A stretch of 64,000 bases of DNA, taken from positions 186,001-250,000 of the forward strand of contig NZ_CP107797.1 in NCBI RefSeq assembly GCF_036345995.1. Direction: 5' to 3'. The DNA comes from Streptomyces sp. NBC_00557 (GTDB lineage Bacteria; Actinomycetota; Actinomycetes; Streptomycetales; Streptomycetaceae). Position 1 is the first letter of the stretch. Every line of letters starts with the position of its first letter. Shown one piece after another: positions 1 through 64,000 of the stretch. Made by a program: the position numbers and the translations under genes. A model generated the notes under the pieces. The model searched no databases. It saw nothing but the letters and a program-made list of their open reading frames with translations, and had not been told where the DNA came from.

Positions 1-1178
1 TCATCGAACCCGCCGGTGATCCGGTGCTCCTGCCAGCACAGCGACTCCTCGGGTACCGCCAGGCGCAGGCCGGGCAGTCTGCAAAACAGCCGCTCGAACA
101 CCGCGGTCAGCTCGATCCGGGCCAGGGTGCGGCCGATGCAGTGCCGCACGCCGTGCCCGAACGCCAGATGGGACTTGGGCTTGTGCCGGCCCAGGTCGAA
201 CAGGTCGCTGTCGGGGAACGCCCGGCTGTCGATGTTGGCCGCGCCGATGGCCAGCATCACCGCGTCCCCGGTCCGGATCACCGTCTCGCCGACGGTGATG
301 TCGCTGTGCGCGTAGCGGGGAATGATCGCGTTGGATCCCTTCCCGCCCACGCCCAGACGCAGGATCTCCTCGACGGCGGCCGGCGCGAGGTCCGGATTCT
401 CCGCCAGCAGCGCACGCTGTGCCGGGTTGCGCAACAGCAGCAGCGTGCCCAGGTCGATACGCACGATGGTGGTCTCGTAGCCGAACAGCAGTACCGCGTT
501 GCCCAGCTGGGCGATCTCGGCGTCGGACAGCGCGCCGTCGTCCTCGGCGATCAGCTCCGACAGGATGTCGTCGCCCGGCTCGGTGCGCTTGCGCGCCACC
601 AGCTCCGTCATGTAGTCGACCACCTGCTGAAAGGTGTTCGCCGCATGCTGGTTGTCGCTCTGGTCGAAGGTGCCCCTCGCCCACTGCCCGAACCGCTCCC
701 GGTCGGCCAGCGGCACGCCGAGCAGATCACAGACCACCATGGTCGGCAGCGGAAACGACAGCGCACGGTGCAGGTCGACCGGCGGAGTGCCGGCCGCCAA
801 CTGGTCGAGCAGGTCGTCCACGTGATGCTCGATCCGGCCCTTCATCAGCCGCATGCGGCGCGTGGAGAACCGGGGCACGAGCAGCTGGCGCATCCGCGTG
901 TGCCTGACGGTCTCGGTGTCGTGGTCGTCCCCGGCCATCAGCGCGACCATGAAGGCCCTGGCCGCGCTCTTGGCCGATCCTTGCGGCCTGGGATCGCTGA
1001 GACCGAGCCGGCGGTCGGCGAGCAGTGCCCGCACCTCGTCGTAGCGGGTGATCAGCCAGGCGTCCTCACCGGTGGTCCGCACCCTGGTGATCGGCCCCTC
1101 CTGCTGCAGTGCACGCATCTGGGGCGCGATGCCGAGCACGTCCGGATTGTCGAAAGGTAACCGCGGAAGTTCCTTCAT
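1..1178 (-). CDS. pntM: Cytochrome P450, pentalenolactone synthase-like (3' end outside window)
   Basis: Cytochrome P450 of the CYP161C type, expected to convert pentalenolactone F to pentalenolactone. The frame is open from ATG 1178 (GAGGA about 10 nt upstream) through the window edge, giving 392 codons and missing only the last few residues. It shows the ExxR helix (EEILR) and the heme loop [11 protein letters not shown] with Cys at about residue 347. Met77, Met81 and Phe232 are all present by codon position; these three residues distinguish PntM/PenM from ordinary P450s. The GAPDH gene lies directly upstream on the same strand, as expected for a pentalenolactone locus. The identity is inferred from these signature residues and context, and the rest of the pathway would lie to the left, outside the window. 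Confidence 0.85.
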
Positions 1179-1287
1179 TGAGCCTGTCCTCGCAGCGTCG
1201 TGCAGGGGATTCGTCGGGCATCCGGGCACGCCGACGGCATCGCTGGCGTCGGGCGCTGCGCGCCGGTTCACGGGCGCGCCGAAGCGG

Positions 1288-1307
1288 CGGCCGCCTTTCG
1301 GCGGCCG
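1288..1307. terminator. Weak GC hairpin between the GAPDH and P450 genes
   Basis: An 8-bp stem (CGGCCGCC/GGCGGCCG) with a TTTC loop in the 175-bp gap. It may be an mRNA processing or attenuation hairpin. There is no T-run, so terminator function is uncertain. Confidence 0.3.
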
Positions 1308-1353
1308 ACCGGTGCTGACGTGCGGGTGGTGCAGACGCCGGGCCGGCGAGGAA

Positions 1354-2370
<1,017 letters not shown>

Positions 2371-2467
2371 TCACCTAGCGCTCTACAAGTCCACTGACGC
2401 GCCGTTGCGCCGAGGTGCCATGCACACCGTGCGCCTGGACGAGGCGCCGGCACGCGATCGATCAGGA

Positions 2468-2479
2468 GCTTATATAAGC
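2468..2479. promoter_or_regulatory. Palindromic operator candidate in the gap1/pntR divergent region
   Basis: A perfect 12-bp palindrome, GCTTATATAAGC, lies 18 bp upstream of the regulator start and is strikingly AT-rich for this DNA. MarR/SlyA regulators bind short AT-rich palindromes overlapping their divergent promoters, so this is the likely binding site of the adjacent MarR protein. Confidence 0.5.
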
Positions 2480-2497
2480 CTGCGATACATTTCCAGG

Positions 2498-2959
2498 GTG
2501 ACATCTACTCAGCGTGCCGACGGCACAACCGACTTGAACGTCGCCGACCTCACCAGAGCGATCGAGAACTTCAACCGCTACTACATCCGGCTTCCCGCAG
2601 TGCAGAAGCTGTCGTTCACCACACTGTCCGTGCTGGACACGCTGGCCACCAGCGGTCCGAAACGGCTGACCGAACTCGCCAGGACCGAGCAGATCAGCCA
2701 GCCGGGGCTCACCCAGCTGGTCACCCGGCTCGAACGCGACGGCCTCGTCGAACGCCGACCCGACCCGGCCGACGGCCGCGCCGTCCTCGTCCACATCACC
2801 GACAGTGGCCGAAAGATCGGCCAGTCCCGGCACGAGGACCGGGGCCGTCACCTGACCCCGCTGATCGCCCAGCTGACCCCCGCGGAACGCCAGGCCATCG
2901 CCGCGGCCCTGCCGGCCCTGACCCGCCTGGCGCAGCTCGGCACCGAAGCCGGACACTAG
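2498..2959 (+). CDS. pntR: MarR/SlyA-family transcriptional regulator, PntR/PenR-like
   Basis: A 153-residue MarR protein whose winged helix contains the segments LTELARTEQISQPGLTQLVTRLE and DGLVERRPDPADGRAVLVHIT. It is divergent from the GAPDH gene with a 139-bp shared promoter region, the arrangement known for the pentalenolactone regulators PenR/PntR, which are MarR/SlyA activators responding to the end product. GTG 2498 is chosen because it gives the usual family length; an ATG at 2420 in the same frame would add an unlikely extension and place the operator inside the gene. There is no clear ribosome-binding site before GTG 2498, so translation may be leaderless or weak. Confidence 0.75.
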   Translation: MTSTQRADGTTDLNVADLTRAIENFNRYYIRLPAVQKLSFTTLSVLDTLATSGPKRLTELARTEQISQPGLTQLVTRLERDGLVERRPDPADGRAVLVHITDSGRKIGQSRHEDRGRHLTPLIAQLTPAERQAIAAALPALTRLAQLGTEAGH

Positions 2960-2995
2960 GACCATCCCTGCCTCGAACCTGTAAGCGAGTGGCGC

Positions 2996-3092
2996 GGAGA
3001 GGGCAGGATTCGAACCTGCGTGGACCCTCGAAGGAGTCCGACTTCCGGGCGTGTGCCCTTGGTCCCCGATCAGCCGCTCCGGGCACCTCTCC
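2996..3092 (-). tRNA. tRNA-like sequence (type II, Ser-like ends), probably a remnant
   Basis: Read on the minus strand, a perfect 7-bp acceptor stem (GGAGAGG/CCTCTCC), a D-arm-like CCCG/CGGG, a variable-arm-like hairpin and a perfect T arm (GCAGG TTCGAAT CCTGC) occur in the right order over 97 nt. No 5-bp stem with a 7-nt anticodon loop can be drawn: only a GGGC-ACAC-GCCC mini-hairpin occupies that place. I therefore read it as a tRNA-derived remnant or an integration-site relic. It may be real but diverged; tRNAscan-SE or ARAGORN would decide. Confidence 0.4.
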
Positions 3093-3360
3093 CTGCTCCC
3101 GGCCCCGCGGCCTTCCCGCGGCGCCGTTCACGTGTTCCACGATGCCAGGGCGGGCTGACGTCCCTCTGACACGCCGCTGACCGGTCGTACCGTCCGACCC
3201 GCGAGCACCGGGATCGGGATCCCAGGCGCGGCACGTGCACAGGGCGGGCGCCGTGATCGTCGTCAGCCTCCGCGGGCCTGGGCGGCAGACTGCTCCGAAC
3301 GGTGGATATCATGAATGTCCGGCATTGCGATCATTAAATCGCCATGTACCACTTTGTGGC

Positions 3361-3789
3361 ATGATGAGACATGCGATGCGGTCCTTCTGCGCCGCCACCC
3401 TCCTGGCCGCTCCCCTCGCTCTGATCGCCACGCCCGCACAGGCCTTGACGTCATGTACGGTCAACGGCCGCCCCGTGTCCGGCACGGCCATCAGCGGTAC
3501 CGCCGGCTCCGACAGCATCGTCTGCGGCGCCCTTGCCGTGGGCGACACCGTCAACGGCCTGGGCGGGAGCGACTACATCGTCATCAACGGCTTCGTGGCC
3601 GGCACCGTCGACGGCGGCACCGGCGGCGACTTCATCACAGCCAACGCCGGTACCACGGCGACCGGCAGGATCCTCGGCGGCGCCGACAGCGACTTCATCT
3701 CCGTCGGCCCGAACGCCGGCACCGTCGACGGCGGACCCGCGCCGGACTTCTGCCGAGTCGCCTCCGGCAACCCTCCCGTCAACTGCTGA
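3361..3789 (+). CDS. Small secreted protein with glycine-aspartate (RTX-like) repeats
   Basis: A 142-residue protein with a clear Sec signal peptide (MRSFCAATLLAAPLALIATPAQA). The mature part has imperfect repeats such as GLGGSDYIVI, GGTGGDFITA and GGADSDFISV, which resemble calcium-binding hemolysin-type repeats. Four cysteines frame the mature chain, near its start and at its C-terminus, and may form disulfides. It stands alone, just after the tRNA-like remnant. The start is one of the tandem ATGs at 3361/3364. Function unknown beyond an exported, possibly calcium-binding protein. Confidence 0.7.
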   Translation: MMRHAMRSFCAATLLAAPLALIATPAQALTSCTVNGRPVSGTAISGTAGSDSIVCGALAVGDTVNGLGGSDYIVINGFVAGTVDGGTGGDFITANAGTTATGRILGGADSDFISVGPNAGTVDGGPAPDFCRVASGNPPVNC

Positions 3790-4259
3790 CCCGCTACCAG
3801 TCACGGCACCCACCCGCGACGCAGGCCGGAGGGGCTGGGCAGTCGCAGCGCGTCGTCCGGCGCGGGCATGGTCCTCGGCACGCTGCTGTGATGTGTTCCT
3901 GGCCGCCGCCGGGTCGGCCCCCAGTACCCTCACGGCCTGCGTGACCTGCTTCGTCAGCGGCGTCGCGGCAGGACGACATTGTTCGCTCTGGAACCCGTGC
4001 CCATGGCCGCGGCGGGCGGCCTGTCCGCACGCGTCAACGCCTCCGCGTTCCCGACGGCCGGGGGCCTGGCGGCGACCGCCGCCGTTGCCCTCACGGGGCA
4101 GTGACCGTCGCAGCGATCCGGCTCTGGCTCCGGGGGTTGTTCCATTATCCCGGTACGGGAAGGCGTCTGTCACCGTTCTCCGGAATGATCTTTATGCCCA
4201 ATTTCCACCTCTAGGCTTGCGGGCGGACACAGAGCACGGATGCGACCCGGGAGTCGAGG
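3790..4259. other. 470-bp intergenic region, no gene seen
   Basis: Several frames stay open because of the GC content, but none shows a ribosome-binding site, codon bias or recognisable domain. The AT-richer end (about 4175-4225) probably holds the promoter of the gene at 4260. Confidence 0.5.
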
Positions 4260-4766
4260 GTGACGAACGACGTTGCCGCGCTGGCGGTGGAACTCACGGA
4301 CATGGCTGCGGCCGACCACCAGTCCGCAGCCCGCGCGAACAGCGATGACCCCGCCGAGCAGCTGGCGTGGCGGCGGCTGACCGCCCGGCACGGTGACCGG
4401 CTCGGCGAGATCATGGACGAGTACGGCTGGCCTACGGCGGAGCTGGTCGGCGAGGAGGCCGCACGCGCGGCATGGCTGATCGCCCAGCACGCCGACCGGC
4501 AGCTCGACGTTCAGCGTCGTGCCCTCCAGTTGATGCAGCAGGCGGTGTCGGCAGGCCTGGCCAGCCCGCGCGAGCTGGCGTTTCTGCGCGACCGCACGCT
4601 GGTCAACGAAGGCCGTAAGCAGGTTTACGGCACTCAGATCGCCGGCGTGAAGGACGGGGCGCCGGTTCCGTGGCCCTGTGAAGACCCCGAGCGCGTGGAC
4701 GAACTCCGCGCGGAAGTCGGCATCGAGCCTTTCGAGGAGTACGTCGCCAGGTTTGCCATGGCCTGA
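4260..4766 (+). CDS. DUF6624-like protein
   Basis: A 168-residue soluble protein that begins at GTG 4260 and reads TNDVAALAVELTDMAAADHQ. The central part (EIMDEYGWPTAELVGEEAARAAWLIAQHAD and a following DVQRRALQLMQQAV segment) matches the pattern of the DUF6624 family, which has an unknown function and often sits near signalling or toxin-immunity genes. There is no signal peptide or membrane helix. It is followed by a dispersed repeat (4775-4930). The family call is from memory of the motif. Confidence 0.65.
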   Translation: MTNDVAALAVELTDMAAADHQSAARANSDDPAEQLAWRRLTARHGDRLGEIMDEYGWPTAELVGEEAARAAWLIAQHADRQLDVQRRALQLMQQAVSAGLASPRELAFLRDRTLVNEGRKQVYGTQIAGVKDGAPVPWPCEDPERVDELRAEVGIEPFEEYVARFAMA

Positions 4767-4774
4767 CGCCCCGC

Positions 4775-4930
4775 CAATGAGGAACGATCCACAGGCCGCC
4801 CAGTCAAACCGAGGAAGTCGAGACTGGTGCTGGGGGAGTCGGCCGGTGCGGAGACGGTCATCCAGGTTCGGTCCAGAGTCGCTTGAGTCGCTTCGGTCGC
4901 TTGTCAGCCCCTGACCGAAGCTGCGACCGC
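4775..4930. repeat. Dispersed repeat R, copy C (internally deleted)
   Basis: The left end (CAATGAGGAACGATCCAC and following bases) matches the left end of copies at 58521 and 63717. The right part (ACGGTCATCCAGGTTCGG..CAGAGTCGCTT) matches the right part of the 58521 copy (around 58846-58880). The about 200 bp that separate these ends in the 58-kb copy are missing here. It has no gene of its own and looks like a decayed IS or miniature element. Confidence 0.6.
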
Positions 4931-5003
4931 CCCTGGCGAACGCGGGGTCGGGGCGCGCGGTGCGTGGGGGCAGGGAATTGGCCGGGGGAAGGACGGTTTG
5001 CGG

Positions 5004-5039
5004 GCCGCCCGCTGTCAGGAATCCCTGACAGCGGGCGGC
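5004..5039. terminator. Strong hairpin terminator
   Basis: A perfect 16-bp stem (GCCGCCCGCTGTCAGG and its complement) with a 4-nt AATC loop, 25 bp beyond the stop codon of the minus-strand gene at 5064-5369. Confidence 0.75.
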
Positions 5040-5063
5040 GCGGATCTCGTCCAGGTGAGGAGG

Positions 5064-5369
5064 TCAGTAGCAGTCCCAGTAGAAGACACGGTGGTGGTGG
5101 CGGCCGTAACCGAACCGGAACCAGCCGTAGTAGCGGTCGTCGCGGCAGTGGTCGCGGTGACGCCAGCGGTCGTAGCGGTCCTCGTCGCAGTACCGCCGCC
5201 AGTCACCGGCGTGACGGTACCCGTAGGCGGGGTGGTCGCCCCAGTGGGACGAGGGCGTCACCGATGTCACGGAGTCCGCCGGGGCGGCGGCCGCCTCCGT
5301 CGAGAGAGGCGCCATGACAGCGCCGACCGCGAGAAGCGTGCCTGCTGCTGCCTTAGCAAAGGTCTTCAC
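5064..5369 (-). CDS. Small secreted Tyr/Arg/His-rich protein
   Basis: A 101-residue protein with a Sec signal peptide (KTFAKAAAGTLLAVGAVMAPLSTEAAAAP) followed by a basic and aromatic mature part rich in Asp, Arg, His, Tyr and Trp (for example DRYDRWRHRDHCRDDRYYGW). It has two to three cysteines and ends in FYWDCY. The GTG start at 5369 has a near-perfect ribosome-binding site (AAAGGAGATCAG). Such small exported proteins are common in Streptomyces and have no assigned role; metal or surface binding is possible from composition alone. Confidence 0.75.
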   Translation of the reverse strand: MKTFAKAAAGTLLAVGAVMAPLSTEAAAAPADSVTSVTPSSHWGDHPAYGYRHAGDWRRYCDEDRYDRWRHRDHCRDDRYYGWFRFGYGRHHHRVFYWDCY

Positions 5370-5930
5370 CTGATCTCCTTTCAGACATTCAGGGCCGGTC
5401 TCGCCCTGGTACTGAATCTGACGCTACATCAATAACCCGGAAATCTTTTGCGGGCCGAGTTCTCGTCGATTGGGTCGGTGGTCCAGGAGAGATATCGAAA
5501 CGGCAGCTCAGCGGCAATGCGGCGCCGCTTGAGGGGAAAGCGTGCCATGCCTGGGAAGGGCGTCCAACCAGGTGAACTTGCCTACCCCGCAATCCCGTTC
5601 GCGAGTGTGCGACCGATGGAGTCCGACGGTGTGAATGCGGCGCAGGAAATGCCCGGTGTTTCTCGGAGCCGCTCCTGAGGAAATGCGTGGTGCTGCGAGG
5701 GCGGAGCCGATGATGCGGGTTTCGGTGCTGCCCTCGCTTTTGTGGAGTTCATTTCTCGCTGAGAGATGCCTGCCGGCCGTCCGCGGGGAAAGGCCGTCCC
5801 GGGCCTTGCGTGTCGTGCTGCACGGGCGAGGTGGCGCAGGTGGGGGTCAGGGGCACGGAATGGAACAGGCGGGCGCTTCTGGACGATTGTCCGAAATAGA
5901 CGGTTTGCCCTGACCGTCTCCTTCGGCTAC
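5370..5930. other. 560-bp intergenic region, no gene seen
   Basis: It contains the promoter side of the secreted-protein gene (AT-rich around 5370-5460). No convincing coding frame is seen on either strand. It leads into the tandem operator of the first 70-residue peptide gene. Confidence 0.5.
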
Positions 5931-5931
5931 C

Positions 5932-5970
5932 GTCCAAGCTCTCTGGACGAACTGTCCAGAGTCTCCGGAC
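5932..5970 (+). promoter_or_regulatory. Tandem 17-bp inverted repeats, operator O1 of peptide gene A1
   Basis: Two GTCC-N9-GGAC repeats at 5932-5948 and 5954-5970, starting exactly 22 bp apart (two helical turns). The same pair with the same 22-bp period lies upstream of the paralogous peptide gene at 13326-13364. A TCCTTCGG block precedes both pairs. The cognate regulator is not identified. Confidence 0.7.
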
Positions 5971-6126
5971 AGCGGGGTTGGCGCTTGCCTGCGCGTTCCC
6001 CATGGCCGGGTGGCGCCGACCGGGAACGGAGCGCAGCCGACGGCAGCAGTTGGTCCGTCCGCCGCCGGGCCCAGCTTCTGTCTCGCGTACATCGCGTACA
6101 CCCCTTCCTTCACGAAAGGCTTTCCG

Positions 6127-6339
6127 ATGAACAACGACTGGCTCGAGGCCGAGACCGCCGAACTGCTGCCCAGCCGCGAGGCCCTGGGCAGGTTCTCGTT
6201 CAGCTTCTTCAAGACGACGACCGTCTCGAAGAAGATCGCGCATGTCGACGCGCACAACGAGTCGATGGCGGTGAACCAGGACTCGCCGTTGGCGGTCGCC
6301 CAGTCCGCGGCCTCCCAGTCCATCAGCGTCCGTCAGTAG
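6127..6339 (+). CDS. 70-residue peptide A1, candidate RiPP precursor or secreted peptide
   Basis: The gene encodes a 70-residue peptide with GAAAGG 9 nt before ATG 6127. It is the paralogue of the peptide at 13630-13841: 53 of 70 positions are identical by my count. Shared blocks include AETAELLP.REALG.FSF, KK.AHVDAHNES and a C-terminus of QSISV.Q. It has no signal peptide and no cysteine, and the C-terminal half is rich in Ser, Ala, Gln and Val. This layout (charged N-terminal half, low-complexity C-terminal half) is like a leader-core precursor. No maturation enzyme is adjacent here; the RRE-M50 protease beside its paralogue may serve both. Function inferred only. Confidence 0.7.
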   Translation: MNNDWLEAETAELLPSREALGRFSFSFFKTTTVSKKIAHVDAHNESMAVNQDSPLAVAQSAASQSISVRQ

Positions 6340-6351
6340 TACGGCCCCTGA

Positions 6352-6383
6352 CGCGGGGGCAGGCTCCCGGGCCTGCCCCCGCG
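6352..6383 (+). terminator. Hairpin terminator after peptide A1
   Basis: A perfect 13-bp stem (CGCGGGGGCAGGC/GCCTGCCCCCGCG) with a 6-nt loop, 12 bp after the stop codon. It makes the A1 gene a single-gene unit. Confidence 0.7.
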
Positions 6384-6568
6384 GCGCCGCAGGGACCGGG
6401 GCTCGCGCGGTGTGCCGGGCGATGGACACGGCCGGCGGCTGTGTCCGTGCAGGTACCGGCGGTCCCCGACCCGGTGCCGTCCACCGGCGGACGCCGGGCA
6501 GTGAACCGGCGTTCTGCGCAGGTCCTTTCCCCCGTCCTTCGGCAGCGGCACGAACGAGTGGCATCCCC

Positions 6569-6826
6569 GTGAGCAGTTCTCACCCCGCAGCACTGCGCGC
6601 CCGCGCAGAGCAACTGGTCTCCGAAGGGCGCCCGGCCAAGGAAGTGGCACGGCAACTGGGCGTCTCCCCGCAGACCGTCTATCGCTGGCGGCGCCTGCGT
6701 GCCTCCGGATCGGACCTGGCACAGGCCCGCGCCCGCATCGACGAACTGGAGCAGGAAGTCCTCCTGTGCCGCGAACTCGTCGCCACCATGCGGCAGATGA
6801 TGCCCCCAAAAGACGTTACGAGGTGA
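6569..6826 (+). CDS. IS3-family OrfA-like protein
   Basis: An 85-residue helix-turn-helix protein from GTG 6569. It has the OrfA pattern ARAEQLVSEGRPAKEVARQLGVSPQTVYRWRRL followed by a leucine-zipper-like helix (ARIDELEQEVLLCRELVATMRQMM). Its last codons run over CCCCCAAAAG, where a -1 slip would join it to the OrfB frame, as in IS3 elements. No terminal inverted repeats could be identified. It lies directly downstream of peptide gene A1. Confidence 0.7.
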   Translation: MSSSHPAALRARAEQLVSEGRPAKEVARQLGVSPQTVYRWRRLRASGSDLAQARARIDELEQEVLLCRELVATMRQMMPPKDVTR

Positions 6827-6834
6827 TCCACCGC

Positions 6835-7641
6835 ATGGCACCGCACGGATTCCCGGTGCGCAGGACCGCCGCACTCCTCGACGTCTCGGAGTCCGGATAC
6901 TACGCCTGGCGCGCACGAGGCCCCTCGCCACGAGCACTGCGCCGCGCCTGGCTGACCCGCCTGATCCTCGACATCCACCAGGAGTCCGGCTCCACCTACG
7001 GATACCGCCGGGTGACGCAGGAACTCGTCCACCGCTACGGCATCGACGTCAGCCACACCACCGTGGAGCTCATCATGAAGGGCACCGGGATCCGCGGCCG
7101 AGCGGGACGGGCGCACGGACAGGCGCCGCGGGAAGGCGCCCGCACGCCCGGCCGGCGCTGGACTGTCGACGTCCTCCCCTTCATCACACGCCGGGGCCCC
7201 CTGTACACGGCCGTCGTCCTCGACACGGCATCCCGCTGCCTGATCGGCTGGAGCACCGCCGTGACAGCGCACCGCGCCCTCGTCCACCACGCCCTCATGG
7301 CCGCCATGACCCGCGCCGCGCGTGCCGAACCGGCCGGCGGGACCGCGTACGAGAGCCTGCCGGCCTGGTCCTTCACCGAGCGGGCCGGCTCGCTCGGCTG
7401 CGCGCCCGTCCGCGCGACAGTGGGGGACCGGTGCGACCACACGGTCGCCGGAGCCTTCTGGGAGACCATTCACCGCGAACTGCACGGGCCGTCTCCCTGG
7501 CCGGACCCGCACTCCCTCGAGGACCGGATCAGGGAGACCTTCGAGCGCTTCCCCTTCAGGCCCGAGCCGCCGGACCAGCCGGCCGACCCACACCAAGGCG
7601 GATCACTTGGAAACGACACCACCTCTGCACGCCACCGGTGA
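6835..7641 (+). CDS. IS3-family OrfB-like integrase, catalytic residues lost
   Basis: It reads on from OrfA in the -1 frame (the frame is open from before 6800; ATG 6835 is the first internal start). The N-terminal segment VIHRMAPHGFPVRRTAALLDVSESGYYAW and the HTH_21-like STYGYRRVTQELVHRYGIDVSHTT are typical of IS3 OrfB. The first catalytic Asp is kept (WTVDVLPFI). The usual HSDxGSQYxS second Asp is absent (the aligned stretch reads PAGGTAYES), and the third catalytic residue, normally AESFF, is Gly (AGAFWETIHREL). The reading frame is nevertheless intact for about 270 codons. It is either an early-stage relic or a protein kept for DNA binding only. Confidence 0.7.
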   Translation: MAPHGFPVRRTAALLDVSESGYYAWRARGPSPRALRRAWLTRLILDIHQESGSTYGYRRVTQELVHRYGIDVSHTTVELIMKGTGIRGRAGRAHGQAPREGARTPGRRWTVDVLPFITRRGPLYTAVVLDTASRCLIGWSTAVTAHRALVHHALMAAMTRAARAEPAGGTAYESLPAWSFTERAGSLGCAPVRATVGDRCDHTVAGAFWETIHRELHGPSPWPDPHSLEDRIRETFERFPFRPEPPDQPADPHQGGSLGNDTTSARHR

Positions 7642-7888
7642 CCGCGGACCCGACATCCACGCGGGACAGGACACCTCCACCGCCCACGCCCACCGACTGC
7701 GCCTGTACGGAGCCCTGGACAGGGTGTGTGTTCCGCTGGCTGCCGCTGACGTGCAGGCCGTCTTCCGACTGGCCGAACTCGACTGCGTCACCGTGCACGC
7801 CGTCATCGACTGGATCACCACGGCGCGGACGCTTCCACCGCTTGCGCACCCGACGCCTGCGCACCCGAAGGGGCGGTCCCGGGCGTGA
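7607..7888 (+). CDS. Hypothetical small protein
   Basis: A 93-residue frame from TTG 7607, with AAGGCGG just upstream, overlapping the end of the transposase-like gene by 35 nt. The middle part (LYGALDRVCVPLAAADVQAVFRLAELDCVTVHAVIDWI) has a helical, protein-like composition. The flanks are Pro- and Thr-rich. No family is recognised and it could be non-coding. Confidence 0.35.
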   Translation: METTPPLHATGDRGPDIHAGQDTSTAHAHRLRLYGALDRVCVPLAAADVQAVFRLAELDCVTVHAVIDWITTARTLPPLAHPTPAHPKGRSRA

Positions 7889-7906
7889 CCGGAACGCCGG
7901 CCCTGT

Positions 7907-8278
7907 CTACTGGGTTTCGTTCGCCTGCAGCAGCGACTCGACGAGGGCGGCCACATGCCGGCGGTCCGTCGGGCTCAGCTTGTGCACGCTCGCGATGAGG
8001 ATCGCCACCTCGGGATCCGCTGCCTCGGGTGCGTCCTCGAGGTACAGGTTGACGCCCGCGGCCTCGGCGGCGGCCCGCTGTACCGGCGCCACCGGGATGC
8101 CCAGTCCCTTGGCCAAGCCCTCCAGAGTGGTCTGCTGGGGCATCTGCGCCAGCCGCGCCGACGTCGCGAGATGGTGGACCGTCGAACGGGAGATGCCACC
8201 GCGGCGCGCAACATCGCTGTAGGACCAGCCGTTCTGGTCCAGCTTGAGCTTGATCATTTCCTGCAGTGTGTTGGGCAC
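7907..8278 (-). CDS. XRE-family helix-turn-helix regulator
   Basis: A 123-residue protein from GTG 8278 (AGGAAG upstream). A cI/Xre HTH lies near residues 5-65 (QEMIKLKLDQNGWSYSDVARRGG, then ISRSTVHHLATSA, then LEGLAKGLGIPVAPVQRA). The C-terminal part (EVAILIASVHKLSPTDRRHVAALVESLL) is helical. The frame is open upstream to 8365, but only the GTG has a ribosome-binding site. It is convergent with the transposase region. Target unknown; it is one candidate for binding the tandem operators near the peptide genes. Confidence 0.75.
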   Translation of the reverse strand: MPNTLQEMIKLKLDQNGWSYSDVARRGGISRSTVHHLATSARLAQMPQQTTLEGLAKGLGIPVAPVQRAAAEAAGVNLYLEDAPEAADPEVAILIASVHKLSPTDRRHVAALVESLLQANETQ

Positions 8279-9507
8279 GCCGGTTCTTCCTGTGGAGAGG
8301 GAGTGACCGCCTGTCAATGAGTCTAACGGCCCTGCCGCCGGGGCGTTCTGCACCTTCTTTCCCACCGGGACCCTGCGCTACGCTGCCCTCCGACTGCGCG
8401 CCGTGGCCGACACCAGCGGGCCGGCTCAGCCGGCAACGTGCACAGAGAGCGCATGCGCTGTGGCGAGTCCTGGGCCGCGCCTCCGCCCGGGCCACGTCCT
8501 CCGGCACACCCCCGGCGGGCACCCCCGCCTGTGTGCCGACCACCTCGCCCACGGTGGGCTCCGCGCACGGCTGCGCAGCCGCGTCCGCTTGTCGGTGCCC
8601 GAGTGGCGGCTCGAGTTCAGGCCCGGGCACGGCCCGGTGAGCAGGTCCCCGGCCGCACGTGAACGGCCGAGCGGTGCGGCGCCACCACGCACGCGGTCAC
8701 AGGGGCCGGGGCCGGGAGTGGGGGAGATGTTCCGCCGCCGTCCGGCCGAGGCCGGTGGGTCGGGGGCCGGCGTGCAGGCGGAGCTGTCCCGGCCGCGAGT
8801 CGCCGGGGCGGGGACGAGCGTGGCGGCGCGGGCCTCGGAAGCCGGCGCCGGGCGGCCGGTCCCGATGCTTCCGTGGTCTTCCGCCGACGGGTTCGACGTG
8901 ACCGGTGACCTGGTCGCAGAGCGCGGCGGGCCGCTGGGCGCGGGCGGCTCGGCCGACCGGATACGGCACGCCCGCCGGGGTCGGTGCGCAGGCGGCCCGA
9001 AGGCTGGTCCGCGGCCGGGTGCGGGAGCGCGACGCGCCACGGCATCGCAGCCGGCCGGGGAAGTCACCGACGACGCCAGGCACTACAGGGCTTCACCCGG
9101 GCTCTGCCGCGCAGATGACCCGGCTGTCGACGGCGCGGCCGGGCGCGGGCGTGGAACGTCAGGCGCTTCGGCCCGCCGCGGGCGAGGCGGTGGTGCCGGT
9201 CGGCGAGGACCCTGGGCGAGCGGCGCACCGCCCGGCGGCGGGGCCGGGCACTCGCCTTCGGCGACGGGCCGACGTAAGCCTCGCGCATGCGGGCCGAGCC
9301 GGCGCCGTCGAGGTTCTACCCGGCCGGAACCGGCAGGCGCCCCGGCCTTGCGGCGGCGGGCCCGGTGCGCCCGGATCGCGCCCGAGGGCCGCCCTCCCGG
9401 CAGCCGGGGTGGATCCTTGCGGCCTGGGGCGGCCCTCGCCTGCCGGACGGCGCTCCGGCGCGCGGATCCGGGGCGCAGAGGACGACGGCCGGTGTTGTGA
9501 CGCGTGC
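8279..9507. other. 1.2-kb region without a convincing gene
   Basis: Extremely GC-rich DNA in which several frames stay open on both strands. None has a good start, a conserved motif or Streptomyces-like codon bias that I can see. It may be decayed coding sequence. The minus-strand operon ending at 9508 borders it. Confidence 0.5.
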
Positions 9508-10512
9508 TCAGCGGGTTTCGGAGCGGTCGGGGTCCGCGGCAGCGGGGGTGAGGGGGCCGTTGGCCATGAGGATGGAGGTGAGCGGGTAGGGCGGGCCGCT
9601 CGTACCGCCCAGGGTGAAGCAGGGGGTGTTGTCCTCCTCGCGCTGGCCGTTGTAGTGCCAGGTCTGGCCGAGGCGGTCGGTGTGGCCGACGGCGAGGTCG
9701 TAGACGCGGCCCCCGAGGCAGAAGGGTTCGGTGGCCCGCTGCGCCGCCTCCTCCAGGAGGCGGGGCACGACGTCCGCGGTGAGACGAACCTCCACACCGT
9801 CGAGGTGCCCGGTGGCGGTCTGCACCCATCCGCTGCGCTGGGTCGGCGCGTTCAGCGGCGCTCCGATCGCGGTCAGCCAGTACTCCCAGTCGGCCAGCGA
9901 CATGGCGTGGATGTGGACGGTGACGCATGTGTGATCGGAGGTGATCTGCGTGACCTCGAGCCGGCCCGCGTTCTCGGCCCGGAGCCTGGCCGCTGTGACG
10001 GCGGCCGACGGCTGCGTCTGGTTGTCGCCGGCCGTGGGCGGCTCCTGGGCGTCGGCGCTCCGCGCGAAGGCCGGCGCCGGCGCGGCGGCCTGCCGGGCGG
10101 GTGCCGGTTCGGCCGGGGCGGGCGTGCCGTCCGGTGCGTCGTACGAGCCGGGCGCGTTCGCACTCATGGGCACAGGCTCCGGCGCGCCGAGGACGTGCAG
10201 CGGGCGGGATGACGCGGGTACGCCGGAGGTGTCCTCGCCGGCGCGAGGCGTGACGACCGCCTCCCACGGGGGCGGCGCGCCCGGTGCGGGAAGCACAGGA
10301 GTCTCGGTGGCCTCGACGTCGCCGGGCTCCGCCTCCGGCGGACTGTGCCGCGTCTGGTTCTCTTCCCTGAGCCGTCGCAGGGTGTCGGCCCCGCCGGTCT
10401 CCACCAGCCGGCCCTGTGCGTTCAGACCGGCGATGAAGGCGTGGGCGACTTCGGTGAGCCGCGCGGTCAGTTCCTGCTCGGCATCGGTGCCCTCGCCGTA
10501 GGCCATGGTCAT
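9508..10512 (-). CDS. Conserved hypothetical protein translated together with the sigma factor
   Basis: A 334-residue protein whose ATG overlaps the stop of the ECF sigma gene (ATGA). The N-terminal about 50 residues (DAEQELTARLTEVAHAFIAGLNAQGRLVETGG) are helical. A long Pro/Ala-rich linker follows (about residues 55-175), then a folded C-terminal domain (LEVTQITSDHTCVTVHIHAMSLADWEYWLTAIGAP ... LTADVVPRLLEE). It resembles the Streptomyces proteins annotated as BN159_2729 family, which have no known function. The tight coupling suggests a partner or modulator of the sigma factor. Confidence 0.7.
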   Translation of the reverse strand: MTMAYGEGTDAEQELTARLTEVAHAFIAGLNAQGRLVETGGADTLRRLREENQTRHSPPEAEPGDVEATETPVLPAPGAPPPWEAVVTPRAGEDTSGVPASSRPLHVLGAPEPVPMSANAPGSYDAPDGTPAPAEPAPARQAAAPAPAFARSADAQEPPTAGDNQTQPSAAVTAARLRAENAGRLEVTQITSDHTCVTVHIHAMSLADWEYWLTAIGAPLNAPTQRSGWVQTATGHLDGVEVRLTADVVPRLLEEAAQRATEPFCLGGRVYDLAVGHTDRLGQTWHYNGQREEDNTPCFTLGGTSGPPYPLTSILMANGPLTPAAADPDRSETR

Positions 10513-11108
10513 GCCACAGCTCCCACGTAGGCCTTGCGGAGGGAGTCGAGCGCGCGCCACTGGAGTGTTTTGACGGCGGCGTCCGTGGTGCCCATGGTGC
10601 GGGCGGTCTCGTGGACGGACATCTCGCCCAGGAACCGCAGCCGGATGACGTCCTGCTGACGGGGGGTGATCTCGGAGAGGGCGTGACGCAGGTCGTCGAG
10701 TGCGAGCGAGGACAGGACGGTGTCCTCGGGGTTGCCTGCCTCGGGAGCCCAGGCGTCTCCGACCTGGGTGATGTGGTCGACGAAGGTGAGGTGACGTGTC
10801 GTGGCGGTCTTGAAGTGGTCGGTGACCGCGTTGCGTGCGATGGTGCACAGCCAGGCACGGATCGACGTGCCTTTCCACGTGAAAGTGGTGATCTTGGCCC
10901 ATGCCTTCATGAAGACGTCAGCGGTGAGGTCCTCGGCCAGGGCGGTGTTCGATCTGACGCGCCGGCCGATGAGCGCGGCGATGACGCCGTGGTGCATCCG
11001 GTACAGCTCGGCGAACGCCTCGCGGTCGCCCTGCTGGGCACGGGTGATGAGGGCCAGTTCCCCCGTGGCGCCGCCGCCGCGGGCAGCGCTGTGAGCGTGA
11101 GTGGTCAA
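10509..11108 (-). CDS. ECF (sigma-70 family) RNA polymerase sigma factor
   Basis: A 199-residue sigma factor. Region 2 lies near residues 20-100 (DREAFAELYRMHHGVIAALIGRRV, DLTADVFMKAWAKITTF, IRAWLCTIARNAVTDHFK). Region 4 lies near residues 138-195 (LRHALSEITPRQQDVIRLRFLGEMSVHETARTMG). It overlaps the upstream XRE gene and the downstream hypothetical gene by 4 nt each, so the three are one translationally coupled operon. No anti-sigma factor is recognisable; the XRE protein or the downstream protein may take that role. Confidence 0.88.
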   Translation of the reverse strand: MTTHAHSAARGGGATGELALITRAQQGDREAFAELYRMHHGVIAALIGRRVRSNTALAEDLTADVFMKAWAKITTFTWKGTSIRAWLCTIARNAVTDHFKTATTRHLTFVDHITQVGDAWAPEAGNPEDTVLSSLALDDLRHALSEITPRQQDVIRLRFLGEMSVHETARTMGTTDAAVKTLQWRALDSLRKAYVGAVA

Positions 11109-11530
11109 GGGTGCTCCCGATCGTGCGTGGACAGAAGTGAGGCGGGCTCGTCGGCGGAACCGAGGGGGTGGTGCGAGGACCGCATCCGGGCCGGGGCCCC
11201 GGGGACAGGGCCGGGCCGGTCGTCACCCGGCCGCGTGCCGGTCGAGGCCCCCGCGCCGGAAGCGGTGACGGTCCTGGTCAGGCACACGCTGCCGTGGGGA
11301 GGACGATTGCCGCGCATCGTCTGCGGGTCGTCGTAGACGAGCGCGTCGAGCCGGACGCTGTAGGCGTCGCGCAGCGTCCAGAGGGTCGCGAGGCTCGGCT
11401 GTTTCGTTCCGGTCGCGAGCCGGTGGAGCGTCGACCTGCTGATTCCGGTGCGCTGCGCCATGTCGGCGACGCTTTCGTCACCGAATTCCCTGGCCTTTAC
11501 CAGGAGCATGGCCATGTGAAGGCGAAGCAT
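11105..11530 (-). CDS. XRE-family helix-turn-helix regulator, first gene of the sigma operon
   Basis: A roughly 141-residue protein with an N-terminal HTH (LLVKAREFGDESVADMAQRTG, ISRSTLHRLATGTKQPSLATLWTLRDA) and a Pro/Gly-rich tail of about 65 residues without predicted structure. ATG 11530 is taken as the start; a TTG at 11536 in frame, closer to the GAGGGGG box, is an alternative. Its stop overlaps the start of the sigma gene. It probably regulates its own operon and the divergent XRE gene. Confidence 0.75.
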   Translation of the reverse strand: MLRLHMAMLLVKAREFGDESVADMAQRTGISRSTLHRLATGTKQPSLATLWTLRDAYSVRLDALVYDDPQTMRGNRPPHGSVCLTRTVTASGAGASTGTRPGDDRPGPVPGAPARMRSSHHPLGSADEPASLLSTHDREHP

Positions 11531-11580
11531 GGTCAAAAGACCCCCTCAGCAACGTGCGTCAGTGTGGCTAACCCACACGC

Positions 11581-11710
11581 GCGCAACATATGCAAGTTGC
11601 CGGGCATGAGTGACGCAAGAGTATTTTGATTCGCACACAGATGCGACATTCGGGAGATGGCCTGCAGAAATGCCGATCTAGGTTGTGACCTGCAAAGGTG
11701 CACGCGTGCA
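11581..11710. promoter_or_regulatory. Divergent promoter region with TGCA-type palindromes
   Basis: The gap between two divergent XRE genes carries the perfect 12-bp palindrome TGCACGCGTGCA (11699-11710) and further TTGCA/TGCAA half sites (GCGCAACATATGCAAGTTGC near 11581-11600). These are plausible XRE operators. Confidence 0.4.
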
Positions 11711-11750
11711 ACCAGCATGGGACAACGTGCGTGCGCGCTACCCTCCGACC

Positions 11751-12314
11751 ATGCGGAGTGCGAAGGAATCCCCCCACGAAATCCGGACCGAACGGCAGGC
11801 TCGGGCGCAGCTGGTGGGCGCCTATCTCACAAGAGCTGCGATGGCAGCCGGATTCGACGTCCGCCGGCGACAGGGCGGCCGGGCGCAACTGGCGGCCGCG
11901 ACCGGTCTGAGCCTGACCACCATCAGCCGGACGCTGGACGGCAAAACCTTCCCGTTGGCCTCGCAATTGACGAAGTGGGCGGCAGTCCTCAACCTTGATC
12001 ACCGGATCATGATGGTGGAGAGCGGTTTCGTTCCCGAGCAGCGAGGGCCTCAACCGCCCCGGCGCGGAACGAACTCGGCGACGCTCTCGCCGGACGAGGC
12101 CATGACCGCGTGGAGAATCACCGATCCCATCATTCGCAGGACGCTGACCGGGAGCATCGTCCACGCGATCGAACTCCAGGCGGAAATCGACGCGGCCCGG
12201 GAACCGGGGCCCTGCAGGGAAACAAGTGCACGCGGCGCACACGCAGATGACACCGCTCCGGCCGGGATCCCTTGGCGCGGATCACCGCATGCCGGTGGTC
12301 CCGGCATGAACTGA
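11751..12314 (+). CDS. XRE-like helix-turn-helix protein
   Basis: A 187-residue protein from ATG 11751. An HTH lies at about residues 20-75 (RAQLVGAYLTRAAMAAGFDVR, GRAQLAAATGLSLTTISRTLDGKTFPLASQLTKWAAVL). The middle part contains IMMVESGFVP and DEAMTAWRITDPIIRRTLTGSIVHAIELQAEI, and a disordered tail follows. It is divergent from the XRE-sigma operon and shares its palindrome-containing promoter region. No clear ribosome-binding site precedes the ATG. Confidence 0.65.
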   Translation: MRSAKESPHEIRTERQARAQLVGAYLTRAAMAAGFDVRRRQGGRAQLAAATGLSLTTISRTLDGKTFPLASQLTKWAAVLNLDHRIMMVESGFVPEQRGPQPPRRGTNSATLSPDEAMTAWRITDPIIRRTLTGSIVHAIELQAEIDAAREPGPCRETSARGAHADDTAPAGIPWRGSPHAGGPGMN

Positions 12315-12656
12315 CCGCCCGAGCGGCTGTGCGCCCGGCCGGCCCGGCATCGTGGGTGGAGCGGGCGGCCCTGCGGACGTCGTCCGCTCCGGTCCGTGCC
12401 GGTGGCCCGGCTCTTCGACCGGGGCGCCGCGCACCGATCACCGGCGGCATCCCCGGGCCTGCGGCCGTGAGAATCGAGCACATGGACGCCAGCCGGGTCC
12501 GTCACCCTCGGCCATGGCTCTCCCGCTAAGCTCGGCGGAATCTTCCCGGAATCCAGCGCCTGCACCACGGCTCACGGTCACAGGGAGAGCGAGGGATATC
12601 CTCCTGCCGTGCCGGCATTCAGCGGGTCGGAAAGGCCACGCCGAGAGGGGTAGCAG
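12315..12656. other. 340-bp intergenic region, no gene seen
   Basis: No frame on either strand shows a start with a ribosome-binding site or a recognisable motif. Confidence 0.5.
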
Positions 12657-12920
12657 GTGCTTGTCGTACATGGAGCCCCCATGACCGCCGTCGTGCGCAG
12701 CAGCACCGGCGAGGCGGTGGTTCTGCTTTCCGGCGACTCGCTCCGGCAGCTATCGGAGACGACGTTCACCGACATGATCAAGGCTGCTGCCGCCGTTCTC
12801 AGCGCCGCGGAGCTCAAGACCGTCAACAACGCCGTTCCCGAACTCGGCGCAGGCCCGCCGGATTTCCATGTTCATGTCGACGGAAACGAGTTGACGGTCT
12901 ACAGACTGACCGTCGGCTGA
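12657..12920 (+). CDS. Conserved-looking hypothetical protein
   Basis: An 87-residue soluble protein from GTG 12657, with GAGAGGGG upstream (ATG 12681 is an alternative without a good site). Segments such as TGEAVVLLSGDSLRQLSETTFTDMIKAAAAVLSAAEL and PPDFHVHVDGNELTVYRLTVG suggest a compact alpha/beta fold. No family is recognised. It is the nearest plus-strand gene upstream of peptide A2. Confidence 0.6.
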   Translation: MLVVHGAPMTAVVRSSTGEAVVLLSGDSLRQLSETTFTDMIKAAAAVLSAAELKTVNNAVPELGAGPPDFHVHVDGNELTVYRLTVG

Positions 12921-13325
12921 GCTCTGCCCGCGCCTGACGAACGCGATTCGTCTTCTCCTCCCTCGGGCCGGGTGCCGGCGAAACGCCCTTCCGCGGGCGA
13001 AAGGCCGGCAGAAATCGCCTTTGTGCGGGGCCTGTTGAACCGGGCGGCCGCAGCGGCACGTCCGGAGGGCGTGTATCGAAAGCGGATCTCGCCGTGAGAA
13101 CGCTCTTGATTCTGTTGCCGAGAGGCAAAAATCCCGGCCGGTCGAGCGGCTTTTACGGCGGCCGGCCACCGAAGTTCGGCGTGGTCGAGCTTCCTGAGCG
13201 CCACGCGGCCGCGGTGCCGCACCGTCGCAGTCGTACCTGGTCATGCCGTAGGAGCGAACAGAGGTGCGGCTGTGGATGAATGTCTGATTTGGATTGTTTG
13301 CGCTTTTCCTTCGGTTTCAGCTACT
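12921..13325. other. 400-bp intergenic region, no gene seen
   Basis: No convincing gene is seen. The segment around 13260-13325 is AT-richer and leads into the tandem operator of peptide gene A2. Confidence 0.5.
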
Positions 13326-13364
13326 GTCCGGAGCCTCCGGACGAAACGTCCGGAGACTTTGGAC
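13326..13364 (+). promoter_or_regulatory. Tandem 17-bp inverted repeats, operator O2 of peptide gene A2
   Basis: GTCC-N9-GGAC at 13326-13342 and 13348-13364, with the same 22-bp start-to-start period as upstream of peptide gene A1. The first repeat is a near-perfect palindrome (GTCCGGAGCCTCCGGAC). A leader of about 265 nt follows before the coding start. Confidence 0.7.
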
Positions 13365-13629
13365 GGCGGGCGGTTCTCCCCCCGGCTCCGCCGTGCCCCG
13401 ACTCCGCAGCCGGGTGTCCGCATGACCCGGCTGCGGAGGCGGGGGCTTCCCGCCGTCCACCGACCCTGCGGCGCGGCCGTGCAGACAGCCTGCTGCTCAC
13501 TCGCTGTCAGCCGGAACGCGCCGGCAGGCCGGAACGAGACCGGACAGCGGCCCGGCGGCTCATCGGGGCGCACCTCACCGGAACTCGTCTTGTCCACACA
13601 CCACTTGAAGGATCAAAGGAGTCTTTTCA

Positions 13630-13841
13630 TGAACACCGACCAGCTCGACGCCGAGACCGCGGAACTGCTGCCGGGACGTGAGGCGCTCGGCAAGTTCTCG
13701 TTCAACTTCACCAAGATGACCACCGTCACGAAGAAAGTGGCACACGTGGACGCCCACAACGAGTCGGCCGCGCTGAACCAGTGCTCGCCGTACGCGGTCG
13801 CCCAGTCCGAGGCCGCGCAGAGCATCAGCGTGCAGCAGTAA
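13630..13841 (+). CDS. 70-residue peptide A2, candidate RiPP precursor
   Basis: Paralogue of peptide A1, with 53 of 70 residues identical by my count. ATG 13630 follows an AAAGGAG box. Conserved blocks are AETAELLPGREALGKFSF, KKVAHVDAHNES and a C-terminus of QSISVQQ. It has a single Cys at residue 52, in NQCSPYAVAQS, where A1 has Asp. There is no signal peptide or membrane helix. Downstream come a terminator and then a membrane M50 protease with an RRE-like N-terminus, which suggests that the peptide is recognised and cleaved by it. The type of modification, if any, is not apparent: no radical SAM, YcaO, LanM or similar enzyme is nearby. Confidence 0.72.
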
Positions 13842-13852
13842 CACCTGATGAG

Positions 13853-13889
13853 GCAGGGCCGGGCCGGCAGCAGACGGACCCGGCCCTGC
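13853..13889 (+). terminator. Hairpin terminator after peptide A2
   Basis: An 11-bp perfect stem (GCAGGGCCGGG/CCCGGCCCTGC) with a 15-nt loop, 12 bp after the stop codon. It would lower read-through into the M50 protease gene, giving more peptide than protease. The remaining about 320 bp up to 14211 hold no recognisable gene. Confidence 0.55.
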
Positions 13890-14211
13890 TGCCCGGCCGG
13901 CTCCGCGGATGCTCAGCGCGCCGCGCCGCTTCCCCGCTGATGGTGCGCCACGAGCCGGGTGCTGCCACCGCAGCCGGCAGGGGACGCCGCGAGCGCGCTT
14001 CCGGCCCGCACCGGTCCCGCGGGCCGAGCCCCTCCGCGTCGAAGCGGCCCTCCTCGAACCCCACCCCACCCCACCGCACATCCGCCGCCCGTGACCGGTC
14101 CCCGTGCGGTCGCACCCCCCGGGCGGCTGCCGGGATGCAACGACCCCCCACCGGCATCCGCCGCACACCGCGCACACATGTCGAACCGTCAGATGCGCCC
14201 AGGAGAAGACC

Positions 14212-16116
14212 ATGCCGGCGTCCGAAGACAACAGCAGCCTCACCACCCTCCAGGCCAGCGCTCCGCGCCCCGGGCAGGCGGCCGCCACTCCCGCATCCGA
14301 TCCCGTCGCGCACCCGGCACCCGCCACGACGGCCGGCAGCCCCCCATCCCCGCGCGCCGCGCCCGTCCCGCGCCTGAGCCAGGGTCTGCAGACCCTCGGC
14401 GAGTACAAGGGGTCGGGCACCACCGAGCGCCGGTACATCGTCCGCCGCGGCGACGGACAGGTCATCCAGCTGTCGCGCCTGCTGTACCTCGTCGTCAGCA
14501 GCGTCGACGGCGTCCGCGACGCCGAGACGATCTCCCACCGGGTCAGCGGCCGCTACGGGGCCGAGGTCACCACGGAGAACATCGTCCACCTCGTGGACCA
14601 CAAGCTCGCCCCGCTCGGGATCACCGCCCCCCTCGCAGACCGCCCCGGCGAGGTCGTCGCTCCCCGCCTTGATCTGCTGCTGGCCCTGCGCGGCCACACA
14701 GTGATCTTCCACGAGGGGCAGGTGGCCCGCATCGCCGCCGCGCTCGCGTGGCTGCACCGGCCTTCGGTGGTGGTGCCGGCCCTCGCGGGCGTCGTCGCCA
14801 TGGACGTGTGGCTGTTCGCCGTCCACGGAGCCATGACCCCCGTGCTGCAAGTGCTCGAACAGCCGCTGTGGATGCTCATCATCTTCGCACTGACCGTGGC
14901 CTCCCTCCTCTTCCACGAGTTCGGGCACGCGTCTGCCTGCCGGTACAGCGGAGCAGTGCCCGGGAAGATCGGATGCGGCATCTTCCTGATCTGGCCCTCC
15001 ATGTACACGGACGTCACCGACGTGTACCGGATCGGGAGAACCGGCCGTCTGCGCACCGGACTGGGCGGCGTCTACTTCAACGCCCTCTTCATGCTGGCCC
15101 TCACCGCGGCCTACCTGCTCACCGGCCAGTCCTTCCTTCTCGCCGCCGTGTATCTCGCGCACTTCGAAGTCCTCGAGCAGCTCATGCCGGCGGTGCGGCT
15201 GGACGGCTACTACATCCTGGGCGACCTGGCCGGCGTCCCCGACCTGTACGGCAAGGTCAAGCCGATCCTGCTGAGCCTGCTGCCCGGGCGCCACCAGGCC
15301 GCCGCGCAGGTGGCAGACCTCAGGGGCTCCGCGCGCACCATCGTGACGGTGTGGGTCCTGACCATGGTTCCGCTGGTGCTCGCCGAGGCCGCGTACGCCC
15401 TGTGGAACCTGCCGCGCGTGCTGGCCACCGCGGCACGCGGCCTGCACGACCAATGCCTGGGAACGATCGCGGCGTTCACCGCCGGGCACACGGCGGCCGG
15501 GCTGGTCGGCGTGATCGGCGCGCTCATGCTGCTGTGCCCCATGGCGGGAGGCGCCTACCTCGTCTCCCGACTGGCGGTCCGCCTGTGGCGCGCTGCCGTG
15601 AAGGCCACTGAAGGAAGACCGGTGGTGCGCCTGGCGCTCGCCGCCGCCACCGCCGCCGGCTGCACCGTCCTGGCCACCGCCTGGATGCAGGGCCTGACCC
15701 CCCAGCCGCTTCCCCAGGCGGCCCCGGTCACCCCCGTCCTGCAACCGGACCACCCCGCACCGCGCACCGCGTCCCCCAGCCCCGCACACACCACCGGGAC
15801 GCATCCGGCCACCCGCCGCGACGCCGGCGCCACTCCCGAGCAGAGCCGCTCCGCGCCCGCCCCCCACCCCACCGCACGCGGCCCGCACACCGGCGCGGCC
15901 CCTTCGCCCACCGCGTCACCGGCGACCCCCACACCCGGCACCGGCACACCGGGCCCCACGACATCGGCCGGCACCACCAGCCCGCTTCCCTCGCCCAGCG
16001 CGTCCCCGAGCCCGCCCCCCACCGCGTCGCCCTCCCTCACTTCCTCGCCCTCGCAGCCTCCGTCCACCTCGCCCTCGGCCCCGGCGACCGCGCCGTCGAC
16101 CCCGAGCCATCTCTGA
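14212..16116 (+). CDS. Membrane M50-type metalloprotease with N-terminal RRE (PqqD-like) domain
   Basis: A 634-residue protein from ATG 14212 (AGGAG upstream). After a Pro/Ala-rich N-terminus, residues about 60-140 (GSGTTERRYIVRRGDGQVIQLS, LLYLVVSSVDGVRDAETISHRV, ENIVHLVDHKLAPLGI) fit a PqqD/RRE-like wing. Several membrane helices follow. The zinc motif HEFGH (His235, Glu236, His239) lies in a helix, and the distal ligand motif LDGYY (Asp331) is present. The last about 110 residues are a Pro/Ser/Thr-rich tail after a final membrane helix. RRE domains bind RiPP leader peptides and membrane M50 proteases occur in some RiPP loci, so this protein probably binds and cleaves peptides A1/A2. The substrate is inferred from position. 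Confidence 0.8.
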   Translation: MPASEDNSSLTTLQASAPRPGQAAATPASDPVAHPAPATTAGSPPSPRAAPVPRLSQGLQTLGEYKGSGTTERRYIVRRGDGQVIQLSRLLYLVVSSVDGVRDAETISHRVSGRYGAEVTTENIVHLVDHKLAPLGITAPLADRPGEVVAPRLDLLLALRGHTVIFHEGQVARIAAALAWLHRPSVVVPALAGVVAMDVWLFAVHGAMTPVLQVLEQPLWMLIIFALTVASLLFHEFGHASACRYSGAVPGKIGCGIFLIWPSMYTDVTDVYRIGRTGRLRTGLGGVYFNALFMLALTAAYLLTGQSFLLAAVYLAHFEVLEQLMPAVRLDGYYILGDLAGVPDLYGKVKPILLSLLPGRHQAAAQVADLRGSARTIVTVWVLTMVPLVLAEAAYALWNLPRVLATAARGLHDQCLGTIAAFTAGHTAAGLVGVIGALMLLCPMAGGAYLVSRLAVRLWRAAVKATEGRPVVRLALAAATAAGCTVLATAWMQGLTPQPLPQAAPVTPVLQPDHPAPRTASPSPAHTTGTHPATRRDAGATPEQSRSAPAPHPTARGPHTGAAPSPTASPATPTPGTGTPGPTTSAGTTSPLPSPSASPSPPPTASPSLTSSPSQPPSTSPSAPATAPSTPSHL

Positions 16117-16151
16117 CCCCACGCATGATCACCCCCTCGCAGGAGAACACC

Positions 16152-16844
16152 ATGCAGCACCGCAAGCCGCACACGTCCAAGGCCGCCAAGACCGCCGTCC
16201 GGCTCGGCGCCGCCCTCACCGCCGGCCTGGCCATGACGGCCGTCACCACCGCGGCACGCGCCACCCCTGGCCGCGCCGGCGTCTTCCACGACGTCGCCAC
16301 CGCCGTCGACGCCGCGCTCAGCCACGCAGACAGGACTCACGTGAACCAGTTCGACCAATCCTTCGCGATCCACGAATACGGCCCCTCCGTCGCCGTGACG
16401 GCCAACAACCGGGCCACCGCGGTATCGGCGGGATGCTCCCCCGCCGACCCCTGCCGTTCCGTCGCCCTCTCCTACCAGATCCTCACCACGGCCGGCCGCA
16501 GCGCGCGCCTGATCAACGCCACCAACCTCAGCAGGTCCGTCAACGAACACTGCCCGGCATGCCAGACCCTGGCCGCCGCCTACCAGTTCGTCGTCGCCAC
16601 ACCCCGGCAGTTCAGTCTGAGCCGCCAGGCACGCGAGCAACTGAACGGCATCAGCCGCCAGGTGGCCGCCCTCAAGACGTCCCGCCTGCCGATCGAACAG
16701 ATCACCCAGCGGGCCGACGAACTCGCCCGGCAGGTCAAGGCCGTCCTCGACCGCGAGGCCGCACGCGCACCGCGCACCAGCGGCGGCAGCGACCCCCTGG
16801 CCGACTTCACGCCGACGGTGACCATGCACCGCCACGTCCGCTGA
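16152..16844 (+). CDS. Secreted protein with CxxxxxC and CxxC motifs, linked to the M50 protease
   Basis: A 230-residue protein from ATG 16152 with an AGGAG box, 35 bp after the protease gene, so probably cotranscribed. It has an N-terminal signal sequence (VRLGAALTAGLAMTAVTTAARA). The mature part has CSPADPC and CPAC motifs within about 65 residues (RSVALSYQILTTAGRSARLINATNLSRSVNEHC), then a long charged helix (QFSLSRQAREQLNGISRQVA). The cysteine pairs suggest disulfides outside the cell. No family is recognised; the context suggests an accessory or receptor role in the peptide system. Confidence 0.7.
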   Translation: MQHRKPHTSKAAKTAVRLGAALTAGLAMTAVTTAARATPGRAGVFHDVATAVDAALSHADRTHVNQFDQSFAIHEYGPSVAVTANNRATAVSAGCSPADPCRSVALSYQILTTAGRSARLINATNLSRSVNEHCPACQTLAAAYQFVVATPRQFSLSRQAREQLNGISRQVAALKTSRLPIEQITQRADELARQVKAVLDREAARAPRTSGGSDPLADFTPTVTMHRHVR

Positions 16845-16913
16845 CCCGCCTCCGGCCCCGACCGCGGCCCGCGCCCCCGCGGGTGACGGACACCCGCACC
16901 GCCTGGCAGAAGT

Positions 16914-17220
16914 TCACCGCCCCCTGTGGACGCCGTCGTCACGGCCGGCGGTGTGGTGCGTCTCCGCGGCGAGGATCGCCGCGAGTTTGCCGAGGCTCTG
17001 ACGGAAGCCGATGCCGATCCCTGCGACGAAGTCCGCGGAGTCGGCAGCGGTGTCGGTGATCCGCCAGTGGACGTCGAGGTCCGTGCCGGTCTCGGTGGAC
17101 CGGAGGCCGAGGCCGACGTGGGCGGTGAAGGCGGGGGTGCCGTCGGGAGGCGGAGGGGAAAGGCGGTAGGCGAGGCGCTCACCGGTGCGTACGTCGTCGA
17201 CGACCCCCTCCGCCCGACGA
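16914..17220 (-). pseudogene. SRPBCC-family fragment
   Basis: The minus strand carries GERLAYRLSPPPPDGTPAF, then AHVGLGLRSTETGTDLDVHWRITDT and GIGFRQSLGKLAAILA, the C-terminal half of a polyketide-cyclase/dehydrase-like SRPBCC protein. Upstream, the frame loses homology and becomes Arg-rich, with an apparent frameshift near 17215. The N-terminal half is absent. Confidence 0.5.
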
Positions 17221-17427
17221 CCGCGTCGGAGCCGTCGGCGTCCTCGGCATCGCGGAGCACACCGGCCTGAGCCCCGCGGGCCGGCGGGGAGTGCGGCCGC
17301 TGCTCGGTCAGGAAGCGCGCCAGGGCCCGTCGTTCAGCGGCGTCGGTTCGGCGATGCGGTATGGCTCGGCGATGTCCTCGGCGGCGTTGCAAGGGACGAT
17401 GTGCGGTCCCCGACCAGGCCGTTCATG

Positions 17428-17466
17428 GGCATGAGGCGGGGCCGTGGCACGGCCCCGCCTCATGCC
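17428..17466. terminator. Strong bidirectional hairpin
   Basis: GGCATGAGGCGGGGCCGTG and its exact complement surround a single G, which gives a long stem with a tight loop centred at 17447. It lies just past the stop of the MFS gene (17513), whose operon it would end. Confidence 0.75.
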
Positions 17467-17512
17467 GGCGCCCTGGGCCCGCGCGGACCGACAACCGGTC
17501 ACGGCAACGGCG

Positions 17513-18763
17513 TCAGGTGCGGGCCGCGTCCAAGGCTTGCAAGGGGTGCTCGGCCGCGGCGACCACCCGGCGGACGTTCCACAGCGCCAGCAGGCCCGCC
17601 AGGGCCAGCAGCGAGGCCTGCACGTCCAGGGCCAAGGGGAGGGTGATCCGGGCCACGAGAGTGCCGGCGCAGATCAGGCCCAGGGCCTGGGAGCCGTCGA
17701 AGATGCTCTGCAGGGTGGCAAGGACGCGGCCTCGGGTCGCATCCTCCGTGTGCATCTGGGTCAGTGACATCCGGCCCGCGAAGGCCGCGATACCGGGCGC
17801 GCCCAGGACGGCGAACAGGCCGACGAAGAAGGGCATGGAGGTGGTGAGATACGCGCTGTTCCAGGTCGCCGCGGTCATCACGGAGAACACCACCAGGGAC
17901 CAGCCGAGCAGCCGCCCGGGTTCGATCCGCCGGGCCAGCGTGCCGACGAGCGCCCCGCCGGCCATGCCGCCGATGGCCTGCACACCGCGCAGCAGACCGG
18001 TGTCGCTCTCGCCGCCGCCCAGCCGGTCGGTCACGAACACGACGAACAGGACCGCGAAGAGCCCCTGCGCCAAGCCCATCAGAGCCACCGTCACCACCAT
18101 GGCCCGCAGCCCCGCCCGGTTCCTGATCTCCCGCAGCCCCTCCAGGTAGGCGCGCCAGGCCGTCTGGTCGACCGGGACTTTCCGGGAGACCCCGAACGGC
18201 CGCAGCAGCAGCAGGATCGCCAGCAGGAAGGAGGCGCCGTCGGCGGCGAGGATGCCGGGCAGGCCGGACCAGGCCAGCACGAATCCGCCGACGGACGCGC
18301 CGAACAGCCGGGCCAGGTTGCCGTTCAGGCTGACCAGCCCGTTGGCGGCCGGTACGTCCTCGCGTTCGACGAGGGAGGGCAGGAGAGCGTACTTGGCGGG
18401 CTGGAACACGGTGGCCAGCGCGGCCTGCACGGCGGTGACGATGTTGACGACGAACACCTCGCCGGGCCCCTGCACGGCGAGCAGCGGCAGCAGTGCTGCC
18501 GTCTGCGCGAGGCTCACCCCGATCATCGTTCGGCGCCTGTCCCAGCGGTCGGCCAGCACCCCCGCCACCGGAGAGAGCAGCAGGGCCGGCAGCAGTTCCA
18601 CGAGAAAGTTCGTCGCGGTCGCGCCCACCGAACCGGTGAGCTCGTAGACGTACACCGGCATGGCGACCATGAACATCCAGTCGCCGCTCTCCGAAATGAA
18701 TCCGGAAATCCACAGGCGACGGAATCCCGGATGTGCCAATGGGCCCTTCCGCAGGAATTTCAT
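17513..18763 (-). CDS. MFS transporter, probable exporter of the cluster
   Basis: A 416-residue MFS protein of the MFS_3 (enterobactin exporter-like) type with about 12 hydrophobic helices. The N-terminus (MKFLRKGPLAHPGFRRLWISGFISESGDWMF) and the cytoplasmic loop LADRWDRRRTM are typical of that group. ATG 18763 has a GAGAGGGAC box; the frame continues upstream to 18898 without a better start. It is divergent from the S9 peptidase, and a StrR-type operator lies between them. It probably exports the product of the left half of the cluster. Confidence 0.82.
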   Translation of the reverse strand: MKFLRKGPLAHPGFRRLWISGFISESGDWMFMVAMPVYVYELTGSVGATATNFLVELLPALLLSPVAGVLADRWDRRRTMIGVSLAQTAALLPLLAVQGPGEVFVVNIVTAVQAALATVFQPAKYALLPSLVEREDVPAANGLVSLNGNLARLFGASVGGFVLAWSGLPGILAADGASFLLAILLLLRPFGVSRKVPVDQTAWRAYLEGLREIRNRAGLRAMVVTVALMGLAQGLFAVLFVVFVTDRLGGGESDTGLLRGVQAIGGMAGGALVGTLARRIEPGRLLGWSLVVFSVMTAATWNSAYLTTSMPFFVGLFAVLGAPGIAAFAGRMSLTQMHTEDATRGRVLATLQSIFDGSQALGLICAGTLVARITLPLALDVQASLLALAGLLALWNVRRVVAAAEHPLQALDAART

Positions 18764-18892
18764 GAGTCCCTCTCGCCCTTCCGTCTTTGCGTGCCGCAAG
18801 GCTCCCAGGAGAGTGTCCTTTGTCAAACGCCGCTGAGCAACCCGCCCTGCGCGGACGGGTGTTGAGCTGCGCGGACTCGCTGGTCCGGTCGC

Positions 18893-18921
18893 GTTCAAGT
18901 GGCTCCGGGCCGCAGTTGGAC
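18893..18921. promoter_or_regulatory. StrR-type operator candidate, S9 peptidase/MFS divergent region
   Basis: GTTCAAGTG-N11-CAGTTGGAC matches 14 of 18 defined positions of the StrR-family site (GTTCGActG-N11-CAgTcGAAC), with the exact 11-bp spacing. It lies 42 bp upstream of the -35 box of the S9 peptidase promoter and could act on both divergent genes. A second, better match is at 25073-25101. Confidence 0.6.
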
Positions 18922-18963
18922 ACCGGCTTCAGGCTGCTCCGAACATGCGCCGAATTGCCTTCG

Positions 18964-18993
18964 TTGACACGCCGAACCGGGCGCTTCTAGCGT
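18964..18993 (+). promoter_or_regulatory. Sigma-70-type promoter of the S9 peptidase, leaderless transcript
   Basis: TTGACA (18964-18969), an 18-bp spacer and TAGCGT (18988-18993). The predicted start point falls at about 19000, at the ATG itself (19001), and there is no ribosome-binding site, so the mRNA is probably leaderless. Confidence 0.6.
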
Positions 18994-19000
18994 CGACGGC

Positions 19001-20941
19001 ATGCTTCCCACCGACATCAATCTGCTTCCCGTTCTCGGCCGTCCCACTTTGTCGGGCGACGGCCGGTACGCGGTCGTGAGTGTTTTCCGGCCGGATGTGG
19101 ACGCCGACGAGAACACCAGCGAATTGTGGGTGGCTCGGACGGACGGGTCCGCGCCGGCCCGGCGCCTCACCCAGGGCTCGAACGACGGCGCTCCGGCCTT
19201 CTCGCCCGACGGACGCTGGCTGGCCTTCCTGCGGCCGGGGCCGACCGGGCCCGCGCAGCTGCACCTGCTCCCCATGGAGGGCGGCGAGCCGTTCCGGGTG
19301 ACCGACCTGCCGCTGGGCGCGGGGCAGCCCGTCTGGAGCCCGGACTCGCGCCGGATCGCCTTCGCGGCGCGCGTGCCCGAGCCGGGCCGGTACCTCCCGG
19401 GCGTCCCGCCGCACAAGGAGCGGCCCCGCCGGATCACCACCCTGCGCTACATGTCGGACGGCATCGGCTACACCTTCGACCGGCCGCACCAGATCTTCGT
19501 CACGGATCCGTTCGCCGAGGAACCGGTGACGACGCAGATCACCAGCGGGGAGCACGCCAGTTACGACGTGGCCTGGAGCCCCGACGGGCAGTTGCTGACG
19601 TTCGTGTCGGGCCGGCACGAGACACACGCCGACGACCTGCGCCGGGACATCTGGGTCTGCACCCCGGACGGTGCCGGACTGCGCGCACTGACCGACGGAG
19701 GCCTGGAGCTGGGCTGCCCGCGGTTCTCCGCCGACGGCACGCTGGTGTGTTTCGCGGCTGAGACGCTCGACGAGCACAACCGGGCCACGGGCGCGAACAG
19801 TTACGGCCTGTGGTCGGTGCCCGTCGACGGCTCGGCGCCGCCGCGCCGGCTCACCGACCCGGAGCCGTATCACCTGAGTTTCGCGAGCCAGATGATCGCG
19901 CCCGCCTCCGACGGCGTCTACTTCGCCAACGACCACCGCGGCGAGGTCCACCTCGTCCTCGTGCCCTACGACGGCGGCACGCCGCGGCCCGTCATCACCG
20001 GGCGCCGGCAGGTCAACGGGTACGCGGTCGCCGAGGGCCCGCAGGGGACCACGATCGCCGCGGTGCTCTCCAGCGCCGAGAGCGCGGGCGACCTGGTGGT
20101 GCTGTCCGGCGGCGAGGAGCGGGAACTGACCCCGTTCGGCGCTCAACTGCGGGCCCGCGCAGGCCTGTTGCCGGTGGAGGAGTTCACCGCCAAGACCGAG
20201 GACGGCTATCTGCTGCACGGCTGGACGGTGCGCCCGCCCGGTCCCGGCCCGCATCCGGTGCTGCTGCAGATCAAGGGCGGCCCCTTCACGCAGTGGGGGT
20301 ACACCCTCAACGGCCCGGCGTCCTTCGAGGAGGCCCAGGTCTACGCGAGCGCCGGCTATGCCGTCGTCCTCGGCAATCCGCGCGGCACCTCCGGATACGG
20401 GCAGGCGCACGGCCGGTATGCGGCCGACGACCTGGCGCGCATCACCGCCGGCGACCTGCTGGCGCTGCTGGACACGGCCCTGCAGGCGCCCGACCTGGAC
20501 GAGACGCGGGTCGGGGTGCAGGGCGGCTCGTTCGGCGGCTACATGGCGGCGTGGATGGCCGCGCACCACGGCGAGCGGTTCCGTGCCGCCATGGGCGAAC
20601 GCGGGTGCTACGCGATCGACAGCCACTTCGGCTCCGCCGACGACGGGGTGAACAACTCCATAGCCCTGTACGGCGCGGACCAGGAGAGGTGGGCCGAGAT
20701 CAGCCCGCTCACCCACGCCGACCGGATCAGGATCCCGATGCTGCTCATCCAGTCGGAGGAGGACCGGCACACGCCGATGGAACAGGCCCAGCGGATGTTC
20801 GTGGCCCTGCGCACCCGCGGTGTCCCTGCCGAGATGCTGCTGTTCCCCGGCGAGGGCCACGACATGTCCCGCACCGGCCTGCCCAGCCACCGGGTGGCGC
20901 GGTACGAGGCGATCCTGGAGTGGTGGTCCCGTCACCTGTGA
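19001..20941 (+). CDS. S9-family prolyl oligopeptidase-like serine peptidase
   Basis: A 646-residue two-domain protein. The N-terminal beta-propeller (about residues 15-370) has TolB-like repeats such as PAFSPDGRWLAFLR and PVWSPDSRRIAFAA. The C-terminal alpha/beta-hydrolase domain carries the triad Ser510 (GGSFGG), Asp588 (SEEDRHTP) and His620 (GEGHDM). There is no signal peptide, so it is cytoplasmic. It opens the left half of the cluster, has a promoter with a StrR-type box, and precedes the carbamoyltransferase by 139 bp. It could remove a leader or trim the 27-residue peptide encoded at 25241; alternatively it hydrolyses the product for resistance. Confidence 0.85.
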   Translation: MLPTDINLLPVLGRPTLSGDGRYAVVSVFRPDVDADENTSELWVARTDGSAPARRLTQGSNDGAPAFSPDGRWLAFLRPGPTGPAQLHLLPMEGGEPFRVTDLPLGAGQPVWSPDSRRIAFAARVPEPGRYLPGVPPHKERPRRITTLRYMSDGIGYTFDRPHQIFVTDPFAEEPVTTQITSGEHASYDVAWSPDGQLLTFVSGRHETHADDLRRDIWVCTPDGAGLRALTDGGLELGCPRFSADGTLVCFAAETLDEHNRATGANSYGLWSVPVDGSAPPRRLTDPEPYHLSFASQMIAPASDGVYFANDHRGEVHLVLVPYDGGTPRPVITGRRQVNGYAVAEGPQGTTIAAVLSSAESAGDLVVLSGGEERELTPFGAQLRARAGLLPVEEFTAKTEDGYLLHGWTVRPPGPGPHPVLLQIKGGPFTQWGYTLNGPASFEEAQVYASAGYAVVLGNPRGTSGYGQAHGRYAADDLARITAGDLLALLDTALQAPDLDETRVGVQGGSFGGYMAAWMAAHHGERFRAAMGERGCYAIDSHFGSADDGVNNSIALYGADQERWAEISPLTHADRIRIPMLLIQSEEDRHTPMEQAQRMFVALRTRGVPAEMLLFPGEGHDMSRTGLPSHRVARYEAILEWWSRHL

Positions 20942-21080
20942 CCCGGCCGCCTTCCCCCGGCCCCGGCCGTGCGCCCCGGCGGCGCCGATCGCCGACGCGT
21001 CCGCACGGCGTCCGGGGCCTGCCCAGCTCGTGCATCCAGCGATCCGATCAGGAATACAGGCAGGAATGAGGTAGGCGACG

Positions 21081-23072
21081 GTGACGGATTCCAGCGCCGC
21101 CGAGTACTTTCTCTCGGCATATCTGACCCCGCCGGGCGAACGCTCGGTCATCTCCCCCCGGCACGACCACAACGTCTCCCTGTGGCGGCGCACTGCCGGC
21201 CGCGTGGAACTCGTACGCCACTGGGAACTGGAGCGGATCAGCGGCCAGAAGCACCACGCGTGGCCGCTGTTCACCCCGGAGCGCACCCGGGCGCTGCTCG
21301 ACCGGCTGCTGGCCACGGAGGGGCTGTCGACGGCGGACCTGAGCGCCAGCTGGGGCACGCCGGGGCTGCCGGCCCATGCCCCGGTGCCCGTCCCGTCCGG
21401 CGCCGAGGACCTGCCCGTGCACAGCCTGGCGCACCTGTTCAGCGGGATTCTCATGGACACCCGGGTCTTCCGGGAGGAGAACATCATCGGGATGGCGGTG
21501 GACGCCGCCCCCGACCTGGTCCTGGAGGACCGGCTCCCGCCCTACTACTACGCCGGGTGCGTGTCCGTGAGGGGGCGGATCACCTTCGCCCCCGTGGAGT
21601 CGCCGGCCCCGCTCTACCACGCGGCGGACCGCCTGTTCGGCAAGGAGCCGGGCACTTTGATGGCGCTGGCGTCGGCCTGTGACACCGCGATCGCCTACGA
21701 CGCCGCCGCCGAGGTCGCCGAACTGGAGCTGTTCGGCGGCCGGGTGCAGCCCTGGGCGGCCTCCTTCGGCCTGGTGAAGAAGGTCATCGCCGAGGCGGAG
21801 CGGCAGCTGGCGGGGGACCGCCGGCCGGACTCCCGGTTCACCGCGGAGGAGAACCTGCAGAGCGCGGTGATGAAGGTGGTCCAGGAGTGCTGCGAGCGGA
21901 TCGTGATCCGCAACGTCGAGAAGCTCGCCGAGCTCGGCGGGGTCCGCACCGAGGACTGTCATCTGTCCATCAGCGGCGGCTTCGGGCTGAACGTCCAGGC
22001 CAACACCCTGGTTCTGGACCGCTTCGGGTTCCGCGGCCTGCTCACGCCGCCGTGCGCGAACGACTCCGGGGTGGGCCTCGGCATGGGGCTGCTGGGCCTG
22101 TACGGCTCGGGCGCCCTGGACGGCGCGGAGCTGCGCATCGACAGCGCCTACTACGGCAACGACCTGGCGGACGTGGACGAGGCGATCACCGAGTTCGCGC
22201 CGTGGATCGAGGAGGTCTCGGAGTTCTCCGCCGACCGGTTCGTGCAGGACCTCGCCGACGGGGTGGTGGTGTGGGCGGACGGCGCGGCGGAGATGGGGCC
22301 GCGCGCGCTCGGGCACCGCAGCCTGCTCGGGGATCCCCGCTCGGAGAAGGTCAAGGACCTGCTGAACGAGTACAAGCAGCGGCAGTGGTGGCGGCCGGTC
22401 GCGCCGATCGTGCTCGCCGAACACGCCCGGGACTGGTTCGAGCAGGAGCGCCCCTCCCCGTACATGCTGGAGGCGGCGGTCGTGCGCCCCGAGCAGCGGG
22501 ACAAGGTGCCGGCCATCCTGCACCTGGACGGCACGGCCCGGCACCAGACCCTCACCGAGCAGGACGATCCCCTGCTGTACCGGGCGATCGACGCGTTCCG
22601 CGCGGCGACCGGCGTGCCGATCGTGTGCAACACGTCCCTGAACGACAAGGGCGAACCGATCGTCGACACCGCCGCGCAGGCGCTGACCTTCTGCGTGCGC
22701 AAGGGCATCCGGATCGCCTATCTCGGGGGCCGGCGGGTGGCCCTGCGCGGCCCGGAGGAGGCGGGGCTGCCGGTGCCGGACCGGCCGCGTCCCCGCGCGC
22801 AGGAACTGTTCGCCGGGCAGGAGGCGGACCGGGACGCGATCTGGAACTCCTGGCTGGAGCGCGGCTACACGGAGGCCGCCCTGCTGCTGATGACGGGCAC
22901 TCCGCAACTCCTCGCCGACCCGGAGACGTTCACCCCGGGCCGGGTACGGCTGCTCGCGGAGCGGGTGGCCTCCCGGGACCCCGGTTTCGCCCAGGGACTC
23001 GAGGAGTTCCTCCGGGACAACGGTCCGGGTGCCGCCTTCACCGTGGGGTCCCCGCCGCGCCGTACGGCCTGA
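21081..23072 (+). CDS. Carbamoyltransferase (NodU/CmcH/TobZ family)
   Basis: A 663-residue enzyme of the family that transfers a carbamoyl group from carbamoyl phosphate, via carbamoyl-AMP, to a hydroxyl (rarely amino) group. The N-terminal Kae1-like domain has HDHNVSLWRR (His28) and the metal-binding HSLAH (His114, His118). The C-terminal domain has the block EMGPRALGHRSLLGDPR (from Met405) and KQRQWWRPVAPIVL, as in TobZ. GTG 21081 follows GAGGTAGG. It heads a run with the JmjC oxygenase and the DinB-like gene, ended by a 25-bp hairpin. A natural reading is carbamoylation of a hydroxyl made by one of the two oxygenases. The substrate is not known. Confidence 0.85.
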   Translation: MTDSSAAEYFLSAYLTPPGERSVISPRHDHNVSLWRRTAGRVELVRHWELERISGQKHHAWPLFTPERTRALLDRLLATEGLSTADLSASWGTPGLPAHAPVPVPSGAEDLPVHSLAHLFSGILMDTRVFREENIIGMAVDAAPDLVLEDRLPPYYYAGCVSVRGRITFAPVESPAPLYHAADRLFGKEPGTLMALASACDTAIAYDAAAEVAELELFGGRVQPWAASFGLVKKVIAEAERQLAGDRRPDSRFTAEENLQSAVMKVVQECCERIVIRNVEKLAELGGVRTEDCHLSISGGFGLNVQANTLVLDRFGFRGLLTPPCANDSGVGLGMGLLGLYGSGALDGAELRIDSAYYGNDLADVDEAITEFAPWIEEVSEFSADRFVQDLADGVVVWADGAAEMGPRALGHRSLLGDPRSEKVKDLLNEYKQRQWWRPVAPIVLAEHARDWFEQERPSPYMLEAAVVRPEQRDKVPAILHLDGTARHQTLTEQDDPLLYRAIDAFRAATGVPIVCNTSLNDKGEPIVDTAAQALTFCVRKGIRIAYLGGRRVALRGPEEAGLPVPDRPRPRAQELFAGQEADRDAIWNSWLERGYTEAALLLMTGTPQLLADPETFTPGRVRLLAERVASRDPGFAQGLEEFLRDNGPGAAFTVGSPPRRTA

Positions 23073-23176
23073 CGGTCCGTCACCGCGGACGGGCCCGAGC
23101 GCAGTCGGCCCCGAGCCGTGGCGCCGGCCGGCCGCCCTCCAGGCATCCGACACGCACCTAACAGATGGGACAGGGC

Positions 23177-24361
23177 ATGACGAACTACACCTTCGCCGAC
23201 CTCGTAGGGGACGAAAAGGCCTTCTTCGCCGAGTACTTCAACAAGAAGCCGATGCTGCGCAAGGGCGCGCTGAAGGACCCCCAGGGGGTGCTGTCGCTGC
23301 GCAGGCTGGACGAGCTGGTCCAGCTGGAGATCATCCGGCCGCCCTATCTGCGGGTCAACCTCAAGGGCCAGGGCGTGCCCGAGAAGGGCTTCACCAGGAC
23401 GATCACCGTGCAGGGCACCGACGTGACCGACACGGTCGACGCCCAGAAGGTGTACGAGCTGTTCCGGGCCGGCGCCACCATCGTCTGGAGCTCCCTGAAC
23501 CACGTCGACTCCTCGCTGCGCCGCTTCACCCAGGTGATCAGCGACCGGTTCGGCGCCCGCACCGACTGCGTGGCCTTCCTGACGCCGGCCGGCAAGCAGG
23601 GCTTCTCCCCGCACCACGACCCGGTCGACCTGTTCATCGTGCAGACCGAGGGCACCAAGCGGTGGCGGCTGTGGGACCCGCCGCAGGTGCGCCAGGCGCA
23701 GGCCGCGTCCTACACGGCCGAGCAGCTCGGCGAGCCGGTGATCGACGTGCTGCTGGAGCCGGGGGACGTGCTCTACCTGCCCTACGACACCCCGCACGCG
23801 GCCGCGGCCGAGGACCTCGCCTCCGTCCACCTTTCGATCATGATCCGGCCGCGGATGTGGAAGGACCTGCTGCGGCAGACCTTCGACGAGCTCACCGCGG
23901 ACCCGGAGTTCAACGAGTTCCCCTACATCGGTGAATCCAGGGACGCCTCGGTGGAGAATGTCTTCAGGGAGAAGGTGCGCGCCCTCACGGCCCGTTTCGA
24001 GGCTGTGGAACCGTCCGCAGAACTGGACCGGCTGGCGGAGCTCGGCCGCCGGATGCCCGGAAATTCCATGGGCAACACCTTCCGTACGACGGCGGACCTC
24101 GACCGGCTGGAGGCCGGCTCGGCGCTCCGCCTCACCGACGCCGACGTGGAATTCGGCGCGAACCAGGACGGGCGCGTCCAGATGACGGTCAACGGTCACA
24201 AGGTCGCCATTCCCGCGCCCGTGGCCGAAACCCTCGCCGGAATGAGCGCCGGCGACCATGTCATCGCCTCCGACATCTTCCCCGGCGCGGACCCGGCGCG
24301 GGCGGCGAACACGGCTCGGGGCCTGGCGCGGCTCGGTCTGCTGGAGCTCGTGGCGGCATAG
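23177..24361 (+). CDS. JmjC/cupin-type Fe(II)/2-oxoglutarate oxygenase 1
   Basis: A 394-residue protein of the ROXA/YcfD type (Cupin_4), a family of ribosomal-protein and peptide hydroxylases. The iron ligands are His146-x-Asp148 (SPHHDPVDLFIVQTEG) and His207 (TPHAAAAED). A C-terminal dimerisation/winged-helix-like part follows (GHKVAIPAPVAETLAGM). ATG 23177 is preferred because it matches the paralogue at 25496; an ATG at 23165 in frame is possible. Homologues hydroxylate Arg or His side chains of proteins, so a peptide substrate is likely, here perhaps the 27-residue peptide. It lies between the carbamoyltransferase and the DinB-like gene. Confidence 0.85.
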   Translation: MTNYTFADLVGDEKAFFAEYFNKKPMLRKGALKDPQGVLSLRRLDELVQLEIIRPPYLRVNLKGQGVPEKGFTRTITVQGTDVTDTVDAQKVYELFRAGATIVWSSLNHVDSSLRRFTQVISDRFGARTDCVAFLTPAGKQGFSPHHDPVDLFIVQTEGTKRWRLWDPPQVRQAQAASYTAEQLGEPVIDVLLEPGDVLYLPYDTPHAAAAEDLASVHLSIMIRPRMWKDLLRQTFDELTADPEFNEFPYIGESRDASVENVFREKVRALTARFEAVEPSAELDRLAELGRRMPGNSMGNTFRTTADLDRLEAGSALRLTDADVEFGANQDGRVQMTVNGHKVAIPAPVAETLAGMSAGDHVIASDIFPGADPARAANTARGLARLGLLELVAA

Positions 24362-24483
24362 TACGCATGGAACGCCGTCCGCGGACACGGCAGTTGTGCG
24401 GCCTCACCAGCAGCTGAGCCGCACAGCTGCCGCCGGCGCGCGACGGCGGCGACGACGACACGACAAGCACCGCGAGGAACACA

Positions 24484-24990
24484 GTGACGACCGAACGCGC
24501 GGCCATTCCCGCGACCGCCGACGAGCGCGAGATGCTCCGCGGCTATCTCGACTTCCACCGGGCGACCCTCGCCATGAAGTGCGAGGGCCTCACCGACGAC
24601 GAACTGCGCCGGCAGTCGATGCCGCCCTCGACGCTCTCGCTGCTCGGCCTGGTGCGGCACATGGCCGAAGTGGAGCGGTCCTGGTTCCGCAGGATCGTGG
24701 CCGGCGAGGACGTCCCGCTGGTCTGGTCGGACAGTTTCGACTTCCAGGTCGCCTACGACGTGCGCGGCGCGGACCGGCAGGAGGCCTTCGACGCCTGGCG
24801 GGCGGAGATCGAGCACGCGCGCCGCATCGAGGCGGCGGTCGAGTCCCTGGACGTCCTGGCGTACGACCGCCGCAAGAACCAGACGGTCTCGCTGCGCATG
24901 GTCATGCTCCACATGATCCACGAGTACGCCAGGCACAACGGACACGCCGACTTCCTGCGCGAGGGCATCGACGGAACCGTCGGCGTCTGA
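24484..24990 (+). CDS. DinB/DUF664-family protein
   Basis: A 168-residue four-helix-bundle protein. Its helices are MLRGYLDFHRATLAMKCEGL, LSLLGLVRHMAEVERSWFRRI, a WRAEIEHARRIEAAVESL segment and VMLHMIHEYARHNGHADFLREGIDG. The three expected metal-ligand histidines are present (RHMAE, MIHEYARHNGH). DinB proteins include thiol-dependent transferases (mycothiol or bacillithiol S-transferases) and maleylpyruvate isomerase-like enzymes. GTG 24484 has GAGGAA upstream. It closes the first transcription unit of the left half. Its role here is unknown. Confidence 0.8.
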   Translation: MTTERAAIPATADEREMLRGYLDFHRATLAMKCEGLTDDELRRQSMPPSTLSLLGLVRHMAEVERSWFRRIVAGEDVPLVWSDSFDFQVAYDVRGADRQEAFDAWRAEIEHARRIEAAVESLDVLAYDRRKNQTVSLRMVMLHMIHEYARHNGHADFLREGIDGTVGV

Positions 24991-24996
24991 CCCGCA

Positions 24997-25051
24997 CAGC
25001 GAAGAGCCGTTTTTCTCCGCGCGGTACGCGGAGAAAAACGGCTCTTCGCTG
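24997..25051 (+). terminator. Very strong intrinsic terminator (25-bp perfect stem)
   Basis: CAGCGAAGAGCC...CTCCGCG at 24997-25021 pairs without mismatch with 25027-25051 around a 5-nt CGGTA loop, followed by GTTTCC. It isolates the carbamoyltransferase - oxygenase - DinB unit from the peptide gene, which therefore needs its own promoter. Confidence 0.9.
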
Positions 25052-25072
25052 TTTCCGGGAGAGTGCCGGAGT

Positions 25073-25101
25073 GTTCGACCGTTCCCTGTCGCCAGTTGAA
25101 C
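25073..25101 (+). promoter_or_regulatory. StrR-type operator candidate upstream of the 27-codon peptide gene
   Basis: GTTCGACCG-N11-CAGTTGAAC matches 16 of 18 defined positions of the StrR-family consensus and has the exact 11-bp spacer. It lies between the 25-bp terminator and the peptide gene, about 140 bp before its start. The only StrR-type regulator in the window is at 32676-33860, in the other half of the cluster. Confidence 0.72.
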
Positions 25102-25240
25102 ACCCTGAATTCTGGTCTCTCAATTCGCTTCGAAAAGAAAGGAGTTGAACATCGGCAGGCGTTGCGTCGCCCCCCGGAAATGGGCCACTATTACATCACC
25201 ACCGGGAAAAGCCCGGAGGAACCGAGAAAAGGAGTTCAAA

Positions 25241-25324
25241 ATGGAGAACACCTTCGAGGACATCGAGTTCATCGAGACCTCCGCCGACCTGATGGCCACC
25301 TCGTACTACGTCAACATCCAGTAA
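25241..25324 (+). CDS. 27-residue peptide, candidate RiPP precursor
   Basis: ATG 25241 follows a strong AAAAGGAG box and the frame ends at TAA 25324. The first 16 residues are acidic (two Asp and four Glu, with Phe and Ile: MENTFEDIEFIE...), like a leader. The last residues are ATSYYVNIQ, carrying Thr, Ser, two Tyr and Asn that could be hydroxylated or carbamoylated. The gene has its own StrR-type box and is bracketed by two strong terminators, with a JmjC oxygenase on each side. No known RiPP class fits: there is no YcaO, LanB/C/M or radical SAM enzyme. An alternative is a regulatory leader peptide, but the downstream terminator has no alternative pairing that I can see. Confidence 0.65.
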   Translation: MENTFEDIEFIETSADLMATSYYVNIQ

Positions 25325-25434
25325 TACCCGGTACGGCCACAGGGGCGGCGGCCGAACGACGCCGCCCCTTCGGCCCGGGGTGGTGCGAGTCCGGTGCGCG
25401 ACGCCGCGGCCGTACCCACCCGACCACATGCGCG

Positions 25435-25465
25435 AGCGGGCCGAGAAGTCTCTTCTCGGCCCGCT
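25435..25465 (+). terminator. Intrinsic terminator between the peptide gene and the second oxygenase
   Basis: A perfect 14-bp stem (AGCGGGCCGAGAAG/CTTCTCGGCCCGCT) with a TCT loop. It would make the peptide mRNA short and abundant relative to the downstream enzymes. Confidence 0.75.
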
Positions 25466-25495
25466 GGAGCGAGTGCCCGTGGGAGGCGGAGAACC

Positions 25496-26740
25496 GTGGG
25501 AACCACCGCTGCCGACTGGACCTTCGCGTCCCTGGTCGGCGACACCGAGAGCTTCTTTGCACAGCACTTCGACCGGCAGCCGCTGCTGCGCCGCGGAGCG
25601 CTCGCGGACCGGGTCCGCGACCTGATCACGGTGGACCGGCTCGACGACGTCATCGCCCTGCAGGTCGTCCCGCCGGCCTACGTGCGCCTCGCCAGGGACG
25701 GCCAGGGCCTGTCCAGCAAGGCCTACACCCGCACCACGGGCGACCACGCGACGGGGCTCGCCGAAACCGTCGTACCGGAGCGGGTGTACGAACTGTTCCG
25801 CTCCGGCGCGACCGTCACCTGGAACCACCTGGAGCACCTGCTGCCCTCGGTCCGGCACCTGGTCGACCTCTTCGCCGACACCTTCGCCTGCCCCGCCGAG
25901 GTCGTGGGCTTCCTGACACCGGCCGGACACGACGGGTACGCCCCGCACCACGACCCGGTCGACGTCTTCGTCGTCCAGATCGAGGGGACCAAGGACTGGC
26001 AGGTCTGGCAGCCGCCCGCCGACCGCCGCGGGGACAGCGCCCGCTACCCCGCCGACCGGCTCGGCGAGCCCGCGCTGCGGACCACGCTGCACCCGGGCGA
26101 CGTGCTCTACCTGCCCCACGGCACGCCGCATGCCGCGGCCGCCCGCGAGCAGGTCTCCCTGCATCTGTCGGTCACCGTCGCCCCGCGTCGCTGGCGCGAC
26201 CTGCTCGCCGAAACGGTCGCGGAGCTGCTGCGCGACGAGGCGTTCCACGCGGTGCCGTTCCTCGGCGGCAACCCGTCCGGCGCGGTGGACGGCGCGGCGG
26301 ACGGCGGTCGGCGCAGCCGGATCGCCGACCGCTACCGCGAGAAGGTCGCCGACCTGTGCGCCCGCCTCACCGCGCTGGCGCCCGAGGACGAAACGGCACG
26401 GCTCGCCGCGGTCGGCCGGGCGCAGGCGGGTGTGGACCGGCCGCGGGAGTTCGCCCGGCTCGCCAGGCTGGACGCCCTCACCGCCGAGGCGCGGGTGCGA
26501 CGCACCGGGACCCCCGTCGAACTCGGGCCGAGCCGCGACGGCAGGACCCCCCTGCTGGTCAACGGCCACCGGCTGGCCGTGCCCGACGCCGTCGCCGACA
26601 CGCTCCGCGCCCTGGACCGCGGCGGTTCGCTGCGGGCCGGCGGCTTCCTCGCCGGAGCGCCCGAGGACCGGTCGGTGCGCGCCGCCCGGCAACTCGCCCG
26701 CCTCGGTGTCCTGCAGGCCGCGGACCGGGCGGAGGACTGA
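25496..26740 (+). CDS. JmjC/cupin-type Fe(II)/2-oxoglutarate oxygenase 2
   Basis: A 414-residue paralogue of the enzyme at 23177. The shared N-terminus (WTFASLVGDTESFFAQHFDRQPLLRRGAL) fixes the GTG start at 25496, which has GGAGGCGGAG just before it. Iron ligands are His151-x-Asp153 (PHHDPVDVFVVQIEG) and His212 (GTPHAAAARE). Compared with the first enzyme it has an insert after the double-stranded beta-helix (GGNPSGAVDGAADGGRR). The pair suggests two successive or alternative hydroxylations of a peptide or carrier-bound substrate. It is followed after 5 bp by the M13 peptidase gene. Confidence 0.85.
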   Translation: MGTTAADWTFASLVGDTESFFAQHFDRQPLLRRGALADRVRDLITVDRLDDVIALQVVPPAYVRLARDGQGLSSKAYTRTTGDHATGLAETVVPERVYELFRSGATVTWNHLEHLLPSVRHLVDLFADTFACPAEVVGFLTPAGHDGYAPHHDPVDVFVVQIEGTKDWQVWQPPADRRGDSARYPADRLGEPALRTTLHPGDVLYLPHGTPHAAAAREQVSLHLSVTVAPRRWRDLLAETVAELLRDEAFHAVPFLGGNPSGAVDGAADGGRRSRIADRYREKVADLCARLTALAPEDETARLAAVGRAQAGVDRPREFARLARLDALTAEARVRRTGTPVELGPSRDGRTPLLVNGHRLAVPDAVADTLRALDRGGSLRAGGFLAGAPEDRSVRAARQLARLGVLQAADRAED

Positions 26741-26745
26741 GCGCC

Positions 26746-28839
26746 GTGCGCGCCACGACCGAGGCGACCGCTCCCGCTTCCGGCCCGGAGGCGAACGGCG
26801 CGGGGCCACGCCTCGGCGACCTCGTCGTCGACCCCTCGGCGCGGGCGCAGGACGACTTCCACCGGTACGTCAACGGGCTCTGGTCGGACGCGTTCGTCCT
26901 TCCGGAGCACCAGGCCGAGGCGACGCTGCTGTCGCTGCTGGCCGACGAGGTCGAGGACGACGTGGCCCGTCTCATCCGGCGGGCGGCGGCCGGCGCCGGC
27001 GCCGGCGACCCCGCCACCCGGGCCATGGCCGATCTGTACACGAGCTTCATGGACGAGGAGACCATCGAGGCGCGCGGAGCGACACCGCTCGCCGCTGACC
27101 TCGCCCTTGTCCGCAGCGCGCCCGACCGCCGCGCGCTGGCCGCCGTCCTCGGCCGGCTGCAGGCGCAGGGGGTGCGCGGCGCGCTGGAGCCGTCCGTCTC
27201 CGTGGACCCGGCCGACGGCACCCGCTACGCCCTGACGCTGACCGCGTCCGGCCTGGGCCTGCCGCGCCCCGAACTGTACCTCGCGGACGGCGCCGGACCA
27301 CTGCTGCGCCGCTACGCCCGGCACGTGAGCGCCATGCTCGCCCACGCGGGCCTGCCGGCCCCGGCCGAAGCCGCCGAGCACATCGTCCGCGCCGAGACGG
27401 CCCTGGCCCGCCTCCACATGTGCGCCCACGAGGCCGGCGCGCCCACCGGCGCCACCGCCTTCGCATCCGCTGCGCACGACGGCCCGCCCGCGACCGCCTC
27501 CCCGGCCGCCGGCTGCGCGGCCCCGGACACCGCCTCGCCGGTCCGCTGCCTCGTCGGTGAACTCGCCCTGCGCGACCAGGGGTTCGCGTGGGGGGAGTGG
27601 CTGCGGGAACTGGGGGCGGCGGCGTCGCAGGCGGTCGTCCGCGTCCGGCCGGGCGCCTTCGTGACGGCGTTCGAAGAGTGGTGGGCCGGCGCCGACCTGC
27701 GGTCGCTGCGCCTGTGGCTCGCCTGGCGGTACGTGCACGAGATGGCGCCCTTCGGGCCGCGCGCGGTCTTCGCCGAGCACTTCCGCTGGTACTGGCGGGA
27801 ACTCACCGGCGCCCGACAGCCCTGGCCGCGCCGCCGGCGGGCCAGCGCCTTCGTGCAGACGGCCCTCGGGGACGTCGTCGGAGAGCGCTACCTGCGCGAG
27901 CACGTGGCCCCCGGCACGCTGGCCGCCGCACGGCAGCTGGTGGACCACCTCGTCGGCACCTACCGCCGCTGCCTGGAGCAGGCGCGCTGGATGCGGCCGG
28001 CCACCCGGCGCGCCGCACTGGCCAAGCTCGACGCCATGCGCTTCGACATCGGCGCCCCGACGGCCCCCGTCGGCTGCGCCGGTCTGCGCACCGACCCCGC
28101 CGACCTGGTGGGCAACGTCAAGCGGTCCCGCGCCTGGCACATCGCCCGCGAACTCGGCCGCCTGGGCGGGCCGGTGGACCGCGCGGACTGGAAAGTGCCG
28201 CCGCAGTCGGTCACCGCCTACTACCGGCACAGCCTGAACCAGGTGGTGATCCCCGCCGCCCTGCTGCGCCCGCCGGTGTTCGACCCCGCCGGCGACACCG
28301 CTCGCAACCTCGCCGTGCTGGGGTCCATCGTGTGCCACGAGATGTCGCACGCCTTCGACGACCGTGGCTCCCGCTACGACGGGCACGGCCGGCTGCGTTC
28401 CTGGTGGGCGCCCGAGGACCGGGCCGAGTTCGAGCGCCGCAGCGCCCTGCTGGTGCGGCAGTACGACGGATACGCCCCCGGCGGGGCCGGCGGCGCCCGG
28501 GTCAGCGGAGCACGCACCCTCGGGGAGAACATCGCCGACATCACCGGTCTGGCAGTCGCCCAGCAGGCCTTCTGCGCCCACCTCGACGCGCTCGGCGTCA
28601 CCGGCGAGCCCCGCCGGCGACGGCTGCGGCGGTTCTTCATGCTGTGGGCCACCATGTGGCGGGCCGAACGCACCCCGGGCCGGACGCTGGAGCGCCTCGC
28701 ACACGACTCCCACGCGCCGCCGGAGTTCCGCTGCAACGGCGTCCTCGGCCACATCCCCGCCTTCTACGAGGCCTTCGGCGTCACCGAGACGGACCGTCTG
28801 CACATCCCGCCCGAAGCCCGGTTCTCACTGCTGGGCTGA
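26746..28839 (+). CDS. M13-family zinc metallopeptidase (neprilysin/PepO-like)
   Basis: A 697-residue protein with the M13 layout. It shows the N-terminal block DFHRYVNGLWSD, the zinc motif HEMSH (His531, Glu532, His535) and the third ligand in GENIADITG (Glu594). There is no signal peptide, as usual for bacterial PepO-type members. GTG 26746 lies 5 bp after the oxygenase stop, so they are one unit. M13 enzymes cut peptides of up to about 40 residues on the amino side of hydrophobic residues. The 27-residue peptide would be a fitting substrate (leader removal), but this is inferred. Confidence 0.88.
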   Translation: MRATTEATAPASGPEANGAGPRLGDLVVDPSARAQDDFHRYVNGLWSDAFVLPEHQAEATLLSLLADEVEDDVARLIRRAAAGAGAGDPATRAMADLYTSFMDEETIEARGATPLAADLALVRSAPDRRALAAVLGRLQAQGVRGALEPSVSVDPADGTRYALTLTASGLGLPRPELYLADGAGPLLRRYARHVSAMLAHAGLPAPAEAAEHIVRAETALARLHMCAHEAGAPTGATAFASAAHDGPPATASPAAGCAAPDTASPVRCLVGELALRDQGFAWGEWLRELGAAASQAVVRVRPGAFVTAFEEWWAGADLRSLRLWLAWRYVHEMAPFGPRAVFAEHFRWYWRELTGARQPWPRRRRASAFVQTALGDVVGERYLREHVAPGTLAAARQLVDHLVGTYRRCLEQARWMRPATRRAALAKLDAMRFDIGAPTAPVGCAGLRTDPADLVGNVKRSRAWHIARELGRLGGPVDRADWKVPPQSVTAYYRHSLNQVVIPAALLRPPVFDPAGDTARNLAVLGSIVCHEMSHAFDDRGSRYDGHGRLRSWWAPEDRAEFERRSALLVRQYDGYAPGGAGGARVSGARTLGENIADITGLAVAQQAFCAHLDALGVTGEPRRRRLRRFFMLWATMWRAERTPGRTLERLAHDSHAPPEFRCNGVLGHIPAFYEAFGVTETDRLHIPPEARFSLLG

Positions 28840-28870
28840 GCCCTGCTCACCCGAAGGGAGCGAAGGACAC

Positions 28871-30166
28871 ATGAGTCACACAGTCGTCGAACGGGCCGGT
28901 TCACTGGCCCTCGACATCGACGCCGAGCGGCTGCTGCGCCGCATCAGGGAGCTGGGGCGGATCGGCGCCGATCCGGTCGGCGGCGGCATCACCCGTACCG
29001 GGTTCAGCGCCGCCGACCGCGAGGCCCGGGCCTACCTGATGGACGAGGCCCGGGCCGCCGGCCTGTTCCCGGCCGTGGACGCCGCGGGGAACATAGTCGT
29101 CAGGCGGCGGCCCACCGACCGGCCCACCGCCGACGGGCCGGTGGTGATGATGGGCTCGCACCTGGACACCGTGGTCGACGGCGGACGCCTGGACGGCGCC
29201 TACGGTGTGCTCGCCGCCCTGGAGGTCCTGCAGACGGTGGTCGAGTCAGGCGCCCGACTGCGCCGGGACTGCGTGGCGGTGGCCTTCGCCAACGAGGAGG
29301 GCGCGCTCTTCCCCCAGCCCTTCTGGGGCTCCATGGCCGTCGCCGGCCGGATCGAGAACCTGCCCCGGGAGCCGCGCGACCACCAGGGACGGCCGCTGCG
29401 CGAGGCGCTGCGCCTGGCCGGCGGCGACCTCGACGCCCTGGGCAGCGCCTGCTGGCCGAAGGGCTCGGTGTCGGCGTACCTGGAACTCCACGTGGAGCAG
29501 GGCCCGGTGCTGGAGCGCGGCGGCAGCAGGATCGGCGTGGTGGACGCGATCACCGGACGGATCGTGCTCACCCTGGAGATCCGCGGCAGGGCCGGCCACT
29601 CCGGGACGACCCCGATGGAGGGCCGCCGGGACGCGCTGTGCGCGGCGGCGCGCGTGGTGCTGGCGGCGGAGCACATCGCCGGGCGGCGCGACCTGTGCCG
29701 GGTGGCCACCGTGGGCCGCCTCGACCCCTACCCGAACACGCCGAACACCATCGCCGGCGCGGTGCGGACGACCGTGGACCTGCGCGACACCGACGTATGG
29801 CGGATGGCAGACGCGGAGGCGGCGCTGCGCGCGATGCTGGACGACATCGCCGCAGCCACCGGCACCGAGATCGAGGTGGTGGCCGAGACCCGGTCCGATC
29901 CGGTCTCCACGGACGCACGGCTGCGCGAGGCGATCGCGCTGAGCGCGGACGAGCTCGCCCTGCCATACGAGGAGCTGCCCAGCGGGGCCGGGCACGACGC
30001 CCAGTTCGTGGCCGGCCTCGCGCCGATCGGCATGATCTTCGTGCCGAGCATCGGCGGCGTCAGCCATGTGCCGCAGGAGGACACCGCGGCGGAGGACCTC
30101 GTGGCAGGGGCGCGGGTGCTGCTGCGGACCGTGCTGCGCACCACGGAACGGGAGGAGCAGCTGTGA
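28871..30166 (+). CDS. M20-type amidohydrolase (hydantoinase/N-carbamoyl-amino-acid hydrolase family)
   Basis: A 431-residue enzyme with the dinuclear zinc motifs SHLDTVVDGG, ANEEG, HVEQGPVLE, GAGHDAQ and the distal GGVSHVPQED. This set is typical of the Zn-dependent amidase group (N-carbamoyl-L-amino acid hydrolase, allantoate amidohydrolase, beta-ureidopropionase). ATG 28871 follows a GAAGGAGCGAAGG box. Its presence in a cluster with a carbamoyltransferase is notable: it may remove an N-carbamoyl group or cleave an amide of an intermediate. The direction and substrate cannot be read from sequence. Its stop overlaps the LOG gene start. Confidence 0.85.
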   Translation: MSHTVVERAGSLALDIDAERLLRRIRELGRIGADPVGGGITRTGFSAADREARAYLMDEARAAGLFPAVDAAGNIVVRRRPTDRPTADGPVVMMGSHLDTVVDGGRLDGAYGVLAALEVLQTVVESGARLRRDCVAVAFANEEGALFPQPFWGSMAVAGRIENLPREPRDHQGRPLREALRLAGGDLDALGSACWPKGSVSAYLELHVEQGPVLERGGSRIGVVDAITGRIVLTLEIRGRAGHSGTTPMEGRRDALCAAARVVLAAEHIAGRRDLCRVATVGRLDPYPNTPNTIAGAVRTTVDLRDTDVWRMADAEAALRAMLDDIAAATGTEIEVVAETRSDPVSTDARLREAIALSADELALPYEELPSGAGHDAQFVAGLAPIGMIFVPSIGGVSHVPQEDTAAEDLVAGARVLLRTVLRTTEREEQL

Positions 30167-30747
30167 ACGCGCCGGGAAAGAGCCGTCGGATCGCCGTCTT
30201 CTGCGGAGCCCGCCCGGGCGTCCGGGCGGAACACCTGGACTTCGCCGGCGCCTTCGGCGCCGCGCTCGCCCGGCACGGTCTGGATCTGGTCTACGGCGCC
30301 GGCGGGGTGGGCGTCATGCGGGCCGTCGCCGACGGGGTGCTGGAGCACGGCGGGGCGGTCACCGGGGTCATCCCGCGCACCCTGCACGAGCGCGAGCGGG
30401 CGGACCGCGCGCCGGGCACCGTCTACCTGGTGCGCGACATGCACGACCGCAAGGCGCTCATGTACCGGCTCGCCTCCGGGTTCGCGGTGCTGCCGGGCGG
30501 CCTGGGCACGCTGGACGAGCTGATGGAGGTGGCCACCTGGAACCAGCTGTCGCTGCTCGACAAGCCGCTGGTGGTGGTCAACCACCGTGGGTTCTACGAC
30601 CCGTTGCTCGCCATGCTGGACCATCTGGTCGCCGAGGGCTTCCTGGCCGCGCGCGAACGCCGGCTGGTGCAGGTCGCCGGGACGGCCGAGGAGGCGCTGT
30701 CCCTGCTGGGGGCCGGCAAGGTGGCGGAACCGGTCGCGGTGGGCTGA
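30163..30747 (+). CDS. LOG-family protein (nucleotide 5'-monophosphate phosphoribohydrolase-like)
   Basis: A 194-residue Rossmann-fold protein. It has AVFCGARPGVRAEH, VYGAGGVGVMRAVADGVLEHGG and the signature PGGLGTLDELMEVATW (PGGxGTxxE) of the LOG/TIGR00730 family, formerly called lysine decarboxylase-like. GTG 30163 overlaps the previous stop (GTGA). LOG proteins release a base from a nucleoside monophosphate, and in several natural-product clusters they act on modified nucleotides. Nothing else here points to a nucleoside product, so the role is open. Confidence 0.85.
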   Translation: MNAPGKSRRIAVFCGARPGVRAEHLDFAGAFGAALARHGLDLVYGAGGVGVMRAVADGVLEHGGAVTGVIPRTLHERERADRAPGTVYLVRDMHDRKALMYRLASGFAVLPGGLGTLDELMEVATWNQLSLLDKPLVVVNHRGFYDPLLAMLDHLVAEGFLAARERRLVQVAGTAEEALSLLGAGKVAEPVAVG

Positions 30748-30774
30748 CGCGGCGACCGCGCGCCGGCGACCCCG

Positions 30775-31800
30775 TCATTCCACCGGCGTGTCAAGGAATC
30801 CTTTCTGCACGGCGATCACCCCGGCCTGGAAACGGCTGCGGGCATTCAGGTACGTCATGAGGCTGGACGCGATGCGCCGCGCGGTACGCGGTGACACGCC
30901 GAGTCGCTTGGCGATGGCCTCGTCGGTGTGGCCGAGCGCCAGGAGCCTGAGGGCCTCGGCCTGCTGGCGGGTCAGCCCGCCGGGACGCGGATGGGCGGGT
31001 TCCTCCAGCGGAGCGGCGGACTGCCACACGCTCTCGAACAGAGCGTGCAGCACCGTGATCATTCCCGGTGAGCTCAACTGCACCGCGCCGGCGGCGGTGT
31101 CGTCGGCGTTGGAGGCGATCACGGCGAACTGCCGGTCGTAGATGATCATCCGGTTCGGCAGCGACGGCACGGTGCGCACCTGGCAGCCCTGCTCGATCAG
31201 CCAGCGCGCGTGGTCCACGGTCGCCCGGTCGCTGCGGATGCTGTCCAGGTAGAGGGTGCGCATCCGCACACCGCGCTCGAGCAGTTGCTGGTTGAGCGGA
31301 CGGGAGGCCTTCATGTTCTCCGGCGTTTGCGGACCGCCCGGAGCGAAGGTGAGCAGTTCCCTGGACACTTTGCTGTTGAGCACGGCCAGACGGTCGCGGA
31401 TGGCGTCCAGGCCCCTGAGGTGCGTGATGTCGGCATCCGACTCGGCCTGCCGGCCCACGTCGTAGTCCACGATGAATCTGGCCGCAGCCGCCCGGCTCGC
31501 CTCGAGTCTGCGCTGCTGCTCGGCGAGTTCCGCCTGCTGCTGGGCGATCAGAATTTCCATGCCCAGATGAGGACTCACCGCATGTAATTGGTGAGGATTC
31601 TCCGTGGACGCGCGGACCAGGGCCAGGGCGCTGAGCCTGTCGAGCGCGCCGCGCACGTCATCCTCGGGCAGATCCAGCCACCGGGATATCTCGGCGACTC
31701 CCCGGGGTCTGTTCAACATGGCCCGGTAGACGGATTCAGCCACCGGGTCAAGTCCGAGCGTGTGTAGCATTCCGAGGCGTTCCGGCTCCCTGTCAACCAT
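30775..31800 (-). CDS. LuxR-type regulator with TrmB-like N-terminus
   Basis: A 341-residue regulator. The N-terminal winged helix (LGLDPVAESVYRAMLNRPRGVAEISRWLDLPEDDVRGAL) is TrmB-like. A middle PLD/TrmB-like domain follows (ERGVRMRTLYLDSIRSD, MIIYDRQFAVIASN). The C-terminal LuxR HTH is at about residues 272-330 (LTRQQAEALRLLALGHTDEAIAKRLGVSPRTARRIASSLMTYL). It is convergent with the LOG gene (27 bp apart) and probably controls the cluster together with the StrR-type protein. The start may be ATG 31800 or the internal ATG 31770, which matches the usual family N-terminus. Confidence 0.82.
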   Translation of the reverse strand: MVDREPERLGMLHTLGLDPVAESVYRAMLNRPRGVAEISRWLDLPEDDVRGALDRLSALALVRASTENPHQLHAVSPHLGMEILIAQQQAELAEQQRRLEASRAAAARFIVDYDVGRQAESDADITHLRGLDAIRDRLAVLNSKVSRELLTFAPGGPQTPENMKASRPLNQQLLERGVRMRTLYLDSIRSDRATVDHARWLIEQGCQVRTVPSLPNRMIIYDRQFAVIASNADDTAAGAVQLSSPGMITVLHALFESVWQSAAPLEEPAHPRPGGLTRQQAEALRLLALGHTDEAIAKRLGVSPRTARRIASSLMTYLNARSRFQAGVIAVQKGFLDTPVE

Positions 31801-32008
31801 GCAGACGTGCTCCGATAGGCCTGAGGGCTTGATCAGTGTTTGACGTTAGGTGATGGCTCTGCGGCTCAGCAAGAGGACGGAAGTCGCGATGAACCGATTC
31901 GATTCACCCACGCCATATATCCCGTATATTCCGGTCCGTTCCGACTGCCTGCCGGGCGGCGGATCCGGCCGAAGACGTCCGTGACCCTCCGACGAATCAG
32001 GTCCGAGC

Positions 32009-32308
32009 ATGTATCTCGTCCACGTGTCCATCAGGCAGCGCTCTTCCGGTGCGGCGCTGCCGCACGCGGCCGCGGAGCTCATCACCCGCGTCTGCGCGGG
32101 CCGAGGCGGCTTCGAGCACCTCAGCGTGCACGCCGACACGCGTCCCCATCCGGTACTGGGCTTCTACCTGCGGGCCGACTCGCTGGCCGAGGCGGAGGCG
32201 GCGGCCGGCTCGCTGTGGCGCCACGCCGCCTTGTGCGTCGCGCAGTTGAGCGACTGGGAGCTGGTGCGGGCCGAGGTGCCGCTGCTGCGGATCGACACGT
32301 GGCCGTGA
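32009..32308 (+). CDS. Small protein of unknown function
   Basis: A 99-residue protein from ATG 32009, with an alpha/beta pattern (MYLVHVSIRQRSSG, ELITRVCAGRGGFEHLSVHADTRPHPVLGFYLRADSLAEAEAAAGSLW) like a small ferredoxin-like or ACT-type fold. It is divergent from the LuxR gene with a 208-bp AT-richer promoter region. Similar short proteins occur beside natural-product regulators in Streptomyces; the function is unknown. Confidence 0.65.
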   Translation: MYLVHVSIRQRSSGAALPHAAAELITRVCAGRGGFEHLSVHADTRPHPVLGFYLRADSLAEAEAAAGSLWRHAALCVAQLSDWELVRAEVPLLRIDTWP

Positions 32309-32456
32309 GACCGCCGCGCCCGTCGGCCCGGCGGCGCCGTGTCTGACCTGAGTAGGACACGGCCGCTTTGACCCCGGCGGCCCCCCTTTCACTCGCCCAC
32401 CGCGGACGGCAACCTATTTACCGTCAGCGAATTGGAGCCGAGGGAAAGGCAGGAGA

Positions 32457-32630
32457 ATGGTCCGCTCGATTTCTCGCCGTGCCGTCCGGAGTGCAATGGT
32501 GACCGCTGTCTTCCTGGCGACGACCACAGGAATCGCGGCGCACCTCGGCGACCGGCTGCCGGAGAATCAGACGCAGACCAGTGCGGTGGCTGTGGCCAAC
32601 ACGCACGACGACGATCACGGCTGGCAGTAA
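32457..32630 (+). CDS. 57-residue peptide with N-terminal signal or membrane helix
   Basis: ATG 32457 follows AAAGGCAGGAG, and the frame ends TAA 32630. The N-terminus is basic (MVRSISRRAVRSAM), then a hydrophobic stretch (VTAVFLATTTGIAAHL), then a polar tail ending in NTHDDDHGWQ. It looks like an exported or membrane-anchored peptide with a His/Asp-rich tail. It lies 45 bp upstream of the StrR-type regulator gene and may be cotranscribed with it. No homologue is recognised. Confidence 0.6.
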   Translation: MVRSISRRAVRSAMVTAVFLATTTGIAAHLGDRLPENQTQTSAVAVANTHDDDHGWQ

Positions 32631-32675
32631 GGGCGTTTCTCGGGCGTCGGATCCGCAGTTGTCCAAGGGGAACTC

Positions 32676-33860
32676 ATGGCTCGAGAAGACGCGGAATACC
32701 TGATCCGAATCCGGGACTCCCTGTTTCGGGGACAACCCGTCGAAGAAATTCCTGTCGACACGCTCGTCACCGGCCTCTCCCCGCGGGTCGACGGCGAGGA
32801 CCCCGAGCACGTCCGCACCCTCGCGGAGACGTGCGACGAGCTTCCGCCCATCCTGGTGCACCGCCCGAGCATGACCGTCATCGACGGCGTCCACCGGCTG
32901 CGCGTGGCCGAACTGAGGGGGCAGGACCGCATCGCGGTACGGTTCTTCGACGGTGGACTGTCCGACGCCCGGCTGCTTGCGGTGGCAACCAACATCACGC
33001 ACGGGCGCCCGCTGTCCGCGGCGGACCGCACCGCCGCGGCACTGCGCATCTTCGCCTCCCATCCGGGATGGTCGGACCGGGCAGTTGCGGCCGTCGCGGG
33101 CCTGTCCCCGAAACGGGTGGGACGCCTGCGCAAGGAGGCGGCCCTTCCACAGACCGAACGCAGAGTGGGCCGGGACGGCAGGTGCCGGCCAGTCGACTCC
33201 TCGCACAGCCGGGAACGGGCCGGCGAGTTGCTGCGCACCAACCCCGGCGCCTCCCTGCGCCAGATCGCGGCGCAGGTGGGCCTCGCCCCGGCGACCGTCG
33301 CCGACGTGCGCGACCGCATCCGGCGCGGTGAGAGCCCGGTGCCGGACCGGGGCCGTCGGCCGGCGGCCCCGCCACGGTCCCTCGCCTCCGCGGAACCACC
33401 CGGTCACGCGGCCGAGGTGACGGCCCTGCCCGCGCCCGCCGCGAAGGCGGGAGCGGCGGCGGGCGTACGGGCCGACACGGCCCCGGCGGGCGACGCCGCG
33501 CGGGGCCGGCAGCCCGGCGCGCTGCGCCGCGTCCCCGCAGGGCCGGCCGCGGCCCACGACGACGTCGCGCGGATCACCGAAGCGCTGCGCCGGGACCCCT
33601 CCCTGCGGTTCAGCGAGGCTGGGCGCTCCCTGCTGCGCCTGCTCGACGCCTGCGCACTGGTCACCCGGGAACGCCGGCGGATCGCCGCCACGGTGCCCGC
33701 GCACTGCAAGGAACCCCTGGCACGGCTCGCCCACGGATACGCCGGGGCCTGGCGGCTGCTCGCCGACGACCTCGCGCGGTACGTCGAGGAGACGGGTGAC
33801 GACGCCGCGCAGGGCCTCGACGTGGACGGGGCCGACGAGATCGGCTCGCTGGGCGCGTGA
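32676..33860 (+). CDS. StrR-type pathway-specific activator (ParB/Srx-like N-terminal domain)
   Basis: A 394-residue regulator of the StrR/NovG/Bbr type. The N-terminal ParB-like domain reads EEIPVDTLVTGLSPRVDGED, LPPILVHRPSMTVIDGVHRL and RIAVRFFDGGLSDARLLAVA. An HTH follows (TAAALRIFASHPGWSDRAVAAVAGLSPKRVGRLRKEA), then a second HTH-like part (LRQIAAQVGLAPATVADVRDRIR), a Pro/Ala linker and a helical C-terminus. AAGGGG precedes ATG 32676. StrR-type proteins bind GTTCGA-N..-TCGAAC-like dyads; two matches exist in the left half of this cluster (18893 and 25073). It is therefore the best candidate for the master activator. Confidence 0.85.
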   Translation: MAREDAEYLIRIRDSLFRGQPVEEIPVDTLVTGLSPRVDGEDPEHVRTLAETCDELPPILVHRPSMTVIDGVHRLRVAELRGQDRIAVRFFDGGLSDARLLAVATNITHGRPLSAADRTAAALRIFASHPGWSDRAVAAVAGLSPKRVGRLRKEAALPQTERRVGRDGRCRPVDSSHSRERAGELLRTNPGASLRQIAAQVGLAPATVADVRDRIRRGESPVPDRGRRPAAPPRSLASAEPPGHAAEVTALPAPAAKAGAAAGVRADTAPAGDAARGRQPGALRRVPAGPAAAHDDVARITEALRRDPSLRFSEAGRSLLRLLDACALVTRERRRIAATVPAHCKEPLARLAHGYAGAWRLLADDLARYVEETGDDAAQGLDVDGADEIGSLGA

Positions 33861-33894
33861 GCGCCCCGGCCGGCACGACAGAAGGAGGCGGCAG

Positions 33895-35385
33895 GTGACG
33901 GAGAGCCGGCAGGCGCCGCCGGCCGGGACCCGGATCGGCGCGCACCAGCTGCGCGAACTTCTCGGCGAGTGGCGCACGGACGGCAGCACCTACACGGCGC
34001 TGGCCGACTCCGTGTGCGGACTGGTCCGGGACGGGTGGCTGCCCGTGACGAGCCGGCTGCCCGCCGAGCGCGACCTGGCGGACGCTCTGGCGGTGAGCCG
34101 TACGACGGTGGCGTCGGCCTACCGGCTGCTGCGCGCGCAGGGCAGGCTGGTCAGCCGCAGAGGCGTGGGCACCTTCGTCGCCCCCGGCCGGGCCGGCCCG
34201 CCGGATCCCCGGCCGGCCTTGGCCGGGGATCCGGCGGCCCGGCCGATCGACCTGATGGTCGCCGCACTGCCGGCCCCCGAACCGTGGCTGTCCCGCGCGA
34301 CGGCAGATGCCGCGGCGCGACTTGTCCGGCACACCGGCGGACACGGCGCGTTCCCGGCCGGGCTGCCGGAGCTGCGCGAGGCCATCGCCGCCCGCTACAC
34401 GGCGCGCGGCCTGCCCACCGACCCCGCGCAGATCCTCGTCACCAACGGCGCGACCGGCGCCCTGACGCTGTTGCTGCGGCAGTTCGGTGCGGCCGGCGAC
34501 CGGATGGCCGTGGAGGCGCCGACGCACCCGGGGGTGCTGCGGTCCCTGCGCCAGGCCGGGGTCCGGCCCGTCCCCGTGAGGCTGTGCGACAGCGGCTGGG
34601 ACCTGTCGGCGTGGCGGGAGACGCTGCACGCGGCCCGGCCGCGACTGGCCCTGCTCACACCCGACTTCCACGTGCCGACCGGTCTGCTGATGCCGCCGGA
34701 GCAGCGTTGCGCGCTGATCGCGCTCGCCCGGACGGCCGGGGTGACCCTGGTGGTCGACGAGACCCTGACCGAACTGTGGCTCGACCCGGCGGTCCAGCCG
34801 CCGCCCGCGCCGTCCGTCCACGGCCGGCCGGACGGGCCGGACACGGTGATCGCCGTGGGCTCGGCGGACAAGTCGTACTGGGGCGGACTGCGGATCGGCT
34901 GGATCCGGGCCGGCGCGCCGACCGTGCGCCGGCTGGCGGAACAGCGCCTCGGCCTGGACGTCTCCTGCCCGGTCATCGACCAGCTCGTGCTCGCCCGGCT
35001 GCTCGGCGACGCGGGCGAGCCGGCCGCGGTCCTGGATTTCCAGCGCGAACGGGCCCGCAGGGGACGCGACACGCTCGTGACCCTGCTGCGCCGGGAGCTT
35101 CCCGCCTGGTCCTTCCGGGAGCCCGCCGGCGGGCTCGCGCTGTGGGTGCGGACCGGCGGCGTCTCCGCCCGGGCGGTCGCCGAGGCCGCCGAACGGCACG
35201 GTGTACGCCTGGCCGCCGAACCGGAGTTCAGCGCCGGGGCGGGCGCGGCGGACGACCACGTCCGGCTGCCGTACACGCAACCGCCCGACGTCCTCGCCGA
35301 GGCGGTACGACGCCTGGCCGAGGCGGTACGGGCCCTGCCGCCCGGCACGAGATCCGGCGGACGCGACGCGCCGACGTCGTTCTGA
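33895..35385 (+). CDS. MocR-type regulator (GntR winged helix fused to class I aminotransferase)
   Basis: A 496-residue protein from GTG 33895 (GAAGGAGG box). The GntR winged helix lies at about residues 38-95 (YTALADSVCGLVRDGWLPVTSRLPAERDLADALAVSRTTVASAYRLL). The aminotransferase fold follows, with the PLP lysine in GSADKSYWGGLRIGW. MocR proteins sense PLP or an amino-acid adduct; a few act as enzymes. In this cluster it may sense an amino acid or amino ketone intermediate. It lies between the StrR-type gene and the KS gene on the same strand. Confidence 0.85.
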   Translation: MTESRQAPPAGTRIGAHQLRELLGEWRTDGSTYTALADSVCGLVRDGWLPVTSRLPAERDLADALAVSRTTVASAYRLLRAQGRLVSRRGVGTFVAPGRAGPPDPRPALAGDPAARPIDLMVAALPAPEPWLSRATADAAARLVRHTGGHGAFPAGLPELREAIAARYTARGLPTDPAQILVTNGATGALTLLLRQFGAAGDRMAVEAPTHPGVLRSLRQAGVRPVPVRLCDSGWDLSAWRETLHAARPRLALLTPDFHVPTGLLMPPEQRCALIALARTAGVTLVVDETLTELWLDPAVQPPPAPSVHGRPDGPDTVIAVGSADKSYWGGLRIGWIRAGAPTVRRLAEQRLGLDVSCPVIDQLVLARLLGDAGEPAAVLDFQRERARRGRDTLVTLLRRELPAWSFREPAGGLALWVRTGGVSARAVAEAAERHGVRLAAEPEFSAGAGAADDHVRLPYTQPPDVLAEAVRRLAEAVRALPPGTRSGGRDAPTSF

Positions 35386-35553
35386 CCGCACGAGGACCAC
35401 AGGGAAGCCGGCTGACCGGGCGTCAGCCGACGACCGCGGATCCCCCGGCTCCCGGCCGGTCCCGGCGGACCGGGGCCACGGGCCGGCCGTCCGGGCACCC
35501 GGCGGCGGCCGGGGGAGTTCTCCGTTCGTTTCTTCGCAGGTGAGGTGGCAGAT

Positions 35554-38139
35554 GTGTCCGGATTCAGGGCGATGACGACGTCGGCGGGCCCGGTGGCGAG
35601 GCGCGACGACAGCTCCTCCCACGTGGCCGTGATCGGTCTGGCATGCCGCTTCCCCGGAGCGCGCGACGCGGACAGGTTCTGGCGGAACCTGGTCGACGGC
35701 GTCGACTCGATCACGCGCCGCGTCACCCCCGGCGGCCACGTCGCCAGAGGACTGCTCGCCGACCCCGAACGCTTCGACGCGGAGTACTTCGGCCTGTCGC
35801 CGCGGGAGGCCCGGCTGATCAACCCGCAGCACCGGGTGTTCCTGGAGTGCGCCGTGGAGGCGCTGGAGAACGCCGGTTACGACCCCGCCCGGTACGCCGG
35901 CGCCATCGGCGTCTACGCCGGCAGCAGCGAGAACGGCTACGCTCAGCTGATCCGGGAGCTGCGCGAACAGCACCGGTCCGGGCACGGGCCGCTGTCCACC
36001 GTGTCCGACTGGGAGATCCGGGTGGCCAACGGGCCCGACTTCCTGTGCAGCAGGGTCGCCCACCGGCTCGGCCTGCGCGGTCCGGCCGTCACGGTGCAGG
36101 CGGCCTGCGCCACCTCGCTGGTGGCCGTCCACCTCGCGGTGCGGGGGCTGCTGAACGGCGACTGCGACCTCGCTCTGGCCGGCGGTGTCACCGTCCGGCT
36201 GCCGTCCCCCGCCCGCCCGTGCGACGACGTGGGCATCCAGGACCCGGACGGCGTGTGCCGCGCTTTCGACGCCCGTGCGCGCGGGCTGGTGGGCGGCGAC
36301 GGCGCCGGCATCGTGGTGCTCAAGCGGCTGGCGGAGGCGCTGGCCGACGGTGACCGGGTGGACGCGGTCATCCGCGGGTCGGCGGTGAACAACGACGGCG
36401 CCGACCGGATCGGGTTCACCGCTCCCGGCGTCGACGGGCAGGCGGCCGTGATCGCGAGCGCGCAGCGCGCGGCCGGGATCGACGCGGCCGGCTGCACCTA
36501 CGTGGAGGCCCACGGGACGGGCACGCCGCTCGGCGACCCCGTCGAGATCGCGGCGCTTACCCGGGCGTTCGGCCGGGATACCGACCGCCGCGGCCCGTGC
36601 TGGATCGGGTCGGTGAAGACCAACATCGGCCACACCGACGCCGCGGCGGGCGCGGCAGGACTGATCAAGACGGTCCTCGCGCTGAAGCACGGCGTCCTGC
36701 CGCCCAGCCTGCACTTCGACACCCCCAACCCGCACATCGACTTCGCGGCCGTCCCGTTCGAGGTGGTCACCCGCACCCGGCGCTGGGAGCCGCCGGACGG
36801 CCTGCCCAGGCGCGCGGGCGTCAGCTCGTTCAGCGTGGGCGGCACCAACGCACACGTCGTGCTGGAGGAGCCCCCGCCGGCGCGGCGGCCCGCGCCGCCG
36901 CCCCGCTCCTGGTACCTGCTGCCGCTGTCGGCCCGGACCCCCGAGGCGCTGGACGCTGCCACCCGCCGCCTCGCCCGGCATCTGCGCGCGCACCGCGACC
37001 TGCCGCCTGCGGACGTGGCATGGACCCTGCAGACCGGGCGCCGCGAACTCGGCCGCCGGCGGTTCGCCCTCGTGCGGGGGCACGCCGACGCCCTCCGTGT
37101 GCTGGACGGCGCCGAACCGGACCGGCTCGTCACCGCCCCGGCCGAAGCCCGGCCCGGGCCGGTGGTCTTCCGGTTCCCGGCGGCGGGCGACCCGCTCGCC
37201 GGACCGGGCGCGGCGCTGCGCTGGTTCACCCGCCTGCACCACTGCGCCCGCCTGTGGCAGCGGGCCGGCGTCGAACCGGGCGCCGTCGAGGGGCGGGGAG
37301 CCGGGGCGCTCGCGGCGGCCGTGGTGGCAGGGGTGTTCCGGCCGGCCGACGCCGTCCGGCTGGTGGCGGCGGCCTGCGACGGGGCGGAACCCGGGCGGCT
37401 GGCGGACCTGGTCCGGCGGGCCGCGCCGCGCCGCCCGGCGCTGCCGCTCACGGTGGACGGGCCGCCCCGGGTGTCGGCGGCCGAGGCCGCGGATCCCGCC
37501 TACTGGGCGGAGTGCCTGCGACGGGCGGTGGCCGAGGAGCCGCACCCCTGCGCCGAGCGGCAGCAGGACGCGGAGCGCATCGTGCTGGACCTGGGGGCGG
37601 CCGGGGTGCCGGGCTCCCAGGAGGACGTGCTGCGCACGCTCGGAGCCCTGTGGCTCAAGGGCGCACGGATCGCCTGGCCCGAACCGGCCGAGGGACGGCG
37701 CCACGCCCGGGTGGCGCTGCCGGCGTATCCCTTCGAGGGCGTCCGGCACACCGTGTCGGACTTCGCGGACCGGCGGCCCGCCGCGACGCAGGAGCCGCCG
37801 GCGGCCCAGCCGGCCCCGGCCGCCGTACCGGAACCGCCCGACGGCTCCTCCGTCCTGGACGCGGTGACCGCTCTGTTCGCCGAGATCCTGCAACTGCCCG
37901 ACGTGGAGCCGGACGACAGCTTCTTCGACCTCGGGGGCGACTCGCTGATCGCCGCACGGTTCGCGGCACGGGCGCGCGAGGTGTTCCCGGTGGACCTCGT
38001 GCCCAGGATGCTGTTCGAGGCGCCCACCGCGTCCCGGCTCGCCGCCCTCATCGAGGACCGCATGGCCCGCGCCGCCCCCTCCGGCCTTTCGGGCCGGCCG
38101 GTCTCCAGGGAGCGGGTGGCAGCGGGAGGTGCGCGATGA
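35554..38139 (+). CDS. PKS: ketosynthase - vestigial acyltransferase - acyl carrier protein
   Basis: An 861-residue protein (GTG 35554 with GAGGTGG box; GTG 35545 and ATG 35572 are alternatives). The KS is intact: Cys185 (QAACATS), His320 (EAHGTGTPLGDP) and His360 (KTNIGHTDAAAG). The following about 300 residues keep the shape of an AT (start YLLPLSARTPEALDAATRRLARHL, later DPAYWAECLRRAVAEE) but are shortened, and the GHSxG nucleophile elbow reads GRGAG (residues 580-584), so Ser is lost. The ACP has Ser797 in LGGDSL. The discrete AT at 42402 must load this ACP in trans. No ketoreductase is present, so a beta-keto product is expected. Overlaps the thioesterase start. Confidence 0.88.
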   Translation: MSGFRAMTTSAGPVARRDDSSSHVAVIGLACRFPGARDADRFWRNLVDGVDSITRRVTPGGHVARGLLADPERFDAEYFGLSPREARLINPQHRVFLECAVEALENAGYDPARYAGAIGVYAGSSENGYAQLIRELREQHRSGHGPLSTVSDWEIRVANGPDFLCSRVAHRLGLRGPAVTVQAACATSLVAVHLAVRGLLNGDCDLALAGGVTVRLPSPARPCDDVGIQDPDGVCRAFDARARGLVGGDGAGIVVLKRLAEALADGDRVDAVIRGSAVNNDGADRIGFTAPGVDGQAAVIASAQRAAGIDAAGCTYVEAHGTGTPLGDPVEIAALTRAFGRDTDRRGPCWIGSVKTNIGHTDAAAGAAGLIKTVLALKHGVLPPSLHFDTPNPHIDFAAVPFEVVTRTRRWEPPDGLPRRAGVSSFSVGGTNAHVVLEEPPPARRPAPPPRSWYLLPLSARTPEALDAATRRLARHLRAHRDLPPADVAWTLQTGRRELGRRRFALVRGHADALRVLDGAEPDRLVTAPAEARPGPVVFRFPAAGDPLAGPGAALRWFTRLHHCARLWQRAGVEPGAVEGRGAGALAAAVVAGVFRPADAVRLVAAACDGAEPGRLADLVRRAAPRRPALPLTVDGPPRVSAAEAADPAYWAECLRRAVAEEPHPCAERQQDAERIVLDLGAAGVPGSQEDVLRTLGALWLKGARIAWPEPAEGRRHARVALPAYPFEGVRHTVSDFADRRPAATQEPPAAQPAPAAVPEPPDGSSVLDAVTALFAEILQLPDVEPDDSFFDLGGDSLIAARFAARAREVFPVDLVPRMLFEAPTASRLAALIEDRMARAAPSGLSGRPVSRERVAAGGAR

Positions 38140-38882
38140 CCCGGTGGGCCGTGCGCAGGCACCGGAGGCCGGACGCGGCCGTCTCCCTCTACTGCTTCCC
38201 GCATGCCGGCGGCTCCCCGGGCGAGTACGTCCGCTGGTCCGACGACCTGCCCGGCGTGCAGGTCTGGGCCGTACACCTGCCGGGCCGCACCACCCGCCGG
38301 GCGGAGCCGCCCTTCACGCGCATCGAACCACTGGTGGACGCCCTGGTGTCGGAGATGTCCTTCGACCGGCCGTCGCTGTTCTTCGGGCACAGCCTCGGTG
38401 CGCTGGTGGCGTTCGAGACGGCGCGGGAACTGCGCCGCCGGGGCCTGCCCGGACCCGAGCGGCTGATCGTCTCCTCGTGCCCGGCTCCACCGCTGCCACC
38501 GGTGCGCACCCGCCTGAGCACCCTGCCGGACGACCGGCTGTGCGCGGAGCTCGAACGGCGCTGGGGCGAGCGCCTCGACCACGTCCGCGACGATCCCGTG
38601 CTGCTGGCGGACGCCCTCGCCTGCCTCCGGGCGGACCTGGCTCTCCTGGAGAACTACCGGCACCGCCCCGGCCGCCCGCTGGACGTCCCGATCACCGTCC
38701 TCGCGGGCGAGCGTGAACCGTGGACGGACCGGGCCGCCGACTGGGCGGCGCACACCCGGGCGTCGCCCGAGGCGCCCCGGCTGCTGCCCGGCGGCCACTT
38801 CTACTTCCGCGAAGGGCGCGAGCAAGCCCTGCGCGCCATAGGGGAGATCACGACGAAAGGACTCCGACCGTGGACCGTATAG
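38136..38882 (+). CDS. Type II thioesterase
   Basis: A 248-residue alpha/beta hydrolase of the editing type. It has the N-terminal CFPHAGGSPGEYVRW, the nucleophile motif GHSLG (Ser86), and the late His in LPGGHFYFRE. Type II thioesterases remove wrong or stalled acyl groups from carrier proteins. ATG 38136 overlaps the PKS stop (ATGA). It could also release the product, since no type I TE domain is present in the cluster. Confidence 0.88.
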   Translation: MTRWAVRRHRRPDAAVSLYCFPHAGGSPGEYVRWSDDLPGVQVWAVHLPGRTTRRAEPPFTRIEPLVDALVSEMSFDRPSLFFGHSLGALVAFETARELRRRGLPGPERLIVSSCPAPPLPPVRTRLSTLPDDRLCAELERRWGERLDHVRDDPVLLADALACLRADLALLENYRHRPGRPLDVPITVLAGEREPWTDRAADWAAHTRASPEAPRLLPGGHFYFREGREQALRAIGEITTKGLRPWTV

Positions 38883-39775
38883 GAGTCGTGGGCGCCGGCA
38901 CCATGGGGCGCGGAGTCGCCCAGCTCTTCGCCGAGCACGGCCACGAGGTCGTGCTCGTGGACACCGCCGAGCAGGCCCTCGCATCCGCACGGGACGGCAT
39001 CGCCACGAACGTGCGGCTCGCCCCGCTGCTCCGCCCGGGAACGCGACCCGGCTCACCGGAGGAGGTCACCGGGCGCATCCGGTTCACCACCGACCTGCGC
39101 TCCTTGCGCACGGCGGACTACGTCTTCGAGATGGTCACCGAGGACTGGGCGGTCAAGCGCCCCCTGTACGGCGAACTCGACGCGCTGTGCCGCCCCGGGG
39201 TGCCCTTCGGCGTCAACACGTCCGCGATACCCATCACCCGTGTCGCCGCGGCCACCAGCCGGCCGGAGCACGTCATCGGCACGCACTTCATGAACCCCGC
39301 CCCGCTCAAGCCCACGGTCGAGGTGATCCGCGGCCACCACACCAGCGACGACACCGTGGCACGCACGCGGGCGCTGCTGGAGGGGGTGGGCCGCAGGCAG
39401 ATCGTCGTAGCCGATTCCCCGGGCTTCGTGACGAACCGGGTGGCCATGCTCACCGTCAACGAGGCCATGTTCCTGGTCCACGAGCAGGTGGCCGGGGCCG
39501 ACGAGGTCGACCGGCTGTTCCGGGAGTGCCTCGGGCACGCGATGGGGCCGCTGGAGACGGCCGACCTCATCGGCCTGGACACCGTGCTGCTGTCGCTCCA
39601 GGTCCTCCACGAGGAGTTCAACGACCCCAAGTTCCGGCCCTGCCCGCTGCTGCGGCGCCTCGTCGAGGCCGGGCTGCTCGGCAGGAAGACGGGCCGAGGC
39701 TTCCATTCGTACGCATCCGCGTCCGCAACTCCATCCCGATCCGCATCCGCATCCGGAGGGGCACATCATGGCTGA
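38870..39775 (+). CDS. 3-hydroxyacyl-CoA dehydrogenase-like enzyme (seryl-ACP dehydrogenase, ZmaG type)
   Basis: A 301-residue NAD-dependent dehydrogenase: GVVGAGTMGRGVAQLFAEHGHEVVLVD binds NAD, and the catalytic His lies in GTHFMNPAPLKPTVEVI, with NTSAIPITRVAAAT and SPGFVTNRV blocks. In the zwittermicin and guadinomine pathways a homologue oxidises the hydroxymethyl side chain of seryl-ACP to the aldehyde, the first of two oxidations to aminomalonyl-ACP. All four genes of that route follow one another here. GTG 38870 overlaps the thioesterase end by 13 nt. The C-terminus carries a Ser/Ala-rich tail. Confidence 0.85.
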   Translation: MDRIGVVGAGTMGRGVAQLFAEHGHEVVLVDTAEQALASARDGIATNVRLAPLLRPGTRPGSPEEVTGRIRFTTDLRSLRTADYVFEMVTEDWAVKRPLYGELDALCRPGVPFGVNTSAIPITRVAAATSRPEHVIGTHFMNPAPLKPTVEVIRGHHTSDDTVARTRALLEGVGRRQIVVADSPGFVTNRVAMLTVNEAMFLVHEQVAGADEVDRLFRECLGHAMGPLETADLIGLDTVLLSLQVLHEEFNDPKFRPCPLLRRLVEAGLLGRKTGRGFHSYASASATPSRSASASGGAHHG

Positions 39776-40049
39776 CGACAAGGCCGAGGACGACAAGCGC
39801 CTGATACGCGACTTCATCGCCGAGCACACGCACGGCGTGCTCGTGGACGACGACGAGGACCTGCTGGCCGGCGGGTACGTCAACTCGCTCTTCGCCGTGC
39901 AGATGGTGCTGTGGGTGGAGCGGACCTTCGGCATCCGCGTGGACGGCGCGGATCTGGACTTCGCCAACTTCTCCTCGGTCGACGCCGTCGCGGCGTTCGT
40001 GGCCGGACGGCGGACACCGGCGGGGGGCGCCGTATGGACTTCGAACTGA
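39768..40049 (+). CDS. Acyl carrier protein for the aminomalonyl extender unit
   Basis: A 93-residue carrier protein from ATG 39768, overlapping the previous gene by 8 nt. The attachment Ser40 lies in GGYVNSLFAVQMV, the variant motif of hydroxymalonyl/aminomalonyl ACPs rather than GxDS. It would carry serine, then the aldehyde, then aminomalonate. Its stop overlaps the acyl-CoA dehydrogenase gene by 16 nt. Confidence 0.85.
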   Translation: MADDKAEDDKRLIRDFIAEHTHGVLVDDDEDLLAGGYVNSLFAVQMVLWVERTFGIRVDGADLDFANFSSVDAVAAFVAGRRTPAGGAVWTSN

Positions 40050-41212
40050 CCGAGGAGCAGCGGCGGCTGCGCAAGGAAATCGTCGCGTTCGCCCGCGAGG
40101 AACTCGGCCGCGACGCCGACGCCCGCGACCGGGAGGGCAGTTTCCCCTGGGCCGACTGGCGGCGGTGCGCCGACTTCGGGGTGCTGGGCTGGCCGGTGCC
40201 CGAGGAGTACGGCGGAAGCGGCCTGGACCCGCTGACCACCATCGTCGCCCTGGAGGCGCTCGGCTACGGATGCCGCGACAACGGGCTGGTGTTCGCGGTC
40301 AACAACCATCTGTGGGCCTGCGTGATCCACCTGCTGCTGCACGGCACGCCGGAGCAGAAGCGCCGCTTCCTGCCGCAGCTGGCCTCCGGCGCCCTCATCG
40401 GTGCCCACGCGCTGTCCGAACCCGAGGCCGGCTCGGACATCCTGAGCATGACCACGACCGCCCGGCGCGAGGGCGACGGCTACCGGCTCCACGGCGGCAA
40501 GTGCTTCGTCAGCAACGGCCCGGTCGCCGACGTCTTCGTCACCCTCGCGCGCACCGGCGACGGCGGCGCCCGGGCGCAGGACCAGCTGTCGGCGTTCCTG
40601 GTCACCAGCGACATGCCCGGAGTCGTGAAGACGCGCGAGCAATCGAAGATGGGGCTGCGCAGCACCCCGATGGGGGGCGTCGAGTTCGACGGCACCCCGG
40701 TGCCCGCCTCGCATCTGCTGGGCCGCGAGGGCGGCGGATACCAGGTCTTCACCTCGGCCATCGAGTGGGAGCGGTCCTTCATGTTCGCCGCCCACGTCGG
40801 CGCCATGGAGCGGCTGCTGGAGACCTCCGTGCGGCACGCCAACTCCCGCCGGCAGTTCGGCCGCAGCATCGGCGCCTACCAGGCGGTCTCCCACCGGATC
40901 GCGGACATGAGGATCCGGCTGGAACTGTCCCGGATGCTGCTCTACCGGGTGGGGTGGCTGAAGCGGGAGGGCCGGCTGGCGCTCCCGGAGGCCACGATGG
41001 CGAAGATCGTCATCAGCGAGGGGCTGGTGCAGACGGCCATGGAAGCGGCCGAGGTGCACGGGGCGCGCGGCTACCTGGCCGACGACGGCATCGAGCGCGA
41101 GCTGCGCGACGCCCTCGGCGGACCCGTCTACGCGGGAACCAACGCCGTCCAGCGCGGCATCCTCGCCGAACTGACCGGCGTACGGGGCGCGTTGTCGGGA
41201 GGTGGGATGTGA
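40034..41212 (+). CDS. Acyl-CoA dehydrogenase-like flavoenzyme (aminomalonyl-semialdehyde-ACP oxidation, ZmaI type)
   Basis: A 392-residue FAD enzyme with typical ACAD blocks: WPVPEEYGGSGLDPLTT, AHALSEPEAGSDILSM, KMGLRSTPMGGVEFDGTPVP, RQFGRSIGAYQAVSHRIADM and the C-terminal VYAGTNAVQRGILAE. In the aminomalonyl-ACP pathway the homologue oxidises the aldehyde to the carboxylate. ATG 40034 lies inside the end of the ACP gene, and its stop overlaps the next start (ATGTGATG), so expression is coupled. Confidence 0.85.
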   Translation: MDFELTEEQRRLRKEIVAFAREELGRDADARDREGSFPWADWRRCADFGVLGWPVPEEYGGSGLDPLTTIVALEALGYGCRDNGLVFAVNNHLWACVIHLLLHGTPEQKRRFLPQLASGALIGAHALSEPEAGSDILSMTTTARREGDGYRLHGGKCFVSNGPVADVFVTLARTGDGGARAQDQLSAFLVTSDMPGVVKTREQSKMGLRSTPMGGVEFDGTPVPASHLLGREGGGYQVFTSAIEWERSFMFAAHVGAMERLLETSVRHANSRRQFGRSIGAYQAVSHRIADMRIRLELSRMLLYRVGWLKREGRLALPEATMAKIVISEGLVQTAMEAAEVHGARGYLADDGIERELRDALGGPVYAGTNAVQRGILAELTGVRGALSGGGM

Positions 41213-42405
41213 TGAGGATCCCGTTGGCCGTGCCGGTGCCCCTGCACCTCGCCGACGACCTGGCCCGGCGGATCTACTTCGTCTCCGAGGCGATCACCGG
41301 CTTCTCCCTGGTGCGGACGCGAGACGAGGTCACCGCCGTGGACGTGGCCCTGGCGCCGTGCGCCGCCGCGCCGGCCGAGCTCGCCCGCAAACTCGGCCTG
41401 CTGGCCGGCGACGTGCTGGGCCTGCGCCGGACCGAACCGGAGGTGGTGTGGCAGTCCGCCGCGGCGGGGCCGGTGCGGGACGTGTTCGGCGCACTCGTGG
41501 CACAGGGCGTCGTGGCCGAGTCCGGAGCCGGGCAGCTCGCCGTCGGCGAGCCGGTCCTCTCCCTCATGGACCATCTCGACGCCCGGCTGCGGGCCGTGCT
41601 CGCCACGGAGTTCGGTGCCCGCGAGTTCCGCTATCCCACGCTGCTGCCCGCCCACGCCCTGCTCCGCACCGGCTACGTCGAGTCCTTCCCGCACCTGCTG
41701 ATGTTCGTCTCCCGGCTGCACGCCGACGTCGACAGCTACCGCGGCTTCCTGCAGACCATGGGCCACTGCGGCGGCGGTGTGGGCGCCCTGACGCAGGGGC
41801 TGCGCGCCCACGGCGGCGCCTTCGACCACTGTCTTCCGCCGACGATGTGCTTCCACACCTACCACCAGTACGCCGACGGGCCGCTGCCCGCGCCGTCACT
41901 GGTGGTGACCTCGCGCGGCAAGTCGTTCCGGCACGAGTCCCGCTACCGCCGTTCCCTGGAGCGGCTGTGGGACTTCACCATTCGCGAGGCCGTGTTCCTG
42001 GGCCCGGCGGACTTCGTCCTCGATTGTCGCAGCAGGCTGATGGAACGCACCTACGCACTGGTGGAGTCCCTCGGCCTGGGCGGCCGGTGCGAGGTCGCAG
42101 GCGACCCCTTCTTCCTCGGCGAGGACGCGGCCCAGCGGTCCTGGTCCCAGCGGCTGCTGAAGCTGAAGTACGAGCTGCGGCTGCCATGGGGCGAAGCGGA
42201 CGGGCAGGACGTCGCGGTGGGCTCGTTCAACTACCACGAGCAGCACTTCGCGAAGGGGTTCGGGATCACCGACGACGCCGACGAGCCCGTGTTCACCGGC
42301 TGCGCCGGCTTCGGCCTGGAACGGCTCGCCTACGCCTTCCTGTGCCGGCACGGTCTGGATCCGGCCGGCTGGCCCGAGGACGTGCGCGCGGCGGTGGCGT
42401 CATGA
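41212..42405 (+). CDS. Amino-acid:[carrier protein] ligase, class II aaRS-like (seryl-ACP ligase)
   Basis: A 397-residue homologue of class II seryl-tRNA synthetases that lacks the tRNA-binding arm. Recognisable blocks are VLATEFGAREFRYPTLLPAHALLRTGYVESFPHLLMF, PTMCFHTYHQYADG (motif 2 region, RGKSFRHESRY) and the motif 3-like GCAGFGLERLAYAFLCRHGLDP. Such proteins charge a free amino acid onto a carrier protein. In the zwittermicin pathway (ZmaJ) the amino acid is L-serine. The position between the acyl-CoA dehydrogenase and AT genes fits Ser loading of the ACP at 39768. ATG 41212 overlaps the preceding stop. Confidence 0.82.
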   Translation: MRIPLAVPVPLHLADDLARRIYFVSEAITGFSLVRTRDEVTAVDVALAPCAAAPAELARKLGLLAGDVLGLRRTEPEVVWQSAAAGPVRDVFGALVAQGVVAESGAGQLAVGEPVLSLMDHLDARLRAVLATEFGAREFRYPTLLPAHALLRTGYVESFPHLLMFVSRLHADVDSYRGFLQTMGHCGGGVGALTQGLRAHGGAFDHCLPPTMCFHTYHQYADGPLPAPSLVVTSRGKSFRHESRYRRSLERLWDFTIREAVFLGPADFVLDCRSRLMERTYALVESLGLGGRCEVAGDPFFLGEDAAQRSWSQRLLKLKYELRLPWGEADGQDVAVGSFNYHEQHFAKGFGITDDADEPVFTGCAGFGLERLAYAFLCRHGLDPAGWPEDVRAAVAS

Positions 42406-43724
42406 GCGGGCCGGCGCGTCTGCTCACCCTGACCGCGCCGACGCCCGAGGCGCTGGAACAGGCCACCGACGACCTGGCCGCCCGGCTGGACGGCCTGGAC
42501 GACACCGCCTTCGCCCGCCTGCCGGCGATCCCGGACGCGACGCGGTCGGTGCGGCGGCCGCTGTGCCGCGCGGTCGCCGCCAGCTCCCCGGCCGACGCGG
42601 CCCGCCGGCTGCGCAGGCGCGACCCGCGCCGGGTGTTCACCGGAGGCCCTGCCCCCGACCGCCCCTCCCGGGTGTTCCTGTTCTGCGGCGTCGGCGACCA
42701 GTACCCCGGCCTCGGGGCAGGCCTGTACCGCTGCGTTCCGGCCTTCCGGCGGGAACTCGACCGCTGCTTCGCGGTGCTGGACGCCGAGCACGGCCTGGAT
42801 CCCCGACCGGTGCTGTTCCCCCCGGACACCGGCGCCACCGCGGACCTCCGCGGCGGCGACGCCCTCGCCAGGCTCTACGACCACCGCGCCACGGCGCAGG
42901 AGATCCACCGCACGGTCGTCGCCCAACCGCTCGTGTTCTCCGTGCAGTACGCGCTGGCCCGCGCCCTGACGGAGCTCGGCGCGGCACCGGCGGCGCTGGC
43001 CGGCTACAGCATCGGCGAGCCCGCCGCGGCGTGCGTCGCCGGAGTGCTGACCCTGCAGGACGCGCTGCGCCTGGTCGTCCGGCGGGCCCGGCTGATGGCC
43101 GAGCTGCCGCCGGGAGCGATGCTCGCCGTCATGGCCGGGCCCGGGCAACTGACCGCGTACCTCGACGGCACGGTGTCGGTCGCCGCGCTCAACGGGCCCG
43201 CGCAGACGGTGCTGTCGGGTCCTGCCGGGCCGATCGAGCAGGCCGCCCGGGAACTGACCGCCCAAGGCGTCGCCTGCCGGCGCCTGGCCACGACGCACGC
43301 CTTCCACTCGGCGCAGGCACGACCGCTCGCGAAGCCGCTGGAGAGGCTGCTCGGCACGCTCCCGCTCCGCCCGCCCGCACTGCCCCTGCTGTCCAGCGTG
43401 ACCGGGAACTGGCTGCGCGCCGAGGAGGCGACCAGTCCCGGCTACTGGGCGGCGCAGCTGAGCCGGACGATCCGGTTCGCCGACCAGCTGACCCTGGCCT
43501 GGCGGCTGCCCCGCCCGCTGCTGGTGGAACTGGGCCCCGGACAGGCTCTGTCCCGGCTCGCCCTGCAGCACCCGGACCGGCCCGCCGACGCGCCGGCGCG
43601 CGTCGTCCAGACCCTGCCGGGTGTCTTCGAGAGCCGCCCCGAGGCGGAACTGCTGCTCACCGCGCTGGGCCAGCTGTGGACGGCCGGCACGGACATCGAC
43701 TGGGGGCAGGTGGCAGTGGAGTGA
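42402..43724 (+). CDS. Discrete acyltransferase (trans-AT), probably aminomalonyl-ACP specific
   Basis: A 440-residue protein comprising a KS-AT linker-like N-terminus (about 85 residues) and an AT domain. The domain starts at VFLFCGVGDQYPGLGAGL. The nucleophile elbow is GYSIGE (Ser203), and the later His lies in THAFHSAQ. The C-terminal part (YWAAQLSRTIRFADQL, VELGPGQALSRL) is complete. The usual substrate motifs (HAFH present; no canonical RVDVVQ) do not settle specificity. Context (aminomalonyl cassette upstream, dead AT in the KS protein) makes transfer of the aminomalonyl unit to the PKS ACP the likely job. Confidence 0.85.
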   Translation: MSGPARLLTLTAPTPEALEQATDDLAARLDGLDDTAFARLPAIPDATRSVRRPLCRAVAASSPADAARRLRRRDPRRVFTGGPAPDRPSRVFLFCGVGDQYPGLGAGLYRCVPAFRRELDRCFAVLDAEHGLDPRPVLFPPDTGATADLRGGDALARLYDHRATAQEIHRTVVAQPLVFSVQYALARALTELGAAPAALAGYSIGEPAAACVAGVLTLQDALRLVVRRARLMAELPPGAMLAVMAGPGQLTAYLDGTVSVAALNGPAQTVLSGPAGPIEQAARELTAQGVACRRLATTHAFHSAQARPLAKPLERLLGTLPLRPPALPLLSSVTGNWLRAEEATSPGYWAAQLSRTIRFADQLTLAWRLPRPLLVELGPGQALSRLALQHPDRPADAPARVVQTLPGVFESRPEAELLLTALGQLWTAGTDIDWGQVAVE

Positions 43725-43729
43725 GCGGG

Positions 43730-45025
43730 TCAGGCCGGCTCGGGCACCCGGGGCAGCTCACGCAGCGCCGGGACGGGAGAGACCAGCAACGGCAGCCAGG
43801 CGAGCGCGCCGGCCGCCGCCGCGACGACCATGGCGCCGCGCGTCCCCGCGGCCTGGGCGAGCAGACCAGCGACCGGGCCGCCGACCGCGATCACACTCCA
43901 GATGACGAACCGCATGGACGCGTTCATCCGGCCCCGCAGCCGGTCGGGAGTGAGCGCCTGACGCAGCGTCACCTGGGCGATGTTGAACAGCGGAACGCCG
44001 AAGCCGAACAGCAGCTGACCGCCGGCCAGGAACGGCCACGACAGTCCCGGCGACGCCAATGGCGTCACCACCAGGCCGGCCACGCACAGCACGGCGCCGG
44101 CCGTGATGGAACGCCCGTAGCCCAGCCGGTCGATGACGCGGCGCGCGGCCAGCGCACCGGCGACCAGACCCGCGCCGCCCAGCGAGAGGACCACACCGAC
44201 CGAGGTGGAGGAGTAGTGCAGCTCGCGCACCATGTACAGGGTCAGCAGCACTGTCAGCATCGACGAACCGAGGTTGAGGAAGGCGGCCGACCCCGCCACC
44301 GCCCGCAGTTCGCGCCGGCGCAGCACGAAGCCGAGCCCTTCGCCGACCTCCCCGCGCAGCGACCCCGGCGCCCCGGCGGCGCGCTCCGGCACGGGCTCCC
44401 GGTGCCGGATCGCGCGGCACAGCAGGCCGGACGCCAGGAAGCTGACGCCGTCCACGAGCACGGTCGCCGCCGCCCCCAGCGCCCCGGTCAGCACACCGGC
44501 CGCGGCCGGCCCGGCCAGCTCGGCCGCCGAAGCGCTGGCCGTCAGCCGGGCGTTGGCGCCGGCGAGGTCCTCGCGCCCGACCAGCGTGGGCAGATAGCTC
44601 TGGTAGGCGACGTCGAACGCCACGGTGAACACGCCGACGAGCAGCACCACGAGATACAGCTGCGCGAACGTGAGCAGGTCCAGGGCGTACGCCAGGGGCA
44701 CGCTCACCACCAGCAGCGCCCGGCACACGTCCGACAGGACCATCACGGGCAGTCGGCGGATCCGGTCGAGCAGCGCGCCCGCGGGCAGCGCCAGCACCAG
44801 GAACGGCAGCATGCGGGCGCCGCTGAGGAAGCCGAGTTCGGTGGCGGACGCGTGCAGCGCCCCCATGGCGAGCAGCGGAACGGCGAGCTGGCCCATCTGG
44901 GTGCCCGTCTCGCTGACCGACTGCGCGGCCCACAACCGCTGGAAGTCGGACACCCGGCCAAGGCGCCCACGAGGCGCCGGCTCCTCCCGGTCGTCGGTCC
45001 CCCGCTCGGCAGGCACGCAGGTCAC
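43730..45025 (-). CDS. MFS transporter (MFS_3 type)
   Basis: A 431-residue MFS protein with about 12 hydrophobic helices: RVSDFQRLWAAQSVSETGTQMGQLAVPLLAM at the start and a GALLDRIRRLPVMVLSDVCRALL loop. GTG 45025 has AAAGG 5 nt upstream. Convergent with the AT gene (5 bp between stops) and divergent from the NRPS genes. It is a second likely exporter in the cluster or a self-protection pump. Confidence 0.82.
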   Translation of the reverse strand: MTCVPAERGTDDREEPAPRGRLGRVSDFQRLWAAQSVSETGTQMGQLAVPLLAMGALHASATELGFLSGARMLPFLVLALPAGALLDRIRRLPVMVLSDVCRALLVVSVPLAYALDLLTFAQLYLVVLLVGVFTVAFDVAYQSYLPTLVGREDLAGANARLTASASAAELAGPAAAGVLTGALGAAATVLVDGVSFLASGLLCRAIRHREPVPERAAGAPGSLRGEVGEGLGFVLRRRELRAVAGSAAFLNLGSSMLTVLLTLYMVRELHYSSTSVGVVLSLGGAGLVAGALAARRVIDRLGYGRSITAGAVLCVAGLVVTPLASPGLSWPFLAGGQLLFGFGVPLFNIAQVTLRQALTPDRLRGRMNASMRFVIWSVIAVGGPVAGLLAQAAGTRGAMVVAAAAGALAWLPLLVSPVPALRELPRVPEPA

Positions 45026-45102
45026 ACACCTTTCGTCGGCACGGAGCCCCACAGTAATCAGCGCCCGCGCCACCTGTCATGAGCAGGAATGGAGTTTCGG
45101 AC

Positions 45103-46473
45103 ATGACCGACCGGCAAGCCCCCCTGTCGTGCTCGCAGGAACGGCTGTGGTTCGTGCAGCGGCTCCGACCGGGCATCCGCGCCTACCAGTTCCAGGCGCG
45201 CATCGACCTCGCGGGACACCTCGACGCCGCAGCCCTCGCCCGCGCCCTGAACGACACCGTCAGCCGGCACGAGATCTACCGGACGACCTTCGCCGACGGC
45301 CCCGCCGGCCCCTACGGGCGGGTCCACCCGCCGTACCCCGTGGAGCTGCCCGTCGACGACCTGCGGGGCGCGGCCGACCCCGAGGCGGCGGCACGGGCGG
45401 CGATCGCCGCGGAAATCGACACCGACCTGCCGGTCGACCGGCTGCCCCTGGTGCGCTGGCGGCTGCTGCGGCTCGCGGACGACCGGCATGTGCTGCTCCA
45501 CCTGGAACACCACCTGATCCACGACGGCTGGTCCTTCAACGTCTTCGTCGAGGAACTGTGCGCCCTGTACGCGGCCCACGCCACCGGCGCCCCGTCACCG
45601 CTGCCCGCCGCGCCACCGCAGTTCGCCGACTTCACCAGCTGGCAGCGGGCCTGGCTGCACGGACCCGAAGCCGAACGGCAACTCGCCTACTGGACGAACC
45701 GGCTCGCCGGCGTCCCCCCGTACCTGAACCTGCGCACCGACCGCCCCCGCACCCCGCGGCGGCGCTTCCTCGGCGACGCACCGCGGTTTGCTCTGCCGGC
45801 TTCCCTCGCCGACCGGGCACGCGCCCTGGCCAGGGGACACCGGGTGTCCCTGTTCACGGTGCTGCTCGCCGCCTTCGAAGTGCTGCTGCACGCCTGGTCG
45901 GGGCAGGACGACTTCTGCGTCGCGTCGGGCATGGCCGCCCGCGGCCGCCCGGAGACCCACCGCATGCTCGGCATGGTCGTCAACACCGTGGCCCTGCGGG
46001 CCGATGTGGGCGGCGACCCCTCCTTCGGCGACCTGCTCGGCCGGGTCCGCGACACCACGCTCGGCGCGCTGGCCCACCAGGACCTGCCGTTCGACCGGGT
46101 CGTCGCCGCGCTGCGGCCCCCGCGGACGCCGGGCCGGCAGCCGCTGAGCGAGGTGCTGTTCTCCTTCCACGACGCGCCCCTGCGCCCGGTCCGCATGCCG
46201 GGCCTGACCGCCGTCGTGACCCCCGGGCTGACCAACGGCAGCGCCAAGGCCGACCTGAACGTCATCGCCATCCCGCACGCGGAGCAGAGCGGCGCTCCGC
46301 ACGCCCGGGCGGAACACCGGGGCATCGAGCTGATCTGGGAGTACGACCGCGATCTGTTCGACGCCACCACGATCGCGCGGGCCGCCGCGCACTACGCGCA
46401 GCTCCTCGACACGGTGACCGCCGACCCGCGGATCCCGCTGTCCGCGACGACCCCGCTGGAGGCCGCGAAGTGA
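45103..46473 (+). CDS. Free-standing NRPS condensation domain 1
   Basis: A 456-residue C domain: LSCSQERLWFVQRLRPG (C1), the catalytic HHLIHDGWS (His136, His137, Asp141), a QDDFCVASGMAARGRPETHRMLGMVVNTVALR block (C4-C5 region) and LPFDRVVAALRPPRTPGRQPLSEVLFSFHDAP. ATG 45103 follows GGAG. It begins the second operon of the right half, with the free PCP and A proteins 37 bp downstream. It probably joins the unit on the free PCP to an upstream aminoacyl or ketoacyl carrier. The order of the assembly line cannot be told from gene order. Confidence 0.87.
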   Translation: MTDRQAPLSCSQERLWFVQRLRPGIRAYQFQARIDLAGHLDAAALARALNDTVSRHEIYRTTFADGPAGPYGRVHPPYPVELPVDDLRGAADPEAAARAAIAAEIDTDLPVDRLPLVRWRLLRLADDRHVLLHLEHHLIHDGWSFNVFVEELCALYAAHATGAPSPLPAAPPQFADFTSWQRAWLHGPEAERQLAYWTNRLAGVPPYLNLRTDRPRTPRRRFLGDAPRFALPASLADRARALARGHRVSLFTVLLAAFEVLLHAWSGQDDFCVASGMAARGRPETHRMLGMVVNTVALRADVGGDPSFGDLLGRVRDTTLGALAHQDLPFDRVVAALRPPRTPGRQPLSEVLFSFHDAPLRPVRMPGLTAVVTPGLTNGSAKADLNVIAIPHAEQSGAPHARAEHRGIELIWEYDRDLFDATTIARAAAHYAQLLDTVTADPRIPLSATTPLEAAK

Positions 46474-46510
46474 CCGGACAGGCGCAGACAGAGGCGAAAG
46501 GAACCCAGAG

Positions 46511-46786
46511 GTGACCTGGCACGCGATCCCTGAAGCGGGCGTTCAGGACGCCCCGGACGGCCTGCTCGGCGCCGTCCGCGGCGCCTGGGCCGAGACACTC
46601 GGCGTGGACCCCGACGCCGTACCGCTCGACACCGGATTCTTCGACGCCGGGGGCAACTCGCTGCTGCTGTTGCTGTTGTGGGAGCACCTCAGCGAACTGC
46701 CCGGCGGCGGCGGGCTGCTGGCCACCGACCTGTTCCGGCATCCCACGGTGCGCGCCCAGGCCCGGCTGCTGGCGGGCGACCGGTGA
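46511..46786 (+). CDS. Free-standing peptidyl carrier protein
   Basis: A 91-residue PCP with Ser50 in FFDAGGNSLLLLLLW; GGNS replaces the usual GGDS. GTG 46511 follows AAAGGAACC. Its stop overlaps the start of the A-domain gene, so it is most likely loaded by that A domain. Confidence 0.87.
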   Translation: MTWHAIPEAGVQDAPDGLLGAVRGAWAETLGVDPDAVPLDTGFFDAGGNSLLLLLLWEHLSELPGGGGLLATDLFRHPTVRAQARLLAGDR

Positions 46787-48342
46787 ACGCCGGCCTGTAC
46801 CAGGTGTTCGCCGCCACGGCCGACCGCCACCCGGAGGCGCCCGCCGTCGAACTGCCGGGCTGCAGCCTGTCCTACCGCCAGCTGCGGGAGGCCGCCGAAA
46901 CCGTCGCGGCCCGGCTGCGGGACGCCGGCGGCGACCATGTGACACGGGTCGGCCTGCTGGCCACGCGCAGCGCGGTCGCGTACGCCGGCTACCTGGGCGC
47001 CCTCCGGCTCGGCGCGACGGTGGTTCCGTTCCACCCCGGGTACCCGGCCGAACGCAACCGCCGCATCCGCGAACTGGCCGGCGTCGACGTCCTGCTGACC
47101 GACTCCGCGCCGGGACAGGACGGCGGATCGCCCTGGGCGGACGGGCTGACGGTGCTGCACCTGACGGACGAGCAGGTGCTGCACCCGTCCGCCGCGCCCC
47201 GCGCGTCCCTGCCGCCGTCCCGACCCGCGCCGGAGCGGCCGGCGTACGTGCTGTTCACCTCGGGCACGACGGGCACGCCCAAGGGCATACCGATCCGGCA
47301 CCGCAACGTGCTGCCCTTCCTGCGGCACAACATCGCCCGCTACCGGGTCCGGCCGGGCTGCCGGATGTCGCACACCTTCGACCTGACCTTCGACCTGTCC
47401 GTGTTCGATCTCTTCGTCACCTGGGGCGGCGGGGCGACCCTGGTCGTACCCGACCGCAACGAGCTGTTCGACCCGGTCGAGTACGCCACCCGCCGCCGGC
47501 TCACCCACTGGTTCGCGGTGCCCTCGGCGGTGTCCGTCAGCGCCGGGCTCGGCCTGCTGCCCGCCCGGCGCAGGATCACCACGCTGCGGCACAGCCTGTT
47601 CTGCGGCGAACCGCTCACCTGCGAACAGGCGGCCACCTGGCGGGCCGGCGCACCCCACGCCACTCTGCACAACCTCTACGGGCCCACCGAACTCACCGTC
47701 GCCTGCGCCGAGTTCCAGCTGCCGCAGGATCCGCGGCACTGGCCGCGCACCACCAACGGCACCGTCCCCATCGGCCGCCTCTACCCGGGCCTGGAACACC
47801 TCGTCGACGCGGCGACGGGCGAATTGTGCGTGCGCGGCCCGCAACGCTTCGACGGCTACCTGGACCCGCGGGACGACACCGGCCGCTTCGTCGGCCTCCA
47901 CCGGCCCGGTCGGGTGGAGCCCTGGCACTACTACCGCACCGGCGACCGGGTGAGCGTGCAGGACGGCCGACTGGTCCACCTGGGCCGCCTCGACGACCAG
48001 GTGAAGATCCGCGGCTTCCGGGTCGAGACCGGCGAGGTGGAGGCCGCGCTGCGGCGGCTGCCCGGCATACACGAGGCCGTCGTGGTGCCCGTCACCCGGG
48101 ACGGCGTGACCGAGCTGGCCGCCGGCTACACCGGGCGCCCCCAGCCCCGGCGCGCACTGCTGCGCGCACTGCGCGCAACGCTGCCCGTCCACCTCGTCCC
48201 CCGCAGCTTCCTGCACCTGCACGCCCTGCCCCGCACCGCCAACGGCAAGACCGACCGGGCCGCCCTGCGCGAACAAGCCGCCCACGCCACGCAGCCCGAA
48301 TCCGACGCACCGGAGGAACCCGCCCATGCCGTCCACACGTGA
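46783..48342 (+). CDS. Free-standing NRPS adenylation domain 1
   Basis: A 519-residue A domain. It has VLFTSGTTGTPKGIPIRHRN (A3), the pocket start FDLTFDLSVFDLFVTWGGG (A4), LHNLYGPTELTVA (A5), YYRTGDRV (A7), HLGRLDDQVKIRGFRVETGEVE (A8) and TANGKTDRAAL (A10, catalytic Lys). A hand alignment to GrsA gives the specificity residues D-L-F-F-L-C-L-V-A, which I do not recognise, so no substrate is proposed. The 16-nt overlap with the LLM gene indicates coupled translation with the monooxygenase. Confidence 0.87.
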   Translation: MNAGLYQVFAATADRHPEAPAVELPGCSLSYRQLREAAETVAARLRDAGGDHVTRVGLLATRSAVAYAGYLGALRLGATVVPFHPGYPAERNRRIRELAGVDVLLTDSAPGQDGGSPWADGLTVLHLTDEQVLHPSAAPRASLPPSRPAPERPAYVLFTSGTTGTPKGIPIRHRNVLPFLRHNIARYRVRPGCRMSHTFDLTFDLSVFDLFVTWGGGATLVVPDRNELFDPVEYATRRRLTHWFAVPSAVSVSAGLGLLPARRRITTLRHSLFCGEPLTCEQAATWRAGAPHATLHNLYGPTELTVACAEFQLPQDPRHWPRTTNGTVPIGRLYPGLEHLVDAATGELCVRGPQRFDGYLDPRDDTGRFVGLHRPGRVEPWHYYRTGDRVSVQDGRLVHLGRLDDQVKIRGFRVETGEVEAALRRLPGIHEAVVVPVTRDGVTELAAGYTGRPQPRRALLRALRATLPVHLVPRSFLHLHALPRTANGKTDRAALREQAAHATQPESDAPEEPAHAVHT

Positions 48343-49474
48343 CCCGGCCGCCCGGCACACGGCCGGCGCCGCCGCGCCGCCCGCCACCGGCGCCGGCGCA
48401 TCCCCGGCGCCTGGCGCCCCCGCCCGGGCCCCGCAGGTCGACCTGAGCCTCTTCTACTTCGCCGCCGACAGCGACGAGACCAAGAGCGACCGCTACGGGC
48501 TCCTGCTCGACGGCGCCCGCTTCGCCGACGCCCACGGCTTCACCGCGGTATGGACCCCCGAGCGGCACTTCCACCCCTTCGGCGGCCTGTACCCCAATCC
48601 GTCGGTGACCGGCGCCGCCGTCGCGGTCGCCACCGAGCGCGTGGCGATCCGCGCCGGCAGCGTCGTCGCACCGCTCCACCACCCGCTGCGGATCGCCGAG
48701 GAGTGGTCCGTGGTGGACAACCTCTCCGACGGCCGGGTGGGCGTCTCGTTCGCCTCCGGCTGGCACGCCGCGGACTTCGCCCTGCGCCCCGAGGCCTACG
48801 CCGACCGGCGGGCCCTCGTGCTGGAGCACGCGCAGCAGGTGCGCCGCCTGTGGCGGGGCGAGAGCATCACCGTCCGCGACGGCACCGGCGCCCGGCGGTC
48901 CGTCCGCGTCCATCCCCAGCCGGTACAGCCCGAACTCCCCGTCTGGATCACCAGCGCCGGCCACACCGAGACCTTCCGCCGGGCCGGCGCCATGGGCGCG
49001 GGCATCCTCACGCACCTGCTCGGCCAGGACCTCGACGCCCTCGCCCGCAACATCGCCGAGTACCGCGCCACGAGCGGCGGCGACGGCCACGTGGCCCTGA
49101 TGGTGCACACGTTTCTGGGCGACGACGAGGAAGAGGTGCGCGAGCTGGTCAGGGAGCCGCTCTGCCGCTACCTGCGCGACTCCCTCGGCCTGCTGCTCGG
49201 CTCCCGGCTGGACGGCAGACGCCGCATCGACCCGGCGCGACTGCGCCCGGCCGACGTGGACTTCCTGGTCCGGCGCTCCTTCGACCGCTACTTCGACCAC
49301 GGCGGGCTGCTCGGCACCCCGGCCAAGGCGGCCCGAGTCCTTGAGCGTCTGCGCCGCATCGGAGTCGACGAGGTGGCGTGCCTGATCGACTTCGGCCTGC
49401 CCGCCGACACCGTGCTGACCGGTCTGGAACGCCTGGCCGGCCTGTGCGACCGGGGAGCCCGCGGTGAGCGCTGA
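48326..49474 (+). CDS. LLM-class flavin-dependent monooxygenase (MupA/Atu3640-type)
   Basis: A 382-residue luciferase-like protein after an Ala/Pro-rich N-terminus: VDLSLFYFAADSDE, the region FTAVWTPERHFHPFGGLYPNPSV, RAGSVVAPLHHPLRIAEEWSVVDNLSDGRVGVSFASGW and VWITSAGHTETFRRAGAMGAGILTHLLGQ. This is the subgroup often embedded in NRPS-PKS lines and thought to oxygenate or help release carrier-bound intermediates. It is encoded between the free A domain and a methyltransferase with overlaps on both sides. The substrate is unknown. Confidence 0.85.
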   Translation: MPSTRDPAARHTAGAAAPPATGAGASPAPGAPARAPQVDLSLFYFAADSDETKSDRYGLLLDGARFADAHGFTAVWTPERHFHPFGGLYPNPSVTGAAVAVATERVAIRAGSVVAPLHHPLRIAEEWSVVDNLSDGRVGVSFASGWHAADFALRPEAYADRRALVLEHAQQVRRLWRGESITVRDGTGARRSVRVHPQPVQPELPVWITSAGHTETFRRAGAMGAGILTHLLGQDLDALARNIAEYRATSGGDGHVALMVHTFLGDDEEEVRELVREPLCRYLRDSLGLLLGSRLDGRRRIDPARLRPADVDFLVRRSFDRYFDHGGLLGTPAKAARVLERLRRIGVDEVACLIDFGLPADTVLTGLERLAGLCDRGARGER

Positions 49475-50300
49475 CTTCGACACGGCGGTCGCCGCCCTGC
49501 GGGTGGCGGGCATGGGCACCGAGGCGGTCGCCCCGCTCCTGGCGAACCTGGTCGAACTCACCCGGCCCCAGCGGGTCCTGGAGGTCGGCATGGGCTACAC
49601 CACGCCGTTCCTGGCGGCGTCCCTGGACCGGGTGAGCCGCCGCGTGCGTGAGGAGGCGGCGGCGCTCGCCGCCAAGACCCGGCCGTACCTCGGCGGCGGC
49701 CTCCCGCTGGACGACGCCTGGCTGCGCGCCGAGCCCCCGCTCGCGGCGCCGGCGAGCTACCTGGAGCCGTACCGGCCGGTCCTGGTCGCGGTGGACGACG
49801 GTTCCCTTCCGCAGTCCTCCGCCCCACGGGTCGCACGCGTCCTGGAAGACCTCGGGCTGGCACACCTGGTCACCGTCGTCGACGCCCCGCTGCGCGCCTG
49901 CGACACCGCGCTGCCGCCCGACTTCCACCCCATCGACCTGGCCTGGGTGGACGCCTGGGACTGCCTGTACTTCCTCGACCACTTCCTGGACCGCCTCAAC
50001 CCCGACGGAGGCGTGGCGGTCCTGCACTACCTCATGACGTACCCGGAGGGCGAGGCGATCCTGCGCTACCTGGCCGGCCTGCAGCGGTCCCGGCCGGGCG
50101 AGCTCGAGATCCTCAACCTCCTCGAACCGCACAAACTCCGGCAGAACAGCATCACGATGATCCGCCGCACCCGCGGCCGCACACCCCGGTACGCCGGCCC
50201 CGGCGGCCGGATCCGCTACGACGGGCGCCTGACCGACGCCGCCCGCGCCCAGGCGGAACAGGCGCGGCGGGCGCACCGAGAACAGGAGGAAGCGACGTGA
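49464..50300 (+). CDS. Class I SAM-dependent methyltransferase-like protein
   Basis: A 278-residue protein with an O-methyltransferase-like fold: LANLVELTRPQRVLEVGMGYTTPFLAASL is the SAM-binding motif I, followed by VVDAPLRACDTALPPDFHPIDLAWVDAWDCLYFLDHFLDRLNPDGGVAVLHYLMTY. The acidic residue that normally follows strand 2 is not obvious because of an insert (residues about 60-115). GTG 49464 lies 11 nt inside the LLM gene. It may methylate a hydroxyl or amino group of the NRPS product. Proteins of this type beside MupA-like LLM enzymes may work as a pair. Confidence 0.72.
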   Translation: MSADFDTAVAALRVAGMGTEAVAPLLANLVELTRPQRVLEVGMGYTTPFLAASLDRVSRRVREEAAALAAKTRPYLGGGLPLDDAWLRAEPPLAAPASYLEPYRPVLVAVDDGSLPQSSAPRVARVLEDLGLAHLVTVVDAPLRACDTALPPDFHPIDLAWVDAWDCLYFLDHFLDRLNPDGGVAVLHYLMTYPEGEAILRYLAGLQRSRPGELEILNLLEPHKLRQNSITMIRRTRGRTPRYAGPGGRIRYDGRLTDAARAQAEQARRAHREQEEAT

Positions 50301-52054
50301 GCATCCTGCACGGCCCCCGCACCCCCTACCCGGCGGACGCGACGATCCCCCGCCTCTTCGCCGAGCAGGTCCGCGCCCGCCCGCACGCCGTCGCGGTCGT
50401 CGACGGAGACGACCGCGTGACCTACGCGGAACTGGACGAGCGCGCCAACCGCCTGGCGCACCTGCTGCGCACCCGCGGCGTACGACCCGAGACCCGGGTC
50501 GGCGTGCTGCTGGACCGGGGCCACGAACTGGTGACCGCCCTCCTGGCGGTGCTCAAGGCCGGCGGCGCCTACGTGCCGGCGGGCCCCGGCCATCCCGCCG
50601 AGCGGCGGCAGCAGATGCTGGCCGACGCCGAGGCCACGGTGACGGTGGGCGGCGAGGAACTGCGCGCCGCGGCGGCCTTCCCGGCGACCGCCCCGCCGCC
50701 GCCCGCCGACCCCCGCTCGCTGGCGTACGTACTGTTCACCTCGGGTTCCACCGGCCGGCCCAAGGGGGTGATGATCGAGCACCGCTCGGTGCTGCGGCTG
50801 GTGTGCGGCGCCGACTACGTCCGGTTCGGCCCCGACGAGCGGATCGCCCAGGTCGCCGACCCGTCGTTCGACGCGTTCACCTTCGAGGTCTGGGGCGCGC
50901 TGCTGCACGGCGGCACACTCTGCGTGATCCCGACCGAGACCCTGCTGACGCCCGGCGCGCTCGGGCCGGCCCTGGCCGCCCACCGCATCACCACCATGTT
51001 CCTCACCTCCGCGCTCTTCTCCGAGGTGATGGCGGACCGCCCGGACAGCTTCGCCGGGCTGCGCAACCTGCTGGTCGGCGGCGACGTCGTCGACGTCACC
51101 ACGGCACGCCGCCTGGTCACGAGCCCCCCGCGGCTGCGCCCGGCGCGCATCCTGAACGGTTACGGCCCGACCGAGGCCACCACCTTCGCGGTCTGCGGGC
51201 CGATCGAGTCGGTCCCGACCGACGCCGCGTCGGTGCCGATCGGCCGGCCCATCGCCAACACCAGCGTCTACGTCCTCGACGCCGAACTGCGGCCCGTCGC
51301 GGACGGCACACCGGGCGAGCTGTTCATCGGCGGCCCCGGCGTCGCCCGCGGATACGCCGGGCAGCCCGCAGCGAGCCGGGAGCGTTTCCTGCCCGATCCG
51401 TTCACGGAAGAGCCCGGAGCACGCATGTACCGCACCGGGGACCTGGTGCGCTGCCGGGCGGACGGAGCGCTGGAGTTCCTCGGCCGCCTCGACGACCAGG
51501 TCAAGATCCGCGGCTACCGGGTGGAGCCGGGCGAGGTCGAGGCGGCTCTGGGCCGGCACCCCGGCCTCAGGCAGGTGGCCGTGGTGGTGGAGGAACCGGC
51601 GGGCGACCGCAGGCTGGTGGCTCATGTGGTCCCCGCGGCGCCCGGCGCCCGGCCGTCCGGGCTGCGCGAGTTCCTCGCCGGGCGACTGCCGGAATGGATG
51701 ATCCCGTCCGCGTTCGTGGTCCACTCCGCCCTGCCGCTGACGCCGACGGGGAAAATCGACCGAGCGGCGCTGCCGCCGGCCGCCGAGACCGACGGCGCGG
51801 ACGGCGCCGACGAGAACGCCGTGGCGCCGCGCACCGACCTGGAGCGGGAACTCGCCGGGCTCACGGCCGAACTGCTGGGCCTGTCCTTCGTCGGCGTCAC
51901 CGACGACTTCTTCGCCCTGGGCGGGCACTCGCTGCTGGCCATGCGGCTGGTGTCCCGGGTCAACGACCGCTTCGCCGCCCAGGTGGCACTCGGCGACTTC
52001 CTCTACGACCCCACGGTCGCCCGGCTGGCCGCCGAGGTGTCCCGTGCCCACTGA
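50297..52054 (+). CDS. NRPS adenylation - PCP didomain
   Basis: A 585-residue protein. A motifs: YVLFTSGSTGRPKGVMIEH, SFDAFTFEVWG, ILNGYGPTEATTF, YRTGDLVRC, FLGRLDDQVKIRGYRVEPGEVE, LTPTGKIDRAALP. The hand-derived specificity residues are D-A-F-F-L-G-G-T-F, close to known valine/isoleucine codes, so a beta-branched hydrophobic residue is likely. The PCP has Ser545 in FALGGHSLLAMRL. GTG 50297 overlaps the methyltransferase stop. It is followed by the second free C domain. Confidence 0.88.
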   Translation: MSILHGPRTPYPADATIPRLFAEQVRARPHAVAVVDGDDRVTYAELDERANRLAHLLRTRGVRPETRVGVLLDRGHELVTALLAVLKAGGAYVPAGPGHPAERRQQMLADAEATVTVGGEELRAAAAFPATAPPPPADPRSLAYVLFTSGSTGRPKGVMIEHRSVLRLVCGADYVRFGPDERIAQVADPSFDAFTFEVWGALLHGGTLCVIPTETLLTPGALGPALAAHRITTMFLTSALFSEVMADRPDSFAGLRNLLVGGDVVDVTTARRLVTSPPRLRPARILNGYGPTEATTFAVCGPIESVPTDAASVPIGRPIANTSVYVLDAELRPVADGTPGELFIGGPGVARGYAGQPAASRERFLPDPFTEEPGARMYRTGDLVRCRADGALEFLGRLDDQVKIRGYRVEPGEVEAALGRHPGLRQVAVVVEEPAGDRRLVAHVVPAAPGARPSGLREFLAGRLPEWMIPSAFVVHSALPLTPTGKIDRAALPPAAETDGADGADENAVAPRTDLERELAGLTAELLGLSFVGVTDDFFALGGHSLLAMRLVSRVNDRFAAQVALGDFLYDPTVARLAAEVSRAH

Positions 52055-53387
52055 GCCGGCCTGCCGGGCGCCGGCGGACCGCGCGGTCTCCTGCGCGCAG
52101 AAACGGCTGTGGATCCTCGACCGGCTCCACGCCGGATCGGCCGCGTACGCCGTCCCGCTCGTCCACCGAATCGACGGCGAGCTGGACGTCGAGGTACTGG
52201 AACGGTCCCTGACCGAAGTGGTGGGACGGCACGAGATCCTGCGCACCGGCTACCGGATGCGATCGGGCGCACTCCGCCAGTTCACCCGCCCCGCGCAGCG
52301 GATGCGCATTCCGCGGGTGGACGTGTCGGCCTGCGACGACCCGGAGGCGGAGGCGGAGCGGCGGGCGGCCGCCGAGGCACGCCGACCGTTCGACCTGAGC
52401 ACGGGATCCGTGATCCGCCCCCTGCTCCTGCGACTGGGCCCCCGCAGCCACCTCCTGTGCCTGACCCTCCATCACATCGCCTGTGACGGCTGGTCCCTTG
52501 ACCTCGTCAACCGCGAACTGTCCCTCTGCTACACCGCTCTTCTCGCAGGGACCGGTCCGCGACTGCCGCCCCTGCCGGAGCAGTACGCCGACTACGCCGA
52601 GGACCAGGCCGCCCGCCTGACGGACCCCGGCCTGCGCACCGCGCGCGCGTACTGGCTGGAGCACCTGGCCGGCCTTCCCGTCCCGGCGACGCTCCCCGCC
52701 GACCGGCGCCGCCCGCCGGTGCGGAGCCTCGCAGGCGGCCACGTCCGCTTCACCGTCGACCCACCCGTGGCCGACCGGGTCGCGCTGCTGGCCAGATCCT
52801 GCCGCGCCGGCCCGTTCCCCGTGCTGCTCGCGGCCTTCGCGGCCCTGATCCGGGCCGAGGGCGGCGGTGACGAAGCCGTCGTCGGCGCCCCGGTGAGCTG
52901 CCGGGAGCGGGAGGAGCACTTCGGGATGGTCGGCATGTTCGTGAACACGGTCGTCCACCGCCTGCGCACGTCCCGGGCGTCCACCTTCCGGGAGCTGGTA
53001 CTCCTCGCCCGCGACGAGAGCCGGGCGGCCGTCGCTCACCGGGCGCTGCCGTTCGAGGTACTGGTCGAGGAACTGAATCCGGTCCGCGACCCCGCGTTCA
53101 ACCCGGTGTTCCAACTCATGCTGGGCTACCACGAGGGCGACCCGGCCCCCTTCACGCTGCCCGGCTGCACCGTCACCACCGAACTCGGCGACACCGCGAC
53201 GGCCAAACTCGACCTCTTCCTGAGCATCACCCGCACCGGCGGCCGTATGACGGGCCGCCTCGAGTACAGCACCGACCTCTTCACCCCGGCGACCGCCCAG
53301 CGCATCGCCGGCCGTTTCCACACCCTGCTGGCCACAGCGACCGCTGACCCGCTGCGGCCCCTGCCCACCAGCGAGGACGACTCGTGA
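52044..53387 (+). CDS. Free-standing NRPS condensation domain 2
   Basis: A 447-residue C domain: SCAQKRLWILDRLHAGSAAYAVPL (C1-C2), HHIACDGWSLDLVNREL with His143, His144 and Asp148, VVGAPVSCREREEHFGMVGMFVNTVVHRLR (C5) and LPFEVLVEELNPVRDPAFNPVFQLML (C7). GTG 52044 overlaps the A-PCP stop region. With two C domains, two A domains and one KS, a short product (about three building blocks including the aminomalonate-derived unit) is expected. Confidence 0.87.
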   Translation: MPTEPACRAPADRAVSCAQKRLWILDRLHAGSAAYAVPLVHRIDGELDVEVLERSLTEVVGRHEILRTGYRMRSGALRQFTRPAQRMRIPRVDVSACDDPEAEAERRAAAEARRPFDLSTGSVIRPLLLRLGPRSHLLCLTLHHIACDGWSLDLVNRELSLCYTALLAGTGPRLPPLPEQYADYAEDQAARLTDPGLRTARAYWLEHLAGLPVPATLPADRRRPPVRSLAGGHVRFTVDPPVADRVALLARSCRAGPFPVLLAAFAALIRAEGGGDEAVVGAPVSCREREEHFGMVGMFVNTVVHRLRTSRASTFRELVLLARDESRAAVAHRALPFEVLVEELNPVRDPAFNPVFQLMLGYHEGDPAPFTLPGCTVTTELGDTATAKLDLFLSITRTGGRMTGRLEYSTDLFTPATAQRIAGRFHTLLATATADPLRPLPTSEDDS

Positions 53388-54772
53388 AACCACTGTCCAC
53401 CGTACGCCTGACGGCCGTCGCCACCGCTCTGACGTCCTTCTTCGCCCTCGCCGCCGTATCGCCGCCCGCCCCTGGCGCATCCGGCGTCGGCGACCCCTAC
53501 TTCCCGAACCTCGGCAACGGCGGCTTCGACGCCCTGCACTACGACCTCGACCTCGGGTACACCCCCTCGTCCGGCCGCCTCGACGGGCGTACGACCCTCA
53601 CCGCCCGCGCGACGCAGAACCTCTCCTCCTTCGACCTGGACCTGCAGCAACTGAAGGTCGAAGGGGTCACGGTCAACGGCAGCCCCGCGCCCTGGGTGCG
53701 TGACGGCGACGAACTGCGCGTCACGCCGCGCAGCCCGCTGCCGAAGGGCCGGCGCTTCACCGTCTCCGTCGCCTACGGCGGCGCCCCGCACCCCCTGTCC
53801 GGCCCGATCGTCGGCTCCGACTACGGCTGGATGAAGACCCCCGACGGCGTCTTCGTCGCCGGTGAACCCAACGCGGCCTCCACCTGGTTCCCGTCCAGCG
53901 ACCACCCCTCCGACAAGGCCACCTACGACATCCGGATCAGGGCGCCGAAGGGATTGACCGCCGTCTCCAACGGCCGGCTGGTCTCGACGTACGACAAGGG
54001 CGGCTCGACGTACACCCGCTGGCGCGAGTCGCGGCCGATGGCGACCTACCTCGCCACCGCCACCATCGGGAAGTTCGACGTGCGCACCGGCCGCACCCCG
54101 GGCGGCATCCCGGTCTACGTCGCCATCGACCCGGTGCTGAAGAACAGCAACGGCGTGGACGTGTACGCCGTCACCGCCGCCGCCACCGACTACTGGTCGA
54201 AGGTCTTCGGGCCGTACCCCTTCGAGGAGACCGGCGCGATCGTGGACGACATGCCCGAGGCCGGGTTCTCGCTGGAGGTGCAGACCAAGCCGCTCTATTC
54301 GGCGGTGCGCAACGAGACGACCATCGTGCACGAACTGGCCCACCAGTGGTTCGGCGACTCGGTGAGCGTGGCGCGGTGGAAGGACATCTGGCTCAACGAG
54401 GGCTTCGCCACCTACGCCCAGTGGCTGTGGGCCGAGCACCAGGGCACCCGCTCCGCCCACGACTCCTTCCTCGCGGCGTACAACGCCCAGCCCGCCGACT
54501 CGCCGTTCTGGCGGACGAAGGTCGCCGACCCCCGGCGCGACACCATGTTCACGCCCCCGGTCTACCAGCGCGGCGCGATGACACTCCAGATGCTCCGCGA
54601 ACGCATCGGCGACACAGCGTTCTTCACCCTGCTGCCCGCCTGGGTGAAGCTCCACCGGTACGGCAACGCGGACACCGCCGACTTCGTCCGCCTCGCCGAA
54701 CACGTCAGCGGGCAGCGGCTGGACGGTCTCTTCCACACCTGGCTGTTCACCGAAGGGAAACCGGCTCTTTGA
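53384..54772 (+). CDS. Secreted M1-family aminopeptidase
   Basis: A 462-residue protein with a signal peptide (TAVATALTSFFALAAVSPPAPGASG), an N-terminal beta domain and the M1 catalytic site HELAHQWFGD (His316, Glu317, His320) with the third ligand Glu339 in NEGFATYAQW. It is shorter than full aminopeptidase N (it lacks the C-terminal helical domain) and resembles Streptomyces secreted M1 enzymes. Coupled by GTG 53384 to the C domain, so it belongs to the biosynthetic operon. It may be the target of the product (resistant copy) or may activate an exported precursor. Confidence 0.87.
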   Translation: MKPLSTVRLTAVATALTSFFALAAVSPPAPGASGVGDPYFPNLGNGGFDALHYDLDLGYTPSSGRLDGRTTLTARATQNLSSFDLDLQQLKVEGVTVNGSPAPWVRDGDELRVTPRSPLPKGRRFTVSVAYGGAPHPLSGPIVGSDYGWMKTPDGVFVAGEPNAASTWFPSSDHPSDKATYDIRIRAPKGLTAVSNGRLVSTYDKGGSTYTRWRESRPMATYLATATIGKFDVRTGRTPGGIPVYVAIDPVLKNSNGVDVYAVTAAATDYWSKVFGPYPFEETGAIVDDMPEAGFSLEVQTKPLYSAVRNETTIVHELAHQWFGDSVSVARWKDIWLNEGFATYAQWLWAEHQGTRSAHDSFLAAYNAQPADSPFWRTKVADPRRDTMFTPPVYQRGAMTLQMLRERIGDTAFFTLLPAWVKLHRYGNADTADFVRLAEHVSGQRLDGLFHTWLFTEGKPAL

Positions 54773-55536
54773 GCGTCCAGCCCGCGGCGCAGCGGCGACA
54801 GACGCGCCGACGGCCCGAGGGCGCGGGCGCGGTCGTACGCGTATGGGTGGTGAGGGAAGACGCCGGCGTCACCGCTGCGGACGCCCAGGCGTGGCTCTCG
54901 CCGCAGGAGCGGTCACGGGCGGAGGGACTGGCGGCAAAAGAGGACCGGTGGACGTTCTCCGTCTCCCGTGCCCTGCAGCGCACGCTCGGCGCCCGGTACC
55001 TCGGTGTGCCCGGCGACCAGGTGGAGATCAGCCGAGCGTGCGCCCACTGCCCGCACGGCGGCCATGGAAAGCCGCACTTCCCGGCGGCACCCGGACTCGA
55101 CTACTCCGTCTCCCACACCCAGGGCGTGATCGTGCTGGCCGCGTCGACCGGCACCCGCGTCGGCGTGGACGCGGAATCGGGCAGCCGGGCCATTGACCCC
55201 GCCGGGCTGATGCGGCTGCTGGCCTCCGAGCCGGAACGCCGCGCGCTGTCCTTCGCGCCGGAGCCGGACGAACGGGCGCTGCTCAGGCTCTGGGCGCGCA
55301 AGGAGGCGGTGGTCAAGCTCACCGGTCACGGTCTGCCGCGGGTGCCCTTCACCGCGCTGTCGGTGGACGGCCCCGTGGCCCGGCTCGACGCTCCCCCGGC
55401 CGGCTGGCCCCACGGCGCACTCCACCTCACCGACCTGCCGCTGACCCGCGGTCCCGTCGCCGCCCTGGCAACACACCGGCAGCGGCCGAAGGTGACCGTC
55501 ACCGAGCTGACACGGGTGGCCGACCTGACCCTGTGA
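54769..55536 (+). CDS. Sfp-type 4'-phosphopantetheinyl transferase
   Basis: A 255-residue Sfp-type enzyme. The Mg/CoA motifs are GVDAES (Asp134, Glu136) and WARKEAVVKLTGHG (Lys178, Glu179, Lys183); DYSVSHTQGVIVLAAS is the P2 region. TTG 54769 overlaps the M1 stop (TTGA). It would convert the PKS ACP, the aminomalonyl ACP and the PCPs of the cluster to their holo forms. It is the last intact gene of the cluster. Confidence 0.88.
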   Translation: MSVQPAAQRRQTRRRPEGAGAVVRVWVVREDAGVTAADAQAWLSPQERSRAEGLAAKEDRWTFSVSRALQRTLGARYLGVPGDQVEISRACAHCPHGGHGKPHFPAAPGLDYSVSHTQGVIVLAASTGTRVGVDAESGSRAIDPAGLMRLLASEPERRALSFAPEPDERALLRLWARKEAVVKLTGHGLPRVPFTALSVDGPVARLDAPPAGWPHGALHLTDLPLTRGPVAALATHRQRPKVTVTELTRVADLTL

Positions 55537-55675
55537 CGACACGGCACGGAACGCGACGGGTTTCCCAAGGACCTCGGCGTCGGGCGACGCGTCGGCCTGG
55601 TCGCCGCGCGCCCGATGCGGTGGTATCGGACCGGGACCCGCTCCGAACAGACCATGCAGTCCCCAGGTCAACGCG

Positions 55676-56283
55676 TTGGTCGACTCCTGGTTCGAGAACA
55701 ACGGCCGGCCGGGGACCCTGCACGACGTCCGGAAGAACGCGGCGAAGGCGCGGGTCCCGGAGCACTACATCCGGAACACCACCAGCGTCACGTTCAACGC
55801 GAGCTTCGGCACCGTGTACGCCACTGCGGGCAATGTGGCACTCACCCTTCGCAGCACCCGGAAGCGCTGGCCCGGTTGCACGACGAGCGCCTGCTCGACA
55901 CCGGTGTGGACGAACTGATCCGCTTCGACGGACCAGCGCAGGGCACCAGCCGCGTGGCGACCAGGCGGACCACGATCCGGGGCACGGTCATCGAGCCCGG
56001 CCAGACGGTGCTGACCCTCATGGCGGCCGCCAACCGGGACCCGGAGCAGTTTCCGCGCCCGGACGAACTGGTTCTGGACCGGTCTCCCAACCCGCATCTG
56101 GGCTTCGGCTGGGGGCCGCACGCCTGCCTGGGAACGATATTCGGCCAGCTGGCGGTGAAGCAGTTGGTGATCGGGCTCCTCGACGCCGGTACGCCGCTGA
56201 GGCTGGCCGGCACCCCCGAGCGCCTCCGTGATGAATTCGCCCACCGACCCGGGAGGAGGTGCCCCATGAGCTACGACCACTGA
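55676..56283 (+). pseudogene. Cytochrome P450 fragment, frameshifted
   Basis: The C-terminal half of a P450 is split over two frames. NTTSVTFNASFGTVYATAGNVALTL lies in the first; then, after a shift near 55855, HPEALARLHDERLLDTGVDELIRFDGPAQGTSR, LAAANRD-like and the heme loop LGFGWGPHACLG in the second. The N-terminal half is missing. It may be a lost tailoring gene of the adjacent cluster. Confidence 0.7.
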
Positions 56284-56528
56284 GAATGAGCCGGTGGACG
56301 GGCCCGGCAGCAGCCGGGTCCGTCCACGCCGGGGAACCAGGGGCGGCAACTCGAACACGCCTGTGCACGCAGCCCCGGCCGCACGAATTTCCAGAAAAGC
56401 CAGGACGCGAGGAACTACTTCTCATGAGTGGCCGGGACCATCAACTGCGCGGCAGGCACCGGACATTGATGTTGTAGTCTCTGACGTCGATTCGCTGGGT
56501 TCCTTACGTGTCAAAGCAGGGTGTGGGA

Positions 56529-57774
56529 ATGAGTCTGAAAACCGAGGCCGCAGCAGACGATCCAGAGCAGGCGGTGGATGTCGCCAGCCCTTTTCGTCTG
56601 CCGGCATTCCGGTGGTTCTTCGCCGGACGACTCGTCTCGCTGCTCGGCAGCTCGATGACCCCGGTGGCACTGTCCCTCGGTTCTCAACGCGTCCGACAGC
56701 GCAGGCGACATGGGGGCGGTGCTCACCGCCAACACCATTCCTCTCATCGTTTTCACGCTGGCGGGCGGGGTAGTCGGCGACCGGTTCTCGCGGCGACTTG
56801 TACTTCTGCTGTCGAATCTCGGTGCCGGTCTGACACAGGCTGTTGTCGCTTTCATCTTGATCTCCGGAAACTACCATCTCGGTGCTCTGGTTCTGCTGGA
56901 AGCCCTCAACGGAACTCTGGCGGCCTTCACGAACCCGGCGCTGCGTGGCATCGTCCCGGACATCGTGCCCAAGCCGCAGATCCAGCGCGCGAATTCAGTG
57001 CTGGGATCGGCCAAGAACGCGGCGAAGGTACTGGGCCCCACCGCTGCGGCCACCCTTGTGGCGACCACGAACGGCGGCTGGGCGATCTCCGTCGACGCCG
57101 CCACGTACTTCGTCGCCGCGGTCTGCATGTTCCGGCTCAAGATGACCGGCAAGACGCCGCCCCGGAAGGCCAGCACCTTCGTCGCACTCCGCGAGGGCTG
57201 GACGGAGTTCCGGTCCCGCACCTGGGTCTGGACGATCGTCGCCTCGTTCGGCGTCGCCAACTACATTCAGGTGGGCATCTGGACGGTCCTGGGACCGCTG
57301 ATCGCGAAAGAGCGGATCGGCGAGACCTCCTGGGGCATGGTGCTCAGCGTCAGGGCGATCGGCATCCTGTTCATCGCGGTGGTGATGTACCGCATCACCC
57401 TGAGGCGGCTCCTGCCCGTGGCGCAGCTGTGCGCGAGTCTGGTGGGTCTCCCGCTGATCGCCCTGGGACTCGTCGCGAACGCGTACTGGCTGGCGGCCGC
57501 CGCGTTCCTGGCCGGGCTGAGTTTCGGTCTCTACAGCATTGCCTGGGAGACCACGCTGCAGGAGAACATTCCCCAGAACATGCTGTCCCGGATCTCGTCG
57601 TACGACAATCTGGGGTCCTTCATCGGCGTTCCGGCAGGTCAGCTGTCGGCCGCCCCCATGGCGAGTGCTTTCGGGGCGCCCCGCGTCGCACTCATCGGCG
57701 GATTCCTGTGGATCGCCCTCACGCTCTGCCCGCTCGCCGTTCCTTCCGTGCGACAACTTCGGCACACGACTTGA
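56529..57774 (+). pseudogene. MFS transporter with N-terminal frameshift
   Basis: ATG 56529 starts MSLKTEAAADDPEQ and the first helix (FRLPAFRWFFAGRLVSLLGSSMTPVALS). The frame is then lost near 56680. The continuation (VLNASDSAGDMGAVLTANTIPLIVFTLAGGVVGDRFSRR and the remaining helices, ending at 57774) is intact in another frame. A single indel explains it, so this is a recent pseudogene or a sequencing error. ATG 56710 could start a protein that lacks only the first helix. Confidence 0.7.
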
Positions 57775-57859
57775 AACAAGGATCCGGACGGATTCACGTT
57801 CCGGCCGGCCGCTCCCGCAAGTGCACTCCTGTCTGTTCCGCTCCACAGGCCGACAGCGT

Positions 57860-58230
57860 GTGACGAATTCGCTGTCCTCACCCTCGGAGGCCACCGTTTC
57901 ACGCGTCCTGCTGACCGGCGTCGAACCCTTCGGCCGAAACTCTGTGAACTCCGCCTGGGAGGCATGCCGGCTCGTAGCCGAATCCCCGCCGGAGAACATG
58001 CAGTTGGAGGCGGCCCTGCTGCCGTGCGCATTCGGGGACTCCATATCCGAACTCCGTAAGCAGATCCTGCGGGTGGAGCCGGAGCTGGTCATCTCCACGG
58101 GCCAGGGAGGCAGCCGCCCCGACATCACCATCGAGCGTGTCGCTATCAACCTCAACGATGCCGAGGGGGCGGACAACAACGGCCATCAGCCCATCGACGA
58201 ACCCACCGTCGCCGACGGGCCCGCGGCATA
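57860..58230 (+). pseudogene. Pyroglutamyl-peptidase I fragment (N-terminal half)
   Basis: GTG 57860 starts a C15-like sequence: VLLTGVEPFGRNSVNSAWEACRLV, ISTGQGGSRPDITIERVAINLNDA, QPIDEPTVADGPAAY. Homology stops after GPAAY near 58230, before the catalytic Cys and His, and another gene fragment begins. It is therefore inactive as a peptidase. Confidence 0.75.
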
Positions 58231-58233
58231 CCG

Positions 58234-58479
58234 ATGGCCGCGCGGCCGAACGTCGAGGTCGTCGACCTGGCCGAGCTGCTCGGTCCGGCCGACTTCGTGG
58301 ACTACTGCCATCCGACCGCCGAGGCGCATGTGATCCTCGCCGAGGCCCTCGCGTCACGCCTGTCCCTGACCGACGGCGCCAGGGACAGCAATCCCGGGTA
58401 CGTGTGCGTCCACCCCAGGCCGGACGCCTGCTTCGACCTGGCGCCCACCCTGGCCGCAACCGGACCGACAGTCCCGTGA
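58234..58479 (+). pseudogene. GDSL/SGNH-hydrolase C-terminal fragment
   Basis: RPNVEVVDLAELLGPADFVDYCHPTAEAHVILAEALASRLSL carries the final Asp-x-x-His catalytic block of SGNH hydrolases (DYCHPT). It abuts the pyroglutamyl-peptidase fragment directly, so the junction is a deletion or recombination scar. Confidence 0.6.
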
Positions 58480-58520
58480 TCAACGGCTTCCAGTCAGGAC
58501 CAGTTGTCTCTGTGATGGGC

Positions 58521-58930
58521 TCGTCCCTCATGCACGCCATGTCAATGAGGAACGATCCACCGGCCGTATGGTCTGCCGTCAGGGCCGTGTCCCCGGTGGG
58601 TGCGGTAACCGGTTGGGCCCCATGCCGCAGAGGCTGCAAGCGCGGATGGCATGTCACGGCCACCCCAGTCTGTGCGCGAGCAGCGCCCCGACGACGCCGG
58701 GCTCCGCGAGACGGCGCTGAGCACTGCACTCCTTCGCCTCGGAACCTGGCCGATGGTCCGAGCAGGGCGCCGAGCCGGATCCAGCCGGGTGGGCAAGCCG
58801 AGGACGTCCAGACCGGTACTGGCGGAGCCGCCCGGTGAGGAGACGGTCATCCAGGTTCGGCCCAGAGTCGCTTCGGTCGCTGACGAGCACCCTGAACAAA
58901 GCTGCGACCGCCCCGCCGCCGGCGGATGCG
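58521..58930. repeat. Dispersed repeat R, copy A (longest)
   Basis: The first about 105 bp (58521-58625) are almost identical to 63719-63824. The last about 130 bp (58795-58930) match 4800-4930. It contains an imperfect inverted repeat, TCGTCCCTCAT...ATGAGGAACGA. No protein of its own is recognisable. Probably an IS relic or miniature element scattered in this genome. Confidence 0.65.
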
Positions 58931-59366
58931 GGGCCGGGGCGGCACAGATTTGCGGGCCGTCGGCGGCCCGATTCATCCGCGGACCGGACCGGCGAAATGC
59001 GCTTCCAGATCGGCGCGGCCTTTACGGCACTGTGCCCGTCGACGTCGAAGCAGGCCGGGTCGTGGACGTACTGCCCGACTGCGCGTCGGAGACGTTCGCG
59101 GGTGTCTGTCACACCCCCGGCCCCTGCGGGGTCGGCATGCCAGGTCCCCGATGACCTGCAATGCAAGCCAATTCGAGCGCCCACCGCGTCGAGGCGCCGC
59201 ACTGCCTCCGCCGCGGCCTTGGCCGCGGGCCGTGTCCCCAGTTGAAGGTGCCGCCCTTCTGGCTGGTCCGGCCCATGGCTGTGCACCCGTCGCGGGCGTT
59301 CGGGGAGGCCCCGGCCTTCACCCCCGTGGCCTTCGGACCGCCTGTGCCCGGCAGTTCGCCGCGGTG
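58931..59366. other. Decayed sequence, no intact gene
   Basis: Minus-strand frames contain protein-like pieces (for example AAKAAAEAVRRLDAVGARIGLH and DTRERLRRAVGQYVHDPACFDVDG) spread over different frames, which suggests a degraded gene of unknown family. Confidence 0.4.
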
Positions 59367-60041
59367 TCACCTTCGCCAGAACAGGTGGTGCGTCACGCCG
59401 CTCGAGCTGGGCACGGTCTCCAGGTGGAACCGGTCGAGCAGTTCATCGGGGGACTCCCACAGGCGTAGTCCGGACCCGAGCTTCACCGGCGAGACCGCCA
59501 CATGCATGGTGTCGACGAGACCGGCATCAAGGAACTGCCGGATGGTGGTGACTCCGCCGCCGAGTCGGACGTCCTTGCCCTGCGCCGCTTCCCGGGCCCG
59601 TTCCAGGACCGTGGCAGGGTCGCCGTCGACGAAGTGGAAAGTGGTGTCGGACAGTGTGAACGACGGACGCGTGTGGTGCGTCATGACGAACACCGGCGTG
59701 CGGAACGGGGGCTCCTCGCCCCACCAGCCGCGCCATTCATCGTCCGGCCAGGGGCCGCGCTGGGGCCCGAACTTGTTGCGGCCCATGATCTCGGCACCGA
59801 TGTCGCGTGCGAAGTCCCGCGTGAAGTAGTCGTCGAGGCCTCGGCTCCCGCCCGGATCCGTGCGCATGGGCCAGCTCGCCGTGGCGCCGGCCCAGGCGAA
59901 CAGCCTCTCGGGATGGTCGAGGCCGAACGGCCTGTCCAGGCTCTGATCCTTTCCGGCACCGATTCCGTCACTGGAGACGTTGAAGTTCATGACTCTCAGC
60001 AGTTGATCCACGTCGTTCCTCGTCAGGTCCTGTCGGGTCAT
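59367..60041 (-). CDS. Dihydrofolate reductase/RibD C-terminal family protein
   Basis: A protein of about 224 residues with the bacterial RibD_C-type reductase pattern: VMNFNVSSDGIGAG (strand 1), RDFARDIGAEIMGRNKFGP, PVFVMTHHTRPSFTLSDTTFHFVDGD and the NADPH-binding DVRLGGGVTTIRQFLDAGLVDTMHVAVSPVKLGSGLRLW. ATG 60041 has no clear ribosome-binding site; ATG 59990 is an alternative start. These proteins are widespread, and their substrates are mostly unknown. It is intact amid decayed DNA. Confidence 0.82.
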   Translation of the reverse strand: MTRQDLTRNDVDQLLRVMNFNVSSDGIGAGKDQSLDRPFGLDHPERLFAWAGATASWPMRTDPGGSRGLDDYFTRDFARDIGAEIMGRNKFGPQRGPWPDDEWRGWWGEEPPFRTPVFVMTHHTRPSFTLSDTTFHFVDGDPATVLERAREAAQGKDVRLGGGVTTIRQFLDAGLVDTMHVAVSPVKLGSGLRLWESPDELLDRFHLETVPSSSGVTHHLFWRR

Positions 60042-60625
60042 CGTGGGGCGAGGCGCCCCACATCATGACGTCGAACGGGACGCGGCACGATCGACAGCGG
60101 CCCGCCATCTTTCTTCCAGGCGTGTCGGGCAGCGGTTCCATCGGTGGTGCGCCCGGTGGCGGACACGAACCACATCGGCAGGTGGTGAGCAGGTGCGGCT
60201 CGCCGGTTCCGCGGATCGCAAGGGCTCCCGCGGGGAACTTGACCTGGCTCGCCGGTGCATCGCACTCGGACTAGCCGAGAGCGTCGGGATCCGGCTCTGC
60301 CCGTCCATCTCCATGTCGCTCCTGAACGGCGGTGTCATGCCAGTACAGCTGCCCACGGAGCAGTCGGTGGGACCCCATGTGGTGCTCCTGACGGCTACGA
60401 CGACGAAGCGGACACAGCTCCCTACGACCGTCATACAGGCGCGGGTGCCTTCCAGGTCCGCAACAGCTCGTGTGACTCACCCGGAAGGCCATTTCCATGG
60501 CAAGCACCTGCGAAAGAAAAAAGCCAGTTCGCGCATTCACGACGCTTAGTCGCGCAGGGCGATCGGGGATAATTTCCGTACGGCCGATATCCGCGAAAGA
60601 AGGGCGGTTGGCGTTGCGGAGGATC
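60042..60625. other. 580-bp region without a convincing gene
   Basis: Short open frames on both strands lack motifs and ribosome-binding sites. The AT-richer end (60510-60600) probably holds the promoter of the membrane-protein gene at 60626. Confidence 0.45.
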
Positions 60626-61450
60626 ATGGCGACCGGGGCCCGATGGGCGGCGCCCACTGTTGTCCTCGCCGAGGTCTGCCTCGTGTGGACCGGCGTGTTC
60701 AGCGTAGGCGAGGCCGTAGTGGTCGGACTGCTGCTCGAGCTGCTCCTTGCCGGGATCGTCCTCACCGAATTCGCCCTGGCCACGCGGGCCTACAAGGCAT
60801 CCAAGAGCCGGGGAGCCGACGGACACGAGGCCCTCAACCAGGCGCTGTCCACCGTGCTGCCTGACCCTGTCGCCAAGGCGGTGGGGATGGAATTCGGACT
60901 TTTTCGCGCGCTTTGGCGCTGGATCCGCCGTAAGCCGGACGCACCGGAAGGGCACGAGGCCCTGACCTATGGCTCGGAGATCAAGCCAATCATGTGGGTG
61001 ATGGTTTTTGTGGTGCCGCTGGAGATTCTCGCCGTCGAGTTCTTGGTTCCCTGGTCCGTGGTGCGCATCGTCCTCCTGGTGGTCTCCATCTACGGGACTC
61101 TCTGGGTACTCGGCTTCATCGCGGCGCTGTCCATTCGCCCGCACCTCGTCGGCGACGGCAAGATGGTGCTGCGCTTCGCCCACTTCGTGCAGATCGTGAT
61201 CCCTCTCGACCTCGTCGAATCCGTCCGTACGAGCCGGCACAGCGGATACCGAAGGGCCGTTCAGATCGACGACGGCGTCCTCGCGATGCCCATCGGAGAC
61301 TCCACCACGCTGAGCGTCACTCTGCGCGAGCCCTACCCTGTCGCGCCCAAACCCGGAAAGCCGCAGCAGGAGGTACGGGAAATCCGGTTCGCCGCGGACA
61401 GCACCCGGGAAGCCGTCCGCGCCCTCACCGCCAACATCTCCGCCAACTGA
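60626..61450 (+). CDS. Membrane protein of unknown function
   Basis: A 274-residue protein from ATG 60626 (GGAGG 4 nt upstream; TTG 60608 in frame is possible). It has two hydrophobic helices near the N-terminus (TVVLAEVCLVWTGVF, VVVGLLLELLLAGIVL), a cytoplasmic stretch with DGHEALNQALSTVLPDPVAKAVG, two more helices (IMWVMVFVVPLEILAVEFLVPW, VVRIVLLVVSIYGTLWVLGFIAAL) and a soluble C-terminal domain. Homologues in actinobacteria are uncharacterised. It stands alone. Confidence 0.75.
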   Translation: MATGARWAAPTVVLAEVCLVWTGVFSVGEAVVVGLLLELLLAGIVLTEFALATRAYKASKSRGADGHEALNQALSTVLPDPVAKAVGMEFGLFRALWRWIRRKPDAPEGHEALTYGSEIKPIMWVMVFVVPLEILAVEFLVPWSVVRIVLLVVSIYGTLWVLGFIAALSIRPHLVGDGKMVLRFAHFVQIVIPLDLVESVRTSRHSGYRRAVQIDDGVLAMPIGDSTTLSVTLREPYPVAPKPGKPQQEVREIRFAADSTREAVRALTANISAN

Positions 61451-61694
61451 CCTGTGCAGCTCTGCTCCGCCCGTCAGGCCAGGCAGGCTTCCGTGCCGAC
61501 GGGGCCGTCCTCACCGCCAGCGCCGTGGTGCAGGCATCGTCCCGGCCTGGTCAACGACAACGGGCCGCACCTCGACAGCGGCTCGGCGGCACACGGCCGC
61601 TGCAGCGGCTCGGTGCCGGCGGCAGCGGCATGGAGGGAAGGCCCACTGCCTGAGCCCCCTGGCCCGTGTCAGGAGATCGGATCGATCAAGTTAT

Positions 61695-61710
61695 GGGGGT
61701 ACGTACCCCC
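61695..61710. repeat. Perfect 16-bp palindrome
   Basis: GGGGGTACGTACCCCC in otherwise non-coding sequence (61451-61900 holds no gene). It could be an operator, or an end or target of the neighbouring IS remnant. Confidence 0.4.
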
Positions 61711-61899
61711 GCAACAGCGCGGTCACCGACCGGGTTCCGGTGATCGGCGGCGACCCAGACCCCCATTGCGCGGCAGTTGACCAGCTGTCGGACGCGGTGA
61801 GACGGCGACACGGCCTCGCCGGGGCCGAACACACCGAAATGATGTGGCAGAACCTCAAAACGCTGAGCGCCGCGCAGTCCGTAAGGCCTCGAGGTCTGT

Positions 61900-62199
61900 C
61901 TAGGGACCGTCCGCGGGTCGAATGCGGCGCGTCCTGCCTTGAGCTGGAGGAATGCTTCGCCCAGCGCTGCCTTGAGTCTGTTGATCTCGTAGAGGAGTTG
62001 CTGCTCACGTGGCGACTTCCCCCGGCCCGGCCTCCAGGTCGCGCTGTCCTGCGGCGATGAACTGGCGCCGCCAGTTGCCGATGGACTGTTCTGTGACATC
62101 GGCTTCCCCGGCTGCCTGCGACACCGTGGTCTGTCCAGACAGTACGGCGAGAAGCAGTTGAACCTTCTCGTCTGGCGGCATGGCCGGTGGACGAGGCAT
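61900..62199 (-). pseudogene. IS3-family orfA remnant
   Basis: ATG 62199 begins MPRPPAMPPDEKVQLLLAVL and an HTH (VSQAAGEADVTEQSIGNWRRQFI). The frame ends early at 62005, and the continuation (REQQLLYEINRLKAALGEAFLQLKAG) is in another frame, so it carries a frameshift. No orfB follows. Confidence 0.65.
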
Positions 62200-62510
62200 G
62201 TGCCTACTCCACCTCAGTAGCTCTTGCAACCGGGGCGCTGATGCGGCCGGTGCAGCCGTGTGTCGAGCAGGCTCGGACGGGAGTACAGCAGCGTCGCTGC
62301 GGTCCCCATGCGTAGCCCTCGTGTGCTCTCGACCGGCCAACCGACCTGGTCTGCATCAGCAGCTGCTCTCAACGATCAGACCACATTCGCACGCTAGTTG
62401 CGCACCCCATGAGTTCTACAGAGTGCAAGTATTGCCACCGACCATGTAGTTGCCTACTTGGAAAGTAGATGCCACTCTGGCAGCAACGCTTCTGCTGGAG
62501 GATGAACGTG
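62200..62510. other. 310-bp intergenic region, no gene seen
   Basis: AT-rich near 62370-62470, where the promoter of the following gene pair probably lies. No coding frame is supported. Confidence 0.45.
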
Positions 62511-62939
62511 ATGAACACGTACGACGACGCCCGTGCGGCGCTGGACGCGGCCGCTGCCGCACGAAGTGCCGCCCGCTCGCGTCCTGTCGCGGCATGGCAC
62601 CCGCCCTTCGTCGGACTCGGCTTCGCCATAGGGCTGTCCGCGCTTGGCCTGGCCGATGACCTGCACCCCTGGCAGTGGGTGATCCGCGCGGTCGCTCTCC
62701 TCCTGGTCGCCGCGGCCGTCGCCGTGCCTTTTGCGGCCGCGCGCCGAAGCGGCGTCATGGCCTGGTCGGCAGGTGCGGGCAAGGCCGACCGCTGGAAGAA
62801 CGGCGCTTCCATGTCACTTGTCGTGGTTGTCGCGCTGCTCGTCGACGCGGCAGCCGGCGGTCCCTGGTTCTTCGTCGTGCTGGGCTGTGGCCTCGGCGCG
62901 TCCGCCTGGATCCGCCTGGCCGGCGCACGCAAGGCGTGA
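62511..62939 (+). CDS. Small membrane protein of a regulator/membrane-protein pair
   Basis: A 142-residue protein from ATG 62511 (GGAGG 9 nt upstream). The N-terminal helix (NTYDDARAALDAAAAARSAA) is followed by two pairs of hydrophobic helices (PFVGLGFAIGLSALGL, WVIRAVALLLVAAAVAVPFAAA, MSLVVVVALLVDAAA, WFFVVLGCGLGASAW). The downstream gene starts 6 bp after its stop and encodes a winged-helix repressor. This pair is common in actinobacteria; its function is unknown. Confidence 0.78.
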   Translation: MNTYDDARAALDAAAAARSAARSRPVAAWHPPFVGLGFAIGLSALGLADDLHPWQWVIRAVALLLVAAAVAVPFAAARRSGVMAWSAGAGKADRWKNGASMSLVVVVALLVDAAAGGPWFFVVLGCGLGASAWIRLAGARKA

Positions 62940-62945
62940 GGACCG

Positions 62946-63278
62946 ATGTCAGGGAAGCTGCATGAGCAGATCCACCACCCCACGCGCCTGGCCATCGTCG
63001 CCTTCCTCTCCGGCTGCATAGAGGCCGAGTTCAAGGCGGTCCAGGAGTGCTGCGGTGCGTCAGCGGCTACGCTGTCAAAGCTGGTCACAGCGCTGGAAAG
63101 TGCCGGGTACGTGCGGGTGCGCAAGGGATACCTCGGCAGGCGACCACGTACGTGGCTCTCTTTGACGCCCGACGGCAGGAAGGCTCTGGAAGAGCACCTT
63201 GCCGCGTTGAACGCGCTGGTGAACACAAGTGTCGAACAGGGCCGGCGGCACGGCACGGCCGCCACGCCCGACACCTGA
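62946..63278 (+). CDS. Winged-helix regulator (HTH_27/MarR-like)
   Basis: A 110-residue regulator: LHEQIHHPTRLAIVAFLSGCIEAEFKAVQECCGASAATLSKLVTALESAGYVRVRKGYLGRRPRTWLSLTPDGRKALEEHL. The winged helix fills almost the whole protein. It is cotranscribed with the small membrane protein and probably represses that pair. Confidence 0.85.
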   Translation: MSGKLHEQIHHPTRLAIVAFLSGCIEAEFKAVQECCGASAATLSKLVTALESAGYVRVRKGYLGRRPRTWLSLTPDGRKALEEHLAALNALVNTSVEQGRRHGTAATPDT

Positions 63279-63283
63279 AAACG

Positions 63284-63323
63284 CCGGTAGGTGCCCCGTC
63301 CTGTACACGGGGGCACCTACCGG
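63284..63323 (+). terminator. Hairpin terminator
   Basis: A perfect 14-bp stem (CCGGTAGGTGCCCC/GGGGCACCTACCGG) with a 12-nt loop, starting 5 bp after the regulator stop. Confidence 0.75.
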
Positions 63324-63381
63324 TTCGCCCGGCTCGCAGGCGGGGGCGTCACACAGGGGATATGTGACAGGCTTCGTTCCG

Positions 63382-63645
63382 TCACTTCGCGATGCCCGGA
63401 CGCCCGGCGCGGAGTCCGTTGATGGACGGCGCCGTGGTGTGTGCGGGCGAGGCGGCGGTCACGCGGTCCGCGTGCTTGCCGTCGTACAGCGCCGCATCGG
63501 CGGCCCGTTGCCGCACTGCCAGGTCGCGGGAGCCGACCGTGCGCGGAGTCGCCGCGCCGACCGAGACGGCGACGTCGACGGTGCGGCCGTCGTCCAGGAC
63601 GACCGGGGCGGGGAGCATGCGGAAGGAAGGACGGCTGGGGGAGCG
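63382..63645 (-). pseudogene. GGDEF-domain (diguanylate cyclase) C-terminal fragment
   Basis: LDDGRTVDVAVSVGAATP, then AADAALYDGKHADR, is the C-terminal end of a GGDEF domain. The N-terminal part with the GGDEF motif is missing and is replaced by unrelated sequence that runs into repeat copy B. Confidence 0.65.
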
Positions 63646-63716
63646 AGCCCTCATCCTTCCACTCCGGCGGACCACCTGACGGAGCTGCCCGACAGTCCCT
63701 CCTGGGGCGTCCCAGG

Positions 63717-63823
63717 GATCGTCCCTCATGCACGCCATGTCAATGAGGGACGATCCGCAGGCCGTACGGTCTGCCGGCAGGGCCGTGTCCCCGGTGGGTG
63801 CGGTGACCGGTTGGGCCCCATCT
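63717..63823. repeat. Dispersed repeat R, copy B (left end only)
   Basis: Near-identical to 58521-58625. It starts with a perfect 13-bp inverted repeat (GATCGTCCCTCAT at 63717-63729 and ATGAGGGACGATC at 63743-63755). It sits exactly between the GGDEF fragment and a DUF402 fragment, which suggests a recombination point. Confidence 0.7.
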
Positions 63824-63827
63824 CACC

Positions 63828-64000
63828 GTGGACCTGGTCGTCGCCCCGGACCTGAGCAGCTGGCAGTGGAAGGACGAAGACGAGTACGCGCACGTGCGGC
63901 GGCTCGGCATCGTCACCGACACCGAGCACCAGGCCGTGGACGCCGCCCGCGACGAAGTCCTCGCGATGCTCGCCGAACGCTTGGGGCCCTTCGCCGACGC
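63828..64000 (+). pseudogene. DUF402-domain C-terminal fragment, cut by the repeat and by the window end
   Basis: VDLVVAPDLSSWQWKDEDEY, then RRLGIVTDTEHQAVDAARDEVLAMLAERLGPFAD, is the C-terminal block of DUF402 (nucleoside phosphatase-like) proteins. The N-terminal part is absent: coding homology begins right at the end of repeat copy B. Confidence 0.7.

Follow-up and report, generated by a model that had tools for sequence, protein, structure and literature searches.

The window analyzed here is a 64,000-nucleotide stretch of Streptomyces sp. NBC_00557. It comes from a genome of Streptomyces type, 9.0 Mb in size, in which its contig measures 343 kb, and it contains a 27-codon gene that the initial annotation had proposed as the center of a RiPP locus. 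The gene, with its ribosome-binding site, is where it had been placed on the forward strand: AGGAG at 25230 to 25234 precedes an ATG at 25241, the stop codon ends at 25324, and the product reads MENTFEDIEFIETSADLMATSYYVNIQ. A small predicted hairpin (25202 to 25216) lies ahead of the ribosome-binding site, the two together spanning 25202 to 25234. A short open reading frame with a ribosome-binding site is commonplace, since the window holds 71 such start positions for frames of 15 to 60 amino acids; it is conservation that raises the peptide above chance, and its recurrence across loci rules out a fortuitous frame.

Conservation in syntenic loci, whose absence had been named beforehand as refuting the proposal, was found: the family comprises 15 loci in 14 strains of Streptomyces and Kitasatospora, beside JmjC genes, with one to three peptide copies per locus (three in L029) and peptides of 22 to 29 amino acids. 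The last 23 codons occur as 11 DNA versions. Among 392 genomes of the genus, 7 match the peptide, and the oxygenase search picks the identical 7. In a family search of 394 genomes, 25 were listed as matching, of which G000, G171, G061, and G563 are clear matches; the remaining 21, with E values of 0.13 to 0.98 and mostly short matches in long frames, were discarded as chance. Searches of the phylum (346 genomes) and the class (394 genomes) returned, the window's own genome aside, only matches below 200 bits, which we took as generic JmjC_2 proteins. Relatives of JmjC A/B were also listed among proteins of Micromonospora, Williamsia, and Amycolatopsis. No such peptide was found in G096 and G319, which have partial JmjC matches, and P0051, which combines a JmjC piece with an aminotransferase-like segment and probably arose by fusion or deletion, was excluded from A6. 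The gene tables given for L070, L071, L073, and L074 do not list the peptide; they come from PLSDB, whose tables are by its own account incomplete, and missing annotation is therefore likely rather than proven.

The peptide divides into an acidic half, FDDIEFIET, within which DIEFIET is nearly fixed, and a tail of the general form AT(S/A)Y(Y/H)xNIQ. The tail appears as ATSYYxNIQ, as ATAYHVNIQ, and, in one locus, as ASYYLGIQ. Positions 21, 23, and 24 vary, although 20 of the 21 copies retain N and all of them retain I and Q. In the distant locus G289, the leader-like half is retained and the tail is different. Thus, as in a RiPP precursor, a conserved putative recognition half is joined to a variable tail, and the short encoded precursor is conserved beside candidate modifying enzymes at 15 loci.

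Two JmjC oxygenases with intact iron ligands had been claimed, and both were confirmed by the Pfam profile JmjC_2 (PF08007; 98.1 and 87.8 bits, cut-off 22) and by the HxD...H ligands (HHD, TPH). JmjC A (23177 to 24361, forward; it may start earlier, at 23165) occurs in all 15 loci, and JmjC B (25496 to 26740, forward) occurs in 14. The two had been described as flanking the peptide gene, but JmjC A is not its immediate left neighbor, as a DinB-type gene (24484 to 24990, forward) separates it from the peptide. JmjC_2 proteins are best known as ribosomal oxygenases, and JmjC A has a fold like that of NO66 and MINA53 at ∼20% identity. Its C-terminal winged helix (24062 to 24358) resembles RRE/PqqD-like domains: the fold matches include PqqD, PbtF, TbiB1, McbB, and TigE, but they are weak, and ribosomal oxygenases, also among the matches listed, have this domain in common. 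A link between the loss of JmjC B and the change of Asn to Gly in L071 was considered and is weakened because another locus on that plasmid has both A and B.

The surrounding genes, on the forward strand unless noted otherwise, include every protein type that the initial annotation had listed, with some adjustment of their roles. An S9 prolyl-oligopeptidase-type peptidase (19001 to 20941) is present in 14 of 15 loci at an identity of at least 65%. An M13 endopeptidase of the PepO-like kind with an HEMSH motif (26746 to 28839) and a LOG-type protein (TIGR00730; PGGLGTLDE motif; 30163 to 30747) are each found in 14 loci, and an M20 enzyme (28871 to 30166) is found in 13. The last belongs to the hydantoinase/carbamoylase family of amidohydrolases (TIGR01879; 373 bits, cut-off 204), so the three peptidases originally counted become two peptidases and an amidohydrolase. 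A NodU/CmcH-type carbamoyltransferase (21081 to 23072) occurs in only 7 of 15 loci, which led us to reject it as a core component and makes the suggested O-carbamoylation of the product at most optional. The DinB-type gene, encoding a mycothiol-S-transferase/DinB-type accessory protein (PF04978), is present in all seven of these loci, a count that includes neither a 50% relative at a distant position in G083 nor a piece of 17% coverage in G208. A candidate exporter of the MFS type (17513 to 18898, reverse) has relatives of at least 69% identity in 6 of 15 loci; another MFS protein (59 to 100%) is found in the eight loci that have no carbamoyltransferase and in L071. A LuxR/TrmB-type regulator (30775 to 31800, reverse) is present in 13 loci; L074 shows a partial match, but this is the gene of L071, whose stretch overlaps with that of L074. 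Downstream lie a conserved protein of ∼100 amino acids that starts with MYLVHV and has no Pfam family (32009 to 32308), a small exported-looking protein ending in DDDHGWQ (32457 to 32630), and an HTH protein (32676 to 33860) whose relatives are annotated as ParB N-terminal domain-containing. Proteins ending in D(L/H)GWQ occur in the window (WIN) and in G377, G171, L028, L070, L072, G083, G208, G012, and G061.

These observations support the original RiPP interpretation, and we conclude that the locus is probably a RiPP-type biosynthetic system with the JmjC oxygenases as the main candidate maturases; the RRE-like domain in the oxygenases helps this reading weakly. The JmjC enzymes would bind the acidic half as a leader through their RRE-like winged helix and may then hydroxylate the tail. 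Because NO66 and MINA53 are His C-3 hydroxylases, the likeliest sites would be Tyr/His 22 to 23 and/or Asn 25. The M13, S9, and M20 enzymes might release and trim a small product, the MFS pump would export it, and the carbamoyltransferase could cap it in seven loci.

The short frame could instead be a regulatory leader peptide (attenuator): translating the final Asn, Ile, and Gln codons would decide whether transcription continues past the hairpin behind the frame and into the next gene, and the peptide would give rise to no product. A perfect inverted repeat with 26-nt arms (100%) at 24996 to 25052 precedes the peptide unit, and a G+C-rich hairpin at 25335 to 25375 directly follows it on the 3′ side. 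When each sequence was folded singly and compared with its mononucleotide shuffles, 20 of the 22 copies (the exceptions are L032 and G289) reached z ≤ −2 over the 60 nt that follow the peptide, versus 7 of the 53 genes called in the window, the peptide gene included; upstream, 14 of 19 copies reach this value over 60 nt. The downstream folding favors an attenuator, copies precede TPR, JmjC, or other cluster genes, and the terminal Asn and Gln codons would be consistent with the sensing of tRNAs that GatCAB makes. However, the gene that follows varies by locus, there is no run of one codon, the fixed residues cover the whole peptide, including the acidic half, rather than its last codons, and in G289 the leader-like half is joined to a different tail. 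Two strong terminators had been described; the inverted repeats are strong, but no T-tailed terminator-like site was found within 24950 to 25520. No pair emerged when 13 upstream regions were folded to a consensus, and the four Rfam matches all score below the gathering score. We consider attenuation highly unlikely.

The evidence on what a RiPP product might do comes from GatA, the amidase of GatCAB. Five of the 15 loci hold a GatA gene in the fetched stretch; the window has none. Among whole genomes with the cluster, 4 of 8 carry a second GatA copy, compared with 0 of 66 cluster-free Streptomyces (Fisher value, 6e-5, which counts genomes as independent, although G083, G208, and G012 are close), and a further cluster-side copy is on the NBC_00503 plasmid record. 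A second copy of the candidate target is thus found in the cluster and rarely outside it, except that the window's own genome has no second GatA. Cluster-side copies carry V184L, F205Y, and T406M, absent from 20 of 20 housekeeping copies; these three sites are left of five after the addition of 12 housekeeping copies, which were the best-scoring loci rather than a random set. This pattern suggests that the product hits the tRNA-dependent amidotransferase. Because five loci hold a cluster-side GatA with parallel substitutions, we give about an even chance to the product being an inhibitor of the GatA amidase, judging from sequence. Cluster GatA could also be a biosynthetic amidase or a passenger, the peptide locus having nothing to do with GatCAB: only the five loci have it in the stretch fetched, and its substitutions could alter the substrate. 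Yet it is 88 to 94% identical to the same strain's housekeeping copy (four whole genomes), retains the catalytic motifs, and lies next to GatC in NBC_00503 and, as judged by eye, next to both GatC and GatB in Kitasatospora, and the identical substitutions have arisen in at least two separate origins. We regard this alternative as doubtful, though serious. The GatA copies also bear on the idea that the peptide, instead of being an antibiotic precursor, is processed by the peptidases and serves as a signal (pheromone) or as a small subunit partnering the JmjC enzymes or the LuxR/TrmB regulator. The regulator lies near the cluster in most loci, and an MFS transporter with peptidases would suit a signal equally well, but altered cluster-linked GatA points to a toxic product, and up to three peptide copies also argue against this explanation, which we think unlikely.

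The boldest reading is that these loci form a new class of RiPP systems, with JmjC enzymes of the NO66 type that bear an RRE as core maturases, and that a hydroxylated, trimmed product derived from the YYxNIQ tail would block the GatA amidase, some producers being protected by altered GatA and others perhaps by carbamoylation; we advance it tentatively, at a little short of even confidence. If true, it would add a RiPP route centered on JmjC oxygenases, in loci that offer no hallmark enzyme for detection, and would extend the roles of JmjC_2 proteins to natural-product synthesis, the leader-binding domain being part of the enzyme itself. It would also provide a natural GatCAB inhibitor aimed at the indirect Gln/Asn-tRNA pathway, which, according to the available text of one study, is used by most bacteria, with GatCAB called essential in mycobacteria (PMC6160228). 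The GatA link makes the target testable while the compound is not yet known.

Among known systems, in the literature outside subscription papers and preprints, the text available to us contained no description of the present cluster or of a natural-product GatCAB inhibitor. In the PQQ and mycofactocin pathways, peptidases dismantle a short precursor that has a conserved aromatic residue, and the enzymes used are radical-SAM proteins that work with PqqD-type partners; a radical-SAM domain is absent among the proteins scanned here. Biphenomycin clusters (bip/bpm/pbs) use a JmjC or cupin-like hydroxylase (BipG, PbsQ) on an Orn residue, as the accessible portions of two reports describe (PMC12707348, PMC12257519). 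They resemble our locus in a precursor matured by several enzymes, including such a hydroxylase, an MFS exporter, and a protease, but, as far as those portions go, have their own MNIO with its partner, B12 radical-SAM enzyme, and arginase, acting on an FRF motif. Our locus falls outside that family: proteins scanned from 17513 to 38139 (the small frame at 32457 left out) have no MNIO, B12 radical-SAM, or arginase domain, and FRF is missing from the peptide. Fusions of RRE-like folds to PF08007 have been described in fish and algae, along with bacterial JmjC homologues in RiPP-like contexts (PMC12710340); the available part of that source presents no JmjC locus of the present make-up, its one Streptomyces case being another RRE protein. 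A further likeness is to the NO66/MINA53 ribosomal oxygenases, which share the fold, the HxD...H ligands, and the C-terminal winged helix, whereas the enzymes described here stand apart in their low identity and in forming an A/B pair in a peptide locus, where they co-occur with the peptide.

The conservation in syntenic loci expected of the 27-codon peptide gene (25241-25324, forward strand) is borne out: the frame is kept beside the same enzymes in 15 loci from 14 strains, with 21 peptide copies in total. In the window, which is positions 186001-250000 of a 343-kb contig from a two-contig, 9.0-Mb genome, this ORF has a good ribosome-binding site and lies between a mycothiol-S-transferase (MST) gene and a JmjC gene. 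The gene order is MFS (reverse strand), S9 peptidase, carbamoyltransferase, JmjC A (23177-24361), MST, peptide, JmjC B (25496-26740), M13 peptidase, M20 amidohydrolase, LOG (a TIGR00730 protein), LuxR/TrmB regulator (reverse strand), and last three proteins: one of 99 aa, one small and exported-looking, and one of HTH type. The initial annotation saw no hallmark enzyme of a known RiPP class, and we agree: radical-SAM, YcaO, LanC, and MNIO domains were not found by Pfam among the called genes at 17513-38139, the ORF at 32457 apart, or by NCBIfam in ten of those genes. We consider a RiPP locus the probable reading, with a modification chemistry that we infer.

Among 392 genus genomes, the peptide query matched seven, the window's own included, and JmjC A and B both exceeded 500 bits in exactly the same seven, in a search whose alignment took in loci originally reached via the peptide. 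GTDB contigs gave seven loci (four new), and the plasmid search gave four records (one being G083). Strains with the locus include S. minutiscleroticus, S. coacervatus, S. panaciradicis, S. yangpuensis, S. lavendulae BP39, NBC_00435, NBC_00503 (two loci), Streptomyces ISL-43, NRRL F-2664, WC-3605, and Kitasatospora sp. MAA4, which has three copies of one peptide. A clean ATG start is present in 19 of the 21 copies, both exceptions being in G061; the gene tables of L070, L071, L073, and L074, which are incomplete, hold no CDS at the peptide. Among copies that end in NIQ and have at least 27 residues, the final 23 codons come in 11 DNA versions; the amino acid is fixed at 14 of 23 positions, four of which (T, L, A, T) vary in codon. 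The codon ratio gives no argument for selection, because other copies differ from the window peptide by 0 to 3 synonymous and 2 to 6 nonsynonymous codons; rather, recurrence alongside the same enzymes argues for it.

JmjC A is present in all 15 loci; JmjC B, M13, S9 (≥65% identity), and LOG in 14; M20 and the regulator in 13; carbamoyltransferase and MST in seven; a TPR protein in six; and GatA in five. Absences in L028, L029, L030, L032, and L074 are soft, since these are among the loci cut by contig or fetched-stretch edges. In one Streptomyces protein (P0051), an aminotransferase-like part is fused to a piece of JmjC A.

GatA, the amidase subunit of GatCAB, is encoded beside the cluster in five of nine cluster genomes or records: by an adjoining gene in G083, G208, and G012, and also in Kitasatospora G563 and the NBC_00503 plasmid record, within which no housekeeping copy is visible. 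G000, G171, G377, and G061 each have a single GatA, distant from the cluster. Among 69 control Streptomyces genomes, only G012, which has the cluster, encodes two; none of the 66 without the cluster has a second copy. V184L, F205Y, and T406M occur in 5/5 cluster copies versus 0/20 housekeeping copies, and I149V and 417V each in 5/5 versus 1/20; catalytic motifs are intact. By hand count, sites 184, 205, and 406 align with S. aureus GatA Y185, F206, and A404, Y185 lying seven residues after the nucleophile Ser178. The tree requires two or more origins of cluster GatA, because the Kitasatospora cluster copy groups as sister with the housekeeping copy of its own genome (94% identity) and a single origin appears in 0/200 bootstrap trees. 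Such sharing of substitutions between separate copies points to gene conversion under selection or to convergence, and no clear converted tract emerged from nucleotide windows. The pattern resembles that of a resistant target, but the window's own genome is without such a copy, and the case for GatA as the product's target is about evenly balanced. Carbamoyltransferase and GatA are mutually exclusive in 10 of the 11 loci having either (L071, an NBC_00503 plasmid stretch, has both), which might reflect two routes to self-protection, the numbers being small and the loci related. O-carbamoylation would be an optional step.

The precursor family extends further, with the acidic half as the part common to the peptide, MSDIEFVDTAADLVASYYLGIQ, a second form in NBC_00503 adjoining a single JmjC gene, and MNLDTDLDMDMDIELIESETDDLITQYVP, encoded in G289 1.2 kb upstream of a JmjC with 42% identity to JmjC A. 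Genes reading like transposase pieces lie between MNLDTDLDMDMDIELIESETDDLITQYVP and that JmjC gene. The leader motif was found in 0/28 generic JmjC loci (1.5 kb each side); one of these, L099, has an unrelated tail-like match. Adjoining the G289 locus is a 33-aa ORF, MNLNDIIATFDNDLDAAVAKALGTGTFVACSAE (L118 17784-17885, forward strand), and the genes after it, running into L119, include a 708-aa protein reading by eye like TfuA/YcaO; together they are perhaps another RiPP locus. A gene annotated as YcaO-like (L074 10128-12293, reverse strand) lies near the NBC_00503 two-JmjC locus.

Elsewhere in the window, the exported-looking protein (32457-32630, forward strand) ends in DDDHGWQ. Nine other loci have a counterpart with a D(L/H)GWQ ending, and the protein may be a further small peptide belonging to the regulatory block. 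After that block, PKS/NRPS-like genes occupy 35554-53387 (a ketosynthase and carrier domain at 35554, the remainder judged by eye); the region is syntenic in G377 within the fetched stretch, and the ketosynthase had no match in 14 other locus stretches. Two paralogous 70-aa proteins (6127-6339 and 13629-13841, forward strand), beginning MNNDWLEAETAELLPSREALG and MNTDQLDAETAELLPGREALG, matched no Pfam family and look like products of small precursor genes. The gene at 1354-2358 (reverse strand), on the second contig, reads by eye like glyceraldehyde-3-phosphate dehydrogenase, extra copies of which can serve as self-resistance genes.

The predicted structure of JmjC A (pLDDT 94.2, from an 83-sequence alignment) best matches the histidyl hydroxylases NO66 and MINA53, followed by YcfD and B. 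subtilis YxbC. PMC9994133 assigns C-3 hydroxylation of His to MINA53 and NO66. The Tyr/His swap at peptide position 23 would suit β-hydroxylation of an aromatic side chain. The C-terminal 99 residues, modeled alone (pLDDT 89.2), have as structural matches the winged helices in MINA53, NO66, and YcfD and also, among others, PqqD, McbB, ThcOx, and TruD; further matches among those listed are TigE, TbtB, the PbtF RRE domain, TbiB1 with leader peptide, and a heterocyclase. Most proteins in the set from PqqD onward carry leader-binding domains. Unrelated folds are interspersed at similar scores, and PqqD is not among the families listed by sequence profile. The matches, weak singly, support as a set a putative RRE-like role for this modeled domain, and a JmjC/RRE link has already been reported in PMC12710340.
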